In this document: piece by piece, positions 1-64,000 of the stretch
Layout: every line of letters begins with the position of its first letter
How positions within the stretch are numbered: the first letter of the stretch is position 1
Assembly (NCBI RefSeq): GCF_002105555.1
Contig: NZ_CP020612.1
Location: 895,001-959,000 of the forward strand
DNA length: 64,000 nucleotides
Direction: 5' to 3'
Origin: Paracoccus contaminans
GTDB taxonomy: Bacteria > Pseudomonadota > Alphaproteobacteria > Rhodobacterales > Rhodobacteraceae
Program-made: the position numbers and the translations under genes
The notes under the pieces: model-generated
The model's database searches: none
What the model was told of the DNA's origin: nothing
The model's input: the letters and a program-made list of their open reading frames with translations, nothing else

Positions 1-340
1 GCGCCACGATCCCCAAAAGCAGCGCCCCAAGCGGAATCCGCTCTGGCAGGAACCCCAGCCCGGGCAGATCGACCCCCGACATGTCCACGACCGTGCCGCC
101 CGCGCCCACCAGCTTCAGCACCGGCAGGAACATCAGGATGGTCATCCCCTCGGTCAGCGTGCCCAGGATCAGCAGCACCAGCCCGATGGTCAGCCGCCGC
201 CCTTCAAGATGCCTCAGCGCCTGCCAGAAGGATGCCAGATCCGCCCGGCCGGACGCGCCTTTCGGCGCAGCCTCCGCCTGGGGCGGCGGGGCGTCTTCGG
301 GCGGCGCGGCAGGGGGGGAGGAGGGCGATTGCGCGGACAT
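1..340 (-). CDS. ABC transporter permease/ATPase, N-terminal part (lasso peptide exporter, D protein)
   Basis: Only the first 113 codons lie in the window; the gene runs off the left edge. It starts at the ATG at 340-338. A Ser/Pro/Ala-rich stretch of about 35 residues precedes a short amphipathic segment (SFWQALRHLEGRRL) and a first membrane helix (LTIGLVLLILGTLTEGMTIL), followed by a second hydrophobic segment. This is the layout of the transmembrane half of an exporter-type half-transporter; the ATPase half is not visible. It follows the kinase gene by 11 nt on the same strand, so it probably ends the lasso operon and exports the mature peptide, as D proteins do in other lasso clusters. 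The export role is inferred from context. Confidence 0.7.
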   Translation of the reverse strand, partial: MSAQSPSSPPAAPPEDAPPPQAEAAPKGASGRADLASFWQALRHLEGRRLTIGLVLLILGTLTEGMTILMFLPVLKLVGAGGTVVDMSGVDLPGLGFLPERIPLGALLLGIVA

Positions 341-351
341 GCTCGCCACCC

Positions 352-1269
352 TCAGCCCTCGTCCAGGTCGCGGTCGATGGCGGCCCGGATCTCGGCGGCG
401 CGGTCAAGCCCCGCGGCCAGCAGCAGCCGGCGCGGCGGCGATTGCCGGGCCAGGCGCGCGGCATCGCGGAAATGCGTCGCCGCCGCATCCCCCTGCAACA
501 GATCCTCGCCAAAGCGCAGGCCATAGGAAAAGCGCATCACGGCGGGCAGCCGCTCGGCGGGCGCGATGGGCTGGACCGCGGCGGGGGCACCTTCGGGCGC
601 GCGTTCCAGCACATAGATGCGGCTGGCAGGCACCGGCTGCGACGCTACGCGGCCCGGGTCCAGCATCGCGCGGGCCTTGTCGATCTGGTCATGCACATGG
701 CCGCGGATCACCGCCCCGCCCGGCAGCAGCCGCGCGGCCTCGGCCGACAGCTTGACCTGCCCGAAACCGGGCAGCATCCGCCCCTGCGCGTCGATCGCGA
801 CCAGATCATCGGACAGAAGTTGCGCCCCCTGGGCCAGCAGCCCGGTCGCCGTGGTGGACTTGCCGGTGCCCTTGTCGGCCAGGAAGGCCAGCCCGTGCCC
901 GCGATAGACGACGGCGCTGGCATGCAGCACGAACAGCCCTTGCCGCCGCAACGCCTCGAACAGGACCGGGCCGAGCAGCGGAAAGGCCAGCAGGTCATCC
1001 GAAACGCCGGTCGCCCGCTCGATCCCGATCTGCCGCCCATCGGCCGAGACGGTAAAGGCCCCGACAGCCGGCCACCAGAACCACGTGCCCTCGGGGCCAA
1101 AGCGGCAGGCCGATTCCTCGCCCCGGAAGGGCAGCATCTGGGGCGCTTCGGCAATGGCCAGATCGGCGGGCGTGCCGGGCGCACCTTCGGCAAGTTCCGG
1201 CAGGGGGATGCCGGAGGTGATGGCAAGCCCGTAGGCACAATAGGCATGGACAGCGGAAAGGTCGGTCAT
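352..1269 (-). CDS. HPr-kinase-like serine kinase, putative lasso peptide tailoring kinase (K)
   Basis: A 305-residue protein related to the C-terminal catalytic domain of HPr kinase/phosphorylase. Residues 131-138 form a Walker A loop (ADKGTGKS), preceded by the family's HASAVV segment near 116-121. Residues 152-157 (LSDDLV) match the HprK region that follows the P-loop. No PTS HPr partner gene is nearby. Instead it sits between the lasso cyclase (22 nt gap) and the exporter on one strand. In the paeninodin family, such kinases phosphorylate the C-terminal Ser of the lasso precursor, and the precursor here ends in Ser. The start at 1269 is the ATG giving a family-like N-terminus, although no strong ribosome binding site is visible. 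The kinase fold is clear; the lasso substrate is inferred. Confidence 0.82.
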
Positions 1270-1291
1270 GGCTGGAGGGAAATCGCCTTGG

Positions 1292-3259
1292 TCAATCGAA
1301 AAGAGGACCGGGGCACAAAGGCGCCGCGGTTGCGAATGCAGCCCCTTGCGGGGCAGTGGGGGCAAGGGCGGCGGGCAGCGGCGCGGCGCCTGCCGGCGGT
1401 GCCGCCCAAGAGGCGCGCCGTTCAAGCCAGGCGGCCAGCCAGATGGCACGCCACAGGCGAAAGATGGCCTGCGCATCGGGGGCCGGGTCATGGTCCAGCT
1501 GCGCCAGGTCGGCGCGCAGCGTCGCGCCATCGACCCATCCTTGCAGGATTGCCGGACCGGCCCGCAACCGGGCAAGGCGGCCCGCGCAATCGCGGCGCAG
1601 GGCGGCATGGAAATCGGCGATGAAATCGGTCTTGTCGGCGCGCAGGCGCACCGCTTCGGGCAGCACGCCGCGCATCGCCTCGCGCAGCAGCGCGCGGGGC
1701 TGGCCATGGCGGATACGCGCGGCATCGGGCTGCCACAGGCAAAGCTCGACGACGCGGTGATCATAGAAGGGATAGAGCGGGACCACCCCGGCGCTGCGCG
1801 CCGCACGGTCCAGCACCTCGAAGGCGCCCGCGATCAGCGGCGCCGACAGCATCGCCGCATGATGGCGCACAGAGGCGGGCAGCGCAGGATCGCCGCCCTC
1901 CCCCGCCTCGGCCTGCGCCCGGACCCGCTCGACCAAGCCCGTTTCGACGGCCAGCCCCCGATCGACCAGGCTGCGCCAGGCGAAGGGATCGCCCCCGCCC
2001 CCCTCGGGCGCAAGCCGGCGGCCCAGCCGGGCAAAGCCCCGCCGCCCCTTCCAGGCCAGCAGCAGGCCCAGCGTCTCGCGGGGCGCGCTGCCGGTAAAGC
2101 GCGCATAGGCGCGCGCCAGGCCCAGCGCCTGCACCCATCGCCCCTCGCCCGCCAGCCGGGCGATGTCGGCAAAGGCGCCGCCGATGACCTCGTCACCGCC
2201 ATGGCCGTCCAGAACGCCCGTCGCCCCGGCCTGACGGGTGGCGCGGTAAAGCTGGGCGCTGCTTGCCATGCCGGGGGCAAAGAAGGGCTGGTCCTGCGCG
2301 TCCAGCTGCGGGTCCAGGTCGAAAAGCGCGTCCCCCACCTCTCCGGGCAGGGAAACGGGGGCCAGCCGCCCGCCGGCCCTTTCAAGGACCGCGTCGATGA
2401 AGAACCCCTCGTCCATCGCAGGATCGCGATAGCGCAGCGACAGCGCCGGGCGCGGCGCATCATCCCCGCCCCCCTCGACCGACAGCAACGACAGGCTGCT
2501 GGAATCCAGCCCCCCGCTGAGCATCGTGGCGGCGGGACCGGCGGCGCAGGCCTCGGCCGTGGCATGGGCGAGCGCCGCGCGCAGGGCCTGCGCGCCGTCC
2601 GCGCCCGCATCCGGCGGGGCCGCATCGGCCAGGCGGTACCAGGCGCGCACCGCATGGCGCGCATCCGGCCCGATCCGGGCCAGATGCCCCGGAGCGAGAC
2701 GCGTCACGCCCTCATAGGCGGTTGCCTCGGTGCTGGTCGGCCGGCCGCAAAGGAAATCGGCAACCCAGGCCCGGTCCACCTCTGGCTGCGCGCCCAGCCC
2801 GGCCAGGACGGTGGAAAGATCCTGCGCCACGATCATGCATCCGCCCCGGCTGGCATGAACCAGCGGGCGGACCCCGAACCGGTCGCGCACCAGCGTGAGC
2901 CCGCCAGTCCTGCGGTCATGGACGGCAAAGGCAAAGGCGCCGCAAAGGCGCCGGGCCGCATCCTCGCCCCAGCGCAGCCAGGCGGCAAGCACCAGATCGC
3001 CCGGCCCGGCCGCGGGTGCGGCGGACAGGCTGCGGCGCAGGTCGGCCAGGTCGGTCAGCCCCAGATCGCCCACCAGCGTCAATGGCCCCAGCCGTGCGGC
3101 AAGGCCCGGCCCGGCCTGCATCAGCAGCGCGCCCCCGCAAGGTTCGTCATGCAGGACAGGGCCGTGCCGTCGCGCAAGATCGCCCTTGACGCGCATCACG
3201 ATGCCCCGGTCCGCATCCGGGCCGATGATCGCGGCAAAGCGGTTCAGAGCATGGCTCAC
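1292..3259 (-). CDS. Asparagine-synthetase-like lasso peptide cyclase (C protein)
   Basis: A homologue of asparagine synthase B (655 residues) with an N-terminal class II amidotransferase-like domain (about 1-200) and a C-terminal ATP-pyrophosphatase domain. The pyrophosphatase loop SGGLDSS is at about 248-254. The N-terminus has no Cys at position 2, so it cannot act as a glutaminase, as in McjC. In lasso systems this enzyme adenylates the Asp/Glu side chain and closes the macrolactam with the core N-terminus. The GTG at 3259 is chosen because it overlaps the upstream stop as GTGA; a TTG two codons upstream (3265) is the alternative. It follows the B2 peptidase and precedes the kinase. Confidence 0.9.
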
Positions 3260-3714
3260 GGCCAAGCCTCGATCCCCGGCATGTCGAAATCATGCAGCGG
3301 GCGGTGCCCGGCATATTCGGCAGGGGTGCCGCCCAGCACGATCGTATCACCGGCCATCAGCCAGGCATGAGGGGCCAGCCCCTTGCCCGCGCCGGCCCGG
3401 ACGGGCACCGAAAGGCGAACGGTGGTGGCATAGCCGCGCTGCGCCAGCAGCAGCTGGCCGGCGCTGGCTTGGGTAAGGCAGGTGGCCCCCGGCACCAGCC
3501 GCGCGGCGTTGCGGACCGACCAGGCGACGGCGGCCAGTTCACTGTTCGGCACGGCACGGCCATGCGGGACGGGCACGCCTTCGATCATCCGGCGCAGCGC
3601 ATGATGGCGCCGGCGCAACAGATAGACGCGCACCCGCAAGATCGCCGCCAGGGCCTCGCCCAGCAGCACCGCGTCGCGGCCACTCAGGCGGCGAAGGCGC
3701 GCGAGGGCGGGCAT
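3256..3714 (-). CDS. Lasso peptide biosynthesis B2 protein (transglutaminase-like leader peptidase)
   Basis: A 152-residue transglutaminase-like cysteine peptidase of the standalone B2 type. The likely catalytic Cys is residue 79 (GATCLTQA), His is 116 (LAPHAWL), and Asp 123 follows (MAGD), giving the Cys-His-Asp triad of this family. It removes the leader from the precursor with the help of the separate RRE protein and works together with the cyclase. The ATG at 3714 lies 4 nt past the stop of the RRE gene, and the 3' end overlaps the cyclase start. The N-terminal 50 residues are Arg/Leu-rich helix, typical for B2. Length agrees with split B1/B2 systems. Confidence 0.9.
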   Translation of the reverse strand: MPALARLRRLSGRDAVLLGEALAAILRVRVYLLRRRHHALRRMIEGVPVPHGRAVPNSELAAVAWSVRNAARLVPGATCLTQASAGQLLLAQRGYATTVRLSVPVRAGAGKGLAPHAWLMAGDTIVLGGTPAEYAGHRPLHDFDMPGIEAWP

Positions 3715-3717
3715 TGG

Positions 3718-4029
3718 TCAGGCCGTCCTGACCAGGCCGTGCTGCATCATGTCGTCAAGCAGGCCGGCGATGTCGGGCCGGCAGACCTCAGGCGTCACGT
3801 CATATTCGCCGGCAATGCCGCGGGCCAGATCGTCCAATGTCGAGGGGGACGCCTCGATGGCACGCCAGACGCTGGCGCCGACCGGATCAAGGCTGAAATA
3901 GGTATTGCTGTGAAGGTCGAGGATGGCAATCCCCTCCTCCATGTCGCAGGCAACGCAGTCAGGTGAAGGGATATAGGCCAAAATTTGTACCTTCCGGCAG
4001 AAATCCACCGATCCAAGCTGAAGGATCAT
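3718..4029 (-). CDS. PqqD-like RiPP recognition element protein (lasso B1/E)
   Basis: A 103-residue PqqD/RRE-family protein. Residues about 25-50 form the beta-hairpin (ILDLHSNTYFSLDPVGASVW), where an acidic/aromatic strand pair is followed by the conserved G-x-x-x-W helix start. The rest is a winged-helix-like helical bundle. RRE proteins bind the leader peptide and bring it to the B2 peptidase. The precursor just upstream has the matching YxxPxLxxxG recognition motif. The ATG at 4029 abuts a 28-nt stem-loop that separates this gene from the precursor. The first about 20 residues are not typical of the family, so a downstream non-ATG start remains possible. Confidence 0.88.
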   Translation of the reverse strand: MILQLGSVDFCRKVQILAYIPSPDCVACDMEEGIAILDLHSNTYFSLDPVGASVWRAIEASPSTLDDLARGIAGEYDVTPEVCRPDIAGLLDDMMQHGLVRTA

Positions 4030-4057
4030 GGCAGGCGGTGGTCGCCCTCCGCCTGCC
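4030..4057 (-). promoter_or_regulatory. Intercistronic stem-loop between lasso precursor and biosynthesis genes
   Basis: A perfect 9-bp inverted repeat (GGCAGGCGG at 4030-4038, CCGCCTGCC at 4049-4057) encloses a 10-nt loop. It begins 10 nt after the precursor stop codon and ends right at the RRE start codon, with the only Shine-Dalgarno-like purine run (GGAGGG) in the loop and arm. There is no T-run, so it is not a classical intrinsic terminator. It may protect the short precursor mRNA or lower translation of the enzymes, giving an excess of precursor over enzyme. That role is inferred. Confidence 0.55.
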
Positions 4058-4067
4058 TTGTTATAGC

Positions 4068-4202
4068 TTACGAGAACGTCAGCTGGCTCTTGGGAGTGCC
4101 CACGGGGAACTGGCGGTCCAGGGCGTTACCGGTCGAGGCACCCTGGGTCAGGGCTTCAACCTTGCCGTGCACCCGGAGGGCGGGCGAAACATAGGTTTTC
4201 AT
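4068..4202 (-). CDS. Lasso peptide precursor (A)
   Basis: A 44-residue precursor starting at the ATG at 4202, with an AAAGG Shine-Dalgarno about 10 nt upstream. The leader has Tyr4, Pro7, Leu9 and Gly13 in the order YxxPxLxxxG, the motif bound by RRE proteins, and a conserved Thr19 at the penultimate leader position. Cleavage after Gln20 would leave a 24-residue core beginning GASTGNALD. Its Gly1 amine can be joined to the Asp9 side chain to form a 9-residue ring, followed by a 15-residue tail ending SQLTFS. Ring size, Thr at -2 and Gly at +1 all match class II lasso peptides. The C-terminal Ser is the expected target of the kinase encoded downstream. An in-frame ATG at 4265 lacks a ribosome binding site and is unlikely. 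Confidence 0.9.
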   Translation of the reverse strand: MKTYVSPALRVHGKVEALTQGASTGNALDRQFPVGTPKSQLTFS

Positions 4203-4398
4203 GGCTACACTACCTTTACGTGTAAAACACGGCGAAATCGCCGCAAACTGACATGGTATAAACAAGCCTGTTGGATCAACCTGTTCAAAAAGACAGGTCT
4301 GGTATGCTTTTTAACATTTATTAAAACTTATCAATTACTTATCTGTCGAGATCAAAAAGGGGTGGCTCATTCGTGATCGCCTCGCGCCAAAGGTGCGG
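4203..4398. promoter_or_regulatory. AT-rich divergent intergenic region (lasso operon promoter side)
   Basis: This stretch is much more AT-rich than its surroundings and separates the leftward lasso operon from the rightward exopolysaccharide genes. The - strand has several TTGAAC/TTGATC/TTGATA and TATACC/TTGTTT-like hexamers between 4250 and 4340, but no single pair with ideal 17-nt spacing stands out. A promoter for the lasso operon must lie here by position; the exact elements are unresolved. Confidence 0.4.
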
Positions 4399-4427
4399 TT
4401 GGAAAATTCAAGTTTTAGGTATATTTT
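4399..4427 (+). promoter_or_regulatory. Putative sigma70-type promoter for the exopolysaccharide genes
   Basis: TTGGAA at 4399-4404 and TATTTT at 4422-4427 are separated by exactly 17 nt; an overlapping TATATT at 4420 gives 15-nt spacing. The site is about 70 nt upstream of the sugar-phosphate transferase start in an otherwise AT-rich patch. It was identified by eye only. Confidence 0.35.
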
Positions 4428-4497
4428 ACCAGCCATGGCGCACGCAGGTCTGGCGGGCGGCTCCATGCGGGCGTGTTTATTCAGACAGGATGATTTT

Positions 4498-5217
4498 ATG
4501 CGAGTTGTACGTGCCAACGAGTCCGTTCCGGACTTCCTCGTCGAACGGGCGCCGCAGGCCGGTCTGTCGGCACGCGGGAGCGCGGCGGTCGCGGACGTGC
4601 CGCTGGGCGGGGCCGGAAAGCGTCTTCTCGACATCCTCCTGGTGATCCTGTCGCTGCCGCTGCTGTTGCCGCTGATGGCCGGCATTGCCGTCCTTCTCAA
4701 GCTGACCAGCCCCGGACCGCTGCTTTACGGGCACCGCCGGATCGGTTTTCAGGGCCGCGCCTTCCGCTGCTGGAAATTCCGCACCATGGTGGTCGATGGC
4801 GACAGGGTGCTGGATCGCTACCTGCAGGCTCATCCCCAGGAAGCGGCCGTATGGGCCGCCCAGCGCAAGCTGGACAACGACCCGCGCGTGACCCGCGTGG
4901 GCGCCGTGCTGCGCAAGCTGAGCCTGGACGAGCTTCCGCAGTTGCTCAACGTGCTGTCGGGAGAGATGAGCCTGGTGGGCCCGCGCCCGGTCGTTCAGGC
5001 CGAGCTGGACGAGCATTACGGCAGCGCCGCATCGGCCTATCTGTCCGCGCGTCCCGGCCTGACGGGGCTGTGGCAGATCAGCGGGCGCAGCGACACCACC
5101 TATGCCGAACGCATCCGCCTTGATTGCCGCTATGTGCGCCGCTGGACGCTGTGGGGCGATCTGCGCATCATCCTGCTGACGATCCCCGCGCTGGCCTTGT
5201 CGCGCGGCGCGCGCTGA
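4498..5217 (+). CDS. Undecaprenyl-phosphate sugar-phosphate transferase (WcaJ/ExoY-like)
   Basis: A monotopic polyprenyl-phosphate hexose-1-phosphate transferase of 239 residues that starts repeat-unit assembly on undecaprenyl phosphate. An N-terminal hydrophobic helix ([18 protein letters not shown], about residues 43-60) forms the membrane anchor. It is followed by the family motifs [44 protein letters not shown] and [16 protein letters not shown] 4498 is chosen because AGGA lies about 10 nt upstream; in-frame ATGs at 4393 and 4435 lack a good site. Its length (about 240) is that of the catalytic half-type (ExoY, RfbP C-terminal part). It opens the exopolysaccharide cluster. Confidence 0.92.
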
Positions 5218-5324
5218 TCCCCTGCCCCCTGCGGCAAGGGCGTTCCTGCTGGACGGGCGGGGGCTGCCCGGTCCATCATGCCGGGCAGGCGCCTGCGCCT
5301 TTCGAGCGGTGAGCATAGCCCAGC

Positions 5325-6671
5325 ATGTCGGCGGCCCTGACAGATATCCGTCCTGCCGCCCCCCGGGCGCCGCGGAACAGACCGGCAGCCCGCCGGGGCT
5401 GGAGGCTGCATTATTCGCGCGACGTGGTGCTGGCATTCGTTGCGATCTTCGCTCTGGCCTTCATTCCGGTGCTGGGCGGGCGCGGGGCGCTGCTGTTCCT
5501 TGTGGCCGGGTCGCTCCTTGTCCTTTCCCGCCCGGGCGCGAGCCTTGCAGGGCTGCGCGAGGACTGGATGTTCATGCTGATGGGCCTTTGGTGCCTGATA
5601 TCCTTTATCTGGTCGGACTATCCCTCGCTCTCGCTGCGCTATGGCATCCAGCTCTGCCTGACGGTGGTGATCGGGTCGGCGATCATCAGCCGCCTGACAC
5701 CGACGGCCTTCGTCAAGATCCTGTTCGTCACAAGCTCGCTTGAAGGCATTGCCAGCCTGCTGTCCGGCCGGACCCGCGCCGACGGCATGGGCTATCTGGG
5801 CATCTATGCCAGCAAGAACGCCCTCGCCAGCGCGATGGCCATGCTGATCATCGTCGCGATAGCCGTCCTGATCGACAGGCACCTGCCCCGCCGGTGGCGC
5901 CTGCCGGCGCTGTTCAGCCTGCTGCTGGGTTCGATGCTGATGGTGATGGGCAAGTCGGCAGGCGCTCTGGTCAGCACCTTCGGCCTCGTCCTGTTCCTGG
6001 GGCTGATCCTGCTGCTGCAGCGCCTGGCGCCCTATGTCCGCCTGATTGCCATTACCCTGATGCTCGTGCTGGCGGTGTTCGTGGGGCTGGTCATCTCGTC
6101 AATGAGCGCCGAGCTGGCGCAGGGCTTTCTGGAGCTTACCGGCAAGGACATCACGCTGACCGGCAGGACCGACCTGTGGGCCGTCGCGCTGGAGCAGATC
6201 GCCCGCCACCCCCTGCTGGGCGTAGGCTTTCAGGCATTCTGGGTGCATGGCCAGCCGATGGCCGAACAGCTTTGGGCGCAGTTCGGCATCAACAGCCGCG
6301 CCGGCTTTCACTTTCACAACACGCTGCTGTCGAACACCGTCGAGATCGGCGTGATCGGCACGACGCTGGAAACGGTTCCCTTCTTTCTGGGCGTCTATCT
6401 TTCGGTTGTCTGGGTGCTGCGCAGCCGTTCGGCTGCTTCGATCTTCTTTGCCCTGTTCATGGTCCGGCTGGTCATACTGATGTCGATCGAGGTCGCGTAT
6501 TTCTATCAGTTCGGCACCGTCACCATCACGATCATGGCGGCACTGCGCTATGGGCGCGCAGCCAGGCGGAACGGGCGCAGCGCCCTGCCCCGCCATGCCC
6601 GCCCGGCGCCCATTCCTGCCGCGCGCGCCGCCCTGCGCCGGGCGCCGGCAGGCCGGCCCGGCCCCGCCTGA
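5325..6671 (+). CDS. O-antigen ligase/polymerase family protein (ExoQ/Wzy-like)
   Basis: A 448-residue multi-pass membrane protein with about ten hydrophobic helices. A large periplasmic loop at about 265-345 holds the Wzy_C-type signature (LTGRTDLWAVAL, HPLLGVGFQAFW, HFHNTLLS). Such proteins polymerise repeat units of exopolysaccharides (ExoQ) or ligate O-antigen; next to ExoY-, ExoV- and flippase-like genes, a polymerase role is most likely. The C-terminal about 40 residues are Arg/Pro/Ala-rich and probably cytoplasmic. A 107-nt gap separates it from the transferase. ATG 5325 has only a weak upstream purine stretch. Confidence 0.87.
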   Translation: MSAALTDIRPAAPRAPRNRPAARRGWRLHYSRDVVLAFVAIFALAFIPVLGGRGALLFLVAGSLLVLSRPGASLAGLREDWMFMLMGLWCLISFIWSDYPSLSLRYGIQLCLTVVIGSAIISRLTPTAFVKILFVTSSLEGIASLLSGRTRADGMGYLGIYASKNALASAMAMLIIVAIAVLIDRHLPRRWRLPALFSLLLGSMLMVMGKSAGALVSTFGLVLFLGLILLLQRLAPYVRLIAITLMLVLAVFVGLVISSMSAELAQGFLELTGKDITLTGRTDLWAVALEQIARHPLLGVGFQAFWVHGQPMAEQLWAQFGINSRAGFHFHNTLLSNTVEIGVIGTTLETVPFFLGVYLSVVWVLRSRSAASIFFALFMVRLVILMSIEVAYFYQFGTVTITIMAALRYGRAARRNGRSALPRHARPAPIPAARAALRRAPAGRPGPA

Positions 6672-6709
6672 ACCAGGCCGGGGCAGCCCCCCCCGGTGCC
6701 CGGCGGTTT

Positions 6710-7810
6710 TCAGGAAGCCTGCCGGTTCATGCCCAAGGCCGCGGCGGCCCAGTTGCGCACTGCGGTCGTCCGATCCTCTGTAAGGCGCGAGAACACCGCC
6801 GCCCATGCGACGGCAACCGCAGGAAGCAGCAGCACCAGCGCCCATGCGCCGGGGCTGGCGGGCAGCCTTGCCTCGGGCACGATGAAATTGCACAGGAACA
6901 CCATGAGGGGCAGATGCGTGGCATAAAGCGAATAGGATGACCGCGCCCCGAAACGCGCCAGCAGGCCCAACCCCCTGGCCCGCCCGAACGAGGAATTCAT
7001 CCCCAGCCCGAGAAACAGCGCGAAACACGCCGCCAATGCGAGGTCGCGCAGGGCAGGATGCAGCGGCACCAGCTTCAACGCGACGATGGCAAGGCAAAGC
7101 AGCGCAAGGGCCGCTGCGGGCCAGGCCCAGTGGACATGGCCCGCAGCGCGGAAACGCTCGGCCAGCACATAGACGCCGCCCCCCATCATCCAGCAGGCGA
7201 ACAGAGGCAGGCTCGGCAGAAAGGGCAACGCAGCCGCAGCTGCCAGAATTCCTGCAAGGTTGCGCGAGCGCAGCGCGCAATAGGCGAGCGGGAAATAGAC
7301 ATAATACCAGAATTCGCAGGCGATCGACCAAAGCGCCCCGTTCGAGCCGAAAGAAGGCACCGCGATGTCCTGCAGGAACAACACATTTCCAGCGAAGGTG
7401 CCGAATGACAGGCGAGAGGACACGTCATAGGCCACCGAAACCGCCCCCTGCGTTCCGGCATAGAGCCGAGAGGGAAAGATCGTGCTGCCCGCCAGGTCGA
7501 GGCAGATGCCCATGACAAGGGCGGGCAGCAGCACGACCCACAGGCGGGCGCAGCGGGCGATCATGTAGTCCCTGAAGGAAAAGGCCGGCCCTGCCCGGAC
7601 CACCGACCGGACGATCCAGAAGCCCGAAAGGACAAAGAACACCACCACCGCGTTGTGCCCCTGGGTGGTCAGCATGCTGAGCGCCCGGTGCACAGACCCC
7701 GGCGTCAGGGGGCGATCGATGATCAGCTGCTGCACATGCGAGATGACCACCAGAAAGGCGGCCACGGTCCGGATCACGTCGATGAAATCGTAATGCGGCC
7801 TATCGGCCAT
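6710..7810 (-). CDS. Acyltransferase 3 family membrane protein (ExoZ/OafA-like)
   Basis: An integral membrane O-acyltransferase of 366 residues. It opens with the family signature (YDFIDVIRTVAAFLVVISHV, residues 7-26, including the catalytic-type His) and continues with about ten membrane helices and the FFVLSGFWI motif. It probably acetylates or succinylates the exopolysaccharide, as ExoZ/ExoH do. ATG 7810 is chosen for its AGGA site and family-like N-terminus. A GTG at 7861, which overlaps the stop of the upstream GH16 gene as GTGA, is an alternative adding 17 residues. It is co-directional with the GH16 and glycosyltransferase genes on the - strand. Confidence 0.9.
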   Translation of the reverse strand: MADRPHYDFIDVIRTVAAFLVVISHVQQLIIDRPLTPGSVHRALSMLTTQGHNAVVVFFVLSGFWIVRSVVRAGPAFSFRDYMIARCARLWVVLLPALVMGICLDLAGSTIFPSRLYAGTQGAVSVAYDVSSRLSFGTFAGNVLFLQDIAVPSFGSNGALWSIACEFWYYVYFPLAYCALRSRNLAGILAAAAALPFLPSLPLFACWMMGGGVYVLAERFRAAGHVHWAWPAAALALLCLAIVALKLVPLHPALRDLALAACFALFLGLGMNSSFGRARGLGLLARFGARSSYSLYATHLPLMVFLCNFIVPEARLPASPGAWALVLLLPAVAVAWAAVFSRLTEDRTTAVRNWAAAALGMNRQAS

Positions 7811-7857
7811 GCCGGCGCGATCCTGTGCAAGGCCGCCGGGCGCCATGACGCTCGCCG

Positions 7858-8646
7858 TCACCGACAGGCCAGCGACTGGGGAAACAGGCAGTCCGCCCCT
7901 TGCGGGGTCCAGGCGATCCAGTCCACCTCATAGTCCAGCGGCCCGGCATTTGCATCCTGCCGGCCCATCCAGTCGGTCAGGGTCGTCGTGCTCCAGAATG
8001 ACAGGAACAGTTGCTGGGGATGGGTTGGCAGCTCGATCCCCGGGGTGGTTTCGTGGACGATCCGCCCATCGACGAACCAGCGGATGCGATCAGGTGCCCA
8101 GTCGATGGCAACAATGTGAAACGCCTTGTCGAAGGGCGGATCGACGGGAACGACCCCGCCCTGCGCGGGCTTGCCATCCACGAAGGTGTTGAAGCTCGCC
8201 TCGGCGGGGTTGCGGGTCAGGATCTCGATGTCGATCTCGTCATGCGGCCCCTTGCCGGATGGCTTGGAAAAGGTGAACAGCGCAGCGTTCTTGCCCGATC
8301 CGCGCGGGGTGCGGATGCGCGCCTCGATCAGCCCGTATTGGACAAATCCCCGCGTGCGGATCTCGCTGCAAAGCGGACGCGGCTTCTCCCCTCCGCCGGG
8401 CAGGTGGGTCAGGCGCAGCATCCCCCCCTGCACCCGGACGGCGCGCCGCGACCAGGTGCAATCCTGGTGGGGACCATTGGTCCAGCCATCCGAGACATAC
8501 CACCGCCCGAGGTCGAGCCGGTCGAAATCGTCGCGAAAGCCCTGGGTCATCGGTTGCGCCTCGGGCCCGGCCGCCGCCGCTGCGGCCGGCAGCGCGCAAA
8601 GAAATCCCAGGCAAGCCGCAGCGGTCAGGAAAAACGGACGAAACAT
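7858..8646 (-). CDS. Secreted glycoside hydrolase family 16 endoglycanase (ExoK-like)
   Basis: A 262-residue secreted enzyme. Residues 1 to about 24 form a signal peptide (MFRPFFLTAAACLGFLCALP followed by an Ala run). The GH16 jelly-roll catalytic motif ExDxE is seen as HDEIDIEIL, with the usual preceding tract GLIEARIRTPRGSGKNAALF. GH16 enzymes in such clusters (ExoK of Sinorhizobium) cut nascent polysaccharide to control its length. ATG 8646 is taken because it yields the signal peptide; upstream in-frame ATGs only add Pro/Arg-rich sequence. It overlaps or abuts the acyltransferase downstream. Confidence 0.9.
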   Translation of the reverse strand: MFRPFFLTAAACLGFLCALPAAAAAAGPEAQPMTQGFRDDFDRLDLGRWYVSDGWTNGPHQDCTWSRRAVRVQGGMLRLTHLPGGGEKPRPLCSEIRTRGFVQYGLIEARIRTPRGSGKNAALFTFSKPSGKGPHDEIDIEILTRNPAEASFNTFVDGKPAQGGVVPVDPPFDKAFHIVAIDWAPDRIRWFVDGRIVHETTPGIELPTHPQQLFLSFWSTTTLTDWMGRQDANAGPLDYEVDWIAWTPQGADCLFPQSLACR

Positions 8647-8772
8647 GGCTGGCCTGTGCTTTTGCGCCCCTGCGGGCATGGGCCCTTGGGCTGGAATGGG
8701 CGGGCGGTGACGGGGCGGGAAAGGGAACGCGCTGTCCTGGGCGCAGCCCCGCGCAAGGCGCCTGTGCACCGC

Positions 8773-9732
8773 TCAGGCCGCCATGCGCGTCAGGACGGCG
8801 CCGACCGACGGATGGACGCGCCCCAGATTTCTGACGGCCAGCCGCTTGAGGCGCGCCTTGGCGCCCGGATCGCGCGGAACGCCCGCCGCGCCGATCCCGG
8901 CCTTGCGCAGCGCCTCAAGCCGCCTGTCCATGGGAATGCGCAAGACCCCCCCGGCCAGGAAGGTTTCGCACAGTGCGGGCGGCAGGTTTTTCCACACGGT
9001 CCTCTGCAAGGCCCCAAGCGAAGCCTTGAGGTTCAGCTCGCGCCGCAGCCAGCCTGTGTTCAGGCCATTGTTGCGGGTGGTGGACTGTTCGTCTTGGGCC
9101 CATATGGCCAGCTTGTCATGGGCGATATAGACAGGCTCGGCGACAAGGCATGTGCGCAGATATTCCTCGAGCGTCGGAACGGTGTCCACGCGCACGGCCA
9201 GTTCGTTCCTGATGCGGCGGGACCAGAACACCGCACCGTTGGAAATGCCGATCGCACCGAAGATGGCCAGGCGCATCTCGGCGGGCGCATAGGCGCGTTG
9301 GTCATAGAGATTGTCAAAGACGCCCACATCGCCGATCCGGCTGTGATCTGTCCGGCTGTCATGTTCGACAACCTGGTTGATCTGGCAGATGGCCAGTTTC
9401 TCTTGTTCCAGAATATCGCGGCCGAGCGACAGGAAACCCGGCCGGATCTGGTTGTCATCCTCGAGCATGTAGAAATAGTCGGCGCGATAGGGGTTTTCAC
9501 GAAGAAAACAGTCGTCGAGATTGCGCACCATGAATTTCTGCGGACGGTTGGCGACATAGCGGATGCGCGGATCGCCGATGTCCTCGACCACGGCCTGCGC
9601 GCTGCTGTCGGGACAGTCGTCGCGCACCTCGCAGATCCAGTCCGAATGTGTCTGCGCCTGCAGGCAGGCCATGGCACGCCGCACCAGGTCGGGGCGGCGA
9701 TAAGTGGGCATTCTCACCAAAACCAGCGGCAT
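8773..9732 (-). CDS. Glycosyltransferase family 2 protein
   Basis: A 319-residue GT-A fold glycosyltransferase. The N-terminus has the GT2 opening (LVLVRMPTYRRPDLVRRAMAC) and an acidic metal/nucleotide motif (YFYMLEDDNQI, about residues 86-96). The C-terminal third is basic with amphipathic helices, as in exopolysaccharide transferases. ATG 9732 has TAGGAT about 8 nt upstream; an upstream in-frame ATG at 9819 would add 29 residues without family support. It probably adds one sugar of the repeat unit. It is co-directional with the GH16 gene, 126 nt away. Confidence 0.85.
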   Translation of the reverse strand: MPLVLVRMPTYRRPDLVRRAMACLQAQTHSDWICEVRDDCPDSSAQAVVEDIGDPRIRYVANRPQKFMVRNLDDCFLRENPYRADYFYMLEDDNQIRPGFLSLGRDILEQEKLAICQINQVVEHDSRTDHSRIGDVGVFDNLYDQRAYAPAEMRLAIFGAIGISNGAVFWSRRIRNELAVRVDTVPTLEEYLRTCLVAEPVYIAHDKLAIWAQDEQSTTRNNGLNTGWLRRELNLKASLGALQRTVWKNLPPALCETFLAGGVLRIPMDRRLEALRKAGIGAAGVPRDPGAKARLKRLAVRNLGRVHPSVGAVLTRMAA

Positions 9733-10923
9733 GGAGGATCCTACCTGATGACGATACCTGTTTGTGACGAGGAAAGCACAATGCCGCATCCTGTTCTTTT
9801 CGGCAGGACGCCGCGCCACTCTTGCGCCCCTTCATCGCGCCCCTCGCCATCCGGCGCCCGAAAGGGGCAGGCAGCCTTTTTGACAAAGGGACGTCCACAG
9901 ACCTGAGGCACAGCAGGCCCGGCATGGGCGGGCCGCGCAAGGCAATCAACCACTCAGCGCATTTCGGGGGCGGAACTCGGCTTTCAGGCGATGTCCGATT
10001 CCCGCCCGGGGCCGGGCAAGCAGAGCCGCATTGCCGGCACCGGCCTCAAACCCGCAAGCGGTCTGCCTTGCGTGACCCGGTGCAACCCAATTCTTTTGGG
10101 GCCCGCGAAGCGCCAGCCGCTTCAGAAAGAGAAAGGCAGAAAAGCGGTTCGATCCGCGCGCCACTGGCCGAGCTGCCCCGGCGAAGGGCAAGGACACTTG
10201 AAATAGCTTTCCCTCCGATCCCGGCGGATCGGATCGACCAGACTGATTGAATTAGCTTTTGAATGTTGCCGTCATGGTGGAAAAGTCTGGCCGATCAATC
10301 CGCGCCTTTCTTCGGCGCAGCCAGCCCCTGTCCAGATTGCAGCAATCAGGAAAGGCCGCGCAATCGGCCCCGCGCTGCGCGATCCAGTCGATGCCGGTAT
10401 GGCAGCCCGCGCCCGGACCTGCGCCCGGCTGATCCAGCACCGTCCACAAGATGCGGGCCCAGTCCTCACGGCCGACGCGTCTGCTTTGGGCAGGCACGGC
10501 GGAGCCATCGTCCTTGGTGACCGTTCGGATGGTCGCGCGCGGCGGCGGATGCCGGGCAGTGATGGGCTCCAGCGCCCGCGAGAATTCGCCCTTCACACTG
10601 CTGAAGGGGATGACAATGCCAGCCTTCTCGAAAAGGCCTCATGGATGACGGGCCGCCCTTGCGCAAAGCGCATGGCTGCACTGCGCAACGGGATAGCAGT
10701 TGATCCTGCCAGCATCGGCGCATGTCCGCTTTCATCGAGCTGGCAAAATGGACAGGGCGGCGCCTGCAATGCATCCTCGCAATCAGTTTGCTTGACCCTC
10801 CTGGCCTGCTGTCGCATGAGCAGCGGGAAAAAAGCTGTCGCCCCTTCATGATGGCCGGGTTCCTGCAAGCCGCGTCATCGGCCGACCCGTTTTTGCCCCG
10901 ATCCGAGTGTGCCGCCGCCAGCC
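9733..10923. other. 1.2-kb region without a supportable gene
   Basis: Open frames exist on both strands (for example 10252-10596 and 10593-10868 on -, 9822-10250 on +), but none shows a recognisable domain, a good start site or protein-like composition. Base composition is more mixed than in the flanking genes. It lies between divergent exopolysaccharide genes and must contain the upstream regions of the glycosyltransferase (-) and flippase (+). It may hold remnants of lost genes, but nothing identifiable is left. Confidence 0.5.
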
Positions 10924-12408
10924 ATGCCCAGCCCGCCGCCCCCCGCCCCCGAAGATCTGGCCCATTTCAGCAGCGGCCGCGCGCGGCGGGCCTTTACCGG
11001 CGTGCTGTGGTCGGGGGTCAATGCGCTGGTGCCGACGATTTCGGGACTGGTCGTGTTCCTGTTCGTCTCGCGCATCCTGGAACCGGCGGAACTGGGCTAT
11101 GTGTCGCTTGCCGTCGCGGTCGTGGGCACCTTGGGGGCGTTTTCGCCCGCGGGCTTCGGCGATGCGCTGGTGCAGCGATCGGCGCTGGACGGGCGCCACC
11201 TCGACACGACCTTCTGGCTGTGCCTGGTCTGGGGGGGCGCGCTTTACCTCGGCACGGTCCTGCTTGCCGGCCCCATCGCCGCCCTGATGCGCGAGCCGAT
11301 GCTCAACAGCCTTCTGCCGGTGGTCGGCCTGCGCCTGATCCTGGATCAAGCGGCGGTCGTCCCCTCGGCCCTGCTGAGCCGCAGCATGCAGTTCCGCTCC
11401 CTTGCTTTGCGCACGCTGATTGCCTCGGTCATGTCCATGATCGTCTGCCTTGCGGTCCTGCAGGCCGGATACGGAATGTGGGCGCTGGTGGCATCGCAGC
11501 TGGTGGGGGCGATCGTGGTCTGCGTGGTCAGCTGGATGGCGGTCGCCTGGCGGCCAGGCCGCGGGATGGATCGCGCGGCCCTGCGCGATCTGTCTCATTT
11601 CGGGGGCTTTGCGTCGGGCAGCCGGCTGATCAGCACGATCAATGTGGATCAGCTTCTGATCGGCCCGCTGATCGGCAGCACGGGCCTGGGCCTGTTCTCG
11701 TTCGCGCGGCGCATCTTCCAGATGCTGAACGACGTGCTGACCGGCGCGCTGGCCGGGGTCGCCTATCCGCTGCTGTCGTCGATGCAGAACGAGCCGGACA
11801 AGCTGCGCGAGGCCTATCTTGCCACGACGTTCCTGTCCTCGGTGCTGGCCTTTCCGTGTTTCGTCGGGCTGGCGCTGATCGCGGAAGACCTGATCCCGCT
11901 GCTGTTCGGCCCTCAGTGGACGGGGGCAGTGCCGGTGCTGCAATGGTTCTGCGCGATCGGGCTGCTCAGCTGCATCGGCATCCTGCAGGCCGCGCTGATC
12001 CGCGCCAAGGGCCGCGCCGACTGGTGGATGTGGTACCAGCTTGTCCAGCAGATCCTGACAGGCGCCGTGATCGTGCTGCTGGCCCGAATGGGAATCGTCG
12101 CGGCAATTGCCGGCATCGCGATCAAGACCTGGCTTGTCTGGCCCTTCGTGGCCCGCTTTGTCGGGCGGCTGCTGGATCTGGATATCCGCAGCTACATGGC
12201 TCAGTTCGCATTGCCCTTGGCGGGATGTGCCGCCATGGCGGCGGCAACAAGCGCGCTCGATCACGGCACCGCCCTGTCGGGGGCCGCCCTGCTCTGCACG
12301 AAGATCGCAGTCGGCGCGGCGGTCTATGCGGCGGTGCTGGTGCTGTTGGGCCGCAAACGCCTGCTCGAGCTTCGGGCGGTGATCGGCGCAGGCCGGCGGC
12401 GCGGATGA
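10924..12408 (+). CDS. Polysaccharide flippase (Wzx/ExoT-like, MATE/MVF superfamily)
   Basis: A membrane protein of 494 residues with about 12-14 helices. It is of the polysaccharide-transport (PST) type, with the lipopolysaccharide-exporter features FVSRILEPAELGYVSLAVAV near the N-terminus and FASGSRLISTINVDQLLIGP in the middle. It is expected to flip lipid-linked repeat units across the inner membrane for the Wzy-like polymerase encoded upstream. ATG 10924 is used; a GTG at 10909 is also in frame, and neither has a strong ribosome binding site. It is the first of three + strand genes (flippase, glycosyltransferase, pyruvyltransferase). Confidence 0.88.
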   Translation: MPSPPPPAPEDLAHFSSGRARRAFTGVLWSGVNALVPTISGLVVFLFVSRILEPAELGYVSLAVAVVGTLGAFSPAGFGDALVQRSALDGRHLDTTFWLCLVWGGALYLGTVLLAGPIAALMREPMLNSLLPVVGLRLILDQAAVVPSALLSRSMQFRSLALRTLIASVMSMIVCLAVLQAGYGMWALVASQLVGAIVVCVVSWMAVAWRPGRGMDRAALRDLSHFGGFASGSRLISTINVDQLLIGPLIGSTGLGLFSFARRIFQMLNDVLTGALAGVAYPLLSSMQNEPDKLREAYLATTFLSSVLAFPCFVGLALIAEDLIPLLFGPQWTGAVPVLQWFCAIGLLSCIGILQAALIRAKGRADWWMWYQLVQQILTGAVIVLLARMGIVAAIAGIAIKTWLVWPFVARFVGRLLDLDIRSYMAQFALPLAGCAAMAAATSALDHGTALSGAALLCTKIAVGAAVYAAVLVLLGRKRLLELRAVIGAGRRRG

Positions 12409-12421
12409 GGAGACATCACCC

Positions 12422-13300
12422 ATGACTGCGCGGCTTGTCTTTGTCATACCTGTGCGCCACCATCGGTCGGTTGCGGACTGGACGGTGGTGCAGCGAAACC
12501 TTGCGGCGACGCTGCAATCTGTCAGCGCGCAGACGGCACCCAACTGGGAATGCATCGTGGTGGCGAACACCGGCGCCCCGCTGCCGACCATGCCTGCGGG
12601 CTGCACCGTCCGCCATGTCGATCTGCCTTTGCCACAGATGCCGGACCGCATGCATGACCTTGAGGCGTATTATGACGCTGTCCGGCATGACAAGGGGCTG
12701 CGCCTTTATCATGGCGTGCGCGACATTTCGCCCGATCATCATGTCATGGTGGTCGATTTCGACGACTTCGTCAGTTGCCGGCTGGCCCAGATCGTAGCCG
12801 CCCGCCCGGACGCCCCTGGCTGGAGCGTGGAGCGGGGCTATGTCTGGTCAGGGGGAAACCTGCTGTTTCTGCATCGCGACTTTCACCGGCTGTGCGGAAC
12901 ATCCCATATCGTGCGGCGCGATCTTTACGGCAGCCTCGAACGCGGCGGCCGCCCCGACATGGGCGCGATCAAACGCTGGCTGGGCAGCCACATCTTCATC
13001 CATGACGACCTCGCCCGCGCAGGAACGCCCTTGATGCCGCTTCCCTTTCCGGGGGCTGTCTACCGGATCGGAAATCCCGGTTCGACCAGCGGAACCGGCG
13101 GCTTGCTGTCGGCGATGATCCCGCCCCGCAGCATTCTGACGCAACCGCATCGTGCCTTGTCCCGGCTGCGTCATTTCCGGCGCGTGACCGATGCCATACG
13201 CCGAGAGTTTTCGCTGCCCGCCGCGCCGTCAGACAGCCGGGCCGTTGCGGCCATGCGCCAGACCGGCACAAAGGCCCGCAAAGACAGGAGCCGCACATGA
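12422..13300 (+). CDS. GT-A type glycosyltransferase, exopolysaccharide cluster
   Basis: A 292-residue protein with a GT-A nucleotide-sugar binding start (RLVFVIPVRHHRS, residues 4-16) and an acidic metal motif (MVVDFDDFVS, about residues 109-118). These are seen in galactosyl-/glycosyltransferases of exopolysaccharide loci. GAGGAGA lies 11 nt upstream of ATG 12422, which fixes the start. It follows the flippase by 13 nt and overlaps the pyruvyltransferase as ATGA. The donor and linkage cannot be read from the sequence. Confidence 0.75.
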   Translation: MTARLVFVIPVRHHRSVADWTVVQRNLAATLQSVSAQTAPNWECIVVANTGAPLPTMPAGCTVRHVDLPLPQMPDRMHDLEAYYDAVRHDKGLRLYHGVRDISPDHHVMVVDFDDFVSCRLAQIVAARPDAPGWSVERGYVWSGGNLLFLHRDFHRLCGTSHIVRRDLYGSLERGGRPDMGAIKRWLGSHIFIHDDLARAGTPLMPLPFPGAVYRIGNPGSTSGTGGLLSAMIPPRSILTQPHRALSRLRHFRRVTDAIRREFSLPAAPSDSRAVAAMRQTGTKARKDRSRT

Positions 13301-14187
13301 AGCTGAGTTATTACAAGGAGGAGGTTCCGAACTTTGGTGACGAACTGAACCCCTGGCTTTGGGACCGGCTGCTGCCGGCAGGGTTTCTGGACGACGACCC
13401 GTCCGAACTTTTCATCGGCATCGGCTCGATCCTGTGGAATACCTGGCCGCGCACCTCGCTCAAGCATGTCATCGGGTCTGGCTATGGCGGCTATACGGCC
13501 GCGCCCGATCTTCACGATGGCAGCTGGAATGTGGTTTTCGTGCGCGGTCCCCGTACCGCCGAACGTCTGGGGCTGCCGCCGCAGACGGCCATCTGCGACA
13601 GCGCGATCCTGCTGCGGACGACCGACCTGCCCGAACCGGCGGGAGGGATCGACATCGGGTTCATGCCGCATTTCGAAAGCCTTCAGCGTGGTTTCTGGGC
13701 CGAGGCGTGCAGGCTCGCCGGGATCCGGCTGATCGACCCGCGCGGCGATGTGGAAACGGTGCTGTCGGAAATCCGCGGCTGCCGGATGCTCGTGACCGAG
13801 GCGATGCACGGCGCCATCGTGGCCGATGCCGTCCGCACGCCATGGGTCGGGGTGCGGCCCCTGCATTCCAGCCATCATACCAAATGGCTGGACTGGTCCG
13901 AGGCCTTGGGGATCGATCTGCGGATGCACGCCCTGCGGCCATCCAGCCTGCTCGAGGTGGACATGACGCTTGTCCGGCCGGGAAAGATGCATGGACCCAA
14001 TGGGAACAGATTGAACAAAAGCCTTCTTGCAGCACCCTTCAACAAGGCTCTTACCTACATGGCGGCGCAGCGGCTGCGCCAGATCGCCCGGCAAGAGCCG
14101 CAGCTCAGCAGCGATGCGAATATCGAACGCGCGACCGAGCGCGCCCATGCGGCGCTGGAGCGGTTCGTGTCCGCGCGCAAAGCCTGA
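13297..14187 (+). CDS. Polysaccharide pyruvyltransferase (ExoV-like)
   Basis: A 296-residue member of the polysaccharide pyruvyl transferase family (CsaB/ExoV). Recognisable blocks are PNFGDELNPW near the N-terminus, FIGIGSIL, VRGPRTAERLG and VTEAMHGAIVADAVRTPWVGV. The last holds the conserved EAMHGAI-type motif for PEP-derived ketal transfer. It would put a pyruvate ketal on a terminal sugar, as ExoV does on succinoglycan, giving an acidic polymer. It starts at an ATGA overlap with the glycosyltransferase and is followed by a hairpin terminator. Confidence 0.9.
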   Translation: MKLSYYKEEVPNFGDELNPWLWDRLLPAGFLDDDPSELFIGIGSILWNTWPRTSLKHVIGSGYGGYTAAPDLHDGSWNVVFVRGPRTAERLGLPPQTAICDSAILLRTTDLPEPAGGIDIGFMPHFESLQRGFWAEACRLAGIRLIDPRGDVETVLSEIRGCRMLVTEAMHGAIVADAVRTPWVGVRPLHSSHHTKWLDWSEALGIDLRMHALRPSSLLEVDMTLVRPGKMHGPNGNRLNKSLLAAPFNKALTYMAAQRLRQIARQEPQLSSDANIERATERAHAALERFVSARKA

Positions 14188-14196
14188 ATGGCCCTG

Positions 14197-14232
14197 AGGG
14201 GGGCGCATCTGGCAAACCTGACGCCCCCCTTG
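14197..14232 (+). terminator. Hairpin terminator after the pyruvyltransferase
   Basis: A perfect 9-bp stem (AGGGGGGCG at 14197-14205 and CGCCCCCCT at 14222-14230) lies 10 nt past the stop codon, followed by only two T residues. It is stable and well placed to end the flippase-glycosyltransferase-pyruvyltransferase transcript. Confidence 0.6.
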
Positions 14233-14303
14233 CGTCTGGATCGTCATCACCGCCCTTAAGGCCGGGGCGACGATCGCCGGCGCCGCGCAAAGCCCGCCGG
14301 GTC

Positions 14304-14745
14304 AGCCAGCGCGGGGAATGGGTCTTTTTCAAGCTGCTGACGCGGCCTGATTTCCTGCGCAGACACGGGCTTTCCTATGATGAGGCGCTGCGGCAGGGAC
14401 AGGATTACGATCATTTTGTCCGCATGCTTCATGCCGGGGGCGCGCCTCAAGGTCAGCCTCAGGCCGGGATATGCGGCGCGCTGGCGGGATGCTTCGTTCA
14501 GTTCGCAGCACCGCACCGCCGATCTCAAGGGGCTGCATGCCGCCGCGCGGGCGCATGTTGCCCTGCCGCGGCTGCCGCATGGCGAATGCGCGGCCTTGCG
14601 CCGGCATGCGGCCGATCTCAACCACCGCCATCTTCTGCGCGATGCGCCGGACCGGCGGATGCGTGATGGGCGGCTGCGCATGGCTCTGTCGCCTCTCGCC
14701 CGGCCGCATGGCCTTGTGCCCGCGGCGCGGGGCGTTGCGGCCGGC
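14304..14745 (+). pseudogene. C-terminal remnant of a family 2 glycosyltransferase (ExoO/ExoU-like), frameshifted
   Basis: Translation in one frame gives FFKLLTRPDFLRRHGLSYDE and then GQDYDHFVRMLHAGG. This matches the C-terminal part of succinoglycan-type glycosyltransferases (R-x-FL-x-RHGL-x-YDE, G-x-D-x-x-x-VRML). At a run of five G near 14437-14441 the homology moves to the next frame and continues as ARLKVSLRPGY, then HRTADLKGLHAAARAHVALP. Removing one G restores one frame. The N-terminal catalytic half is absent upstream and the natural stop is lost near the 3' end of the reductase gene, so this is a relic even if the frameshift were a sequencing error. Confidence 0.65.
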
Positions 14746-14778
14746 AAGCTGGGGGACGGCAAGCAGGCGGGCATCCGG

Positions 14779-15939
14779 TCACGACAGCAGATCCCGCGCC
14801 TGCGCGGCATCGACAGGACCGGCGGCCATCGCCTTGCGCGCCTTCATGTGGATGCGGGGGCCGTTGATCGTCTCGACCGCCGTCAGGCGGTCATGGCCGT
14901 CAAAGCGGAACACGACATGGGGCGCAGGCTGTTCGGCCCGGTCCTCGGGCATGGCAAGGCCCGCGATCTGCAGCTTCCAGTCGGCCTGATCGGACCAGAA
15001 CCACGGCACCGCGGCATAGCCGGGCAGATTGCCCCCGGTCAGGCGGGCGGCGATGTGGCGGGCATGGTCGGTCGCCGCCTGCACGCTTTCCAGCCGCACC
15101 CGGCGGCCCGACCGCGCATCGGGAAAGGCGGCGCAATCGCCCAGGGCCGAGATCGCCGGATCGGCGGTCGTCAGCTGCCCGTCCACCCAGATGCCGTTCG
15201 CGGCCTCAAGCCCCGCATCCTCGGCCAGCTCGGTGTTGGGGCGCACGCCTGCGGCCAGCAGCACGTCATCAGCCTCGACCACCGCGCCGCTGGTCAGGAC
15301 CATCCCTTCCCCTGTCACGGCGGCAACGGGATCGGCCAGCCGCAGGTCGGTGCCCAGCGCCCGGTGCATGTCGGCGAAATCCTGCGACATCTGGGGCGAC
15401 ACGGCGCGGGCCATCAGGCGCGGCCCTGCCTCGGCCAGCACCACCTCGTGCCCCAGCTTGCGGGCGACGGCGGCGAATTCCAGCCCGATGAAGCCGCCCC
15501 CGATCACCGCAAAGCGGCGCGGCGCGGCCAGGCGCCGGCGCAGCACCCGCGCATCGGCCAGGGTCCGCAGATCGACCGTCCGCTCGATCCCCGGGAGCGG
15601 CGGGCGCAGGTTGCGCGCCCCGGTGGCCAGGATCAGGTGGTCATAGGCGATCCGCCCCGCATCGGTCACGACCTGCCGGGCGGCGCGGTCGATCGCCCGC
15701 GCAGCGGTTGCGGGACGATAATCGATCTGCTTGGCGGCAAGGAAGCTTTCGGGCCGCAGGGCCAGCGCCTCTTCGTTGCCGTCGAACATATAGGCCTTGG
15801 ACAACGGCGGGCGCTGATAGGGCAGGCCCGGTTCGTCCCCCAGCAGGATCACCGGCCCCTCATGGCCGTTCTGGCGCAGCGAGATCGCCGCCTGCAACCC
15901 GCCCTGGCCTGCGCCGATGATGACGACGACGCCGCTCAA
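14779..15939 (-). CDS. FAD-dependent ferredoxin/rubredoxin reductase
   Basis: A 386-residue NAD(P)H:ferredoxin reductase of the putidaredoxin-reductase type. It has an FAD-binding GAGQGG motif (9-14), the YQRPPLSKAY segment, the ATGARNLR motif, the NAD-binding GGGFIGLE motif and the FAD-contacting GDCA. It would pass electrons from NADH to a [2Fe-2S] ferredoxin for a cytochrome P450. It starts in an ATGA overlap with the ferredoxin-like gene upstream. All motifs look intact, unlike its two decayed neighbours, so it either serves another partner or has not yet decayed. Confidence 0.88.
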   Translation of the reverse strand: MSGVVVIIGAGQGGLQAAISLRQNGHEGPVILLGDEPGLPYQRPPLSKAYMFDGNEEALALRPESFLAAKQIDYRPATAARAIDRAARQVVTDAGRIAYDHLILATGARNLRPPLPGIERTVDLRTLADARVLRRRLAAPRRFAVIGGGFIGLEFAAVARKLGHEVVLAEAGPRLMARAVSPQMSQDFADMHRALGTDLRLADPVAAVTGEGMVLTSGAVVEADDVLLAAGVRPNTELAEDAGLEAANGIWVDGQLTTADPAISALGDCAAFPDARSGRRVRLESVQAATDHARHIAARLTGGNLPGYAAVPWFWSDQADWKLQIAGLAMPEDRAEQPAPHVVFRFDGHDRLTAVETINGPRIHMKARKAMAAGPVDAAQARDLLS

Positions 15940-16253
15940 AGCTGTTCACCCGGCAGGTGGACGGCCAGCCCGTCCGGTTCGGGCGTCGGCCGGATCTGGC
16001 TAAACGGGCGCGAGGCGGGCGCCCATTCGGCGCCCTCCAGCATGTCATGCCCGCCCGCGCGCCGCGCGCCGGTGCGGCCGGCCCAGGCCGCGTCCAGATG
16101 GCCATGGCTGGTCGCGCATGTCATCGCGCCGCGCCATCGGCCGACGATGCCCCCAGCGTCATGGGCAAGGGGAGTGTGCACGACATCGGCGCCGGCATCA
16201 TCCCGAAGGGTGGTGCGGGCGCCCTCGGCGGCGACATGGGTGAGAGTGGCCAT
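15936..16253 (-). CDS. Degenerate [2Fe-2S] ferredoxin-like protein (cluster ligands lost)
   Basis: A 105-residue protein aligning end to end with adrenodoxin/putidaredoxin-type ferredoxins. The hallmark end SQIRPTPEPDGLAVHLP corresponds to the usual SCQI-x-VTPELDGLVVH-x-P, and GAMTCATSH corresponds to ACACATCH. Three of the four cluster Cys are replaced: the first by Trp, the third by Ser and the last by Ser. Only the middle Cys remains, so a normal Fe-S cluster cannot form. The reading frame is still open. It sits between the P450 relic and the intact reductase, with overlapping start and stop. It is best read as a decaying gene. Confidence 0.7.
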   Translation of the reverse strand: MATLTHVAAEGARTTLRDDAGADVVHTPLAHDAGGIVGRWRGAMTCATSHGHLDAAWAGRTGARRAGGHDMLEGAEWAPASRPFSQIRPTPEPDGLAVHLPGEQL

Positions 16254-16309
16254 GGGGGGTTCTCGCTCTGGCTGATCGGTTGGGTTGGCGTATAGGGGGG
16301 CCGGGGGCA

Positions 16310-16755
16310 TCAGCCCAGAACAACCGGCATGTCGATCGGCCCGCGCAAGCCGAAGCCGCGCCATTTCACCGCCCCCAAGGCCGTGCCGGCGCATGTTCGG
16401 GAACCGCTCGAACGGCATCGGCAGGATGACCGTGACGGGGCCGGATGACAAAGGCGCGGTGCGGGCCGGGCGCCCGCGCCGGGTTCATCGCCATGCGCTC
16501 GCGCCTGTGTTCGGCCCCGTCCTTGCGCATCAGCCTATGGGCCAAGGCGGGCTGCATCGGCATGCGCGGATCGTGCGAGCTGAACGGTTCGGGATCGTCA
16601 CTGACCGTCCTGGTGCCGTCATATTGCGCCACGAAACTTCGCCGGGCAGAGGCAACGCGGATCACCCGCGTCTGCGCCCGCATCCGGCGCTGGATCGGAT
16701 CGGGGTCCGGCATCAGCTGCTTGATCCTGGTCGCATCGTCAAGCGGCGGCGGCAT
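16310..16755 (-). pseudogene. Cytochrome P450 relic, internally deleted and frameshifted
   Basis: From ATG 16755 the frame encodes a P450 N-terminus: DDATRIKQLMPDPDPIQRRM, then DDPEPFSSHD and MRKDGAEHRRERMAMNP, matching the FSS-D and H-x-x-x-R regions of bacterial P450s. After about 95 residues the homology jumps to the C-terminal tail. A short FERFPNM segment and then, in another frame, AVKWRGFGLRGPIDMPVVLG with a stop at 16310 match the last P450 strand. The whole centre, including the I helix and the heme Cys loop, is gone. It heads a P450-ferredoxin-reductase operon. Confidence 0.7.
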
Positions 16756-17376
16756 TGGTCCCCTCTTCGTCTTCCCCGCAGGCAGGTTAAAGACCGCGTG
16801 GGCATGATCCATCGGCCGCTCTGGATGGGCGTCATCGAAATCCTGGATGGGCGCGCCATGGCCTTGCCCGGCCATCCCGATCGCGGCGCCGCGCCTGCTG
16901 GTCAGAGGTGATACCCCCGCGCCGAGATCGGGCCGATGCTCGAACGGCTGGACAGCCTGGCAGGGCCGCAGCAGGTCGATCCGGCCCAAGGCGGAGGGCC
17001 AGTTCACGCTGAGCTGCAATCATCACGAATGTCTGCTGCTCGCCCCGCCGCTGATGCGCCGGATGCGCGGCGGCGTCATCGATTCGCGCGGGCGCGCGGT
17101 CGAACGGCTGCCCGCCCCAAGGGCGGACATGATGATCGGCCCTTACGATTGCGCCCAAGGCGGGGGCCATGCGCGCGCTGAGGATGATGGCTGTGCGCCG
17201 CCCGGCGGGGCGCGGCCGTCTTGTTCCCGATCAGGGCGCGCCGCCCCGGCTGCGTCCTGGCGGGCGGGATGCGGAAAGGTGCCGGGGGTCCGTGACGGCG
17301 CCGCGCGGGCCGTGCTAAGGATGCGCCGCGCTGGCGCGCGCAATGCGCCCATGCCTGAACGTTTGGGAGGAAAGCC
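16756..17376. other. Region without identifiable gene upstream of ABC transporter
   Basis: About 620 nt between the P450 relic (-) and the substrate-binding protein (+). An open + frame from 16847 to 17380 contains a protein-like patch (FTLSCNHHECLLLAPPLMRR) but has no family I recognise and no usable start. It may be a relic of another gene from the decaying P450 neighbourhood. No riboswitch or clear promoter was seen. Confidence 0.4.
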
Positions 17377-18405
17377 ATGATCCATCGACCCCTGCGCCGC
17401 CGCGCCCTGATGACCGCCCTTGCCGCGGCGACGCTTGCCGCGGCCATCCCTGCAGGCGCATCCGCGGCCGAGGCGGTTGACCTGGGCGTGCTGCGCCTGA
17501 CCAGCCACGCCCCCAGTTTCATCGCCTATGAGCGCGGCTATTTCCGCGACGAGGGGCTGGACGTGACGATGCAGTTCTTCGAGGCGGCGCAACCGATGTC
17601 GGTGGCGGTGGCGGCGGGGGATGTCGATTACGGCATGACGGCGATCACCGGCGGTCTCATCAGCCTTGCGGAAAAAGGCGCGCTCAAGGTGATCGGGGGG
17701 GCGCTGTCTGAATCGCCCGGTGTGCCGGGGGCGATGATCCTGGCATCGAACGCGGCCTATGCGGACGGGCTGACCGATCCATCGAAGATTGCTGGCCGCT
17801 CGTTCGGCACGACGACGGCGGGATCGTCCTTCCACTACATGCTGAACAAGGTTGCCGAGGCCAACCACATCCCCATGGCCGATATCCGCATGCGCCCGCT
17901 GCAGAAGGTGGGCGCCATCGTGGGGGCGCTGACCTCGGGGCAGATCGACGGCTGGATCATCCAGCCCAGCATCGGCAACGGCCTGGTCGCCGAAGGGCAT
18001 GCCAAAAAGATCGGCGATTTCAATGCGATCGACCCGAACTATCAGGTGACCGTCGTGTTCTCGTCGGCGGCGATGGCCAAGGACCAGCGCGCCACGACCG
18101 AGGCCTTCCTGCGGGCACTGGCACGGGGCGCGCATGATTATAACGCCGCCTTCGTCGATCACAGCGCCGATGCCGCCGAAATCGCGGCCCTGGACGGGAT
18201 CGTGCACAAATACGTGCAGGAAGACCTGCCCGATGCCGATTTCGCCCAGATGATGGCGACCACCTCGATGCGGATCAATGACGGGCTGGCGCTGTCGATG
18301 GGCTCGATCACCGACCAGCTTGAATGGTTCAAGCGCGAAGGCATGGTCAGCCCGGACATCACCAGCGAAACGCTGGTGGACAGCTCGTTCGTGCAGAGCC
18401 GGTGA
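17377..18405 (+). CDS. ABC transporter substrate-binding protein, NitT/TauT (SsuA/ThiY-like) family
   Basis: A 342-residue periplasmic binding protein with an N-terminal export signal (RRRALMTALAAATLAAAIPA then cleavage near ASA-AE; the RRR suggests possible Tat use). The mature part starts VDLGVLRLTSHAPSFIAYERG and contains GYFRDEGLDV and GDVDYGMTA, typical of the nitrate/taurine/thiamine-precursor group. GGGAGGAAAG just upstream of ATG 17377 is a strong ribosome binding site. It forms a three-gene unit with the ATPase and permease below. The substrate is unknown; position 1.7 kb upstream of cobQ hints at a cofactor-related ligand, which is weak inference. Confidence 0.85.
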   Translation: MIHRPLRRRALMTALAAATLAAAIPAGASAAEAVDLGVLRLTSHAPSFIAYERGYFRDEGLDVTMQFFEAAQPMSVAVAAGDVDYGMTAITGGLISLAEKGALKVIGGALSESPGVPGAMILASNAAYADGLTDPSKIAGRSFGTTTAGSSFHYMLNKVAEANHIPMADIRMRPLQKVGAIVGALTSGQIDGWIIQPSIGNGLVAEGHAKKIGDFNAIDPNYQVTVVFSSAAMAKDQRATTEAFLRALARGAHDYNAAFVDHSADAAEIAALDGIVHKYVQEDLPDADFAQMMATTSMRINDGLALSMGSITDQLEWFKREGMVSPDITSETLVDSSFVQSR

Positions 18406-18421
18406 GCGGCAGGGACGCCTC

Positions 18422-19181
<760 letters not shown>

Positions 19182-19189
<8 letters not shown>

Positions 19190-20006
19190 CCCATCCGCGC
19201 CGCGCCCCGGCCCTGCGCAGCCGGGCCGGCCAGTCACCTTCCGGGGGGGCGGATTCGACCCCAGGCCCGTCCGCTTTGCCGGGCTGGCCAGTTTCGCGGT
19301 CATCATCGCCCTGATCGAACTTGGCACCCGCAGCGACGTCATATCCTCGATCACCCTGCCCCGGCCCTCGGCAGTGCTGGCCACGCTGGCGGACATGGCA
19401 CGCTCGGGCCTGCTGTGGCGGCATCTGGCGCCATCGCTGGAACGGCTTGCGGTGGGCGGGGCGATGGGCGCGGTGCTGGGGATCGCGGCCGGACTGATGA
19501 TCGGGCTGTTCAGCCTGGCGCGGTCGGTCATGGTGCCGCTGGTTTCGGCCCTGTTCCCGATCCCCAAGATCGCGCTGCTGCCGCTGTTCGTGATCTGGTT
19601 CGGGATCGGCGAGACATCGAAATACGCGCTGATCGCCTTTGGCACCTTCACGCCAACGGTCGTCGCGACCTTCGGCGCGGTGGACAATGTCGATCGGTCT
19701 CTGATCCGCATGGGGCAGAGCTTCGGCCTGCCCTGGCTTTCCATCCTGCGCAAGATCGTGCTGCCGGGTGCCCTGCCGGGCATCCTGTCGGGCCTGCGCG
19801 TGTCATCGGCCATCGCCATCATCCTGCTGGTCGCGGCGGAAATGCTGGGGGCAGAATACGGCATCGGCGCCTATATCCTGGAAGCGGGGTCGCTTTATAA
19901 CCTCGAACGGCTGTTTGCCGGTGTCGCCATCCTGTCGGCGGTCGGCCTTGTCGTCGGCGCCGCCATCGGCTGGCTGGAACGCCGCCTGCTGGGCTGGCGG
20001 GAATGA
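19182..20006 (+). CDS. ABC transporter permease, NitT/TauT family
   Basis: A 274-residue permease with about six membrane helices and the EAA-like cytoplasmic loop ([20 protein letters not shown], then [12 protein letters not shown]) that contacts the ATPase. The [14 protein letters not shown] segment after the first helix and the [20 protein letters not shown] helix are characteristic of SsuC/TauC/ThiX. The Pro/Arg-rich N-terminus (about 35 residues) is cytoplasmic. It is the last gene of the transporter unit, followed by a hairpin and cobQ. Confidence 0.9.
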
Positions 20007-20054
20007 CAGCGGCAGATTGCCCCGCCGCCCCGCGCCTTGGGCGAACCGGGCCGG

Positions 20055-20084
20055 GCCGCCGGTCCGCCCTTCGGGCGGGGCGGC
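20055..20084 (+). terminator. Possible hairpin between the transporter genes and cobQ
   Basis: CCGCCC (20064-20069) and GGGCGG (20073-20078) form a stem with a 3-nt loop, extended by outer GCCG/CGGC pairing. No T-run follows, so this may be only a partial or Rho-assisted stop. No cobalamin riboswitch signature is present in this 109-nt gap. Confidence 0.3.
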
Positions 20085-20115
20085 TGACGGGGGCGCGGCA
20101 GGCAGGGAAACACCT

Positions 20116-21561
20116 GTGCCCGCGCTGATGATCCAGGGCTGCGGCTCGAATGTCGGCAAGTCGCTGCTGGTGGCGGGGCTGTGCCGGGCGGCGCGGCGGC
20201 GCGGGATGAGGGTCGCGCCCTTCAAGCCGCAGAACATGTCCAACAACGCCGCCGTCACCCCCGAAGGGGCCGAGATCGGCCGCGCGCAGGCGTTGCAGGC
20301 GCTGGCGGCGGGGATCGCGCCCCATGCCGACATGAATCCCGTGCTGCTCAAGCCCGAAACCGATAGCGGGGCGCAAGTGATCGTGCAGGGGCGCCGCCAC
20401 GCGACGCTGCGGGCGCGCGAGTATGCCGCGCTCAAGCCGCAGCTGATGGGCGCGGTGCTGGACAGCTTTGCCCGGCTGAGCGCGGCGCATGATCTGGTGA
20501 TCGTCGAAGGGGCCGGCAGCCCCGCCGAGATCAACCTGCGGGCGAACGACATCGCCAATATGGGCTTTGCGCGGGCGGCGGATGTGCCTGTCGTGCTGGC
20601 CGCCGACATCGACCGCGGCGGCGTGATCGCGCAGGTCGTCGGCACGCAGGCGGTGCTGGACCCCGCCGATGCCGCGATGATCGCCGGTTTCGTCGTCAAC
20701 AAGTTCCGCGGCGATCCGGCGCTGTTCGAGGACGGCCACCGGATGATCGAGGCGCGGACCGGCTGGCGGGGCCTGGGCGTGGTGCCGTGGTTTCCCGCCG
20801 CCGCGCGCCTGCCGGCCGAAGATGCGCTGGACCTGCGCACGGGCAGCGGCGGCGCGGGCGTCACCATCGCCTGCCTGGCCCTGCCCCGCATCGCCAATTT
20901 CGACGACCTCGACCCCCTTGCCGCCGAACCGGGGGTGCGCCTGGTCATGGTTTGGCCCGGGCAGGTGATCCCGGCCGGGGCGCGGCTGGTCATCGTTCCG
21001 GGCAGCAAGTCCACCCGCGCCGATCTCGATTTCCTGCGCGCCGAGGGATGGGACATCGACCTTGCCGCCCATATGCGCCGCGGCGGGCATGTGCTGGGCC
21101 TGTGCGGGGGCTATCAGATGCTGGGCCGCCGCATCGCCGACCCGGACGGGATCGAGGGCGCGCCCGGCGAAACCGCGGGGCTGGGCCTTCTGGACGTGAC
21201 GACCGTGATGGGCCCGCACAAGCGCGTCAGGCGCAGCCTTGCCATCCACGCCGCCAGCGGGCTGCCGGTCGAGGGCTACGAGATTCACCTTGGCGAGACG
21301 GACGGCCCCGACCGCCTGCGGCCCTTTGCCCATGTGGACGGGCGGCCCGAGGGCGCGGTCTCGGCCTCGGGCCGCGTTGCCGGCAGCTATCTGCACGGGC
21401 TGTTCGCGGCCGACCGCTTTCGCGCCGCCTATCTGGCCGGGCTGGGCATCGCCGCGGGCGGTCTGGATCACGCCGCGCTGGTCGAGGATACGCTGGATGC
21501 GCTGGCCGCGCATCTGGAACGGCATCTGGACATGGATGCCCTGCTGGGCCTGGCGCGCTAG
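20116..21561 (+). CDS. cobQ: Cobyric acid synthase (adenosylcobyrinate amidase)
   Basis: A 481-residue enzyme that amidates positions b, d, e and g of adenosylcobyrinic acid a,c-diamide using glutamine and ATP. The N-terminal dethiobiotin-synthetase-like domain opens with [19 protein letters not shown] and has the KPQNMSNNA block. The C-terminal class I glutaminase domain has the Cys nucleophile in [11 protein letters not shown] and the His region [13 protein letters not shown] 20116 is used as start because it gives the family N-terminus (xPALMIQG) and has GGGA upstream; ATG 20128 would truncate it. Its stop overlaps that of the convergent cobD(C) gene. Confidence 0.93.
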
Positions 21562-22514
21562 GCCAGCGCCCCGGCAAGGCGCGCCCATTCGGCCGGGCTG
21601 CCCGGCAGGCCCAGCCGCAGCCAATGCGGGGAATAGGGAAAGATGCGCGACCAGATGTGGTGGCGCGCCAGCCGTTCCTGCGCCTGCGCGGCGCCGGGCA
21701 CCGCATAGGTCCGGAACAGGGCCGTCCCGCCGACCAGCCTCCAGCCCGCCGCCTGTGCCAGCGCGTCCAGCCGGGGGCCCTCCTGCGCCAGCCGCGCGGC
21801 CGTGGCCCCGGCCCAGGCGGCATCGGCCAGCGCCAGCCGCCCGATTTCCAGCGCGGGGCCGCTGACGGGCCAGGGGCCGGCCATCGCGCCGATCCGGGCG
21901 ATGGTGCCGGCATCGGCAAAGGCAAAGCCCAGCCGCAGCCCGGCAAGCCCCCAGAACTTGCCGAAGGACCGCAGCACCGTCAGGCGCGCCCCGGCATGGG
22001 CGGCGACCGACAAGGCCGGGTCGGCATCGGCAAAGCTTTCATCGACGACCAGCCGCCCGACGCTGCGCGACAGATCCAGCAGCCGCGCCGGATCGTGCCG
22101 CCGCCCGTCGGGGTTGTTGGGGTTGACCACCACGGCCAGATCGGCGCCCGGCAGATCCTCGAGGCGGGCCGCCTCCTCGACGCGCCAGCCTGCCGATCGC
22201 AGGCAGGCGGCATGTTCGTTGTAGGTGGGGGCAAGCACGCGGGCCAGCCCCGGCGCGTCCAGCCGCGGCAGCAGCTGGATCGCCGCCTGCGCGCCGTTCA
22301 GCGCCAGCCCCGGCGCGTCGGTGGCAAAGGCGCGCGCGGCAGCCTGCATCAGCGCCCTGCCCGCCGCCGCGGTGGGCAGCGCGGTCCAGACCGCGGGGGG
22401 CAGCGCCGGCACCGGCCAGGGGCAGCGATTGATGCCGGTTGACAGGTCGATCCAGTCCTCGCCGCCAAAGCGGGCGCGCGCCGCGTCGACATCGCCGCCG
22501 TGATCGCGCCTCAT
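21558..22514 (-). CDS. cobD: Threonine-phosphate decarboxylase (cobC in Pseudomonas nomenclature)
   Basis: A 318-residue PLP enzyme of aminotransferase fold I that makes (R)-1-amino-2-propanol O-2-phosphate, the nucleotide-loop linker of cobalamin, from L-threonine phosphate. Seen are the N-terminal [13 protein letters not shown] block, NPNNPDGR for cofactor phosphate contacts, DESFAD, and the Schiff-base Lys in [17 protein letters not shown]. It overlaps cbiB by 4 nt upstream. Its substrate probably comes from the threonine kinase encoded at 39.8-40.6 kb. Confidence 0.92.
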
Positions 22515-23443
22515 GCCAACAGCGCCGCCAGCGCCAGACCGGCGGCCGCGGCCGCCATGGCGCGCCGATACAGCGCCAGCGCCGCCCCCAGATCGGCCGC
22601 GCCCGGATCGCGGCAGGCGCCGTTCACCCAGGGTTCATCGACACGGCGCGCGCCATAGATGCGCGGGCCGGACAGCCGCACGCCCAGCGCGCCGGCCATC
22701 GCCGCCTCGGGCCAGCCGGCATTGGGCGAACGGTGATGGCGGGCATCGCGCGCCATGCAGGCCAGCGCGGCCCCCCGGCGCCCCGATACCAGCGCGAACA
22801 GCAGCCCCGTCGCCCGTGCGGGGATCAGGTTCGCGGCATCGTCGATGCGGGCCGCGGCCCAGCCGAACGCCTCGTGCCGGGGCGTGCGGTGGCCTATCAT
22901 CGAATCGAGCGTATTGACGGCCTTGTAGGCCGCGATCCCCGGCAGGCCGGCGACCAGCCCCCAGAAAAGGGGCGCGATGATGCCGTCAGAGGTATTCTCG
23001 GCCAGGCTTTCGATCGCCGCGCGGGTGATCCCCGCGCCGTCCAGCGCCGCCGGATCGCGGCCCACGATCATCGCCACGGCGGCGCGCGCCGCCGGCAGAT
23101 CACCTTGCGCAAGGGGCCGGGCCACGGCCTGCACATGATCGTGCATCGAGCGCACCGCCAGCAGCGGCCAGGCCGCGACCGCGCAGAGGGCGGCGCCGGC
23201 AAGCCCCTCGCCGGCCAGCCGCTGCACCGCCCAGCCCGCCAGCGCGGCCAGCCCGATCACCGACAGCGCCAGCGCCGCGCCGCGCGCGCGCCGCGCGCCC
23301 CCGCGGTTAAGCCGCGCATCCCCTGCCGCGATCAGCGCCCCCGCCCAGGTGACCGGATGACCGATCCGCGCATGAAGCGGCGCGGGCCAGCCGACCGCGA
23401 CATCAAGGCCGAAGGCCAGCAGCATCGCGCCCGCATGGCTCAT
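22511..23443 (-). CDS. cbiB: Adenosylcobinamide-phosphate synthase (cobD in Pseudomonas nomenclature)
   Basis: A 310-residue integral membrane protein that attaches aminopropanol phosphate to adenosylcobyric acid. It has several hydrophobic helices and the family landmarks HP-VTWAGALIA near the N-terminus, SLAENTSDGIIAPLFWGL in the middle, NTLDSMIGHR, and SPNAGWPEAAMAGALGV. ATG 23443 lies 4 nt below the stop of cbtA, and the 3' end overlaps cobD. It is part of the riboswitch-led cbtB-cbtA-cbiB-cobD unit. Confidence 0.92.
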   Translation of the reverse strand: MSHAGAMLLAFGLDVAVGWPAPLHARIGHPVTWAGALIAAGDARLNRGGARRARGAALALSVIGLAALAGWAVQRLAGEGLAGAALCAVAAWPLLAVRSMHDHVQAVARPLAQGDLPAARAAVAMIVGRDPAALDGAGITRAAIESLAENTSDGIIAPLFWGLVAGLPGIAAYKAVNTLDSMIGHRTPRHEAFGWAAARIDDAANLIPARATGLLFALVSGRRGAALACMARDARHHRSPNAGWPEAAMAGALGVRLSGPRIYGARRVDEPWVNGACRDPGAADLGAALALYRRAMAAAAAGLALAALLA

Positions 23444-23446
23444 CCG

Positions 23447-24364
23447 TCAGGCAGCAGCCCGCACAAGGGGCCGAGCCGGGCGCGCGGCCAGCCAGCCGAA
23501 GATCAGCCCGGTCGCGCCCCACAGCACTGCCTGCACCGCCAGCCCCGCCATGCGGAAACGCCACAGCAGGTCGGCGGGAAAATCCGCCGGCACCTCGTCG
23601 ATGCGCGGCAGCAGCAGCCCGGCGGCCAGCACCACGCCGCCATAGATCGCCGCGCCCGTCAGCGCCCCGTTCCAGCCATCGCCCGCCAGCCGGGCGCGGG
23701 CCGCCCCCACCGTGGCCGCCAGCACCATCGCCGCAAGCGAGATCGCCAGCATCAGAAAGAACAGCGCGGTGCGAAGGCCGATCGTTTCGGCATGGCCGAC
23801 AGCAGGCGGGTTGGCGGGATATTTCAGTTGAGGAACGACCACCGCGGCGATGAACCCCGCCAGCGCGATCAGCCCGGCACTCGCCCTGGGGTCCAGGCTC
23901 CAGGCGCGGCCCTGCACGGCGGCGAAGACCAGGGCCAGCAGCCCGCCCAGCGCCGCGCCATAGACCGCCGTTCCGGTCAGCAGCCCGATCCCGGCCTGCA
24001 CGGCGCGGCTGATCCCCTCGCCTGCCCCATGGCCGTGGGCATGAGCGCCGGCATGGCCTTGCGCCGCCCCCTGCCCGGCCGGGGCGGCATCATGGCCCCC
24101 GCCAAAGGCGCCGCCATGGCCCTGCCCGTGTTCATGGTCATGGTCATGGTCATCGTCATGGTCATGGTCATGGTCATGGTCATGGTCATGGTCGGCAGCG
24201 TGGCCCCCGGCCGCAAGGGCATTGGCGGCGCCCGTCTGCGCCGCCGTTTCAAGGGCGATGGCTTCGGCCAGCGGCGGCTCGCCCCAAATGCGGGCTGTCC
24301 CGAAGGCCAGAATGCCCGCGACCAGCCCGGCAATCATGCCGAGCAGCAGCAAACGTCCGGTCAT
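23447..24364 (-). CDS. cbtA: CbtA family cobalt transporter subunit with His-rich insertion
   Basis: A 305-residue membrane protein with about six helices, matching the CbtA family of B12-regulated cobalt transporters. After the first helix (LLLLGMIAGLVAGILAFGTA), residues about 55-112 form a loop extremely rich in His and Asp, with a central HDHDHD run suited to bind Co2+ before transport. The transmembrane part that follows contains GTAVYGAALGGLLALVFA and VVVPQLKYPANPPAVG, family landmarks. It follows cbtB by 9 nt. Control by the upstream cobalamin riboswitch is expected. Confidence 0.9.
   Translation of the reverse strand: MTGRLLLLGMIAGLVAGILAFGTARIWGEPPLAEAIALETAAQTGAANALAAGGHAADHDHDHDHDHDHDDDHDHDHEHGQGHGGAFGGGHDAAPAGQGAAQGHAGAHAHGHGAGEGISRAVQAGIGLLTGTAVYGAALGGLLALVFAAVQGRAWSLDPRASAGLIALAGFIAAVVVPQLKYPANPPAVGHAETIGLRTALFFLMLAISLAAMVLAATVGAARARLAGDGWNGALTGAAIYGGVVLAAGLLLPRIDEVPADFPADLLWRFRMAGLAVQAVLWGATGLIFGWLAARPARPLVRAAA
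24132..24193 (-). repeat. Hexanucleotide tandem repeat encoding the HDHD metal-binding run
   Basis: About ten near-perfect copies of a 6-nt unit (TCATGG on the + strand) lie within cbtA and encode alternating His and Asp. One copy carries a single change (TCATCG). Units of 6 nt keep frame, so copy number can vary without breaking the gene. Confidence 0.9.
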
Positions 24365-24373
24365 GTCAGCCTC

Positions 24374-24592
24374 TCAGTGGCAGGGAAAGCCCAGCAGATG
24401 GCGGGCGTCATGCACGAATTCATGCACGCCCGTGCCATCCAGAAGCGCGATCGCGCCCTGTTCGGTGCTGACGAAATACATCGCCAGCAACAGCACCAGC
24501 CCGGCAAGGACCGCCCAGGGGGCGATCTCGCGCAGGGGGATGGGTTGCGCCAGCGGCGGGGCGAACGGGGTCGGTGCGGCGGCTTGTGCCAT
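24374..24592 (-). CDS. cbtB: CbtB family cobalt transporter small subunit
   Basis: A 72-residue protein with one membrane helix (APWAVLAGLVLLLAMYFVST) and a C-terminal His cluster (GTGVHEFVHDARHLLGFPCH), exactly the CbtB layout. CbtB proteins always accompany CbtA, under B12 riboswitch control. GCAGGAGATC precedes ATG 24592 as ribosome binding site. It is the first gene after the - strand cobalamin riboswitch. Confidence 0.92.
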   Translation of the reverse strand: MAQAAAPTPFAPPLAQPIPLREIAPWAVLAGLVLLLAMYFVSTEQGAIALLDGTGVHEFVHDARHLLGFPCH

Positions 24593-24627
24593 GCGGATCT
24601 CCTGCGGATACGGCGTCCGGGTTGAGA

Positions 24628-24745
24628 CGATGCTGTCACCGCGAGGGTCTGACTTTCGCCGTAGCGGCGATTACAGTGGCGCGACCGTGCCGGATTTGCA
24701 CCGGACTTCCGCCGCGATGACGACAGCGGCACCCTTTCACGGCGC
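24628..24745 (-). ncRNA. Cobalamin riboswitch upstream of cbtB (compact type)
   Basis: Read on the - strand, the segment contains GTGAAAGGGTGCCGC, then AAGTCCGGTGCAAATCCGGC, CGCGCCACTGT and AAGTCAGACC in the order of the cobalamin riboswitch core. GCTGTC and GACAGC (24633-24638 and 24722-24727) pair as closing helix P1. It lies about 40 nt ahead of cbtB. High cobalamin would shut off cobalt uptake and the cbiB/cobD genes. Confidence 0.9.
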
Positions 24746-24790
24746 CGGCGCGAAGTCAAAGCGCAATCGCCCCGCCGAGGAGAAAGACGG

Positions 24791-25339
24791 ATGACCGCCC
24801 AGCTTCTGCTGATCTGCGCAGCCCATGACGGATCGGGGCGCTTTCCCTCGGGCAGGCCGGCGGCCGCCCGCCTGCTGGCGGGGGCGGCGGGCCTTGCGCG
24901 GCAGGTGCCGCAGGGGGCGCGGGTGTTCCTGGCGCCCTGCCGCGCGAGCGCCGACACGGCGCGGGCCGCAGGGCTTTGCGGAACCGTCGATCCCGCGCTG
25001 GCGGAAGGGGCCTTTGGCCGCTGGGCCGGGCTGAGCCCGCAGGAAGCGGCGGCCCGTGACCCGCAGGCGCTGGCCGCATGGCTGGCCGATCCCGCGCTGG
25101 CCCCGCCGGGGGGCGAGGGCCTGGGCGCGGTGACGGCGCGGGTGGGCGCCTGGATGGAGGAGCAGGCCGCCCTGGGCGGCAGGGCCGCCGCCATCGCGCC
25201 GGCCATGAGCCTGCGCGCCGCGATCCTGTCGGCGCTGGGCGGGCCAGCCGCGATGGCCCTGCGCATCGACGTGCCGGCGCTGTCCCTCGTGCGGCTGACC
25301 CATGACGGCCGCCGCTGGGCCTGGCGGGCGGGCAGCTAG
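24791..25339 (+). CDS. Histidine-phosphatase-fold protein lacking catalytic residues
   Basis: A 182-residue protein aligning with the phosphoglycerate-mutase/alpha-ribazole phosphatase family (ADTARAAGL, DPALAEGAFGRWAGLSP, ADPALAPPGGEGLGAVTARVGAW). The N-terminal RHG(E/D) motif is replaced by LICAAHDG and the second active-site His region (normally THGG) by IAPAMSL, so both catalytic His are missing. It lies between two riboswitches and its stop overlaps that of cobO. By context it replaces the position of an alpha-ribazole phosphatase, but it is more likely a non-catalytic relative. Confidence 0.75.
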   Translation: MTAQLLLICAAHDGSGRFPSGRPAAARLLAGAAGLARQVPQGARVFLAPCRASADTARAAGLCGTVDPALAEGAFGRWAGLSPQEAAARDPQALAAWLADPALAPPGGEGLGAVTARVGAWMEEQAALGGRAAAIAPAMSLRAAILSALGGPAAMALRIDVPALSLVRLTHDGRRWAWRAGS

Positions 25340-25962
25340 AACTCCACCCCCGGCTGGGCCTTGATCCCAGCCCGGAAGGGGTGCCTGACCAGCGTCATCT
25401 CGGTCACCAGATCGGCCAGCTCGACCAGCTCGGCCGGGGCGTTGCGGCCGGTCAGGCACACATGCGTCATGGGGGGCTTTTCATCCCGCAGGAAGGCCGC
25501 GACCTCGGCCGCGTCCAGATAGCCATAGCGCAGCGCGATGTTGATCTCGTCCAGCAGGACGAAGCGGATGGCAGGGTCGCGGATCAGCGCCCTGGCCTTG
25601 GCCCAGCCCGCCTGCGCCGCGGCGATGTCGCGCTCGCGGTCCTGCGTCTCCCAGGTGAAGCCCTCGCCCATCGCATGAAACTGGCACAGATCGCCGAACC
25701 GTTCGGTCAGCAGCCGCCGCTCGCCGGTATCCCAGGCGCCCTTGATGAACTGCACCACCGCGCAGGGCATCCCATGGGCGATGCAGCGCAGGATCATGCC
25801 GAAGCCGGACGAGGATTTCCCCTTGCCCGCCCCGGTATGGACGATCACCAGCCCCTTTTCGCCCGATTTGGTCGCCATCATGCGATCGCGCGCCGCCTTG
25901 ATGCGGGCCATCTTTTCGGCGTGCCGCGCATCGGCACCGGGGGCTGGGCTGCTGTCGGTCAT
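25336..25962 (-). CDS. cobO: Cob(I)yrinic acid a,c-diamide adenosyltransferase (BtuR/CobO family)
   Basis: A 208-residue corrinoid adenosyltransferase that transfers the adenosyl group of ATP to Co(I) corrinoids. Its P-loop is VHTGAGKGKSSSGFG (about 41-55); VVQFIKGAW, FLLDEIN-like VLLDEINIAL and VCLTGRNAP are further family blocks. ATG 25962 is chosen because the upstream frame has no similarity. It is divergent from the large riboswitch and DUF1636 gene and convergent with the phosphatase-like gene (4-nt overlap). Confidence 0.94.
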   Translation of the reverse strand: MTDSSPAPGADARHAEKMARIKAARDRMMATKSGEKGLVIVHTGAGKGKSSSGFGMILRCIAHGMPCAVVQFIKGAWDTGERRLLTERFGDLCQFHAMGEGFTWETQDRERDIAAAQAGWAKARALIRDPAIRFVLLDEINIALRYGYLDAAEVAAFLRDEKPPMTHVCLTGRNAPAELVELADLVTEMTLVRHPFRAGIKAQPGVEF

Positions 25963-26024
25963 CGGCGCTCTTTCCAGTTGCACGTTCCTTGACAAGCGCG
26001 GCCGGGCTGGCGCACCAAGGCGCT

Positions 26025-26207
26025 GCGCTGGTCCTGCCGCATGGCAGGCCAAGAGGGAATCGCGCAAGGCCCCGAAAGGCAAGCCAAAGCGCAGCCGCCC
26101 CCGCGACCGTGACCGGAAAGGTCGCCCTTGTGCCACTGGAGCAATCCGGGAAGGCGGGCGCCCGTTGGGGAAACCCAGAATCCGCAAGCCGGGAGACCTG
26201 CCAGCGC
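26025..26207 (+). ncRNA. Cobalamin riboswitch upstream of the DUF1636-cobW-cobN operon
   Basis: GCGCTGG (26025-26031) and CCAGCGC (26201-26207) form a perfect 7-bp P1. Inside are, in order, the AGAGGGAAT junction, CCGCCCCCGCGACCGTGACC, the invariant GCCACTGG, CCGGGAAGGCGGGCG, and the B12-box-like CCGCAAGCCGGGAGACCTGCC split over the end. This is the classical large cobalamin riboswitch. The 95 nt to the DUF1636 start hold the expression platform. B12 would repress the whole corrin-ring operon. Confidence 0.95.
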
Positions 26208-26302
26208 AACGGATGACGGGCGGACGGGGTGTTCCGCGACCGGATGGCGACCGCTGGCGGCGGCGTCCTTCGGACAGTTTGCGACCGCCGGGCGAGTGGC
26301 CG

Positions 26303-26644
26303 ATGACCGCGACGCTGCACGTCTGCATCACCTGCCGGGCCGGACAGCCCGCCGAGGGCGAACCGCCCGGTGCCGCGCTGGCCCGCGCGCTGGAGCCGGC
26401 CCCGCCCGGCGTCACGCTGCGCCCGGTCGAATGCCTGTCGGCCTGCGGCCAGGGCTGCGCCGTTGCGCTGTCCGGCCCCGGCAAGTGGACCTATGTCTAT
26501 GGCCGCCTGACGCCCGCCGACGCGCCGGCGATCCTGTCGGGTGCCGCGCTCTATGCCGACAGCGCCGACGGCATCGTGCCTTGGCGCGACCGGCCCGCGA
26601 TCTTCCGCAAGCAGTCGCTTGCCCGCATCCCCCCGCAGGAGTGA
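26303..26644 (+). CDS. DUF1636 family Cys-rich protein (cobalamin-locus, possible metal/Fe-S binding)
   Basis: A 113-residue protein with CITCR near the N-terminus (residues 8-12) and CLSACGQGC in the middle, the Cys pattern of DUF1636 and of thioredoxin-like ferredoxins. No export signal is present. The family is found beside cobW and cobN in cobalamin clusters; its biochemical role is not established. ATG 26303 is the first gene after the riboswitch, and cobW begins 4 nt after its stop codon. A metal-handling or redox role for the chelation step is inference. Confidence 0.8.
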   Translation: MTATLHVCITCRAGQPAEGEPPGAALARALEPAPPGVTLRPVECLSACGQGCAVALSGPGKWTYVYGRLTPADAPAILSGAALYADSADGIVPWRDRPAIFRKQSLARIPPQE

Positions 26645-26648
26645 CGCC

Positions 26649-27683
26649 ATGAACGACCTGACCAAGATCCCCGTGACCGTCATCACGGGCTTTCTGGGCG
26701 CCGGCAAGACCACGCTGATCCGCCACCTGATGGCCAACCCTCAGGGCCGCCGGCTGGCCGTGCTGGTCAACGAATTCGGCACCGTCGGCGTCGATGGCGA
26801 CATCCTGAAATCCTGCGCCGACGAGAACTGCCCGGCCGAGAACATCGTCGAGCTGGCCAATGGCTGCATCTGCTGCACCGTTGCCGATGATTTCATCCCC
26901 ACGATCGAGGCGCTGATGGCCCTGCCACGGCGGCCCGATCACATCCTGATCGAAACCTCGGGGCTGGCGCTGCCCAAGCCGCTGTTGCGGGCCTTTGACT
27001 GGCCGGCGATCCGTTCGCGCATCACGGTGGACGGGGTGATCGCCGTCGCCGATGCCGAGGCGGTGGCGGCGGGCCGCTTTGCCCCCGACGAGGCTGCGGT
27101 CGACGCCCAGCGTGCCGCGGACGACAGCCTTGACCACGAAACGCCGCTGTCCGAGGTGTTCGAGGATCAGATCGCCTGCGCCGACCTTGTGCTGCTGACC
27201 AAGCCCGACCTGGCCGGCGCGGACGGCCTCGCCGCCGCCCGCGCGGTGATCGCCGCCGAGGCGCCGCGCCCGCTGCCTGTCATCGTGGTATCCGAAGGCG
27301 CAGTCGATCCGCGCGTCGTGCTGGGCCTGAACGCCGCCGCCGAGGATGACCTTGACGCCCGCCCCAGCCACCATGACGGCGCGGACGATCACGAACATGA
27401 CGACTTTGATTCCGCCGTGATCGAGCTGCCCGAGATCGCCGACCCCGCCGACCTGACCGCGCGCATCGAGACGCTGGCGCGCGACCATCGCATCCTGCGC
27501 GTCAAGGGCCACGTCGCCGTCGCGGGCAAGCCCATGCGCCTGCTGGTGCAGGCGGTCGGCGCGCGGGTGCGCCACCAGTATGACCGCCTCTGGGGCGACG
27601 CGCCGCGCGCCTCGCGGCTGGTGGTGATCGCCCAGCATGACGACATCGACCCGGCCCTGATCCGGCAGGTGCTGGGGGCCTGA
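26649..27683 (+). CDS. cobW: CobW family GTP-binding metallochaperone
   Basis: A 344-residue G3E GTPase that delivers Co2+ for corrin metallation. The P-loop is GFLGAGKTT (14-22), the metal motif GCICC is at 72-76, and LLTKPDL is the guanine-specificity region. A His/Asp-rich stretch (SHHDGADDHEHDDFD) in the C-terminal third is a second metal site. GCAGGAG precedes ATG 26649. Its stop overlaps the cobN start as TGATG, which couples it to the chelatase it serves. Confidence 0.94.
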   Translation: MNDLTKIPVTVITGFLGAGKTTLIRHLMANPQGRRLAVLVNEFGTVGVDGDILKSCADENCPAENIVELANGCICCTVADDFIPTIEALMALPRRPDHILIETSGLALPKPLLRAFDWPAIRSRITVDGVIAVADAEAVAAGRFAPDEAAVDAQRAADDSLDHETPLSEVFEDQIACADLVLLTKPDLAGADGLAAARAVIAAEAPRPLPVIVVSEGAVDPRVVLGLNAAAEDDLDARPSHHDGADDHEHDDFDSAVIELPEIADPADLTARIETLARDHRILRVKGHVAVAGKPMRLLVQAVGARVRHQYDRLWGDAPRASRLVVIAQHDDIDPALIRQVLGA

Positions 27684-30600
27684 TGCACGTCGTCTTCCGC
27701 GAAACCCGCGGCCTCGAGGATGCCGAGGCGCCATTTGATCCGGGGCAGGACGCCGCCGATCTGGTGGTGCTGTCGTTTTCCGACAGCGACCTGGGGGCCT
27801 TTGCGGCAGGCTGGCGGCGGGCGGATGGGGGGCTGCCGGCGCTGCGGCTGCAAAATCTTGTGGCGCTGCGCCATCCGCTGTCGGTGGATGCTTATGCCGA
27901 GCGGACGCTGGCCGGGGCGCGGGCCATCCTGATCCGGCTGATCGGCGGGGCGGCCTATTGGCCGCACGGGCTGGCGGTGGTGCAGGATATGGCCCGGCGC
28001 CGCGGCATCGCGCTGGCGGTGCTGCCCGCCGACGGGGCCGAGGATGCCGCGCTCGAAGCGGCCTCGACGCTGGACAGGCCCGTGCTGCGGCGGCTGGCGG
28101 CGCTGTGCGATGCGGGCGGGGCGGTCGCGGCGCAGATGGCGCTGGCCGAACTGGCCCGCGCCGCGGGGCTGGACGCCGCCCCGGTCGCAGGCGCGGCGAC
28201 GGTGCCGCAGATGGGTCTTTACGATCCGGATGCCGGGGTGATCGCCGCGCTGCCGCAGGGGCCGGTGACGCTGGTCTGTTTTTACCGATCCTATCTGGCT
28301 GCGGCCGACACCGCCGCGGTCGATGCCCTGATCGCGGCGCTGCGGGCGCGGGGGCTGGCGGCGATGGGGGTGTTCGCGGCCTCGCTCAAGACACCGGGCT
28401 TTGCCGATTGGCTGGCCGAGGCAGTCGGCGCGCGGCCGGTGCAGGCCATCATCAGCGCCACCTGCTTTTCGGCGCGGGGGGACGATGGGGCGACCCCCTT
28501 CGACCGCTGGGATTGCCCGGTGCATCAGGTGGTCCTGTCCACCGCGCGCCGCCGCGACTGGGCCGGGTCCGAACGCGGCCTGTCGCCCGCAGACCTTGCC
28601 ATGCAGGTCGTGCTGCCCGAGGTGGACGGCCGCCTGAACGCCGGGCTCGTGTCGCACAAATCCCCGGCCCGGCGTGACCCTGCGCTGCAATATTCCCGAT
28701 TTGCCCACCATCCCGACGCGGACCGGCTGGCCGCCGCCGCCGACCGCATCGCGGCCTGGCACCGCCTGGGGCAGACCCCGGCGGCCGAGCGCAGGCTGGC
28801 GGTCATCCTGTCCTCATATCCCGGCCGCCCGGACCAGATCGCCCATGCGGTCGGGCTGGACGCGCTCGCCTCGACCGAGGCGCTGCTGGCGGACCTGTCG
28901 GCCGAGGGCTGGGCCGTGGCGCCCGGCGCGGCCCAGCCCGCCGCGCTGGCAGAACAGCGCATCAGCTGGCCGCTGGAAGACTACGCCGCCGCGCTGGCCG
29001 CCCTGCCGGCGGCGCTGCGGGACGAGCTGGCAGCGACTTGGGGCGCGCCCGCGGATGACCCGGCGGTGTCCCGCGGCGCCTTCAGCTTCGCCGCCCTGCG
29101 CCGGGGCAACGCCTTGATCGCGCTGCAGCCGGAACGCAGCGATCCGGCCCGGCGCGCCGAGGATTACCACGATCTGTCCCGCGTGCCCCGCCACGGTTAC
29201 GTGGCCTTCTACCTGTGGCTGCGATCGCAAGGGCTGCACGCGATCGTCCACATGGGGGCGCATGGCACGCTGGAATGGCTGCCCGGCAAGGCCGCCGCGC
29301 TGTCGGGTGCCTGCTGGCCCGAGGCGCTGATCGGCCCGGCGCCGGTCATCTATCCCTTCATTGTCAACGACCCCGGCGAGGCCGCGCAGGCCCGCCGCCG
29401 GATCGGGGCACTGACGCTGGGCCACCTGCCCCCGCCGCTGATCGCCAGCGACACGCCGGACGAATTGCGGCGGCTGGAATCGCTGCTGGACGAATATTCG
29501 ACCGCCGACGGGCTGGACCCGGCCCGCCGCGCCCGGCTGATCGCCGATATCCGCGCCGAGGCGCAGGGCCGCGGGATCGAGGCGGACCTTGGCCTGCCCC
29601 CCGACGCCGGCATGGCCGAGGCGATCACCCGCATCGACCGCTTTGTCTGCGACCTCAAGGACAGCCGCTTTGGCGACGGCCTGCACGTGCTGGGCCGCGG
29701 CGCTTGCGGAAACGCCGAGCGCGCGGGGCTGGCCCGCGCCCTGTCCGGGCTGCGGGTCGCGCCGGGGCCGTCCGGCTCTCCGGCGCGGGGGCGGGCGGAC
29801 GTGCTGCCCACCGGGCGCAACCTGTTTTCCGTCGATCCTCGCGCCGTGCCGTCCCGGTCTGCCCATGCGCAGGGGGTCAAGCTGGCCGAAGAGCTGCTGC
29901 GCCGCCACCTGCAGGACCACGGCGACTGGCCACGCGGCCTGGTCGTGAATCTGTGGGGCAGCGCCACGATGCGGACGGCGGGCGAGGAGATCGCCATGGC
30001 CCTGCACCTGGCCGGGCTGGCGCCCGTGTGGGACGCGGGGGCCGAGCGCGTCTCGGGCGTCGAGGCGATTCCGCTGGCGCTGCTGGGCCGGCCGCGCATC
30101 GACGTGACGCTGCGCGTCTCGGGGCTGTTCCGCGACGTGTTCCCGTCGCTGGCGGCGCTGTTCCACACCGGCACGGCGATGCTGGCCGCGCGTGAGGAAA
30201 GCGCCGCCGACAACCCCTATCGCGACAGCGCCCCCCGCATCTTCGGACCCCAGCCCGGCCGATACGGCATGGGGATCGCGCAGGGCGATCTGGCCCCGGC
30301 GGCGCGCGATGCGGCGGGGGCCGCGTGGCTGTCGGCCTCGGCTTGGGCCATTGCGGCCGATGGCAGCGCAGCCCCTGACCGCGCGGCGCTGGAAAAGCGT
30401 CTGCGGGGCGCGGACAGCCTGGTTCACGCACAGGATCTGGCCGAAACCGATCTGCTGGTGGCCGCCGACTATCCCGCCCATCTGGGGGGCTTCGCCGCCG
30501 CCATGACCCATCTGGGGGCCGACGCGCCGGCCATCTATCATCTTGATTCCACGCGCCCTGGAACCCCCCGCGCCCGCGCGCTGCCCGAGGAGATCGCCCG

Positions 30601-30955
30601 CGTCGTGCGCGCCCGCGCCGCCAACCCCGCCTGGGCGGACGGGATGATGCGCCACGGCTTTCGCGGGGCGGCCGAAATCGCGGCGACGCTGGACCATATG
30701 GCCGCCTTTGCCCATCTGGCCGGGGCGGTGCCGGCGCATCTGTTCGACCTGTATCACGCCGCCACCCTGGGCCGGCCCGAGGTCGCGGCCTTCATGGCGC
30801 GCGAGAACCCCGCCGCGCTGGCCGCCCTGCGCGATCGCTTTGCCGCGCTGCGGGCGGCCGGGCTGTGGGCGACGCGCCGCAATTCGACCCATGCGGCGCT
30901 TGCCCCCCCAGGGGACAAGGCGCAGGCCGCCCCGCCGGGCCGGGCCGCGCCATGA
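27683..30955 (+). CDS. cobN: Cobaltochelatase subunit CobN
   Basis: The large subunit (1090 residues) of the aerobic, ATP-dependent cobaltochelatase, related to the magnesium chelatase H subunit; it inserts Co2+ into hydrogenobyrinic acid a,c-diamide. Recognisable are RNLFSVDPRAVPS-type sequence (GRNLFSVDPRAVPS), MGAHGTLEWLPGKAAALS, VYPFIVNDPGE-like YPFIVNDPGEAAQA and NLWGSATMRTAGEEIA. It is somewhat shorter than the Pseudomonas denitrificans protein. It begins with ATG 27683 overlapping cobW and ends in an ATGA overlap with cobG. The CobS and CobT AAA partner subunits are not in the window. Confidence 0.93.
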   Translation: MHVVFRETRGLEDAEAPFDPGQDAADLVVLSFSDSDLGAFAAGWRRADGGLPALRLQNLVALRHPLSVDAYAERTLAGARAILIRLIGGAAYWPHGLAVVQDMARRRGIALAVLPADGAEDAALEAASTLDRPVLRRLAALCDAGGAVAAQMALAELARAAGLDAAPVAGAATVPQMGLYDPDAGVIAALPQGPVTLVCFYRSYLAAADTAAVDALIAALRARGLAAMGVFAASLKTPGFADWLAEAVGARPVQAIISATCFSARGDDGATPFDRWDCPVHQVVLSTARRRDWAGSERGLSPADLAMQVVLPEVDGRLNAGLVSHKSPARRDPALQYSRFAHHPDADRLAAAADRIAAWHRLGQTPAAERRLAVILSSYPGRPDQIAHAVGLDALASTEALLADLSAEGWAVAPGAAQPAALAEQRISWPLEDYAAALAALPAALRDELAATWGAPADDPAVSRGAFSFAALRRGNALIALQPERSDPARRAEDYHDLSRVPRHGYVAFYLWLRSQGLHAIVHMGAHGTLEWLPGKAAALSGACWPEALIGPAPVIYPFIVNDPGEAAQARRRIGALTLGHLPPPLIASDTPDELRRLESLLDEYSTADGLDPARRARLIADIRAEAQGRGIEADLGLPPDAGMAEAITRIDRFVCDLKDSRFGDGLHVLGRGACGNAERAGLARALSGLRVAPGPSGSPARGRADVLPTGRNLFSVDPRAVPSRSAHAQGVKLAEELLRRHLQDHGDWPRGLVVNLWGSATMRTAGEEIAMALHLAGLAPVWDAGAERVSGVEAIPLALLGRPRIDVTLRVSGLFRDVFPSLAALFHTGTAMLAAREESAADNPYRDSAPRIFGPQPGRYGMGIAQGDLAPAARDAAGAAWLSASAWAIAADGSAAPDRAALEKRLRGADSLVHAQDLAETDLLVAADYPAHLGGFAAAMTHLGADAPAIYHLDSTRPGTPRARALPEEIARVVRARAANPAWADGMMRHGFRGAAEIAATLDHMAAFAHLAGAVPAHLFDLYHAATLGRPEVAAFMARENPAALAALRDRFAALRAAGLWATRRNSTHAALAPPGDKAQAAPPGRAAP

Positions 30956-32094
30956 CGGCCCCGGTGATCCGCGGATGGTGCCCGGGCGCGCTGCGGCCGA
31001 TGGAATCGGGCGACGGGCTGGTGGTGCGCGTGCGCCCGCCGGGCGGGCGCCTCAGCCCGGCGCAGGGCCGCGCGCTGGCTGCGGCGGCGCGCATCCATGG
31101 CAACGGGTTGATCGACCTGACCGCCCGCGCCAGCCTGCAGCTGCGCGGGGCCAGCGCCGCGGGCCATGCCGCCCTGATCGCCGACCTGCGCGCGGCCGGG
31201 CTGGTCGATGAGGGCCCGGCCGCCGAGGCGCGGCGCAACATCATCATCACCCCCTTTGCCGATGCCCCGACCGATGCGCTGGCCGCGCGGCTGGCCGGGG
31301 CGCTGGCGCAAGGTCCGCTGCTGCCGGCCAAGTTCGGCTTTGCGGTGGATTGCGGCCCGGTGCGGGTGCTGGCACAGACATCGGCCGATATCCGGCTGGA
31401 ACGGGCGGCGGATGGCGGGCTGATCCTGCGGGCCGACGGCTGCGCGCTGGGCGCGCGGGTGACGCCCGACACCGCCCCTGCCGCCGCGGCCGCGCTGGCG
31501 CAGTGGTTCCTGGAGGCCGGCGGGGCCAGCGGCGGGCGGGGCCGCATGGCGGCGCTGATGGCCCGCGGCGCGCGCCCCCCCGCTGCGCTGGCGCCCACCG
31601 ATGCCCCCGCCGCCGCGCTGCCCGAACCCCAGCCCGGCCCGGTTCCGCAAGGGGTGCTGGCCGCGATCGCCTTCGGCCAGCTGCCGGCCGAGACGCTGGC
31701 GGCGCTGGCCGCGCTGGGCCCGCTGCGCCCGACCCCGTGGCGGATGCTGCTGGTCGAGGGCGCGGCGGCGGTGCCCGACCTGCCGGGCCTGGTGCGCGCG
31801 GGCGATCCGCTGCGCCGCGTACATGCCTGCACCGGCGCGCCCGGCTGCGGACAGGCGCTGCAACCGACACGGCCCCTGGCCCGCCGCCTTGCGGCCGGCC
31901 TGCCTGCGGGGGCGGTGCTGCATGTCTCGGGCTGCGCCAAGGGTTGCGCCCATCCCGCCCCCGCCGACCTGACCCTGACCGCGACGGCCTGCGGCTTTGA
32001 CCTGATCCGGCGCGGGAAGGCGGGCGATGCCCCCATCCGCCGCGGGCTGGACCCTGCGATGCTTTTCCTTGAGGATCCCGATGCCCCACTATGA
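30952..32094 (+). CDS. cobG: Precorrin-3B synthase
   Basis: A 380-residue oxygen-dependent monooxygenase of the sulfite/nitrite reductase fold that makes precorrin-3B from precorrin-3A, the step that marks the aerobic pathway. The [4Fe-4S] ligands appear as HACTGAPGCGQA and SGCAKGCAHP (C-x5-C and C-x3-C). The two ferredoxin-like half domains are visible in the N-terminal half (HGNGLIDLTARASLQLRG). It overlaps cobN (ATGA) and cobH by 14 nt. Ala/Pro-rich sequence links the halves near 205-225. Confidence 0.92.
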   Translation: MTAPVIRGWCPGALRPMESGDGLVVRVRPPGGRLSPAQGRALAAAARIHGNGLIDLTARASLQLRGASAAGHAALIADLRAAGLVDEGPAAEARRNIIITPFADAPTDALAARLAGALAQGPLLPAKFGFAVDCGPVRVLAQTSADIRLERAADGGLILRADGCALGARVTPDTAPAAAAALAQWFLEAGGASGGRGRMAALMARGARPPAALAPTDAPAAALPEPQPGPVPQGVLAAIAFGQLPAETLAALAALGPLRPTPWRMLLVEGAAAVPDLPGLVRAGDPLRRVHACTGAPGCGQALQPTRPLARRLAAGLPAGAVLHVSGCAKGCAHPAPADLTLTATACGFDLIRRGKAGDAPIRRGLDPAMLFLEDPDAPL

Positions 32095-32707
32095 AACCGA
32101 CGGCGCGGCGATCTATCGCCAGTCCTTTTCCATCATTCGGGCCGAGGCCGACCTGACCCGCTTTGACGCGGACGAGGAGCCCGTGGTCGCCCGCATGATC
32201 CATGCCGCGGGCATGGTCGGGCTGGCGGGCCATGTCCGCTTCACCCCCGGCATGGCCGCGGCGGCGCGCGCGGCGCTGGCGGCGGGGGCGCCGATCCTGT
32301 GCGATGCCCGCATGGTCAGCGAAGGCATCACCCGCGCCCGCCTGCCCGCCGGCAACGCGGTCATCTGCACCCTGCCCGATCCCGCCGTGCCCGCGCTCGC
32401 GGCGCGGATGGGCAACACACGCTCGGCCGCGGCGCTCGAGCTGTGGCGCCCGCATCTGGGAGGCGCGCTCGTCGCCATCGGCAATGCGCCGACGGCATTG
32501 TTCCACCTGCTCGACATGCTGGCCGATCCCGCCTGCCCGCGCCCGGCGGCGATCATCGGCTGCCCCGTGGGTTTTGTCGGCGCGGCCGAATCCAAGGACG
32601 CGCTGATGGCCGCCCCGCCCGCCCCGGCCCTGATCGTCGAAGGCCGGCTGGGCGGATCGGCCATCACCGCCGCCGCCGTCAACGCGCTGGCGAGCCGCGC
32701 GGAATGA
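32081..32707 (+). CDS. cobH: Precorrin-8X methylmutase
   Basis: A 208-residue enzyme that moves the C11 methyl group to C12, giving hydrogenobyrinic acid. The catalytic His is residue 41 in VARMIHAAGM; SFSIIRAEADL, ILCDARMVSEGI and IGCPVGFVGAAESKDAL are the family blocks. It starts 14 nt inside the end of cobG and overlaps cobI as ATGA. Confidence 0.95.
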   Translation: MPHYETDGAAIYRQSFSIIRAEADLTRFDADEEPVVARMIHAAGMVGLAGHVRFTPGMAAAARAALAAGAPILCDARMVSEGITRARLPAGNAVICTLPDPAVPALAARMGNTRSAAALELWRPHLGGALVAIGNAPTALFHLLDMLADPACPRPAAIIGCPVGFVGAAESKDALMAAPPAPALIVEGRLGGSAITAAAVNALASRAE

Positions 32708-33465
32708 GCGGGGCGCAGGCCGCGATGCCGGTGGGGCGCATCCTCTGCGCCGGGCTGGGTCCGGGCGATCCGGGCCTGATCTCGGTCCGCGCCGACCGGG
32801 CGATCCGCGCCGCGCGCCATGTGGCCTATTTCCGCAAGCGCGGCCGGCTGGGCCAGGCGCGGCGGATCGTCGAGGGGATGCTGGCCCCCGGCGCGGTCGA
32901 ATGGGCGATGGAATACCCCGTCACGACCGAGCTGCCCTTCGACAGCCCCGCCTATGGCGCGGCGCTGGCGGCGTTCTATGACGACTGGGCGGCGCGGCTT
33001 GCGGGGCTGGCCGATGCGGGGCACGAGGTTGTCGTGCTTTGCGAGGGCGATCCGTTCCTCTATGGCTCGTTCATGCATCTGCACAGCCGCCTGCAGGACC
33101 GCGCCGCGGTCGAGGTGATCCCCGGCATCCCCGGCATGACAGGGTGCTGGCACGCGACGGGGGTGCCGATCACCTGGGGCGACGATGTGCTGACCGTGCT
33201 GCCCGGCACCCTGCCCGAGGATGAGCTGGTGCGCCACATGGCCGGGGCAGATGCGCTGGCGGTGCTGAAAACCGGGCGCAACCTGCCGCGCGTGCGCCGG
33301 GCGCTGGAACGGGCGGGCCGTCTGGATCAGGCATGGCTGGTCGAACGGGGCACCATGCCCGGCCAGCGTGTCGCCCGCCTGGCCGAGATCGAGGCCGCCG
33401 ACTGCCCCTATTTCGCCATGGTGCTGGTCCATGGGACCGGCCGGCGCCCCGAGGCGCCGGAATGA
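32704..33465 (+). CDS. cobI: Precorrin-2 C(20)-methyltransferase
   Basis: A 253-residue SAM-dependent methyltransferase of the tetrapyrrole methylase fold making precorrin-3A. It has the N-terminal GLGPGDPGL motif (17-25), VVLCEGDPFLYGSFMHL (about 109-125) and the PGIPGMTGCWHATGVPI loop. It overlaps cobH and cobJ as ATGA on both sides. It is the first dedicated corrin-ring step encoded here. Confidence 0.94.
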   Translation: MSGAQAAMPVGRILCAGLGPGDPGLISVRADRAIRAARHVAYFRKRGRLGQARRIVEGMLAPGAVEWAMEYPVTTELPFDSPAYGAALAAFYDDWAARLAGLADAGHEVVVLCEGDPFLYGSFMHLHSRLQDRAAVEVIPGIPGMTGCWHATGVPITWGDDVLTVLPGTLPEDELVRHMAGADALAVLKTGRNLPRVRRALERAGRLDQAWLVERGTMPGQRVARLAEIEAADCPYFAMVLVHGTGRRPEAPE

Positions 33466-34208
33466 CCGGCGCGCGCGCCCCGGGCTGGGTGGCGGTCGCG
33501 GGCCTCGGCCCCGGCAACGCGGCGCTGGTCACGCCCGAGGTCGCGGCGGCGCTCGCGCAGGCGAGCGATGTGGTCGGCTATGCCCCCTATGTCGCGCGCG
33601 TTCCCCTGCGCGCGGGGCTGGCGCGCCACCCCTCGGACAACCGGGTCGAGCTGGACCGCGCGGCGCTGGCGCTGGATCTGGCGGCGGCGGGGCGGCGGGT
33701 GGTCGTCGTGTCCTCGGGCGATCCGGGGGTCTTTGCGATGGCCTCGGCCCTGTTCGAGGCGGCCGAGGGGCGCGCCATGCTGCCCGACATCCGCATCCTG
33801 CCCGGCATCACCGCGATGCTGGCGGCGGCGGCGCGCGCGGGGGCGCCGCTGGGGCATGATTTCTGCGCCATCAACCTGTCGGACAATCTCAAGCCCATGG
33901 CGGTGATCGAACACCGCATCCGCCATGCCGCGCAAGGCGGCTTTGCCATGGCGTTCTACAACCCCCGCTCGGCCGCGCGCCCGCACCAGTTCGCGCGCGT
34001 GCTGGACCTGCTGCGCGAGGAATGCGAGCCGGCGCGCCTGCTGGTCTTTGCCCGCGCCGTCACCACCCCCGACGAACGCCTGCTGACCGTGACACTGGCC
34101 GAGGCCGAGCCGCAGATGGCCGACATGCGCACCGTCGTGATCGTCGGCAACGAGGCGACACGGCGGGTCGGGCGCTGGGTCTATACGCCGCGGGGCGCCG
34201 CGCGATGA
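33462..34208 (+). CDS. cobJ: Precorrin-3B C(17)-methyltransferase
   Basis: A 248-residue tetrapyrrole methylase that methylates C17 and contracts the ring to precorrin-4. It has GLGPGN (14-19), VVSSGDPGVFAMASALFEA (about 83-101), LPGITAMLAAAARAGAPLGHDF and AFYNPRS, all typical for CobJ/CbiH. The 3' end overlaps that of antisense cobK by 28 nt. Confidence 0.95.
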   Translation: MTGARAPGWVAVAGLGPGNAALVTPEVAAALAQASDVVGYAPYVARVPLRAGLARHPSDNRVELDRAALALDLAAAGRRVVVVSSGDPGVFAMASALFEAAEGRAMLPDIRILPGITAMLAAAARAGAPLGHDFCAINLSDNLKPMAVIEHRIRHAAQGGFAMAFYNPRSAARPHQFARVLDLLREECEPARLLVFARAVTTPDERLLTVTLAEAEPQMADMRTVVIVGNEATRRVGRWVYTPRGAAR

Positions 34209-34918
34209 AGCCAGGCCATCACCGCGTCCACCGTCGCGGCCTCGGCGCGGGGGGGCGGGGCGGGGCGGTCGATCATGACGACGGGCAGGCCCAGCATCCG
34301 CGCCGCCGCGATCTTGGCGGATGCGCCGGCGCCGCCGGCATTCTTGGCGACCACATGGGTCACGCCATGATCGCGCATCAGCGCCAGATCGCCCGCGACC
34401 GTGAAGGGGCCGCGATCCACGATGACCCTTGCCCCGGCCAGCGGCTGGGGCGCGGGATCAACCAGCCGCAGCACCCAGGCGTGGGGCAGGCCGGCAAAGC
34501 CGCCAAGCGACTGGCGGCCGATCGCCAGGAACACGGTCGCGGGGCGCTGCGGCAGGGCGGCGACGGCACCGGCGATGTCCGCCACGCGGGTCCAGCGGTC
34601 GCCCGGCCCCGGCTGCCAGGGCGGCCGCTGCAAGCCCAGCAGCGCCGCACCCTGCGCCGCGCAGGCGGCGGCGGCATTGCAGCTGATCTGCGCCGCAAAG
34701 GGGTGGGTGGCGTCGACCACATGGCTGATCCGTTCGTCCGCCAGATAGCGGGCCAGCCCCGCCGCCCCGCCAAAGCCGCCGATGCGCAGCGGCAGCGGCT
34801 GGGCCGCGGGCGCGGCGGTGCGGCCGGCATAGGAATAGACGGCGTCCAGCCCCGCCGCGGCCAGCCGCCCGGCCAGCGCCGCGGCCTCGGCGGTGCCGCC
34901 CAGCAGGAGAATGCGCAT
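34181..34918 (-). CDS. cobK: Precorrin-6A reductase
   Basis: A 245-residue NADPH-dependent enzyme reducing precorrin-6A to precorrin-6B. It has the N-terminal LLLGGTAEAAALA motif, DATHPFAAQIS, and VAKNAGGAGASAKIAAAR (dinucleotide and substrate region). It is the only ring gene on the - strand in this stretch: its start codon overlaps that of cobL (shared CATG at 34916-34919) and its end overlaps cobJ. It has no intergenic space for its own promoter, so its promoter must lie within cobL. Confidence 0.93.
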   Translation of the reverse strand: MRILLLGGTAEAAALAGRLAAAGLDAVYSYAGRTAAPAAQPLPLRIGGFGGAAGLARYLADERISHVVDATHPFAAQISCNAAAACAAQGAALLGLQRPPWQPGPGDRWTRVADIAGAVAALPQRPATVFLAIGRQSLGGFAGLPHAWVLRLVDPAPQPLAGARVIVDRGPFTVAGDLALMRDHGVTHVVAKNAGGAGASAKIAAARMLGLPVVMIDRPAPPPRAEAATVDAVMAWLHRAAPRGV

Positions 34919-36221
34919 GGCTGACCCGTGGCTGTCGATCATCGGCATCGGCGAGGATGGCCTGGCCGGCCTGCCCTGTGCAAGCCGCGAGGCGCTGGAC
35001 GCGGCGGCGATCGTGTTCGGCGGGCCGCGCCATCTGTCGCTGGCGCAGGTCGGGGCGCGGGGGCGGGAATGGCCCGTGCCCTTCGACCTGGGGCCTTTGC
35101 TGGCGCTGCGCGGGACGCGGGCGGCGATGCTGGTATCGGGCGATCCGTTCTGGCACGGGGCGGGCGGGCTGCTGGCGGCGCGCCTGCCGGCCGCCGAATG
35201 GCGCGCCTTTCCCGCGCCGGGGACATTCTCGCTGGTGGCCGCGCGCCTCGGCTGGCGGATCGAGGAGACGCGCTGCCTGGGGCTGCACGCCGCGCCGCTT
35301 GCCCGGCTGCGCCCGGTCATGGGCCGGGGGGTGCGCGCGATCTGCACGCTGCGCGACGCGGCGGCGGTGCCCGCGCTGGCCGACTGGCTGGCCGCCCACG
35401 GCCTGGGCGCGACCCGGATCACCGTCTGCGAGGCGCTGGGCGGCCCGCGCGAGCGCATCCGCGAGGGCGCGCACTGGCCCGACATCGCCGGGCCGGTGGC
35501 GGTGGCGCTGGACGGGGCGGCGCTGCCCCGGGGGGCGGGTCTGGCGCGCGCGGCCGGCCTGCCCGATGCGCTGTTCGCCCATGACGGGCAGATCACAAAG
35601 GCGCCGGTGCGCGCGCTGACGCTGGCCGCGCTGGCCCCCCGGCCGGGCGAGCTGCTGTGGGACATCGGCGCGGGATCGGGATCGGTTTCGGTCGAATGGT
35701 GCCTGGCCGGTGGGCGCGCCATCGCGATCGAGCGGCGGGCCGACCGTATCGCCAATATCCGCCGCAATGCCGACGCCTTCGGCATCGCCCACAGGCTGAA
35801 GATCGTTCAGGGGGACGCCGCTGGGGTGCTGGACGATCTGGACGAACCCGATGCCGTCTTTGTCGGGGGGGGCGGCGATGCTGTCCTCGACCGTCTGGCC
35901 GCAAGTGGCCACGACCACGGGCCAGCGCCCGAAAGGGGACGGGACGGGGGCGACGCATCGGGCGAGAAACCGGGCGTGACGGCCGCGGCTAGGGGCGCCG
36001 CAGGCGGCGCGGCGGCGCAGGCCGGGCGCTGGCAGGTGGGGGCGGGCGCGCCGCGGCTGGTCGCCAATGCGGTCACGCTGGAAAGCGAGGCGCGGCTGGC
36101 CGGGCTGCATGCCGCGCGGGGCGGGCGGCTGCTGCGCATCGACCTGGCCGAGGCCGCGCCGCTGGGCCGCTATCGCGGCTGGCAGCCCGCGCGCCCGCTG
36201 GTGCAATGGATCTGGCCATGA
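34917..36221 (+). CDS. cobL: Precorrin-6Y C(5,15)-methyltransferase (decarboxylating), with insertion
   Basis: A bifunctional 434-residue enzyme. The N-terminal CobE/CbiE-type tetrapyrrole methylase (GIGEDGLAGL at 10-19, ISGDP-like LVSGDPFWHGAGG) is followed by the CbiT-type domain with the SAM motif DIGAGSGSVSVEW (about 249-261). Residues about 331-379 are a Gly/Ala/Asp-rich insertion absent from the usual proteins. It falls between the strand VFVGGGG-DAVLDRL and the conserved LVANAVTLESEARL. AGGAG lies about 11 nt before ATG 34917, inside cobK. The stop overlaps cobE. Confidence 0.92.
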   Translation: MADPWLSIIGIGEDGLAGLPCASREALDAAAIVFGGPRHLSLAQVGARGREWPVPFDLGPLLALRGTRAAMLVSGDPFWHGAGGLLAARLPAAEWRAFPAPGTFSLVAARLGWRIEETRCLGLHAAPLARLRPVMGRGVRAICTLRDAAAVPALADWLAAHGLGATRITVCEALGGPRERIREGAHWPDIAGPVAVALDGAALPRGAGLARAAGLPDALFAHDGQITKAPVRALTLAALAPRPGELLWDIGAGSGSVSVEWCLAGGRAIAIERRADRIANIRRNADAFGIAHRLKIVQGDAAGVLDDLDEPDAVFVGGGGDAVLDRLAASGHDHGPAPERGRDGGDASGEKPGVTAAARGAAGGAAAQAGRWQVGAGAPRLVANAVTLESEARLAGLHAARGGRLLRIDLAEAAPLGRYRGWQPARPLVQWIWP

Positions 36222-36634
36222 GGGTCGCGGGGATGGGGTTCCGATCCGCAGCCACGCTGGCTGACCTGCGCGCCGCGCTGCGCCTGGCCGAGGATCGCGC
36301 CGGGCCGGCACAGGCGCTGGCCACCGCTGCGGCCAAGGCGGATGCGCCCGCGCTGCTGGCGCTGGCGGCCGAACGCGGGCTGCCCATCATCGCCGTTGCG
36401 GTCGCGGGCCGCGCCACGCCCACGCAATCGCCCGCATCCCTTGCCGCCCGCGGCACAGGCAGCGTGGCCGAGGCCGCCGCGCTGGCCGCGGCCCGGCCCC
36501 CTGCCCGGCTGCTGACGCCGCGCCTGATCGCGGGCGCCGCCACCTGCGCCATGGCCCAATCCGATCCCGGCCCCCAGCCCCCAGCAGGGCGGGCCGGGGC
36601 CGGGGGCGCCATCCCCGACAAGGAAGAACCATGA
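36218..36634 (+). CDS. cobE: CobE/CbiG C-terminal family cobalamin biosynthesis protein
   Basis: A 138-residue protein of the CobE family, equivalent to the C-terminal domain of CbiG. Family features are the start [19 protein letters not shown], then [19 protein letters not shown] and [21 protein letters not shown]. Its role in the aerobic pathway is not well defined. The last about 25 residues are Pro/Gly/Ala-rich. ATG 36218 overlaps the cobL stop and its own stop overlaps cobM. An in-frame ATG four codons upstream is also possible. Confidence 0.88.
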
Positions 36635-37404
36635 CCGTCCATTTCATCGGCGCCGGTCCCGGCGCGCCCGATCTCATCACCCTGCGCGGGCGCGACCTGA
36701 TCGCCGCCTGCCCGGTCTGTCTTTACGCCGGCAGCCTGGTGCCGCAGGCGCTGCTGGCCCATTGCCCGCCCGGCGCGCGCATCGTGAACACCGCCGCGCT
36801 GAGCCTCGACGAGATCATCGCCGAGATGGCAGGCGCCCATGAACGCGGCCTCGATGTCGCACGGCTGCATTCGGGCGATCTGTCGGTCTGGTCGGCGATG
36901 GGCGAGCAGCTGCGCCGCCTGCGTGCCCTCGGCATCCCCCATGACGTGACGCCGGGGGTGCCATCCTTTGCCGCCGCTGCCGCGGCGCTGGGAACGGAAC
37001 TGACACTGCCCGGCATTGCGCAGTCGGTGGTGCTGACGCGCATGGCGGGCCGCGCCTCGGCAATGCCGGACGGCGAGACGCTGGAAGCCTTTGCCGCCAC
37101 CGGCGCGACCCTGGCCATTCACCTGTCAGTGCATATGTTGGCCGAGATGCAGGCCCGCCTTGCCCCCTGTTATGGCGCGGACTGCCCGGTGGCGGTCGTC
37201 TTTCGCGCCAGCTGGCCCGATCAGCGCATCCTGCGCGCCACGCTGGGCACGCTGGACCCCGCGATCGGAAAGGACGAGCGCACCGCGCTGATCCTTGTCG
37301 GCCCGGCCCTGGCGGCCGAGGGCTTTGATGACAGCCGCCTTTACGCCGCGGATTATGACCGCCGCTTCCGCCCGGTCGGCACCGCCCCGCGGTTTCCCGG
37401 CTGA
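36631..37404 (+). CDS. cobM: Precorrin-4 C(11)-methyltransferase
   Basis: A 257-residue tetrapyrrole methylase making precorrin-5. [14 protein letters not shown] (7-20), [24 protein letters not shown] (77-93), [16 protein letters not shown] and [15 protein letters not shown] match the CobM/CbiF family closely. AAGGAAG precedes ATG 36631, which overlaps cobE as ATGA. The next gene, cobB, starts 8 nt downstream. Confidence 0.95.
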
Positions 37405-37412
37405 GCCGCGCC

Positions 37413-39047
37413 ATGCCCGCCCTGCCCGCCCTGCCCGCCGCCCTGCCAGGCGCCCCGGCCCGCCCGGTGGCGGCGATGTCCCCGGCGACGGCCCCCGCCG
37501 CGTCCCGGCCGCCGGCCGCCGCAGGGCCCGCAGCCATGGCTGACGGCCCTGCCCCTGCCGCAGCCCCCGGCCTGATGATCGCGGCGCCTGCCTCGGGCTG
37601 CGGCAAGACGACGGTGATGCTGGGCCTGCTGGCGGCGCTGCGCGCGCGTGGCATCAGCGTGCAGAGCTTCAAGAACGGGCCGGACTATATCGACCCCGCC
37701 TTTCACGCCGCGGCCACGGGCAGGGTTTCGCCCAATCTTGACAGCTGGGCCATGGGCGCGGGCCGGATCGCCCGGCTGATCGCCGGGGCCGAGCCGGCCG
37801 ACCTGATCCTGGCCGAAGGGTCGATGGGCCTTTTCGACGGGGTGGCGCAGGCGGGCGCGGCCGGGACCGGGGCGACGGCCGACATCGCCGCGCTGACGGG
37901 CTGGCCGGTCGTGCTGGTCCTCGACGCGGGGGGACAGGCGCAGACCGCGGGGGCCGTGGCGCTGGGGCTGGCCCGCTTTCGGACCGATGTCAGCGTGGCG
38001 GGGGTGATCGTGAACCGCGTCGCCTCGGCCCGCCACCTGGCGCTGGCCCGCGCCGGGATCGAGGCGGCGGGGCTGCCCGTCCTGGGGGCGCTGCCGCGGC
38101 AAGGGGTAAAGCTGCCCGAACGGCATCTGGGCCTTGTGCAGGCGGCCGAGCTGCCGCGGCTGGGCGCGCTGCTTGACGAGCTGGGCCGCTTTGTCGCGCA
38201 GCATTGCGACCTTGAGGCAATCATTGCCGCCGCGCGGCCGCCCTTGTGCGGCACGCAAGGCATGGCCGGCGCCGCCGGGGGCCGCGCCGGGTCCGCGACA
38301 GCGCCCGCCGCCGCTGCGGGCGGAACAGGGGGCGCCCCATCCGCCGCGGCCCGGCAAGCCGCGCCGCATCCCGGCGCCGGACCGCGCTCGGCCGCCGCGC
38401 CGCGCCCTGAGGCCCGCCCCGTCGCCGCCATGGACCCCGCGCCCATCCCCGCCCCGGCAGAGCGCATCGCCCTTGCCCGGGACGAGGCGTTCTCGTTCCT
38501 CTATCCCCATGTCCTTGCGGCCTGGCGGGCGCAGGGGGCGACGGTGCTGCCCTTCTCGCCCTTGATGGACGAACCGCCCGATCCCTCGGCCGGCGCCTGC
38601 TGGCTGCCCGGCGGCTATCCCGAACTGCATGCCGGGCGGCTGGCGGCCTGCGGCCGCTTTCTGGCGGGGCTGCGCCGCTTTGCCGACACGCGCCCCGTCC
38701 ATGGCGAATGCGGGGGGTATATGGTTCTGGGGGCGGGGCTGGTCGCGGCGGACGGCACGCGGCACGCGATGGCGGGGCTGCTGGGGCTGGAAACCAGCTT
38801 TGCCGCGCGGCGCATGCATCTGGGCTATCGCCTGGCCCGGGCGATCGGACCGGCCCCCTTCGCCGCGGCGCGGGGCCATGAATTCCACTATGCCGCGATC
38901 CTGTCCCAGCCCGACCCGGCGCTTGCCCATGTCACCGACGCCGCCGGCGCCGCCGTGCCGGAAACCGGATCCTTCCGCATCCAGCCCGGCGGCGGGGCGA
39001 GCACGGGCAGCTTCTTTCACCTCATCGCCCCGGCCGAGGATGCATGA
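37413..39047 (+). CDS. cobB: Hydrogenobyrinate/cobyrinate a,c-diamide synthase
   Basis: A 544-residue glutamine amidotransferase amidating the a and c side chains. The P-loop APASGCGKTT is at about 58-67, NGPDYIDPAFH follows, and the C-terminal glutaminase domain has PVHGECGGYMVLG with the nucleophile Cys. Two unusual parts are seen: an about 50-residue Ala/Pro N-terminal extension and an about 75-residue Ala/Gly/Pro-rich linker (roughly 275-348) between the domains. ATG 37413 has no Shine-Dalgarno; ATG 37479 or 37536 could be the true start and would shorten the extension. Confidence 0.92.
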   Translation: MPALPALPAALPGAPARPVAAMSPATAPAASRPPAAAGPAAMADGPAPAAAPGLMIAAPASGCGKTTVMLGLLAALRARGISVQSFKNGPDYIDPAFHAAATGRVSPNLDSWAMGAGRIARLIAGAEPADLILAEGSMGLFDGVAQAGAAGTGATADIAALTGWPVVLVLDAGGQAQTAGAVALGLARFRTDVSVAGVIVNRVASARHLALARAGIEAAGLPVLGALPRQGVKLPERHLGLVQAAELPRLGALLDELGRFVAQHCDLEAIIAAARPPLCGTQGMAGAAGGRAGSATAPAAAAGGTGGAPSAAARQAAPHPGAGPRSAAAPRPEARPVAAMDPAPIPAPAERIALARDEAFSFLYPHVLAAWRAQGATVLPFSPLMDEPPDPSAGACWLPGGYPELHAGRLAACGRFLAGLRRFADTRPVHGECGGYMVLGAGLVAADGTRHAMAGLLGLETSFAARRMHLGYRLARAIGPAPFAAARGHEFHYAAILSQPDPALAHVTDAAGAAVPETGSFRIQPGGGASTGSFFHLIAPAEDA

Positions 39048-39081
39048 GCGCGCGTCACCCCCGGCCCAGGGCGCGTCGGCC

Positions 39082-39834
39082 ATGATCGAGCTGACCCTGA
39101 TCGGCATCGGGACCGGCAATCCCGACCATCTGACGATCGAGGCCACGCGCGCCATCGCCGCGGCCGATCTGCTGCTGGTGCCGCTGAAAGGCGCGGACAA
39201 GGCCGACCTGGCCGGGCTGCGCCGCCATATCGCCGCGCGCTGGACGACAGGCGCGCGGATCGAGGAATTCGACCTGCCCAGCCGCGGGCAGGGCGGCGAC
39301 TATCTGGCCGGGGTCGAGGCATGGCATGATGCGATCGCCGCGCTGTGGGCTGCGCGCATCGCCGCCCATCTGGACGCGGGCGGGGGGCCGCGGGTGGCGC
39401 TGATGGTCTGGGGCGATCCCTCGCTTTACGACAGCAGCCTGCGCATTGCCGAACGGGTCGGGCGGATGCTGCCCCTGTCGGTGCGGGTGATCGCGGGGAT
39501 CACAGCCATCCAGGCGCTGTGCGCGGCCCATGCCATCCCGCTGAACCGCCTGGGCGCGCCGGTGACGATCACCACGGGGCGCCGCCTGCGGCAGGGCTGG
39601 CCGGAAGGCGCAGATACGGTGGTCGTGATGCTGGATGCGGGGGGCGCCTTCCTGTCAGTGCCCCCGCAAGGGGTGACGATCTGGTGGGGCGCCTTCCTGG
39701 GAATGCCCGAACAGATCCTGGATGCCGGCCCGCTGGCCGAGGCGGGCGGGCGCATCATGCGCAGCCGCGCGGCGGCGCGGGCGGCCCATGGCTGGATCAT
39801 GGACATCTATCTGATGCGGCGCGTCGATGGCTGA
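39082..39834 (+). CDS. cobF: Precorrin-6A synthase (deacetylating)
   Basis: A 250-residue SAM-dependent methyltransferase acting at C1 with loss of the acetyl group, specific to the aerobic pathway. GIGTGNPDHLTIEA (8-21), LMVWGDPSLYDSSLRI (107-122) and VIAGITAIQALCAAHAIPLN are the CobF blocks. ATG 39082 gives the family N-terminus and has AGGG upstream; the in-frame ATG at 39040 inside the end of cobB would add 14 residues. It ends 3 nt before the stop of the convergent kinase gene. Confidence 0.93.
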   Translation: MIELTLIGIGTGNPDHLTIEATRAIAAADLLLVPLKGADKADLAGLRRHIAARWTTGARIEEFDLPSRGQGGDYLAGVEAWHDAIAALWAARIAAHLDAGGGPRVALMVWGDPSLYDSSLRIAERVGRMLPLSVRVIAGITAIQALCAAHAIPLNRLGAPVTITTGRRLRQGWPEGADTVVVMLDAGGAFLSVPPQGVTIWWGAFLGMPEQILDAGPLAEAGGRIMRSRAAARAAHGWIMDIYLMRRVDG

Positions 39835-39837
39835 GCG

Positions 39838-40605
39838 TCATTCCCCCCCGACCCGGAAGCGCAGCAGGCTGCGCCCCCCCGCCGCCAGCAGCGCGGCGCG
39901 CCAGCAGGGCGGCACCGCGCCGCGGCGGAAGATCAGCCCGCGGGCCGAGCCTGTATGCGCTGCCGTCCAGCCCAGCGCCCCCAGCGCGCGCGCGGCCTGC
40001 GCCGCGCGGTCATCGCCCCAGCGCCGCGCCGCCGATTCGCTGGCCAGCGCCGCCTGCCGCGGCAGGTCGGCCGCGCGCCATCCGGCGATCAGGTCGGAAA
40101 TGTCGGCAAAGGCGCCTGCATCCCGCGTGGCCTGCGGCGGGCCGAAAAAGCCGCCGACGATCTCGCAGCGGGCCAGCGGCGGCATGGCCCCCAGCACCCG
40201 CCCCTCGCGCGAGGCCCACAGCAGCCGCCCCGCCCCTGGCAGCATCAGCGGATCGGACGCGCCTTCCACAGCGACGCAGGCGCGGGCCAGATCCATCGGA
40301 TCGCCGCGCCAGCCGGCCAGCCGCGCCAGCGCCACCAGCGCCGCCGTCGAACAGCCCGCCCCGCCCCCGACCGGCAGGCGCGCGCGGATCAGCACCCGGC
40401 CGGGAAAACCCAGCCCCAGCCGGCGCAGCAGCCCCCGCGCCAGCGGCGGCGGCAGCGGCCCCGCCACCGCCGCGCCCGGCCCCGTCACCTGCGCCGCGAT
40501 CACCGGCAGCGGCAAGGGCAGGGTCATCAGCGCGACAGGCCCCTCCGGCCCCAGCCGCCCTTGCAGGAGTTCACCGAAATGACCCGGAACCGACAGCATC
40601 CTCAT
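39838..40605 (-). CDS. GHMP family L-threonine kinase (PduX-like)
   Basis: A 255-residue GHMP kinase. The ATP-binding motif LPVGGGAGCSTAAL is at about 77-90, and the start LSVPGHFGELLQG is typical of PduX-type threonine kinases. These make L-threonine O-3-phosphate, the substrate of the CobD decarboxylase encoded at 21.6 kb. ATG 40605 gives the family N-terminus, with a second ATG two codons later. It is convergent with cobF and divergent from cobU. The 263 nt between it and cobU hold no recognisable element. Confidence 0.85.
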   Translation of the reverse strand: MRMLSVPGHFGELLQGRLGPEGPVALMTLPLPLPVIAAQVTGPGAAVAGPLPPPLARGLLRRLGLGFPGRVLIRARLPVGGGAGCSTAALVALARLAGWRGDPMDLARACVAVEGASDPLMLPGAGRLLWASREGRVLGAMPPLARCEIVGGFFGPPQATRDAGAFADISDLIAGWRAADLPRQAALASESAARRWGDDRAAQAARALGALGWTAAHTGSARGLIFRRGAVPPCWRAALLAAGGRSLLRFRVGGE

Positions 40606-40868
40606 CCCGAAACCCCGCCTTTGCCCGGCGCGCCCGATGCCGGCGCATGGCGGGCGGGCAGAGGGGCGCGGGCCGTCGCGCCCGGGCCGAAGGCCAGCCC
40701 GCCGGCCCGGCGGCGTGCCTGCCCTCTGGCCCGCGCCGGCGCGCGCCCTTGCCTCCGCGCGGGGGCAGCGGCGGGGCAGGTCGGGCCGGATCGTCTCGCG
40801 TGGTCCAGGGCGGCGCCTCGGTGCAGGTCGGGCCAAGCTGTGGCGCCCCCGATGGCAAAGCTCAAGCC

Positions 40869-41375
40869 ATGAGCCGGATCGTGCTGGTCACCGGGGGCGC
40901 ACGGTCGGGCAAAAGCGCCGTCGCCGAGGAGCGGACGCTGCGCCTTGGCAGCCCGGCCGTCTATATCGCCACCGCCGAGGCCCATGATGCCGAAATGGCC
41001 GAACGCATTGCCGCCCACAGGGCGCGGCGCGGACCGCAATGGCAGACCGTCGCCGCGCCGCTTGACCTGCCCGGCGCGCTGGCCGCGACCGAAGGCGCGC
41101 CGCGCCTTGTCGATTGCCTGACGCTGTGGCTGTCCAACCTGATGCTGGCCGGCCGCGATACGGCGCAGGCGCGGCAGGCGCTGGCCGCCGCGCTGGGCGC
41201 GGCACGCTCGCCCGTGGTGCTGGTGACCAACGAGGTCGGCTGGGGCATCGTGCCCGACAACCCGCTTGGCCGGCGCTTTCGGGACGAGGCGGGCCTGCTG
41301 GGCCAGCGCGTCGCCGCCATCGCCGACGAAGTCTGCCTGGTGGCCTGCGGGCTGCCCCTGATGCTCAAGGGATGA
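40869..41375 (+). CDS. cobU: Bifunctional adenosylcobinamide kinase/guanylyltransferase (cobP in Pseudomonas)
   Basis: A 168-residue protein that phosphorylates adenosylcobinamide and then transfers GMP to it. The P-loop GGARSGKSAVAEE is at about 9-21; the guanylylated His lies in AAHRARRGPQWQTV. LVDCLTLWLSNLM, TNEVGWGIVPDNPLGRRFRD and AGLLGQRVA are further CobU landmarks. ATG 40869 is followed 14 nt after its stop by cobT. Confidence 0.94.
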   Translation: MSRIVLVTGGARSGKSAVAEERTLRLGSPAVYIATAEAHDAEMAERIAAHRARRGPQWQTVAAPLDLPGALAATEGAPRLVDCLTLWLSNLMLAGRDTAQARQALAAALGAARSPVVLVTNEVGWGIVPDNPLGRRFRDEAGLLGQRVAAIADEVCLVACGLPLMLKG

Positions 41376-41389
41376 AAAGGAGAGAACGG

Positions 41390-42391
41390 ATGTTCCGACT
41401 GGATACGCTGGATGATCTGCAAGGGCTGGCGGCCCGGCTGCCGCAGCTGGACAAGGGGGCCGCCGCGCAGGCCCGCGAGCGGCAGGCGCAGCTGACCAAG
41501 CCGCCCGGCTCGCTTGGGCGGCTGGAGGATCTGGCCGTCTTCATGGCCGGCTGGCGCGGCACCGACCGCCCGCGCATCGAGCGCGCGCAGGCCCTGGTCT
41601 TTGCCGGCAATCACGGCGTCTGCGCCCAGGGGATCAACGTCTTTCCGCAAGAGGTGACGACGGGCATGGTTGCCAATTTCGCCGCCGGCGGGGCGGCGAT
41701 CAACCAGCTGTGCCGTGTCGCAGGGGCCGATCTGAAGGTGGTCGCGCTTGACCTTGACCGGCCGACCGCGGATTTCACCCAAGGCCCGGCGATGAGCGCC
41801 GATGAGACGCTGGAGGCGCTGAACCGGGGGGCGGCGGCGGTCGATCCGCAGGCCGACGTGCTGCTGCTGGGGGAAATGGGGATCGGCAATTCCACCATCT
41901 CGGCGGCGCTGGCGCTGGCCGTCTTTGGCGGGACGGCGCAGGACTGGACCGGGCACGGCGCGGGGGCCGATGCGGCGCTGATGGATCGCAAGACGCGCGC
42001 GGTCGCGGCGGCGGCGGCGCGGCATGCGGGCCTGGGGCCGGGCGCGACGCTGGCGGCCCTGGGGGGGCGCGAGCAGGCCGCGATCTGCGGGGCGGTGCTG
42101 GCGGCGCGGGCGGCACGCATCGCGGTGCTGCTGGACGGGTTCATCTGCACCGCCGCCGTCGCACCGCTGCATGCGGCCGATCCGGCCCTGCTGGATCACT
42201 GCATCGTCAGCCATTGCAGCGCCGAGGCCGGTCACCGCGCGCTGCTGGCGGCGATGGGCAAGGTGCCGCTGCTGGATCTGGGCATGCGCCTGGGCGAGGG
42301 GACGGGGGCGGCGGTGGCGCTGTCGGTGCTGCGCCACGCGCTGGCCGCCCATGACGGCATGGCCACCTTTGCCGAGGCGGGCATCGGATGA
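41390..42391 (+). CDS. cobT: Nicotinate-nucleotide--dimethylbenzimidazole phosphoribosyltransferase (cobU in Pseudomonas)
   Basis: A 333-residue enzyme making alpha-ribazole 5'-phosphate for the lower ligand. Family blocks are [53 protein letters not shown] and the catalytic-Glu region [22 protein letters not shown] precedes ATG 41390 (strong site). It overlaps cobS as ATGA. This is not the chelatase subunit that is also called CobT. Confidence 0.95.
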
Positions 42392-43137
42392 GCCTGCGCC
42401 GGCGATGGGCCGAACTGCGGCTGGCGCTAGGCCTGCTGACGCGCCTGCCGGCAGGGACGATCACGCCCTGCCCGCCGATGGGCGCGGCGGTCTGGGCCTA
42501 TCCGCTGGCGGGCATCGCGCCGGGGCTTGCCGCGGCGCTGGCGCTGTGGGCGGGCGGCGCGGCCGGGCTGCCGGCCGCCGCCGCCGCGCTGCTGGCGCTG
42601 GCGGCGGGGGCGCTGGTCACGGGCGGGCTGCACGAGGACGGGCTGGCCGACCTGACCGACGGGCTGTCGGGCGGGCGGACGCGGGAGCGGCGGCTTGAGA
42701 TCATGCGCGACAGCCGCATCGGCAGCCACGGGGCGCTGGCGCTGATCCTGGCGACGGGGCTGCGCGCCGCGGCGCTGGGGGCGCTGCAGGGCGGGGCGGT
42801 GCTGACGGTGCCGCTGGCGGCCGCGATGCTATCGCGGGCCGGGCTGGGGCCGGTGATGCGGGCGCTGCCGCCCGCCCGGCCCGGCGGCCTGGGCGACAGC
42901 GCGGCGCGGGGATCATCGCTGGCGCGCGCGGCAGCCGGGGCAGTGATCGCCGCCGCCGCCGCCCTTGCGTTGCTGGGCGCCGCCCCCGCGATCCTTGCGC
43001 TGGCCGCCGGGGCGATCGCGACGGCGGGGGTTGCCCTGCTCGCGCGGGCGCGGCTGGGCGGATACAGCGGCGATGTTCTGGGCGCGGCCCAGATCGCGGC
43101 GGAAACCGCCGTGCTGCTGGCCCTGTGCCGCGCCTGA
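42388..43137 (+). CDS. cobS: Adenosylcobinamide-GDP ribazoletransferase (cobV in Pseudomonas)
   Basis: A 249-residue membrane protein joining GDP-cobinamide and alpha-ribazole, the last assembly step. It starts [19 protein letters not shown], has the acidic motif [18 protein letters not shown] (about 78-95) and [15 protein letters not shown], then several Ala/Leu-rich helices and [12 protein letters not shown] near the end. It overlaps cobT by 4 nt and ends the + strand cob genes. Confidence 0.94.
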
Positions 43138-43204
43138 CCGGCCGGGCGGTGGGTGCTGGAAAGCCCGCCCCCTGCCCCGCGCCGACCGACGCGGCCCTGC
43201 CCGC

Positions 43205-44344
43205 CTAGCGTTCGGCCAGCAGGCCGCGGGCGATGATGCTGCGCTGAATCTCGGAGCTGCCTTCATAGATGCGGAAGATGCGCAGGTCGCGCAGATGGCG
43301 TTCCACGGGGAAATCCCGGCAATAGCCGTAGCCCCCGTGGATCTGCAACGCCCGGTCGGCAATCCGCCATGCCGCCTCGGAAGCGAACAGCTTGGCATGG
43401 GCGCTTTCGCTGGAATAGCGCGCCCCCGTGCCCCGCAACCGCGCCGCCGCCAGGCCCAGCGCGCGGGCGGCGGCCAGATCATTGGCGCAATCGGCCAGCA
43501 TCCATTGCAAGCCCTGGAAATCCGCGATCGGGTGGCCGCCGACCTGCCGTTCCCTGGCATAGGCAACTGCCGCCCGCAGCGCCGCATCGGCGATGCCGGT
43601 GGCCTGGGCCGCGACCTCGATCCGGCCGTTGTCCAAGACCTTCATCGCGGTGCGAAAGCCGGTGCCTTCGGGACCGATCCGGTTTTCGGCCGGCACGAAG
43701 CAGCCATCGAGGCTGACGGTAAAGACATGCCCGCCGCGCAGGCCCATCGTGCGCTCGGCCGGGCCAAAGGCGATGCCGGCCGCGCCCTTGGGCTCGACGA
43801 CAAAGGCCGACACGCCCCTTGCGCCTGCATCAGGGTCGGTCTTGGCATAGACCACCATGAAATCGGCCGCGCCCGCATTCGAGATGAAGCATTTGGTTCC
43901 GCGCAGCCGGTATCCCTCGCCGTCGCGCACGGCCAGAGTCCTCATGTCGGCAGGGTTCGAGCCTGCCTGCGGCTCGGTCAGCGCAAAGGCGCCCAGGCGG
44001 CCCGCCGCCGCCCCCGGCAGAAACCTGCGGCGCAGCGCCTCGTCCCCGCCCAGATGAAGCGAATCGGTCGCCAGGTAATGCGCCGTCAGCATCGAGGCGG
44101 TCGCGCCGCAGGCCCCCGCGACCAGTTCGACCGCGCGGTACAGCGCGGGGCCGGACAGGCCCAGCCCGCCATCGTCCTCGGGCAGGTTCAGGCCCATCAG
44201 GCCCAGCTCGGCCATGGCGGGCAGGTGGCAGGTCGCAAAGGTCGCGGTTTCGTCCAGTTCGGCCGCGCGGGGGGCCAGCACGCCTTCGGCAAAGCGGGCG
44301 ATCTGGTCCAGGATGGCGGCTTCTTCGTCGTTCCAGTCGGTCAT
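43205..44344 (-). CDS. Acyl-CoA dehydrogenase
   Basis: A 379-residue FAD enzyme of the acyl-CoA dehydrogenase family. ALTEPQAGSNPADM is the FAD-binding signature, GTKCFISNAG the flavin segment, and QIHGGYGYCRDFPVERHLRD and IYEGSSEIQRSIIARGLL are the C-terminal motifs with the usual catalytic-base region. It overlaps the CoA-transferase gene upstream (ATGA), so both act on the same acyl-CoA. The substrate cannot be read from sequence; a short or branched acyl chain is likely. Confidence 0.9.
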   Translation of the reverse strand: MTDWNDEEAAILDQIARFAEGVLAPRAAELDETATFATCHLPAMAELGLMGLNLPEDDGGLGLSGPALYRAVELVAGACGATASMLTAHYLATDSLHLGGDEALRRRFLPGAAAGRLGAFALTEPQAGSNPADMRTLAVRDGEGYRLRGTKCFISNAGAADFMVVYAKTDPDAGARGVSAFVVEPKGAAGIAFGPAERTMGLRGGHVFTVSLDGCFVPAENRIGPEGTGFRTAMKVLDNGRIEVAAQATGIADAALRAAVAYARERQVGGHPIADFQGLQWMLADCANDLAAARALGLAAARLRGTGARYSSESAHAKLFASEAAWRIADRALQIHGGYGYCRDFPVERHLRDLRIFRIYEGSSEIQRSIIARGLLAER

Positions 44345-45495
44345 GGCTTCATCCCCAGTTCGGCGCGGATCGCGGCGCCATGTTCATCCTGTGCCGGCGC
44401 CCCCGCCCGCCCCCCGCGCGGGCTGCCCGAGAAATGCACCGGCTGTTCGGGCAGGCTGATCCGGCCCAGCGCCGGATGGACGACATCCGACCACAGCCCG
44501 CGCGCCTGCGCCTGTTCGGAGCGCCATGCCTGCCGGGCCGAGGACAGCTCCGAGGCGGGCACCCCCGCCGCCGTCAGCGCCGCCACTGCCTGCGCCGCGC
44601 TCAGCCCCCCGGCCCATCCCGCGATGGCCTGCGCCAGGACGGGTTCATGTGCGCGCCGGCTTTCATCGCTGGCCATGCGCGGATCGCCGGCCAGAGCGGG
44701 CTGGCCGATCACCGTGCAGAAGGCCGCGAACAGCTTGTCGTTCAGCACCGCGACGGCGAAATGCCCCTGCCCCGCCGGATAGACGCCGAAGGGCGCGGAC
44801 AGCGCATGGCGGTTGCCGGTGCGCACGGGATCGCCGTCGCAGACCAGCACCCGTGCCCCGGCGGACGGCATCATCGAGAGCAGCGCATCGAACAGCGCCA
44901 GATCGACCACCCGGCCCCGCCCGGTCCGGCTGCGGTCGAACAGCGCCACCATGATCCCCCAGGCGGCAAACAGCCCGCCCGCAACATCGGCGATGGCCTC
45001 GCCCACCATCGTGGGGGGCGTGCCCGGCTCTCCGGTCATGTCCATCAGGCCGGACATGGCCTGCACGATGATGTCATAGGCCGGGCGGTCGGCAAAAGGC
45101 CCGCTCTGCCCGAAGCCCGAGATCGAGGCATAGACCAGCCCCGGATTGGCGGCCTGAAGGCTTGCCGCATCCAGCCCCAGCCGCGCCATCACGCCGGGGC
45201 GGAAGTTTTCGACCAGCACATCCGCGCGCGCTGCCAGATCCCGCGCCACCGCCAGGTCGGCGGGCGCGCGCAGGTCCAGAACGATGGATCGCTTGCCGCG
45301 GTTGGCTGTCTGGAACAGCGCGCTCTCGCCGTCCCGGAACGGGCCGATATGGCGGTATTCGTCGCCCCCCGGTCCCTCGACCTTGATGATGTCGGCGCCC
45401 AGATCGGCCATCAGCGCGGTGGCATAGGGCCCGGCCAGCACCCGCGTGAAATCCAGCACCCTGACGCCCTCGAGCGGTCTTCGATCCTCGGTCAT
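44341..45495 (-). CDS. CaiB/BaiF family CoA transferase
   Basis: A 384-residue family III CoA transferase. VRVLDFTRVLAGPYATALMA and LGADIIKVEGP form the N-terminal CoA site, and MDMTGEPGTPP with VGEAIADVAGGLFAAWGI surround the usual catalytic Asp. ENFRPGVMARLGLD is also diagnostic. It probably activates an organic acid with CoA for the dehydrogenase encoded 4 nt downstream. It is divergent from the LysR gene with an 81-nt control region between. Confidence 0.9.
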   Translation of the reverse strand: MTEDRRPLEGVRVLDFTRVLAGPYATALMADLGADIIKVEGPGGDEYRHIGPFRDGESALFQTANRGKRSIVLDLRAPADLAVARDLAARADVLVENFRPGVMARLGLDAASLQAANPGLVYASISGFGQSGPFADRPAYDIIVQAMSGLMDMTGEPGTPPTMVGEAIADVAGGLFAAWGIMVALFDRSRTGRGRVVDLALFDALLSMMPSAGARVLVCDGDPVRTGNRHALSAPFGVYPAGQGHFAVAVLNDKLFAAFCTVIGQPALAGDPRMASDESRRAHEPVLAQAIAGWAGGLSAAQAVAALTAAGVPASELSSARQAWRSEQAQARGLWSDVVHPALGRISLPEQPVHFSGSPRGGRAGAPAQDEHGAAIRAELGMKP

Positions 45496-45523
45496 CCTGT
45501 TCCCCTGCCTTGCGTGGGCCAGG

Positions 45524-45542
45524 ATAGGCGCGCGGTGCCTAT
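45524..45542. promoter_or_regulatory. Candidate LysR operator (palindrome)
   Basis: ATAGGC (45524-45529) and GCCTAT (45537-45542) form a perfect inverted repeat with a 7-nt spacer. It sits between the divergent CoA-transferase and LysR genes, 28 nt upstream of the first and 34 nt upstream of the second. Placement and symmetry fit a LysR recognition site for autoregulation and activation. Confidence 0.55.
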
Positions 45543-45576
45543 AGGCAGAAATACTGCTTTGTGATAGACTGGATCA

Positions 45577-46503
45577 ATGCAGCCTATTCCCATCAGCCTG
45601 CGGCAGATCGCCTATGTGATGGCCGTGGCCGAAACCGGCTCGACCGCCGCCGCGGCGCGGGCCTGCCATGTCTCGCAGCCCTCGGTGTCGCAGGCCGTAT
45701 CCCGGATCGAGGCGCATTTCGGCCATCCCCTGTTCCTGCGCCTTCCGGGACAGGGGATGCGCCCGACCCCCTTCGGCCGTCAGAAGCTGGCCGCCCTGGC
45801 ATCGCTGCTGGGCCATGCCCGCACCGCCTTGTCGCCCGCAACCGGGCCGGCGGGGGAACTTGTCCTGGGCGTCTATTCGACGCTTGGTCCGCGCTATGCC
45901 CCGCGGCTGGTGCGCGGCTTTACCGCCCGCCATCCGGCCGCGCGCATCACCCTGGCCGAAGGCGATCTGGCCGAACTGGTCCGCGGCCTGCGCAGCGGCC
46001 GGATCGACCTGGCCCTCGTCTATGACGCGGATCTGCCGGCCGATCTTGGCCTCAGCCCGCTAGGGGCCGTTCCGCCCCATGCGCTGGTCGGTCCGGGCCA
46101 CCCTCTGGCGGGGGCGGGGGCCGTTTCGCTGCGCGATCTGGCGGGTGATCCGATGGTGCTGATCAACCTGCCCCACAGCCGGGGCTATTTCCTGTCGCTG
46201 TTCCAGATCATCGGCGCGGCCCCCCGCATCATCGCCGAGACGGGCTCGATCGAGATGCTGCGCGCCATGGTCGCCAATGGCATGGGCACCGGCCTGCTGG
46301 CGACGGACCTGCCCCATGACCTGTGCTATGACGGCGGCTGCGTGGTGCGCCTGGCCCTGACCGATCCCCTGCCCCCCAGCCGCATCGCCCTGGCGCGCGC
46401 GTCGGCCCTGCACCCTTCGGAAACGGCGGCGGCCTTTGCGGATTTTGCGGCGCAGGCGCTGGGGGACGGTGGCACCCCCGCCCGCCGACCCGCCGGCGGC
46501 TGA
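45577..46503 (+). CDS. LysR family transcriptional regulator
   Basis: A 308-residue regulator. Residues about 5-65 are the winged HTH (LRQIAYVMAVAETGSTAAAA, then VSQPSVSQAVSRIEAHFGHP). The C-terminal co-inducer-binding domain follows (GELVLGVYSTLGPRYAPRLV, GRIDLALVYDADLP). It is divergent from the CoA-transferase and acyl-CoA dehydrogenase pair and likely senses an intermediate of that route. The C-terminal 15 residues are Pro/Gly-rich. Confidence 0.92.
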   Translation: MQPIPISLRQIAYVMAVAETGSTAAAARACHVSQPSVSQAVSRIEAHFGHPLFLRLPGQGMRPTPFGRQKLAALASLLGHARTALSPATGPAGELVLGVYSTLGPRYAPRLVRGFTARHPAARITLAEGDLAELVRGLRSGRIDLALVYDADLPADLGLSPLGAVPPHALVGPGHPLAGAGAVSLRDLAGDPMVLINLPHSRGYFLSLFQIIGAAPRIIAETGSIEMLRAMVANGMGTGLLATDLPHDLCYDGGCVVRLALTDPLPPSRIALARASALHPSETAAAFADFAAQALGDGGTPARRPAGG

Positions 46504-46655
46504 GCGGGGGCTTGCCTGCCGGCCCGCGCGCCTGTCGAGCCAAGGACGACACCCTCCCCGCGCATTGCCGGCAGGCCCTGGCGCCGTCCGCGGCGCGGGC
46601 CGCCCCTGACGGGCAGGATGAAGGGCAGGCCCCCGGCGGCCCGCGCGAAAGGGCG

Positions 46656-47786
46656 TCAGCCCACCTGCCGGCCGCGGCACCACACGCCGCGGATGCGGGG
46701 GGTGCGGTCCAGCGAGGCGATGCGGATCAGGTCGGCGCGCAGGCCGGTTTCGATCCGGCCCCGGTCGTCAAGCCCCGTCGCCGCGGCGGGGGTGGCGGTG
46801 ACCGTGGCAAAGGCGCGCGGCACATCGCCCCAGATCGAGGCCAGCCGGGCTGCCGCGAGCATCAGGCTGGAGGGAATGTAATCCGAGGACATGATGTCCA
46901 GCAGCCCTTCGCGCGCCAGCGTTTCGGCGGCGACATTGCCCGAATGGCTGCCCCCGCGGATCAGGTTGGGCGCGCCCATGATCGTCAGGATCCCATGCTC
47001 GCGGCAGGCGCGCGCCGCCTCGATCGTGGTGGGAAACTCGGCCAGGCGGATGCCGTGGGCGGCGCTTTGCTCGACATGGGCGCGCGTGGTGTCGTCATGG
47101 CTGGCCATGACCGCGCCCATCCGCGCCGCAAGGCGGACAGCCGCCTCCTCATGGGCATCGCCATGGCGGGCGCGGATTCCGGTCAGCAGCGCCACGTGAT
47201 CGGCGAACTGGTCATCGGACATGCCGTATTTGCCCTGTTCGTATTCCTTCAGCTTGTCCATGTCGCGGAACTGCCGAAAGCCCGGCGTGTGATCCATCAG
47301 GCTGACCAGCCGGACCCGGTGATCGCTGCCGAAAGCCTCCATCTCCTCCAGCATGGTTTCGGAACAGATCTCGGCGCGCAGATGGATGAAATGGCTGATG
47401 CGGGTTTCATGGGCGGCGGCGAGGGTGTTGATCTCCTCGGCCAGCGGCAGGGCATAGGGCGCATAGTTCGACTTGGCCCCGCCAATGGAGCCGACGCGCA
47501 GCGCGTCGAACACCGTCGTGATCCCGGCGCTGGCCAGTTCTCCGTCATGGGCCAGGATCGCGGCGGCATGGGGCCAGTCCACGCCGGGGCGGGGGCGGAT
47601 ATGGCGTTCCAGGTTGTCGGTGTGCAGCTCGACCAGCCCCGGCGCGACGTGATCGCCCGCGCAGTCGATCGCGCCCGGCGGCACCTCCGTCCCTTCGGTG
47701 ATGCCGGCGATCCGGTCGCCCTCGACATGAACGGCGCCCCGCATCACGCGGCCGGGCAGGATCAGGTTGGCATTGGCAAGGATCAT
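46656..47786 (-). CDS. phnM: Alpha-D-ribose 1-methylphosphonate 5-triphosphate diphosphatase
   Basis: A 376-residue amidohydrolase-fold enzyme of the C-P lyase pathway, removing pyrophosphate before C-P bond cleavage. Metal-site regions are VELHTDNLERHIRPRPGVDW, MDHTPGFRQFRD, ASHDDTTRAHVEQSAAHGI and MSSDYIPSSLM. It is the last gene of the phnGHIJKLNM unit and overlaps phnN as ATGA. It is convergent with the LysR gene. Confidence 0.95.
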   Translation of the reverse strand: MILANANLILPGRVMRGAVHVEGDRIAGITEGTEVPPGAIDCAGDHVAPGLVELHTDNLERHIRPRPGVDWPHAAAILAHDGELASAGITTVFDALRVGSIGGAKSNYAPYALPLAEEINTLAAAHETRISHFIHLRAEICSETMLEEMEAFGSDHRVRLVSLMDHTPGFRQFRDMDKLKEYEQGKYGMSDDQFADHVALLTGIRARHGDAHEEAAVRLAARMGAVMASHDDTTRAHVEQSAAHGIRLAEFPTTIEAARACREHGILTIMGAPNLIRGGSHSGNVAAETLAREGLLDIMSSDYIPSSLMLAAARLASIWGDVPRAFATVTATPAAATGLDDRGRIETGLRADLIRIASLDRTPRIRGVWCRGRQVG

Positions 47787-48304
47787 GGCGTTTGTCCAAT
47801 GGCTGCAAGAAAGGCCGCCGTCGCGTCGGCGAGCGGGCCGGAATTGTCGATGGTCGTGACCTCGGCCCCGCAGGGGGCCTGCGGGGCGCCCCGGTCCAGC
47901 CGGGCGGCGATGCCGGCCGCATCCTCGCGCCCGCGGGCGGCAAGCCGGGCCGCCAGAACCTCGGGGCGGGCCGTGACATTCAGGATGGCGATGCCGGGAA
48001 AGACGCGCGCGGCGTCGTCCAGGATGCGGCGCGACAGGTTCATCAGCACCGCTTCGGCCTGCGGCAGCGCGTGGGGGATGGCATAGGACAGGCCATGCGC
48101 CGTCCAGTCCAGCGCAAAGGCGCCCGCGGCCTTGCGGCGGGCGAACTCGGCCGGGGTGACGGGCTCGAAATCCTCGCCCCCCGCCTCTGCCGGACGGGTG
48201 ATCACGCGGCGCACCAGCGCCACGCCGGGCCGGGCGGCGGCGGCGGCCGCCATCAGCGTGTCCTTGCCCGCGCCCGAAGGGCCGACCACGGCAAACAGCC
48301 TCAT
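47783..48304 (-). CDS. phnN: Ribose 1,5-bisphosphate phosphokinase
   Basis: A 173-residue kinase making PRPP from ribose 1,5-bisphosphate at the end of the C-P lyase route. The P-loop VVGPSGAGKDTL is at residues 6-17, with RRVITRPAEAGGEDFEPV as the guanylate-kinase-like substrate region. ATG 48304 overlaps the end of phnL; an upstream in-frame start would only add antisense-like Arg/Gly residues. Confidence 0.93.
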   Translation of the reverse strand: MRLFAVVGPSGAGKDTLMAAAAAARPGVALVRRVITRPAEAGGEDFEPVTPAEFARRKAAGAFALDWTAHGLSYAIPHALPQAEAVLMNLSRRILDDAARVFPGIAILNVTARPEVLAARLAARGREDAAGIAARLDRGAPQAPCGAEVTTIDNSGPLADATAAFLAAIGQTP

Positions 48305-48990
48305 GCCGCGGCCTGCGGGGTAAAGCCGGTCACATCCACCGCGCGGTCGCACAGACGGGCACGGGCGGCCTCGTCATGAAAGATGCCCAGGATCGCCGCA
48401 CCGCGGGCCTTGGCCTCCTCGATCATGGTCATGACGGTTTCGCGGTTGGCGGGATCGAGGCTGGCGGTCGGCTCGTCCAGCAGCAGGGCGGGATAGGGAT
48501 GGACAAAGCCGCGGGCGATGTTCACGCGCTGCTGCTCGCCCCCCGAAAAGGTGGTGGGCGACAGCCCCCAGAGCCGCTCTGCGATGCGCAGGCGCGCCAG
48601 CAGCCCGGCGGCGCGCGCCTCGGCCTCGCCTGCCGGCACGCCCAGCGTCAGCAGCGGCTCGGCCACCACGCGCAGGGTGGGAACGCGGGGCAGCACGCGC
48701 AGGAACTGGCTGACATGGCCCAGCGTCCCCTTGCGCAGCGCGATCACCGCCCGCGGGGCGGCGCCCGATATCACCGTGTCCCCGACCCGGATCACCCCAT
48801 GGTCGGTGCGATAGTTCCCCCAGATCATCCGCATCAGCGTCGATTTTCCCGCGCCCGATGCGCCTGTCAGCGCCACGCATTCGCCCGGCGCCACCGACAG
48901 GGTGGCGCCCTCCATCACCCGCAGCACCGCGCCGCCCTGGTTGTGCAGCGTGAACGCCTTGCCGACATTCTCGACCGAAATCATCATCAC
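48301..48990 (-). CDS. phnL: C-P lyase complex ATPase subunit PhnL
   Basis: A 229-residue ABC-type ATPase. Its Walker A is [10 protein letters not shown], the signature is SGGEQQRVNIARGF, and Walker B is ALLLDEPTASLD. GNYRTDHGVIRV and GTLGHVSQFLRVLPRVPTL are PhnL-specific. It acts with PhnGHIJ and PhnM in making ribose 1-methylphosphonate 5-triphosphate. Three consecutive ATG codons start it, overlapping phnK. Confidence 0.94.
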   Translation of the reverse strand: MMMISVENVGKAFTLHNQGGAVLRVMEGATLSVAPGECVALTGASGAGKSTLMRMIWGNYRTDHGVIRVGDTVISGAAPRAVIALRKGTLGHVSQFLRVLPRVPTLRVVAEPLLTLGVPAGEAEARAAGLLARLRIAERLWGLSPTTFSGGEQQRVNIARGFVHPYPALLLDEPTASLDPANRETVMTMIEEAKARGAAILGIFHDEAARARLCDRAVDVTGFTPQAAA

Positions 48991-49805
48991 ACCTGCAGGA
49001 CCGAGGATACGAGGAGCTGTGTATAGGCATGCTGGGGATCGTCCAGCACCTGATCGGTCAGGCCCTGTTCGACCACGCGCCCGTCCTTCATCACCAGCAG
49101 CCGGTCGGCCAGCAGCCGCACCACCGCCAGGTCATGCGTCACCAGCACCGCCGACAGGCCCATGTCGCGCACAAGCCCCCGCAGCAGATCCAGCAGCCGC
49201 GCCTGCACGCTGACATCCAGCCCGCCCGTCGGCTCGTCCATGAAGGCAAGGCGCGGGCCGCTGACCAGGTTGCGCGCGATCTGCAAACGCTGCTGCATCC
49301 CGCCCGAGAACTGCCGCGGGCGGTCGTCGATGCGGGCGGGGTCGATTTCCACCCGCTCCAGCCAGCCCGCGGCGGCGGCGCGGATGCGGCCGTAATGGCG
49401 CGCGCCGGTGGCCATCAGCCGTTCGCCGACATTGCCGCCCGCGCTGACCCCCATGCGCAGCCCGTCGCGCGGGTTCTGGTGGACGAAGGCCCATTCCGTG
49501 CGCGCCAGATGCCGGCGGGCGGGTTCGTTCATCGTGACGGTATCGACCGGGCCGTCCGGCCCATCATAGATCACCGCGCCCGCATCCGGCGCCATCTGCC
49601 CCGACAGGCAGGCCAGCAGCGTCGATTTGCCCGAACCGCTTTCGCCGACAATGCCCATCACCTCGCCCGGCCACAGATCGAAGCTGACATCGGCGCAGCC
49701 GATGCGCGCGCCGTAATGCCGGGTTATCCCGCGCACGGACAGAAGCGGCCCGGCCCCTTCGGCCCGGCCGGCCTTTTCGCCAAAGGCGGCTGCCCCGTCC
49801 ATCAC
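48987..49805 (-). CDS. phnK: C-P lyase complex ATPase subunit PhnK
   Basis: A 272-residue ABC-type ATPase bound to the PhnGHIJ core. Walker A GESGSGKSTLLAC, signature SGGMQQRLQIARNL, Walker B AFMDEPTGGLD, and the PhnK-specific EWAFVHQNPRDGLRMGVSAG. It has a 20-residue Ala/Gly-rich N-terminal extension. It overlaps phnJ and phnL by 4 nt on each side. Confidence 0.95.
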   Translation of the reverse strand: MMDGAAAFGEKAGRAEGAGPLLSVRGITRHYGARIGCADVSFDLWPGEVMGIVGESGSGKSTLLACLSGQMAPDAGAVIYDGPDGPVDTVTMNEPARRHLARTEWAFVHQNPRDGLRMGVSAGGNVGERLMATGARHYGRIRAAAAGWLERVEIDPARIDDRPRQFSGGMQQRLQIARNLVSGPRLAFMDEPTGGLDVSVQARLLDLLRGLVRDMGLSAVLVTHDLAVVRLLADRLLVMKDGRVVEQGLTDQVLDDPQHAYTQLLVSSVLQV

Positions 49806-50764
49806 GCGCCCTCCTTCGCCCGGTGGGCGCAGTAATCCGTGTCCGAGCAGACGAACATCCGCCCCCCCGCATCATCGGTGATGACCTCGTCCAGATAGCT
49901 GGCGGTCGATCCGCAGATGGCGCAGGCATGATCGGCCTTGGCAGCCACGAAGGGATGATCCTCGAAATCAAGGCTGACCACCCGCGTATGGGGGGGCAGC
50001 GCATAGATGCGCTGTTCGCGCCCCGCCCCGAACAGCTGGATCGCCGGGCAGTCGTTCAGCTTGGGGTTGTCGAACTTGGGAATGGGCGAGGGGTCCATGA
50101 CATAGCGCCCGGCGACCTCGACCGGATAGGCATAGGATGTGGCGATCTCGCCATGGCGGGCGATGTCCTCGTAAAGCCGCACCTGCATCAGCCCGTAATC
50201 GGCCAGGGCGTGGATGCGGCGGGTCTCGACCTCGCGCGGCTCGAGGAACCGCATCGGTTCGGGGATGGGCACCTGATAGACGAGGATCTGCCCTTCGGTC
50301 AGGGGCGTTTCGGGGATGCGGTGGCGGGTCTGGATCACCGTCGCCTCGCTCGTGCGCTCGGTCACGGCGACGCCGGCGGTGCGCTGAAAGAACTTGCGGA
50401 TGCTGACGGCGTTGGTGGTGTCATCGGCGCCCTGGTCGATGACCTTGAGCACGTCGTCCGGCACCAGCACCGCGGCCGTCACCTGCACCCCGCCGGTGCC
50501 CCAGCCATAGGGCATCGGCATCTCGCGGCTGGCAAAGGGCACCTGATAGCCCGGCACCGCGATCCCCTTGAGGATCGCGCGGCGGATCATCCTCTTGGTG
50601 TCCTCGTCCAGATAGGCGAAGTTGTAGTCGGTCATGGCGGCATCCGCGGGCACGGGGGGCGGCAAGGCGGCCCCAGACGCGGCGGCCCCGGCAGGGGCGG
50701 GGGCGTGGGTGGGGGCGGGACGGGCCTGCACGGCAGGCGGGCGGGGATCATCGGCGGGGATCAT
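49802..50764 (-). CDS. phnJ: Alpha-D-ribose 1-methylphosphonate 5-phosphate C-P lyase, with N-terminal extension
   Basis: The radical SAM catalytic subunit of C-P lyase, 320 residues. The conserved body starts at residue 44 (MTDYNFAYLDEDTKRMIRRA). Cluster and catalytic Cys lie in HACAICGSTAS and FVCSDTDYC. REMPMPYGWGTGGVQVTAA and QTRHRIPETPL are family hallmarks. The first 43 residues are Pro/Ala-rich and not part of usual PhnJ. The start at 50764 is supported by GGGGGA 8 nt upstream and an ATGA overlap with phnI; ATG 50635 would give the classical length but lacks a good site. Confidence 0.93.
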   Translation of the reverse strand: MIPADDPRPPAVQARPAPTHAPAPAGAAASGAALPPPVPADAAMTDYNFAYLDEDTKRMIRRAILKGIAVPGYQVPFASREMPMPYGWGTGGVQVTAAVLVPDDVLKVIDQGADDTTNAVSIRKFFQRTAGVAVTERTSEATVIQTRHRIPETPLTEGQILVYQVPIPEPMRFLEPREVETRRIHALADYGLMQVRLYEDIARHGEIATSYAYPVEVAGRYVMDPSPIPKFDNPKLNDCPAIQLFGAGREQRIYALPPHTRVVSLDFEDHPFVAAKADHACAICGSTASYLDEVITDDAGGRMFVCSDTDYCAHRAKEGA

Positions 50765-51903
50765 GGCTGTTCCCCCTTGTGGGCGGCGGCGCGCAGGCGA
50801 CGCACCAGTTCCAGTTCAGCCTGGAAATCGACGTAATGGGGCAGCTTGATATGTTCCAGAAAACCCGTCGCCTGGATGTTGTCGCAATGGGACAGGACGA
50901 ATTCGGTATCCTGGGCCGGGGCGCCCTGGTCGTCCTCGTCCAGTTCCTGCCAGCGCAGCGCGCGATCGACCAGCGCCACGGCCAGCGCCTTGCGCTCGGT
51001 CTGGCCGAAGGTCAGGCCATAGCCGCGGGTGAACTGCGGCGGCTCGGTCCGCGAGCCCTTGAACTGGTTGACCGTCTCGCATTCGGTCAGCTCGATTTCG
51101 CCGATGCCGATGGCAAAGCCCAGCTCCGGGATCTCCATCTCGACCTCGACCGTGCCGATGCGCAGCTCGCCGACAAAGGCATGGTTGCGCGCATAGCCGC
51201 GCTGGGTCGAATAGGCGAGGCCCAGCAGGAACCCTTCATCCCCGCGGGCCAGCGCCTGCAGGCGCAGCGGGCGGCCGGCCGGCAGTTCCAGCGGCGCGCG
51301 CGTCAGGTCGGGGGGCAGGGTGTCATCCGGAGCGGCGGTTTCGATCATCCCGTCGCGGCCGAGGAAATCCAGGATATGGGGCACCGCCTGCGGGCCTGCA
51401 CCCGCGCCGGCAGGAAGATCGGCGGCAGGGGCACCGGCGGCACCGGCGGCAGCTGCGGCCTGCCCGGCGGGCGCATCGGTTTCAGGCAGCGCGCCATCCG
51501 CCATCAGGCGGAAATCCAGCAGCCGGTGCGTATAGTCGAAGGTCGGCCCCAGCACCTGCCCGCCCGGCGCGTCCTTGAAGGTGGCGCTGATGCGCCGCTT
51601 GATCGCCATGGCCGCGGTGTCCACCGGGACCGAGCCGCCGAACCGGGGCAGCGTCGTGCGATAGGCGCGGATCAGGAAGATCGCCTCGATCAGATCGCCC
51701 CGCGCCTGCTTGATCGCCAGCGCCGCAAGGTCGGGATCATAGAGCGAGCCTTCGGCCATCACGCGGGCGACGCCCAGCGACAGCTGATCGCGGATCTGGT
51801 CCGTGTCCAGCGCGGGCTGGTCGGCGGGGCCGCGGCGTTCGCGCGCCAGCCAGTCATGGGCCGCATCGATGGCGCGCTCGCCCCCTTTCACGGCGACATA
51901 CAT
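50761..51903 (-). CDS. phnI: C-P lyase complex subunit PhnI
   Basis: A 380-residue core subunit with nucleosidase activity that starts phosphonate attachment to ribose from ATP. Recognised blocks are MYVAVKGGERAIDAAH at the N-terminus, LTECETVNQFKGSRTEPPQF, and CDNIQATGFLEHIKLPHYVDFQAELELVRRL split across the C-terminus. Residues about 142-172 are an Ala/Gly/Pro-rich insertion. It abuts phnH (one-base stop-start overlap) and overlaps phnJ. Confidence 0.95.
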   Translation of the reverse strand: MYVAVKGGERAIDAAHDWLARERRGPADQPALDTDQIRDQLSLGVARVMAEGSLYDPDLAALAIKQARGDLIEAIFLIRAYRTTLPRFGGSVPVDTAAMAIKRRISATFKDAPGGQVLGPTFDYTHRLLDFRLMADGALPETDAPAGQAAAAAGAAGAPAADLPAGAGAGPQAVPHILDFLGRDGMIETAAPDDTLPPDLTRAPLELPAGRPLRLQALARGDEGFLLGLAYSTQRGYARNHAFVGELRIGTVEVEMEIPELGFAIGIGEIELTECETVNQFKGSRTEPPQFTRGYGLTFGQTERKALAVALVDRALRWQELDEDDQGAPAQDTEFVLSHCDNIQATGFLEHIKLPHYVDFQAELELVRRLRAAAHKGEQP

Positions 51904-52472
51904 CAGACAGCCTCCTGCGGCAGCACCGCGGTCGAACGGGGCACGGCCATCAGGCGCGCGCCGCAGGCCAGGATCGCGTCCCAGCCCAAGGGAAAGCGGT
52001 CGTGATTGGCGGCAAAGGCGGCCGGGTCCGGCAGGCGGGCCGCGGCCGTGCCGCGGATGCCCGGACCGGACAGGGTGACGGGCCGCCCCGCGGCGGGGTC
52101 ATCCACGATCAGCGTCGCGCTGCGGTCAGGATAATCGGGCGTGCCGATGGCAAAGCGATCCAGCGGCAGCAGGGCATCCCAGCAGCCCAGCGCAAACACC
52201 GCCTCCTCGGCAGCGACCAGGGGCGCGGCGCAGTGGAAGGCGATCCAGCGGCGCACTGCCTCGCAATCATGGGCGCCGGCAAGATGCAGCGGCGTATCCC
52301 CGTCCACCAGCGTCAGCAGCACGGCCGCCGCCGCCGGGGACAGCGGCGCCGGGCCGCGGGCGGGCTCGGGCATCACCTCGGTGCCCGGCCGGGCCATCGC
52401 CTCAAGCACCGCGCGAAAGCTGCGCGCGCCGTCGCGCGCGGGGTCGGCAAAGCCGCCGTCCAGAACGCTCAT
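51903..52472 (-). CDS. phnH: C-P lyase complex subunit PhnH
   Basis: A 189-residue subunit of the PhnGHIJ core with PLP-transferase-like fold but no PLP Lys. The N-terminus GGFADPARDGARSFRAVLEA and the MARPGTEV segment are family typical. LTLVDGDTPLHL and FALGCWDALLPLDRFAIGTPDYPDRSATL fit PhnH. It overlaps phnG upstream and phnI downstream. Confidence 0.92.
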   Translation of the reverse strand: MSVLDGGFADPARDGARSFRAVLEAMARPGTEVMPEPARGPAPLSPAAAAVLLTLVDGDTPLHLAGAHDCEAVRRWIAFHCAAPLVAAEEAVFALGCWDALLPLDRFAIGTPDYPDRSATLIVDDPAAGRPVTLSGPGIRGTAAARLPDPAAFAANHDRFPLGWDAILACGARLMAVPRSTAVLPQEAV

Positions 52473-52915
52473 TCATCCTCTCCGCGCACCAGGGTGAAGA
52501 ACTCGACCTTCGTCGAGGCCGCGGCGGCAGCGGCAGCCGCGCGGGCGGCCGCCTCGGCACGCGCCAAGGGGGCGATGATCGCGCGCAGCGCCGCCGGATC
52601 GTCCTGCCCCAGCGCATCGGCGCAGGCCGCGCGCAGCGCGTGTTCGCGGCTGCGGCCCTGCACATAACCGTGCCCGACCGTCCCCGTCGCCGTCAGCCGG
52701 ACCGAGGCCCGCGTCACCGTCATCTCGCCCAGGTTGAAGGGCGCCCCGGTGCCGCCGATCCGCCCGCGCACCATCACCGTCCCCGTCTGGGGCGCGCGCA
52801 GCAGATCATGCGGTGGCAGATCGGGCAGGGCTTCGGCCATCAGCGCGGCAGGCGCGCGGGCCATCTGCCCAAGCGCGTCCCGTCGCAGGTCATGATCTGA
52901 AAGAGGGCGTGACAT
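52469..52915 (-). CDS. phnG: C-P lyase complex subunit PhnG
   Basis: A 148-residue first subunit of the phn operon. GTVMVRGRIGGTGAPFNLGE and MTVTRASVRL, then GTVGHGYVQGRSREHALRAA, are characteristic PhnG motifs. An Ala-rich helix (about 118-135) precedes KVEFFTLVRGEDE. It is the first gene after the divergent control region shared with phnF. Confidence 0.94.
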   Translation of the reverse strand: MSRPLSDHDLRRDALGQMARAPAALMAEALPDLPPHDLLRAPQTGTVMVRGRIGGTGAPFNLGEMTVTRASVRLTATGTVGHGYVQGRSREHALRAACADALGQDDPAALRAIIAPLARAEAAARAAAAAAAASTKVEFFTLVRGEDE

Positions 52916-52930
52916 GGCGGCTCAGCGATA

Positions 52931-52953
52931 CTATACAACTAGACATTTGATAG
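52931..52953. promoter_or_regulatory. phnF-phnG divergent control region with imperfect palindrome
   Basis: CTATACAACTAG and ACATTTGATAG make an imperfect inverted repeat (CTAT...ATAG ends) in the only AT-rich part of the 81-nt gap. The - strand reads TTGTATAGTAT, a plausible -10 for phnG. It is the likely site where the GntR protein PhnF represses the operon. This is inferred from position and symmetry. Confidence 0.45.
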
Positions 52954-52996
52954 CGGTGCGCGGCTGTCCCGTCCAGCCGGCCTGCGTGAATTTTGG

Positions 52997-53716
52997 ATGA
53001 AGAAAGGGTCGGCCATGGCGCTTTGGCGTGCGATCGCGGACACGTTGCGGGCTGAAATCGCCAGCGGGCAATGGCGCCCTGGCCAGCGCCTGCCGCCCGA
53101 GGCGGTGCTGGCCGCGCGCTTTGGCGTGAACCGCCACACCCTGCGCCATGCCGCCCGGACGCTGGCCGATGAGGGGCTGCTCTATGCCCGCCGCGGGGCC
53201 GGGGTCTTTGTCGCGGCCGCCCCGGTCGATTACCCGCTGGGGCAGAGGGTCCGCTTCCATCGCAACATCGAGCTGGCCGGCAAGGTGCCGGGGCGGCGCA
53301 TCGACGCGGTGATGACCCGCCCCGCCAGCCCCTCCGAAGCCGCGGCCCTTGACCTGCCCGCGGGCGCCGAGGTTCACGCCGCCGAGGGCCTGTCCACGGT
53401 CGATTTCCGCCCCGTCGCGCTGTTCCGCTCGGTCTTTCCGGCGGCGCGCCTGCCCGGCCTGCCGGCGGCCCTGCGCGAGACGGGATCGATCACCCGCGCG
53501 CTGGCGGCCTGCGGCATCGAGGATTACTGCCGCGTCCATACCCGCATCGCCGCCCAGGTCGCCGATGCCGCGCAGGCCGCGCAGTTGCAGATCGACCCGG
53601 GCGAGGCGCTGCTGCGGACCGAGACGCTGAACGCCGCCGCCGGCATCCCGGTCGAGCGCGGCCGCACCTGGTGGGCGGCCGGCCGGGTGACGCTGACGCT
53701 GCAGGATCATTCGTAG
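52997..53716 (+). CDS. phnF: GntR family phosphonate operon regulator PhnF
   Basis: A 239-residue GntR/HutC-type repressor. The N-terminal winged HTH (ALWRAIADTLRAEIASGQWR, then LPPEAVLAARFGVNRHTLRH) is followed by a UTRA ligand domain (EVHAAEGLSTVDFRPVALFR). It is divergent from phnG and most likely controls it. An ATG at 53015 is an alternative start. Its 3' end overlaps that of the convergent acyltransferase by 10 nt. Confidence 0.92.
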   Translation: MKKGSAMALWRAIADTLRAEIASGQWRPGQRLPPEAVLAARFGVNRHTLRHAARTLADEGLLYARRGAGVFVAAAPVDYPLGQRVRFHRNIELAGKVPGRRIDAVMTRPASPSEAAALDLPAGAEVHAAEGLSTVDFRPVALFRSVFPAARLPGLPAALRETGSITRALAACGIEDYCRVHTRIAAQVADAAQAAQLQIDPGEALLRTETLNAAAGIPVERGRTWWAAGRVTLTLQDHS

Positions 53717-54318
53717 CGGTCGAGAAACGCCTCGGCCGTCAGGCGCCGGAAATCGGGCAGCGCCGCGCGCAGGCGCGCGTGATCCCAGTCCCACCAGGCA
53801 AGACGGGCAAGACGCGCGCCCACCGCCTCGGAAAAGCGCCGCCGCAGCGGGGCCGCGGGACAGCCCGCGACGATGGTCCAGTCGGGCACATCGCGCGTGA
53901 CAACCGCCCCCGCCGCCACGATGGCGCCCAGACCGACGGTCACCTCCGGCTTGACGATGGCGCCATGCCCGATCCAGCTATCATGCCCGATGACGGTGCG
54001 CCGTGCCGCGCGGGCGGCAAAGAAATCGGCGTCATCCTCGGCATCGTCCCAGTAATAGCTGCTGCGATACAGGAAATGATGCAGGCTGGCCGTCGTCATC
54101 GGATGATCGGTCGGGCCGATGCGGGTCATGGCGGCGATGTTGGCGAACTTGCCCACCGTAGTGTTGGCGATGTCGGCCAGCCGGTCGCAATAGCTGTAAT
54201 CGCCGAACCGGCTGTTGATGATGCGCGCGCCCTGCCCCACCTCGCACCATGCGCCGAAGGTGGAATTCTCGACGATCGCGCCCTCGCCGATCCGGGGGCG
54301 GTCGGGATGAAGCTTCAT
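53707..54318 (-). CDS. Phosphonate-locus hexapeptide-repeat acyltransferase
   Basis: A 203-residue left-handed beta-helix protein (DapH/CatB-like). Hexapeptide turns are seen from IGEGAIVENSTFGAWCEVGQ and again in IGHDSWIGHGAIVKPEVTVG, with the active-site-type His in GPTDHPMTTASLHHF. The subgroup is found beside phn transport genes and may acetylate aminoalkylphosphonates or a pathway intermediate; the substrate is not certain. It overlaps the upstream PhnE gene by 4 nt. Confidence 0.85.
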   Translation of the reverse strand: MKLHPDRPRIGEGAIVENSTFGAWCEVGQGARIINSRFGDYSYCDRLADIANTTVGKFANIAAMTRIGPTDHPMTTASLHHFLYRSSYYWDDAEDDADFFAARAARRTVIGHDSWIGHGAIVKPEVTVGLGAIVAAGAVVTRDVPDWTIVAGCPAAPLRRRFSEAVGARLARLAWWDWDHARLRAALPDFRRLTAEAFLDRYE

Positions 54319-55676
54319 GCGCGCTCTCCGATCAGGCGGGCGCGCAGGCGGCCCGACAGCCAGTCCATCAGCATGACCACCAGCACGATCAGCACGATGT
54401 AATAGGCGACATGTTCCCAGTCTTTCTGGGTCTGGATCGCCTGCACCAGCAGCAGGCCGATCCCCCCGCCGGTGATCGCGCCGATCACCGTGGCGCTGCG
54501 GGTGTTGGATTCAAGGAAATACAGCAGCTGCGAGAGGATCACCGGGCTGATCTGGGGCATCACCGCCCAGCGGTTGCGCGCCAGCGCGCCCGCGCCGGTG
54601 GACCGCAGCCCCTCGATGGGCTTGCCGTCCACATTCTCGAGCGCCTCGGAAAACAGCTTGCCGAAGCTGCCGGTGTCGGTCAGCAGGATGGCCAGGCTGC
54701 CGGTCAGCGGGCCGGGGCCGAAGGCGCGCGACAAAACGATGGTCCAGATCAGCGCATCCACCCCCCGAAGGAAGTCGAACCCCCGCCGCGCCACCTGCCG
54801 CACCAGGCGCGCGGGGGTGAAGTTGGACGCCGCCAGGAAGGCCAGCGGCAGCGCAACCAGTCCCGCGCCCATGGTGCCCAGAAAGGCCATCAGCACGGTT
54901 TCGAACATCGCCCAGGCGACATCGCCGTGGTGCCAGATGCCGTTGCGCCAGAAATCCTGCCCCATCGCCGCGATATTGGGGGTGCCGGGGCGCAGCTGCG
55001 GCCCCGCCACGGCCAGACGGGCCAGTTCGGGCAGCGAGCGGCCGTAGAACGGGCTTTGCAGGTCAAAGAAGAACAGCTCCCATCCCGCCTGGCGGCGCAG
55101 GATCTCGGTCCGGGCGCGGGTAAAGGTCACCCGCGCGCCCGGCAGGGTTGCCGTCAGGCGCCGGTCCGAGGCGTTCATCCAGGCGGGCGGGCCGGGAATG
55201 TCAAAGGCGATGCCGTCGCCGCGCGGGGCCACGTCATAGGCGGTCCCGTCCACGACCAGCCGCGCCGCCCCGTCCGCCGCGATATGGACCTCGTTGCCAG
55301 CGGGCAGCGCCACATCGACACCGCCATCGGGCCGGCGCGTCACCCAGCCCGGTTCCTGATCGGGGGCGAAGCGGGCCTGCCGCATCCCCTCGATGGAAAC
55401 CTCGGGGCGGGCGCCGTCGCGGTTCTGGCGGGTGACGTGAACCTTGTAGGACCAGAAATCCCCCATCAGCGTCACGGCATTGTCCCAGCGCGCCCGGCCC
55501 GCCACCCCGGCCAGATCAAACGCGATCGCCGCATGGAACAGATAGGCCAGCAGCAGCACCGGCAGCGCCAGCGCGATCCGCCGTTGCCGGGCGATGGCCC
55601 GGCGGGCCGCATCCAGCGGCGCGGGAGCCGGCAGGGCCGGAGCCGGCGTGACAGGGATCTGGGGGGTCATGCTCAT
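54315..55676 (-). CDS. phnE: Phosphonate ABC transporter permease PhnE (long form)
   Basis: A 453-residue permease. One N-terminal helix (RRIALALPVLLLAYLFHAAI) is followed by a large non-membrane domain (about 65-240). The last about 200 residues hold the PhnE-type permease core (FLRGVDALIWTIVLSRAFGP, SEALENVDGKPIEGLRSTGA, ITGGGIGLLLVQAI). Standard PhnE has about 260-290 residues, so the extra domain is notable. It pairs with the second, shorter PhnE encoded 4 nt upstream. Confidence 0.9.
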   Translation of the reverse strand: MSMTPQIPVTPAPALPAPAPLDAARRAIARQRRIALALPVLLLAYLFHAAIAFDLAGVAGRARWDNAVTLMGDFWSYKVHVTRQNRDGARPEVSIEGMRQARFAPDQEPGWVTRRPDGGVDVALPAGNEVHIAADGAARLVVDGTAYDVAPRGDGIAFDIPGPPAWMNASDRRLTATLPGARVTFTRARTEILRRQAGWELFFFDLQSPFYGRSLPELARLAVAGPQLRPGTPNIAAMGQDFWRNGIWHHGDVAWAMFETVLMAFLGTMGAGLVALPLAFLAASNFTPARLVRQVARRGFDFLRGVDALIWTIVLSRAFGPGPLTGSLAILLTDTGSFGKLFSEALENVDGKPIEGLRSTGAGALARNRWAVMPQISPVILSQLLYFLESNTRSATVIGAITGGGIGLLLVQAIQTQKDWEHVAYYIVLIVLVVMLMDWLSGRLRARLIGERA

Positions 55677-56533
55677 CGCGCGGCCCTTCCGCCGGTCAGC
55701 CGGTTGCGGATCGCGGAACTGGCCTGATCGACCGCGACGATGGTCAGGAACAGCAGCAGGAACACCGCCGCCGCCGCATCATAGCGGCCCTGGCCCCAGG
55801 AAATCGCGTTGCGCAGTTCATAGCCAATCCCGCCCGCCCCCACAAAGCCGAGGATCGCGCTGGCGCGGATATTGATCTCGAACCGCAGCGCCGCATAGCT
55901 CAGCCAGTCGGGGGCAACCTGCGGCAGCACCCCCAGCATCATCCGCTGCAGCCAGTTCGCGCCGACCGATTCCAGCCCTTCGACCGGCGCCAGGCTGGCA
56001 TTCTCGGCCACCTCGGAAAACATCTTGCCCAGCGCCCCGGCGGTGTGGAACGAAATCGCCAGCGCCGCGGGGATCGGCCCGCCGCCCAGGACAAAGATCA
56101 GCAGCAGCGCGATGACGATGTCGGGAATGGCGCGGGTGATGTCCATGAGCCGGCGGAACAGCGGCACCAGCCGCGGCCAAGGGGCAAGCCCGCGCGTGGA
56201 CAGCAGCGCGCCAACCGCGCCGCCCAAGGCGCCCAGGATCGTGGACACCGCGGCGATGTCGATCGTCTCGACCAGCGCGGGCAGGAAGCCCGCCATCAGG
56301 CCGGGCAGGCCGGCCGCCTTGGACCAGGCCTCGGCGACGAGTTCGGCGGGATAGTCGAGGATCTGCGGCAGCCCGGCCCGGAAACCGCCCGCGCTGCGCG
56401 CGTTGGCCAGGCGGAAGCCGGCCACCATCAGGGCGATGAAGATGCCCCACAGGATCGCCGAATAGCTGCGCCGGCGGGCGGCCAGGGCGCGGTAATCGGC
56501 GGCGATGCGGTTGTGGATTGGGCGCTGGGTCAT
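55673..56533 (-). CDS. phnE: Phosphonate ABC transporter permease PhnE (standard form)
   Basis: A 286-residue permease with about six helices. SAILWGIFIALMVAGFRLAN is the first helix; FRRLMDITRAIPDIVIALLLIF, FSEVAENASLAPVEGLESVG and SAILGFVGAGGIGYELRNAI are PhnE hallmarks including the EAA-type loop. It forms the membrane channel with the long PhnE, overlapping it by 4 nt, and receives substrate from PhnD (54 nt upstream). Confidence 0.93.
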   Translation of the reverse strand: MTQRPIHNRIAADYRALAARRRSYSAILWGIFIALMVAGFRLANARSAGGFRAGLPQILDYPAELVAEAWSKAAGLPGLMAGFLPALVETIDIAAVSTILGALGGAVGALLSTRGLAPWPRLVPLFRRLMDITRAIPDIVIALLLIFVLGGGPIPAALAISFHTAGALGKMFSEVAENASLAPVEGLESVGANWLQRMMLGVLPQVAPDWLSYAALRFEINIRASAILGFVGAGGIGYELRNAISWGQGRYDAAAAVFLLLFLTIVAVDQASSAIRNRLTGGRAAR

Positions 56534-56587
56534 GGTCGGTCAGCGCCGCCCGCGCCCCGTTGCCGGGAACGCGGGCGGCAGGGGGCC

Positions 56588-57502
56588 TCAGTTGGCCTTC
56601 TTCTGCTCTTCGAGCTTGCGCACTTCGATGATGGTGGCATAGGCGTCATGCGCCACCGGCTTGAAGCCGCCCGTCTCGCCCGAGGCGACGCCGTAGGCGC
56701 ATTCCTTGTCCTTGTCGATCAGGCCCGCGACCAGCGCGGTGAACTTTTCCTTCACATCGGCGGGCAGCGCCTTGCGGACCACCAGGGGGCCTTCGGGGAT
56801 CGGCTCGGATTTCCAGATCTGGACGAGGTCGTTCATGTCCACCAGCCCCGCATCGACCGCCTTGCGCAGCGCGCCCGAATTGTAGCCGTCTTCCCAGTTG
56901 CCAAGGCCGTCGGCCCAGGTCACGCCCCCGTCCACGTCGCCGTTCTTGACCGCGACGATGGTCTGTTCATGCCCGCCGGTGAACTTGATGTCCTTGAAAT
57001 ACTCGCCCGGCTTCATCGAATAGCCCTGCTTGGGCAGTTCGACCGCCGGGATGAGATAGCCCGAGGTCGAGTTCGGGTCGCCAAAGCCCAGCACCTTGCC
57101 CTTCATGTCGTCCATGCTGGCGATGGCGTGATCCTTGCGCGCGATGCCGATCGAGAAATAGTTCGCGGCGCCGTCGAGATTGGTCTTGACCAGCACCGGC
57201 TCGACCGCCTCGGGATCGGTCAGATAGGCCTTGGCATAGCCCGAGGCGCCCAGGATCGCGGCGTCCAGCGTCCCGCCCAGCAGGCCCTGGATCACCCCGT
57301 CGTAATCGGCCGGCGTGAACAGCTTGACCGGAACGCCCAGCGCCTCTTCGGCATATTTGCGCAGGCATTCGTTCGAGGTCATGCGGTCCTGCGCGTTCTC
57401 GCCGCCCAGCACGCCGATATTGAAGCGGGTGATGGGCTCTTGTGCCAGGGCCGGGGTCGCGGCCAGCACGGCCAGGGTCAGGGAAAGGGCGGTCTTCATC
57501 AT
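56588..57502 (-). CDS. phnD: Phosphonate ABC transporter substrate-binding protein PhnD
   Basis: A 304-residue periplasmic binding protein. Signal peptide MMKTALSLTLAVLAATPALAQ is cleaved before EPITRFNIGVLGGENAQD. YDGVIQGLLGGTLDAAILGA, FGDPNSTSGYLIP and NGDVDGGVTWADGL are PhnD motifs for the phosphonate pocket. AGGAGCC precedes the start. It lies between phnC (24 nt gap) and the two phnE genes. Confidence 0.94.
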   Translation of the reverse strand: MMKTALSLTLAVLAATPALAQEPITRFNIGVLGGENAQDRMTSNECLRKYAEEALGVPVKLFTPADYDGVIQGLLGGTLDAAILGASGYAKAYLTDPEAVEPVLVKTNLDGAANYFSIGIARKDHAIASMDDMKGKVLGFGDPNSTSGYLIPAVELPKQGYSMKPGEYFKDIKFTGGHEQTIVAVKNGDVDGGVTWADGLGNWEDGYNSGALRKAVDAGLVDMNDLVQIWKSEPIPEGPLVVRKALPADVKEKFTALVAGLIDKDKECAYGVASGETGGFKPVAHDAYATIIEVRKLEEQKKAN

Positions 57503-57526
57503 CTCAGGCTCCTGTGAGGATGGGGG

Positions 57527-58357
57527 TCAGTCGGCCAGCAGCCGCGCGGCATAGGCGGGATCGCGGGCCGGGGCGTGCTGGGGTTCCAATGCGGTCGAGG
57601 TCGCGGCCTCGGAAAAGCCGGCGCCCGCGCCATAGATGTCGCGGGCGGCCGCCGTGGTCAGTTGCGCGGGCGTTCCGTCAAAGACGATGCGGCCCTTGCG
57701 CATGCCGATGATGCGGTCGCAATAGCGCCGCGCCGTGTCCAGCGTGTGCAGGTTGGCGATGACGGTGCGGCCATCCTCGTCATGGATGGCGCGCAGGCTG
57801 TCCATCACCACCTGCGCGTTCATCGGATCGAGACTGGCGATCGGTTCATCCGCCAGGATGATCGCGGGATCCTGCATCAGCGCGCGGGCGATGGCGACAC
57901 GCTGCTGCTGGCCGCCGGACAGGGCCTCGGCCCGCTTGGGGGCCTGTTCCGCGATGCCCAGCCGGTCCAGGATCGCGACCGCCCGCTCGATGTCGGCAGC
58001 CGGCCACAGGCCGAACAGGGCCGTCAGCGTGCCCCGCTTGTTCAACAGCCCGTGCAGCACGTTCTGGACCACGTCCAGCCGCGGGACCAGGTTGAACTGC
58101 TGGAAGATCATGGCGCAGTCCGACTGCCAGGCCCGGCGGGCGGCGCCGCGCAGCGCCAGCACATCGCGCCCGTCCACGATCAGCCGTCCGGCGCTGGCAT
58201 CGGTCAGGCGGTTCATCATCCGCAGCAGCGTGGATTTGCCCGCGCCCGAACTGCCGATGATCCCGATCATGCAGGGCCGCTCGATCACGAAACTGGCGTC
58301 GTCCACCGCGCGGGTGGCGCCGAAGATCCGGGTCAGGCCGCGGGCCTCGATTCGCAT
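57527..58357 (-). CDS. phnC: Phosphonate ABC transporter ATP-binding protein PhnC
   Basis: A 276-residue ATPase. Walker [19 protein letters not shown]-loop [14 protein letters not shown], signature [14 protein letters not shown], Walker [14 protein letters not shown] and switch His in [23 protein letters not shown] 58357 follows GAGGCGG, which supports it over an upstream in-frame start at 58426. It opens the transport unit phnC-D-E-E-acyltransferase. Confidence 0.94.
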
Positions 58358-58424
58358 ATGTCGTCCGCCTCGGTTCGCGCAAGAAAGCGTTGCGGTTCCC
58401 TTGAGGGCCGCAGACGACAACTGC

Positions 58425-58442
58425 ATGACGCTCAGATGAACA
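58425..58442 (-). promoter_or_regulatory. Possible Pho box upstream of phnC
   Basis: On the - strand TGTTCAT-CTGA-GCGTCAT has the 7-4-7 layout of the PhoB box (CTGTCAT repeats), with 4 and 5 of 7 matches. It lies 68 nt before the phnC start, a suitable distance for PhoB activation under phosphate starvation. The match is moderate. Confidence 0.35.
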
Positions 58443-58885
58443 GAGGGCTAAATCTCGGTTGGATGCAGGGCATGGCGCGTCATGCGCCTGCCATGCGCCG
58501 GCCGGTGCCAAGGCGTGCGGAGATGATCGCCGCGGCAAGGCCCGAACGACGGCCCGCGGCTGACCTGATGCCTGCCGCGGTTCTTTGGGGCGGCGATGGG
58601 CGCGCGGGCGGCGAACATGCCTGCCGCCACGCGGCAACGGTTCTGCTGCAAGCGGCGCGGCCTGCAAGGCTGGCGGCGACCGTCAGCATCCCTCCTCGCG
58701 CCCCGCATAGGCCGCATCTGTCGGGACGGGTGCGGCCAAGCGCCTTCCCGCACGGCATTGGAGCCTGGGGGGGGGCGGCGCGCCCGGCAGCCGGCAGGGG
58801 GCCGGGATCATCCGGGCGCAATCGGCCTTGCCGCAAGGGGGCCGCGGCGGGGGGCCGCCCTGCCGCGCCTTTCAGGCTCCGGCGC
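58443..58885. other. Intergenic region upstream of phnC without identifiable gene
   Basis: Between the phnC promoter region and the peptidoglycan-binding gene. Open frames on both strands here have no domain, no ribosome binding site and Arg/Ala-rich composition expected by chance at this GC. A small palindromic stretch (GGCATGGCGCGTCATGCGCC area, near 58470-58500) may be part of a terminator or control site. Nothing else was seen. Confidence 0.4.
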
Positions 58886-60343
58886 TCAGTCGCGCCGGCG
58901 GACCCGCAATTGCTGCAACTGGTCCCGGTTCAGAAAGCCCGTGACCGGCAGCGCGTTGTCGCCCTGCCACTTGCGGATGGCGGCGCGGGTGCCCGAGCCG
59001 AAGGCGCCGTCGATCCCGCGGGTGTCATAGCCCAGCGCGTCAAGCCGGGTCTGAACCTCGACCCGCTCGACCGAGCTGAGGTTGAGGCGGATCTCATCCA
59101 CCGCGCTGGCGCCTGCGCCATCCTGCGGGGCCTTGTCCTGAGGCGCCTTGTCCGCCGGGCCGGCAGATGCGCCGCGCAGCGCCGCGGCCTGCGCCCGCGT
59201 CAGGTATCCGGTCGCCGGCTCGCCGCGCGCGGTCTGCCAGGCGCGGATCGCCCGGCGCGAGCCGGAACCGAACTGCCCGTCCACGCCGCGCGTGTCGTAT
59301 CCCGCCGCGACCAGCTTGCGCTGCATGGCGGTGCGATCCTCGCGCGTCAGGTTCAGCGCGAGTTCGCCGGCTGCGGCGCCGCTTTCGTCCGCGGGGGCGG
59401 GGGCGGCCGGGGTGACAACGGGGGTCGTGCCGGCGTTCAGGATCGCATCGGCATCGGCGCGGGTCAGATAGCCCGTCGCGGGAACGCCGCTCGCGCGCTG
59501 CCAGGCGCTGATCGCGGCGCGGGTGCCGGCGCCGAAGCGGCCGTCCACGCCCTTCGTGTCATGCCCCAGCTGGGTCAGGCGGGACTGGATGATCCGCCGC
59601 TGCGTCATCGTCAGATCCAGCGCCGTTTCGGCCGCGGCATCGCCGGCCGGGACGGCGGCGGGCGGCGGCGCGGGCACCGAGGCGCCGTCCTGCTGCAGCA
59701 GGCGCAGCTGGGCGGCATCCAGATAGCCGGTGGCGGCATAGCCCCGCTCACGCTGCCATGCCGTGATCGCCCGGCGGGTGCCCGACCCGAAGACGCCATC
59801 GGCGCCGCGCGTGTCATGGCCCAGCGCATTCAGCCGCAACTGCACGCGGCGGCGAGTATCCGTGCTCAGCCCCAGGGCGCTTTCGGCCGCCGCCCCGCCG
59901 CCGGAACCGGCCGCCTCGGCCTGCGCCGCCTGCGCGGGCGAGGTGCCGGGCGGCAGTTCGGGCGCAGCCGGCGACGCCGCGGGGGGCGCGGCGGGGGCGG
60001 GCGCGGGCGGCGCGGCGGGGGCCGCGGCCGGCGAGGGAACGACCGTCACGGGAAGCGTTCCCCCGACCGGGGCGCCGGCCTGAAGCTGGCCCAGCATCGC
60101 CCGCGCCTCGGCGGCATGGGGGCCGGCGGGATAGGCGGCCAGATAGCCGCGATAGGCCTCGGCCGTGCCCTGACGCGAAACCAGATCCCAACGCTGCTGT
60201 TCGTCCGACAGCGATGGCGCCGCCCCGTCCGGGGCTGCGGCCCCGCCGACCACCACGGGCGCCTGCTGCGCCGTTGCCGCGCCTGCCAGCATGGCGGCGC
60301 CGATCACTGCGGCCATGGCCGCGGACATTCCCCTTGCGATCAT
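58886..60343 (-). CDS. Exported protein with four peptidoglycan-binding repeats
   Basis: A 485-residue protein. A signal peptide (about 1-25, ending GAATAQQA) is followed by a short TPR/YbgF-like helix pair (LVSRQGTAEAYRGYLAAYPA), a long Ala/Pro linker, and four PG_binding_1 units separated by Pro/Ala linkers. Each unit shows LG-x-DTRG-x-DG-x-FG-SGTR-AI-x-W and TGYL. It is expected to bind cell-wall peptidoglycan in the periplasm; no hydrolase domain is present. ATG 60343 is selected as it leads directly into the signal peptide. Confidence 0.8.
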   Translation of the reverse strand: MIARGMSAAMAAVIGAAMLAGAATAQQAPVVVGGAAAPDGAAPSLSDEQQRWDLVSRQGTAEAYRGYLAAYPAGPHAAEARAMLGQLQAGAPVGGTLPVTVVPSPAAAPAAPPAPAPAAPPAASPAAPELPPGTSPAQAAQAEAAGSGGGAAAESALGLSTDTRRRVQLRLNALGHDTRGADGVFGSGTRRAITAWQRERGYAATGYLDAAQLRLLQQDGASVPAPPPAAVPAGDAAAETALDLTMTQRRIIQSRLTQLGHDTKGVDGRFGAGTRAAISAWQRASGVPATGYLTRADADAILNAGTTPVVTPAAPAPADESGAAAGELALNLTREDRTAMQRKLVAAGYDTRGVDGQFGSGSRRAIRAWQTARGEPATGYLTRAQAAALRGASAGPADKAPQDKAPQDGAGASAVDEIRLNLSSVERVEVQTRLDALGYDTRGIDGAFGSGTRAAIRKWQGDNALPVTGFLNRDQLQQLRVRRRD

Positions 60344-60466
60344 CCTGATTCCCACATTCCTGCACCTGCGCTGCATCAGCGCGGCGATCCTTGTTCCAGT
60401 CCTATCCTGACGGGCCGTGCCACGGATTCACGTTGCGCGGCCGTCACGTTCACTTCATCGGCATCA

Positions 60467-62002
60467 TCACCCGCCCGGCCTGCGCAGCCTGACGGCGAAA
60501 AAGCCGTCCAGCCCGCCGAGATGCCCCCAATGATCCGGCCGGGTGCGGATCGCGCCCTCGGGCGTGATCCAGGCAGGGTCCAGCCCCGGCATCCGCGGCC
60601 TTTCGACCGTCAGGCCCGGATGGCGGTCCAGCGCGGCGGCAAGCTGCGCCTCGCCCTCGGCCGGGTGGATCGAGCAGACCGCATAGACCAGCCGCCCCCC
60701 CGGCCCCAGCAGGGCCAGCGCATGGTCGATCATCGCGGCCTGCAGGCGCACCAGATCGGGGATCATCGCCCCGTCGCGGATCAGCGGCAGCTCGGGGTGC
60801 CGGCGGATCGTCCCGGTCGCAGAACAGGGCGCATCCAGCAGCACCGCATCCAGCGCGCAATCGGGCCGCCAGGCCAGCGCGTCGGCGGCAACCAGCGCGG
60901 CGTCAAGGCGCGTGCGCTCCAGGTTGGCCCGCACGCGCGACAGGCGGGCCTCGGACAGGTCAACGGCGATGACCGCGGCCCCGGCGGCGGCCAGCTGCAT
61001 CGTCTTGCCGCCGGGCGCGCAGCACAGATCGGCCACCCTTTCCCCCGCGCGCGGGTCCAGCAGACGCACGGGCAGCGCCGCGGCCGCGTCCTGCACCCAC
61101 CATGCGCCTGCCTCGTATCCCGGCAGGGCCGTCACCTGCGTGCCGGGCGGCAGGCGGCGGCTGCCGGTGGGCAGCGGCTCGCCCGGCACCGCGGCGCCGG
61201 GCTTGCCGGTCAGATCGACGCCGGGGGCGGTCTCATGCGCCGCCTCGATGGCGGCGGCAACGCCCTCGCCCCATTGCCGCGCGACGGGGCCGCGCAGCCA
61301 GTCGGGCAACCGGGCGGGGGCCGCGCCGTCCCATTGGGCCTGCGCCCCCGCGGCGCGGCGCAGCACCGCGTTCACCATGCCCGCGGCCGCCCTGCCCCCC
61401 GGCCCCGCCCCGCGGGCCAGCGCGACGGCGGCATTCACCACGCCATGGGGCGCCTCGCCCAAACCCAGCAGTTCCGTCACCGCCAGCCGCAGGATGTCCG
61501 ACATCTCGGCCCGCGGCTGACGGCCAAGCAGGGGCGCCAGAACCGCATCGGACCGGCCGCGCCAGCGTATCGTCGCGGCCGCGAGCCGCTGCGCGCGCGC
61601 CCGTTCGGCCGGGGCAAGCTGTCCCAGCCCCGCCCCTGCCGCCGCCTCGGCCAGCGTCGCCCCCTCGCGCAGCGCCGCCAGCAGCGCAAGGGCGCCGCCG
61701 CGGGCATCGGCGGGCTGGCCGCGGGCCGGACGGGCGGCGGAACGGGCGCCGGCATCGGGTCGGGGGCGGCCGCTGGGGGGCGCGGCCGGACGGCCGGCGC
61801 GTTCCTTGCGGGCGCTGCGCTGCGGGGTGACGGGCGGCGGCGGCGCCCTGGCCGGTTCCGGTGCCGCCCTGTCCTGCGGCAAGGGTGCTGGCGGCGCCGG
61901 GGGGGATGCCGTGGGGGCGGGCGGCTGCCGGCGGGGGCGCGCCTCTGCGCCGGTCCGCTGGTCCCCGCCGCGCAGGGCGCCTGCATCCTTGTCCTTGTCC
62001 AT
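60467..62002 (-). CDS. rsmB: 16S rRNA (cytosine(967)-C(5))-methyltransferase, with long N-terminal tail
   Basis: A 511-residue RsmB/Sun protein that methylates C967 of 16S rRNA. After an about 100-residue Pro/Arg/Ala-rich tail comes the NusB-like RNA-binding domain (RGGALALLAALREGATLAEA, then LRLAVTELLGLGEAPHGVVN). The SAM-dependent methylase domain follows (LCCAPGGKTMQLAAAGA, LDAPCSATGTIRRHPE with a catalytic Cys, and VYAVCSIHPAEGE with the second Cys). ATG 62002 is the start; the frame upstream has no similarity. It is divergent from the SDHAF4-like gene. Confidence 0.92.
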   Translation of the reverse strand: MDKDKDAGALRGGDQRTGAEARPRRQPPAPTASPPAPPAPLPQDRAAPEPARAPPPPVTPQRSARKERAGRPAAPPSGRPRPDAGARSAARPARGQPADARGGALALLAALREGATLAEAAAGAGLGQLAPAERARAQRLAAATIRWRGRSDAVLAPLLGRQPRAEMSDILRLAVTELLGLGEAPHGVVNAAVALARGAGPGGRAAAGMVNAVLRRAAGAQAQWDGAAPARLPDWLRGPVARQWGEGVAAAIEAAHETAPGVDLTGKPGAAVPGEPLPTGSRRLPPGTQVTALPGYEAGAWWVQDAAAALPVRLLDPRAGERVADLCCAPGGKTMQLAAAGAAVIAVDLSEARLSRVRANLERTRLDAALVAADALAWRPDCALDAVLLDAPCSATGTIRRHPELPLIRDGAMIPDLVRLQAAMIDHALALLGPGGRLVYAVCSIHPAEGEAQLAAALDRHPGLTVERPRMPGLDPAWITPEGAIRTRPDHWGHLGGLDGFFAVRLRRPGG

Positions 62003-62023
62003 CGCGTCCCCGCGTCCTAGCTG

Positions 62024-62055
62024 AAACCCGAGCCATACCGAAGCAGCACGGGTTT
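62024..62055. promoter_or_regulatory. Inverted repeat between rsmB and the SDHAF4-like gene
   Basis: AAACCCG (62024-62030) and CGGGTTT (62049-62055) are a perfect 7-bp inverted repeat centred in the 57-nt divergent gap. It could be a regulator site or a hairpin near the start of the + strand transcript. No function can be assigned. Confidence 0.3.
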
Positions 62056-62059
62056 TGCC

Positions 62060-62275
62060 ATGACCGAAGCCGATATCCCCGCCGGGGCCGAGCCACAGGA
62101 CCGGCCCGAATGGGCCCATCTTCCGCCCCCCGCGCGCCGCGCCCTGGCCGAGGCAGAGGCACGGCGCAAGGCCGCCGCGCCGCTTGAGCTGCCGCCCGAA
62201 CTGGGCGGGCGCGAGGGGCCCGAGCCTGTCCGCTACGGCGATTATGAACGCAAGGGTCTGGCCGTCGATTTCTAG
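62060..62275 (+). CDS. DUF1674 / succinate dehydrogenase assembly factor 4-like protein
   Basis: A 71-residue protein ending in the diagnostic block [20 protein letters not shown] followed by VDF, matching DUF1674 (SDHAF4), a chaperone for the flavinated SDH subunit. The N-terminal half is Pro/Ala/Glu-rich and disordered. ATG 62060 follows a short divergent region. The stop overlaps that of the convergent dadA gene by 4 nt. Confidence 0.88.
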
Positions 62276-63552
62276 GCGGCGGCGCGGCCCTCGGCCCCGC
62301 GGCCATAACGCGATACCGCCAGATCGTCAGCCCTGATCTGCGGCGTCCTGCCGCTGACCAGATCGGCCAGCAGTTGCGCCGAGCCTGCCGCCATCGTCCA
62401 GCCCAGCGTGCCGTGGCCGGTGTTCAACCACAGGTTCGCCGCCGGCGTCGGCCCGATGACAGGGGTGCCGTCGGGCGTCATCGGGCGCAGCCCGGCCCAG
62501 AAGCTGGCACGATCCAGATCGCCCGCGCCCCCGAACAGCTCGCCCACCGACTTGGCCAGCGTGGCGCGGCGGCGCGGGGACAGCGACAGGTCGAACCCCG
62601 CCAGTTCCGCCAGCCCCCCCACGCGGATGCGGTTGCCCAGCCGCGTGATCGCGACCTTGTAGGTTTCGTCCATGACGGTCGAGACGGGCGCACGCGATTC
62701 GTCCACGATGGGCAGGGTCAGCGAATAGCCCTTGACCGGATGCACCGGCAGCCTGATGCCGAAGGGCGCGACCAGCGCCGGGGAATGGCTGCCCAGCGCC
62801 ACGACAAAGGCATCCGCCGTCAGCCGCCCGGCCGCGGTCCGCACCGCCTCGATCCGCGCGCGCGTCCCCTCCAGCCCGGCTATGGTGGTGCCATAGAGAA
62901 AGCGCACGCCCTCGGCCTCGGCCAGTGCGGCCAGCGCCTGCGTGAACATGTGACAATCGCCCGTCTCGTCATCGGGCAGTTGCAGCCCCCCGGCCAGCAG
63001 ATGGCGGGCATGGGCCAGCCCCGGTTCGGCCGCGATGCAGCCCTCGACATCCAGTTCCCGGTAGGGGACGCCATCGGCCTTGAGAACCTTGATGTCCTTC
63101 TGCACCGCCGCAAGCTGCAGATCGGTGCGGAACACCTGCAAGGTGCCGCGGGTGCGTTCGTCGTAATGGATGCCCGTTTCCGCCCGCAGCGCGCCGAGGC
63201 ACTGGCGCGAATATTCGGCGACCCGCATCATCCGCGACTTGTTCAGCACATAGGCGCTGGCGGTGCAGTTGCCCAGCATCCGTGCCATCCAGGTAGCCCG
63301 CACCGGATCGGCCGTGGCATGCAGCACCAGCGGCGCATGGCGCTGGAACATCCAGCGCAGCGCCTTGCCGGGAATGCCCGGCGCGGCCCAGGGCGTCGAA
63401 TAGCCCGGCGAGATCTCGCCCGCATTGGCAAAGGAGGTTTCCATGGCGGCAGCGGGCTGGCGGTCAACCACCGTGACCTGATGGCCCGCGCGCGCCAGCG
63501 CCCATGCGCTTGTCACCCCGATGACGCCTGCACCCAGAACGATGATCTTCAT
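62272..63552 (-). CDS. dadA: D-amino acid dehydrogenase (DadA family)
   Basis: A 426-residue FAD enzyme oxidising D-amino acids at the membrane. [20 protein letters not shown] (3-22) is the FAD-binding site. [20 protein letters not shown] is the DadA signature; [25 protein letters not shown] and [19 protein letters not shown] complete the family pattern. ATG 63552 has CAGGG upstream and gives the exact family start; an upstream ATG at 63582 is unlikely. No alanine racemase gene is next to it. Confidence 0.92.
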
Positions 63553-63747
63553 GGCCGGACCCTGCTGGCAAATATTGCGCACATGATCGGCCCGGCAGGA
63601 CGGAATGTGCTGCGCAAGCCGCTGGCCAGGGCCGGAGAGATCAGAAGATCCTGAACCGGAAAGCCCGATTCACGCCAGGATCTTGCGGCTTCTCAATTCT
63701 GCGCCGCAGCATGTCCCGCCGTTGCCTCGGCGTTCGGGACGAATCAC

Positions 63748-64000
<253 letters not shown>

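Follow-up and report, generated by a model that had tools for sequence, protein, structure and literature searches.

What does a lasso peptide do when its genes lie inside an exopolysaccharide (EPS) locus? The question is raised by a stretch of 64,000 nucleotides from Paracoccus contaminans (the window), in which six consecutive genes, A, B1, B2, C, K and D, all run on the minus strand over positions 1 to 4202, D being cut by the window edge. No biological role has been assigned to phosphorylated lasso peptides; for those of Bacilli, the available text of PMC13381572 says as much. With somewhat better than even confidence, we read the genes as an optional phosphorylated lasso peptide pathway that is an accessory of one EPS system. 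Among Paracoccus strains, the same EPS locus is found both with the cassette and lacking it, a natural comparison that makes the role testable. If the peptide shapes EPS, structural or regulatory work in the bacterial matrix would join killing among the roles of lasso peptides. The cluster comprises the following features.

1–349, minus strand: lasD, ABC exporter, first 116 codons within the window (ABC_tran 7.6e-31, full gene)
352–1269, minus strand: lasK, HPr-kinase-like peptide kinase, 305 aa (motif H116, K133/K137, D154-D155)
1292–3259, minus strand: lasC, lasso cyclase of asparagine-synthase type, 655 aa (Asn_synthase 9.8e-34)
3256–3714, minus strand: lasB2, leader peptidase, 152 aa (NF033537, 53.4 bits, cut-off 33)
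3718–4029, minus strand: lasB1, RRE (PqqD-like) leader-binding protein (PqqD 6.9e-17)
4027–4060, minus strand: RNA hairpin in the A–B1 gap (RNA fold)
4068–4202, minus strand: lasA, precursor, 44 aa (NF033521, 19.3 bits, cut-off 19)
4143–4202, 4071–4142 and 4068–4070, minus strand: leader, core and stop of lasA

That this is a genuine lasso peptide cluster is close to certain. The six co-directional genes of the preliminary description were all found, with family models or motifs that fit, although for the exporter only 116 of 622 codons fall inside the window, full-length lasD (622 aa, G000:C1:893481-895349) running past its edge. The hallmarks of a lasso cluster are present together: the leader motif, Thr at −2, Gly1, an Asp or Glu at positions 7–9, a B1/RRE protein, B2 and a cyclase. 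The gene order recurs in related genomes, each time with a recognisable precursor, which makes the arrangement more than chance. LasC scored 232 bits against the lasso-cyclase model NF033535, under its cut-off of 525, and its SGGLDS motif is unchanged in 24 aligned C proteins. In B2, described earlier as a Cys-His-Asp peptidase, Cys79 (26 of 26 aligned sequences) and His116 (25 of 26) are conserved, and the Asp is putative. The more likely start of lasC is GTG 3259, overlapping the B2 stop. On sequence grounds lasB1 may start at TTG 3981 instead of ATG 4029, a proposal made because the MC1862 homolog begins there and ATG 4029 falls inside the A–B1 hairpin; this 61-nt fold has an energy of −25.8 kcal/mol (z −3.38), equalled by 0 of 200 shuffles. 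Alignment upstream of nine loci gave no clear common regulatory site, only short patches.

The precursor bears out its first description, with YVSPALRVHG for the YxxPxLxxxG motif, T19 before Q20 at the penultimate leader position, and a 24-residue core, GASTGNALDRQFPVGTPKSQLTFS, that allows the predicted G1-D9 ring and a 15-residue tail; NF033521 was passed narrowly. The core had not been recognised, which is literally true, but it belongs to a family: a profile (A1) built from 15 relatives, with precursors L012, L015, L021 and L022 excluded, gave 283 matches at E <= 0.01, and an orphan core was therefore rejected. Among the 120 matches listed, 114 of the 116 precursors that could be parsed have a 24-residue core, and G1, D9 and T22-F23-S24 occur in all 114; the TFS terminus is also found in the four unparsed precursors. 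The search favours TFS-ended matches, because the profile was built mostly from such precursors. A Salipiger core ends in Thr, not Ser. Across nine close loci, pN/pS was 0.58 for the core versus 0.41 for the leader; the core is thus no more constrained, a point against the EPS-accessory reading. No near-identical characterised core was found in the literature searched, the SyanA core being outside the comparison. When the precursor profile was run against PDB sequences, the matches were confined to leader peptides from other lasso or fused systems (TbiA leader, E 0.01) and to weak, unrelated entries.

Phosphorylation of the peptide at its C-terminus is likely, by analogy with characterised kinases. 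The HPr-kinase-like assignment of K stood on its motif (H116, K133/K137, D154 and D155, in 24 of 24 aligned K proteins), while the Hpr_kinase_C score of 22.8 bits lies below the cut-off of 33.3. The AlphaFold2 model has a mean pLDDT of 90.9, and PDB sequences gave a weak HprK match (E 0.047). In PadeK and ThcoK the His-Lys-Asp-Asp motif is essential, according to the available text of PMC9266682. Such a kinase, together with a precursor that ends in an invariant Ser (Ser44 here), is the paeninodin-type combination and predicts a phosphorylated product. The computed monoisotopic mass of the leaderless peptide minus water is 2460.24 Da; if phosphorylated, the product would shift by +79.97 per phosphate, to 2540.21 (one) or 2620.17 (two).

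The preliminary description drew nothing from K, and it missed both the EPS genes around the cassette and a seventh gene, N. The cluster it called complete-looking does have the six genes, but the window does not reach N, which is found about 11.2 kb past the end of D. N encodes an NTP_transf_5 (PF14907) nucleotidyltransferase (2.6e-29), a family that we take to include PsmN of the pseudomycoidin cluster, and a nucleotidyltransferase gene belonging to the lasso pathway is a pseudomycoidin-like trait. Structure comparison gave a nucleotidyltransferase fold, which also reaches FKRP, a phospho-alditol transferase (E 0.14, probability 0.98); PDB sequences gave no match. Among 125 Paracoccus genomes, N occurs in exactly eight, the same eight that carry the lasso precursor (Fisher 8.5e-13, kinship ignored), and in 16 of 16 lasso genomes it lies on the precursor's contig at most 17.2 kb away. 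We therefore rejected A-B1-B2-C-K-D as the whole pathway. Cassette and N are present or absent together in Paracoccus.

By the matches of its neighbours, the cassette sits within an EPS locus, whose genes in the window are as follows.

4393–5217, plus strand: polyprenyl-phosphate sugar transferase, divergent from A (Bac_transf 2.3e-61)
5325–6671, plus strand: Wzy / O-antigen-ligase type polymerase (Wzy_C 2.3e-17)
6710–7861, minus strand: EPS acyltransferase (Acyl_transf_3 5.1e-26)
7858–8769, minus strand: GH16 glycanase, ExoK-like (Glyco_hydro_16 5.7e-29)
8773–9819, minus strand: family 2 glycosyltransferase (Glycos_transf_2 2.7e-7)
10909–12408, plus strand: Wzx-type flippase (Polysacc_synt_3 3.3e-69)
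13297–14187, plus strand: polysaccharide pyruvyl transferase (PS_pyruv_trans 1.1e-8)

Judged by homology, the sugar transferase probably starts at 4498. The glycanase scored 261 bits (E 1e-77) against the ExoK model NF052392, under its cut-off of 350.

That lasso genes, N and this EPS type occur together can be read from the genomes themselves, as can the genes, motifs, gene order and EPS embedding. This EPS type (GNVR/Wzc, E <= 1e-100) occurs in 16 of 125 Paracoccus genomes, which include all eight lasso genomes (1.1e-8, kinship ignored). Half of the 16 carriers have no lasso cassette, so it was lost or gained independently. Eight Paracoccus genomes have syntenic EPS loci without a complete cassette or N; GNVR and the sugar transferase are 0.8–1.0 kb apart in four of the eight lasso-less genomes, and one of these loci (G500) retains K and a remnant of D. 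The syntenic EPS locus on the Arc7-R13 plasmid has neither lasso genes nor N, and one copy of the cassette lies on a 41.8-kb plasmid together with its EPS genes. Presence in 8 of 125 Paracoccus genomes is sporadic; it would suit a dispensable weapon too, which counts against the EPS-accessory reading.

Across the precursor family, 21 of 25 loci have at least two EPS gene kinds within 10 kb, versus none of 20 other alphaproteobacterial loci with B2, a count biased towards the family because the EPS profile seeds were drawn from its loci. For Pfam Bac_transf, with a limit of 12 kb chosen after the distances were seen, the figures are 15 of the 25 family loci and none of the 20 controls (nearest control, 13.2 kb). 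The 25-locus counts omit nine loci of 24 (L011, L014, L015, L020, L023–L027) that were near-duplicates, on short contigs or had no recognised precursor. For the controls, a single locus was taken from each of 20 of the 32 other B2-matching genomes; four of these stretches (L094, L095, L100, L108) fall short of 20 kb, and the centre that the profile assigned to L105 is near the stretch end. Within the family, the Salinarimonas cassette has no EPS gene across the 33 kb searched, G147 has no EPS kinds on its 6.8-kb contig, and G048 and Sphingobium have one kind each. The linkage of lasso and EPS genes recurs, with the genes arranged differently, in Mesorhizobium, Falsirhodobacter, Salipiger, Pseudaestuariivita, Aurantiacibacter and an alphaproteobacterial MAG. 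Their retention together in relatives points to a peptide that serves the polymer and not to an ordinary antibiotic. K (13 of 20) and N (6 of 20) also occur in the non-EPS control loci, so neither alone implies EPS; with no two EPS kinds at any of those 13, EPS linkage as a general trait of kinase lasso clusters was rejected.

Several known systems share parts of this pathway. In the available text of PMC9266682, the paeninodin-type clusters (PadeK, ThcoK, SyanK) resemble that of P. contaminans in their split B1/B2, cyclase, HPr-like kinase with His-Lys-Asp-Asp, precursor with C-terminal Ser and ABC exporter. The Paracoccus core differs from theirs (G1-D9 ring, F12, GTP, LTFS tail), the alphaproteobacterial SyanA being outside this comparison, and in Paracoccus EPS genes embed the cassette and separate N from it. 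The pseudomycoidin cluster (PsmK, PsmN) has in common a kinase and a nucleotidyltransferase for the C-terminal Ser; PsmN is required for hexoses on the phosphoserine, according to the same text, and hexosylation by Paracoccus N is putative. Nucleotidyl transferases are also drawn with Neobacillus paeninodin clusters in a figure, according to the available portion of PMC11705953. A parallel exists in Bacilli, where, in the accessible part of PMC13381572, clusters for paeninodin and for linear polyphosphorylated peptides (LPPs) lie in capsular polysaccharide loci: they share the HprK-like kinase, NTP transferase, MsbA-like exporter and polysaccharide co-localisation, but belong to another phylum and have other cores. 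Seen in two phyla, the co-localisation points to a general connection between kinase-type lasso peptides and surface polysaccharides; the authors there call the biological role unknown and offer biofilm as speculation. The present analysis adds control loci, the natural comparison, inside one EPS type, of genomes with the cassette and genomes lacking it, and the loss of N along with it. LPPs use a signal-peptidase-like protease and have no cyclase in that same part, whereas the macrolactam cyclase here rules out LPP membership. The sphingocin/isopeptidase-type alphaproteobacterial clusters share the conserved leader Thr but, as described in the available part of PMC11006600, have an isopeptidase and TonB receptor (sphingocin without an exporter) where Paracoccus has K, D and N; no Pfam match to an isopeptidase or TonB-dependent receptor appeared among the neighbouring proteins scanned, and on these the cluster is not of that type. 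PMC13381572 was alone on the lasso–EPS link among the literature matches listed, and the available portions of PMC9723273 and PMC11006600 report no such link.

The pathway might then run as follows, with the phosphorylation site, step order and substrate of N carried over from the paeninodin, ThcoK, SyanK and pseudomycoidin pathways. B1 would bind the YxxPxLxxxG leader, K would place one or more phosphates on the C-terminal Ser24 of the precursor, B2 would cleave after Gln20, and C would join Gly1 to Asp9 with the ring around the tail. N might modify the phosphoserine further, with a nucleotide, hexose or similar, before D exports the product, which could act on or with the EPS of the surrounding genes in chain length, matrix assembly or surface retention. 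Linkage of lasso and EPS genes is not function; that the role is tied to EPS, which we infer from linkage alone, is moderately probable.

Many lasso peptides from other clusters are antibacterial, and this one could be an ordinary secreted antibiotic or signal that co-travels with EPS genes in exchangeable surface loci and has no effect on EPS. Its sporadic presence in Paracoccus, the plasmid that carries cassette and EPS genes together and the in-place decay in G500 would all fit. However, such a peptide should also turn up in Paracoccus without this EPS type, which is so for 0 of the 8 carriers, and the separate sites of cassette and N are both empty on the Arc7-R13 EPS plasmid. Among the matches listed, 114 relatives hardly vary in ring position, TFS tail or core length, unlike a diversifying weapon, and control lasso loci show no EPS linkage. 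We consider this explanation unlikely, though the most serious of the alternatives.

Shared descent would make the EPS locus an insertion hot spot that gained the cassette once in an ancestor, the island then being inherited irrespective of function. Lasso genes (C 59%, K 71%, D 75% identity to MC1862) and EPS genes (GNVR 58%, glycosyltransferases 69–72%) have diverged about equally, as if co-inherited, and the co-occurrence tests ignore kinship. Yet the other gene orders across several genera need long-term keeping, and the EPS carriers without a cassette also speak against it, so we hold descent alone to be improbable. A bolder form of the EPS-accessory reading, to which we give slightly less credence still, has the phosphorylated lasso peptide joined through its C-terminal phosphoserine to EPS or a lipid-linked precursor, with N as the joining or activating enzyme. 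No ribosomal-peptide–glycan conjugate of this kind was found in the literature searched; were it real, EPS chains would carry the peptide to cap them, anchor them or stop their lengthening. It is very improbable that this strain has a silent or broken cluster: the window edge and the draft state of the relatives leave some room for it, but every gene is open and the active-site residues are conserved.

On the minus strand of the window, at 1-4202, lie six co-directional genes whose reading frames overlap or sit at short distances: the ABC exporter (D), kinase (K), cyclase (C), leader peptidase (B2), RRE protein (B1) and lasso precursor (A). The preliminary description was right about these six genes, with family matches for B1, B2, C and D, but the cluster it called complete-looking leaves out a seventh gene, N, which lies ~11.2 kb beyond D, outside the window. 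The matches were as follows:

B1, minus strand: PqqD, 6.9e-17
B2, minus strand: Transglut_core3, 1.3e-17; NF033537, 53.4 bits (cut-off 33)
C, minus strand: Asn_synthase, 9.8e-34
K, minus strand: Hpr_kinase_C, 7.5e-5, under the gathering score
D, minus strand, cut by the window edge (622 aa in full, as read from the adjoining genome sequence on its left): ABC_tran, 7.6e-31

A hairpin between A and B1 (61-nt stretch, -25.8 kcal/mol, z -3.4) covers the first possible B1 start; TTG 3981 is the start used by the B1 homolog of Paracoccus sp. MC1862.

Precursors adjoining related B2 genes shared one pattern, and a profile built from 15 of these relatives gave 283 protein matches at E <= 0.01. Among the 120 matches listed, 116 could be parsed and 114 of these had a 24-residue core, with G1, D9, T22, F23 and S24 in 114/114 such cores and F12 and T16 in 113/114. 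The named matches listed were alphaproteobacterial, bar one unclassified 'bacterium' and one cyanobacterium, Rivularia, whose precursor has an extended tail; the closest listed to our precursor was P0086 (86% identity across the precursor). In nine close loci, pN/pS was 0.58 for the core vs 0.41 for the leader; the core is at least as variable, so conservation concerns particular positions and not the entire core. In the control lasso loci L095, L098 and L108 the precursors are of other types, some of them present twice, with cores ending e.g. in SREATS/SRECAS or QCGHASWGC.

The cassette is surrounded by exopolysaccharide (EPS) genes, whose set suggests a succinoglycan-like type. Leftward of D come a GNVR/Wzz chain-length protein, glycosyltransferases and, further out, N together with a GH16-RTX protein; A is followed on its right by a sugar transferase, a Wzy polymerase, an acyltransferase, an ExoK-like GH16 protein, a glycosyltransferase, Wzx and a pyruvyltransferase. 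The cassette also adjoins EPS genes in related Paracoccus loci and, in other orders, occurs with them in Falsirhodobacter, Cereibacter, Salipiger, Pseudaestuariivita, Mesorhizobium, Aurantiacibacter and one MAG. At window 10345-10626 (-), a short segment shows similarity to a portion of a family 2 glycosyltransferase, at 39% to the MC1862 protein over 95 residues, and is possibly a relic. In the genome that holds the window, N and its neighbours are:

G000:C1:881125-882312: N, 395 aa
L067:140-8671 (+): very long ORF (2843 aa), putatively a cyclic beta-glucan synthase, flanking N
L067:11685-13970 (-): GH16 protein with RTX repeats, flanking N

Linkage was measured with profiles for nine EPS kinds in 25 loci with related precursors (family loci) and 20 other alphaproteobacterial B2 loci (controls). 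At least two kinds lay within 10 kb in 21/25 family loci, including two sphingomonads (G904, G907) with weak matches (1e-8 to 1e-9), vs 0/20 controls (Fisher 4.9e-9, kinship ignored), in a test that favours the family loci because the profile seeds were drawn from them. One kind was found in 3/20 controls. The family loci below two kinds were Salinarimonas (0), G147 (0, on a 6.8-kb contig), G048 (1) and Sphingobium (1). The neutral Pfam model Bac_transf matched within 12 kb, a limit chosen after the data were seen, in 15/25 family and 0/20 control loci (1.2e-5, kinship ignored), with one control at 13.2 kb. A search with the GNVR protein of MC1862, with a cut-off of E <= 1e-100 chosen for that search, placed this EPS type in 16/125 Paracoccus genomes, all 8 lasso genomes included (1.1e-8, kinship ignored).

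The PF14907 (NTP_transf_5) gene N was first spotted on the MC1862 plasmid. PF14907 occurs in 8/125 Paracoccus genomes, and these are the very genomes that carry a full lasso precursor (Fisher 8.5e-13, kinship ignored). N was on the precursor's contig, at most 17.2 kb away, in 16/16 cassette genomes, and was also present in 14/14 further genomes, inside or touching the fetched locus in 13 of these by coordinates, which suggest the same contig. KG, DxD and later D/H residues are kept in 22 aligned sequences. The predicted Mesorhizobium N model (pLDDT 84.8) resembles nucleotidyltransferase folds (MenT1, E 3e-4; LnuA, 3.4e-3; ANT(2''), 5.5e-3), with a weak match to FKRP (E 0.14, prob 0.98).

The EPS plasmid of Arc7-R13 has syntenic EPS genes with neither cassette nor N: at its N site just ~50 bases separate the blocks that in MC1862 flank N, and other genes occupy its cassette site. 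A, B1, B2, C and N were not found in the stretches of 8 lasso-less Paracoccus genomes with this EPS type. The GNVR-sugar transferase spacing is 0.8-1.0 kb in G509, G442, G395 and G455; the cassette site is off the contig in G467, and the sugar transferase had no match in the stretches of G452 and G411. G500 (L124 5035-6160) retains a decayed lasso cassette, consisting of K and a remnant of the D 3' end, with a small EPS gene on one side and the sugar transferase on the other; the G500 GNVR gene is also split by an in-frame stop.

Residues H116, K133/K137 and D154-D155 are invariant in 24 aligned K proteins, and AlphaFold2 gave a confident model for K (mean pLDDT 90.9). According to the review PMC9266682, the essential motif of the lasso peptide kinases PadeK, ThcoK and SyanK is His-Lys-Asp-Asp, these enzymes place at least one phosphate onto the precursor C-terminal Ser, and the hexoses on pseudomycoidin phosphoserine require PsmN. 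By analogy with the PadeK, ThcoK and SyanK pathways, our lasso product is predicted to have a mass of 2460.24 Da plus 79.97 per phosphate. In the pathway we infer from such relatives, B1 would bind the leader, K would phosphorylate the precursor, B2 would cleave it and C close the ring, N would modify it further, and D would export it.

That the product would then act with the EPS is the best reading of the linkage and coupled loss. Counting against it are the sporadic distribution of the cassette, the existence of family loci free of EPS genes, and the presence of K in 13/20 and N in 6/20 control loci without EPS. In Bacilli, capsular polysaccharide loci hold paeninodin and linear polyphosphorylated peptide (LPP) clusters with kinase and NTP transferase, their roles being stated to be unknown in PMC13381572; the lasso-polysaccharide link as such is therefore already published for Bacilli. 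The core, previously not recognised from described lasso peptides, is no orphan given the 283 profile matches. The literature searched, which included few subscription papers, mentioned neither this alphaproteobacterial family nor its linkage to EPS genes, nor the coupled loss.

A second precursor type has the lasso leader motif and an LTFS/YTFS end, but Asp/Glu is absent from positions 7-9 of its Gly-rich core, hence no lasso ring:

L061 ~9889-10101 (+): second precursor type
L045 1432-1620 (-): second precursor type
L037 1363-1650 (+): second precursor type

Strong matches occurred in 2/125 Paracoccus genomes, G417 (lasso cassette present) and G458 (absent), and there are six metagenomic relatives. 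B2, C and K had no match within stretches L061 and L062. These precursors may give linear phosphopeptides comparable to the Bacilli LPPs, with the kinase encoded elsewhere.

Elsewhere in the window, a phosphonate (C-P lyase) region (~46656-57502) had PhnJ, PhnI and a phosphonate-binding protein confirmed, and a CobN-type chelatase (27683-30955) and tetrapyrrole methylase (36631-37404) are parts of a cobalamin region. A tRNA lies antisense to a long, mechanically called ORF (57575-62020), which is probably not a gene:

59037-59128 (-): tRNA-Leu (gag)
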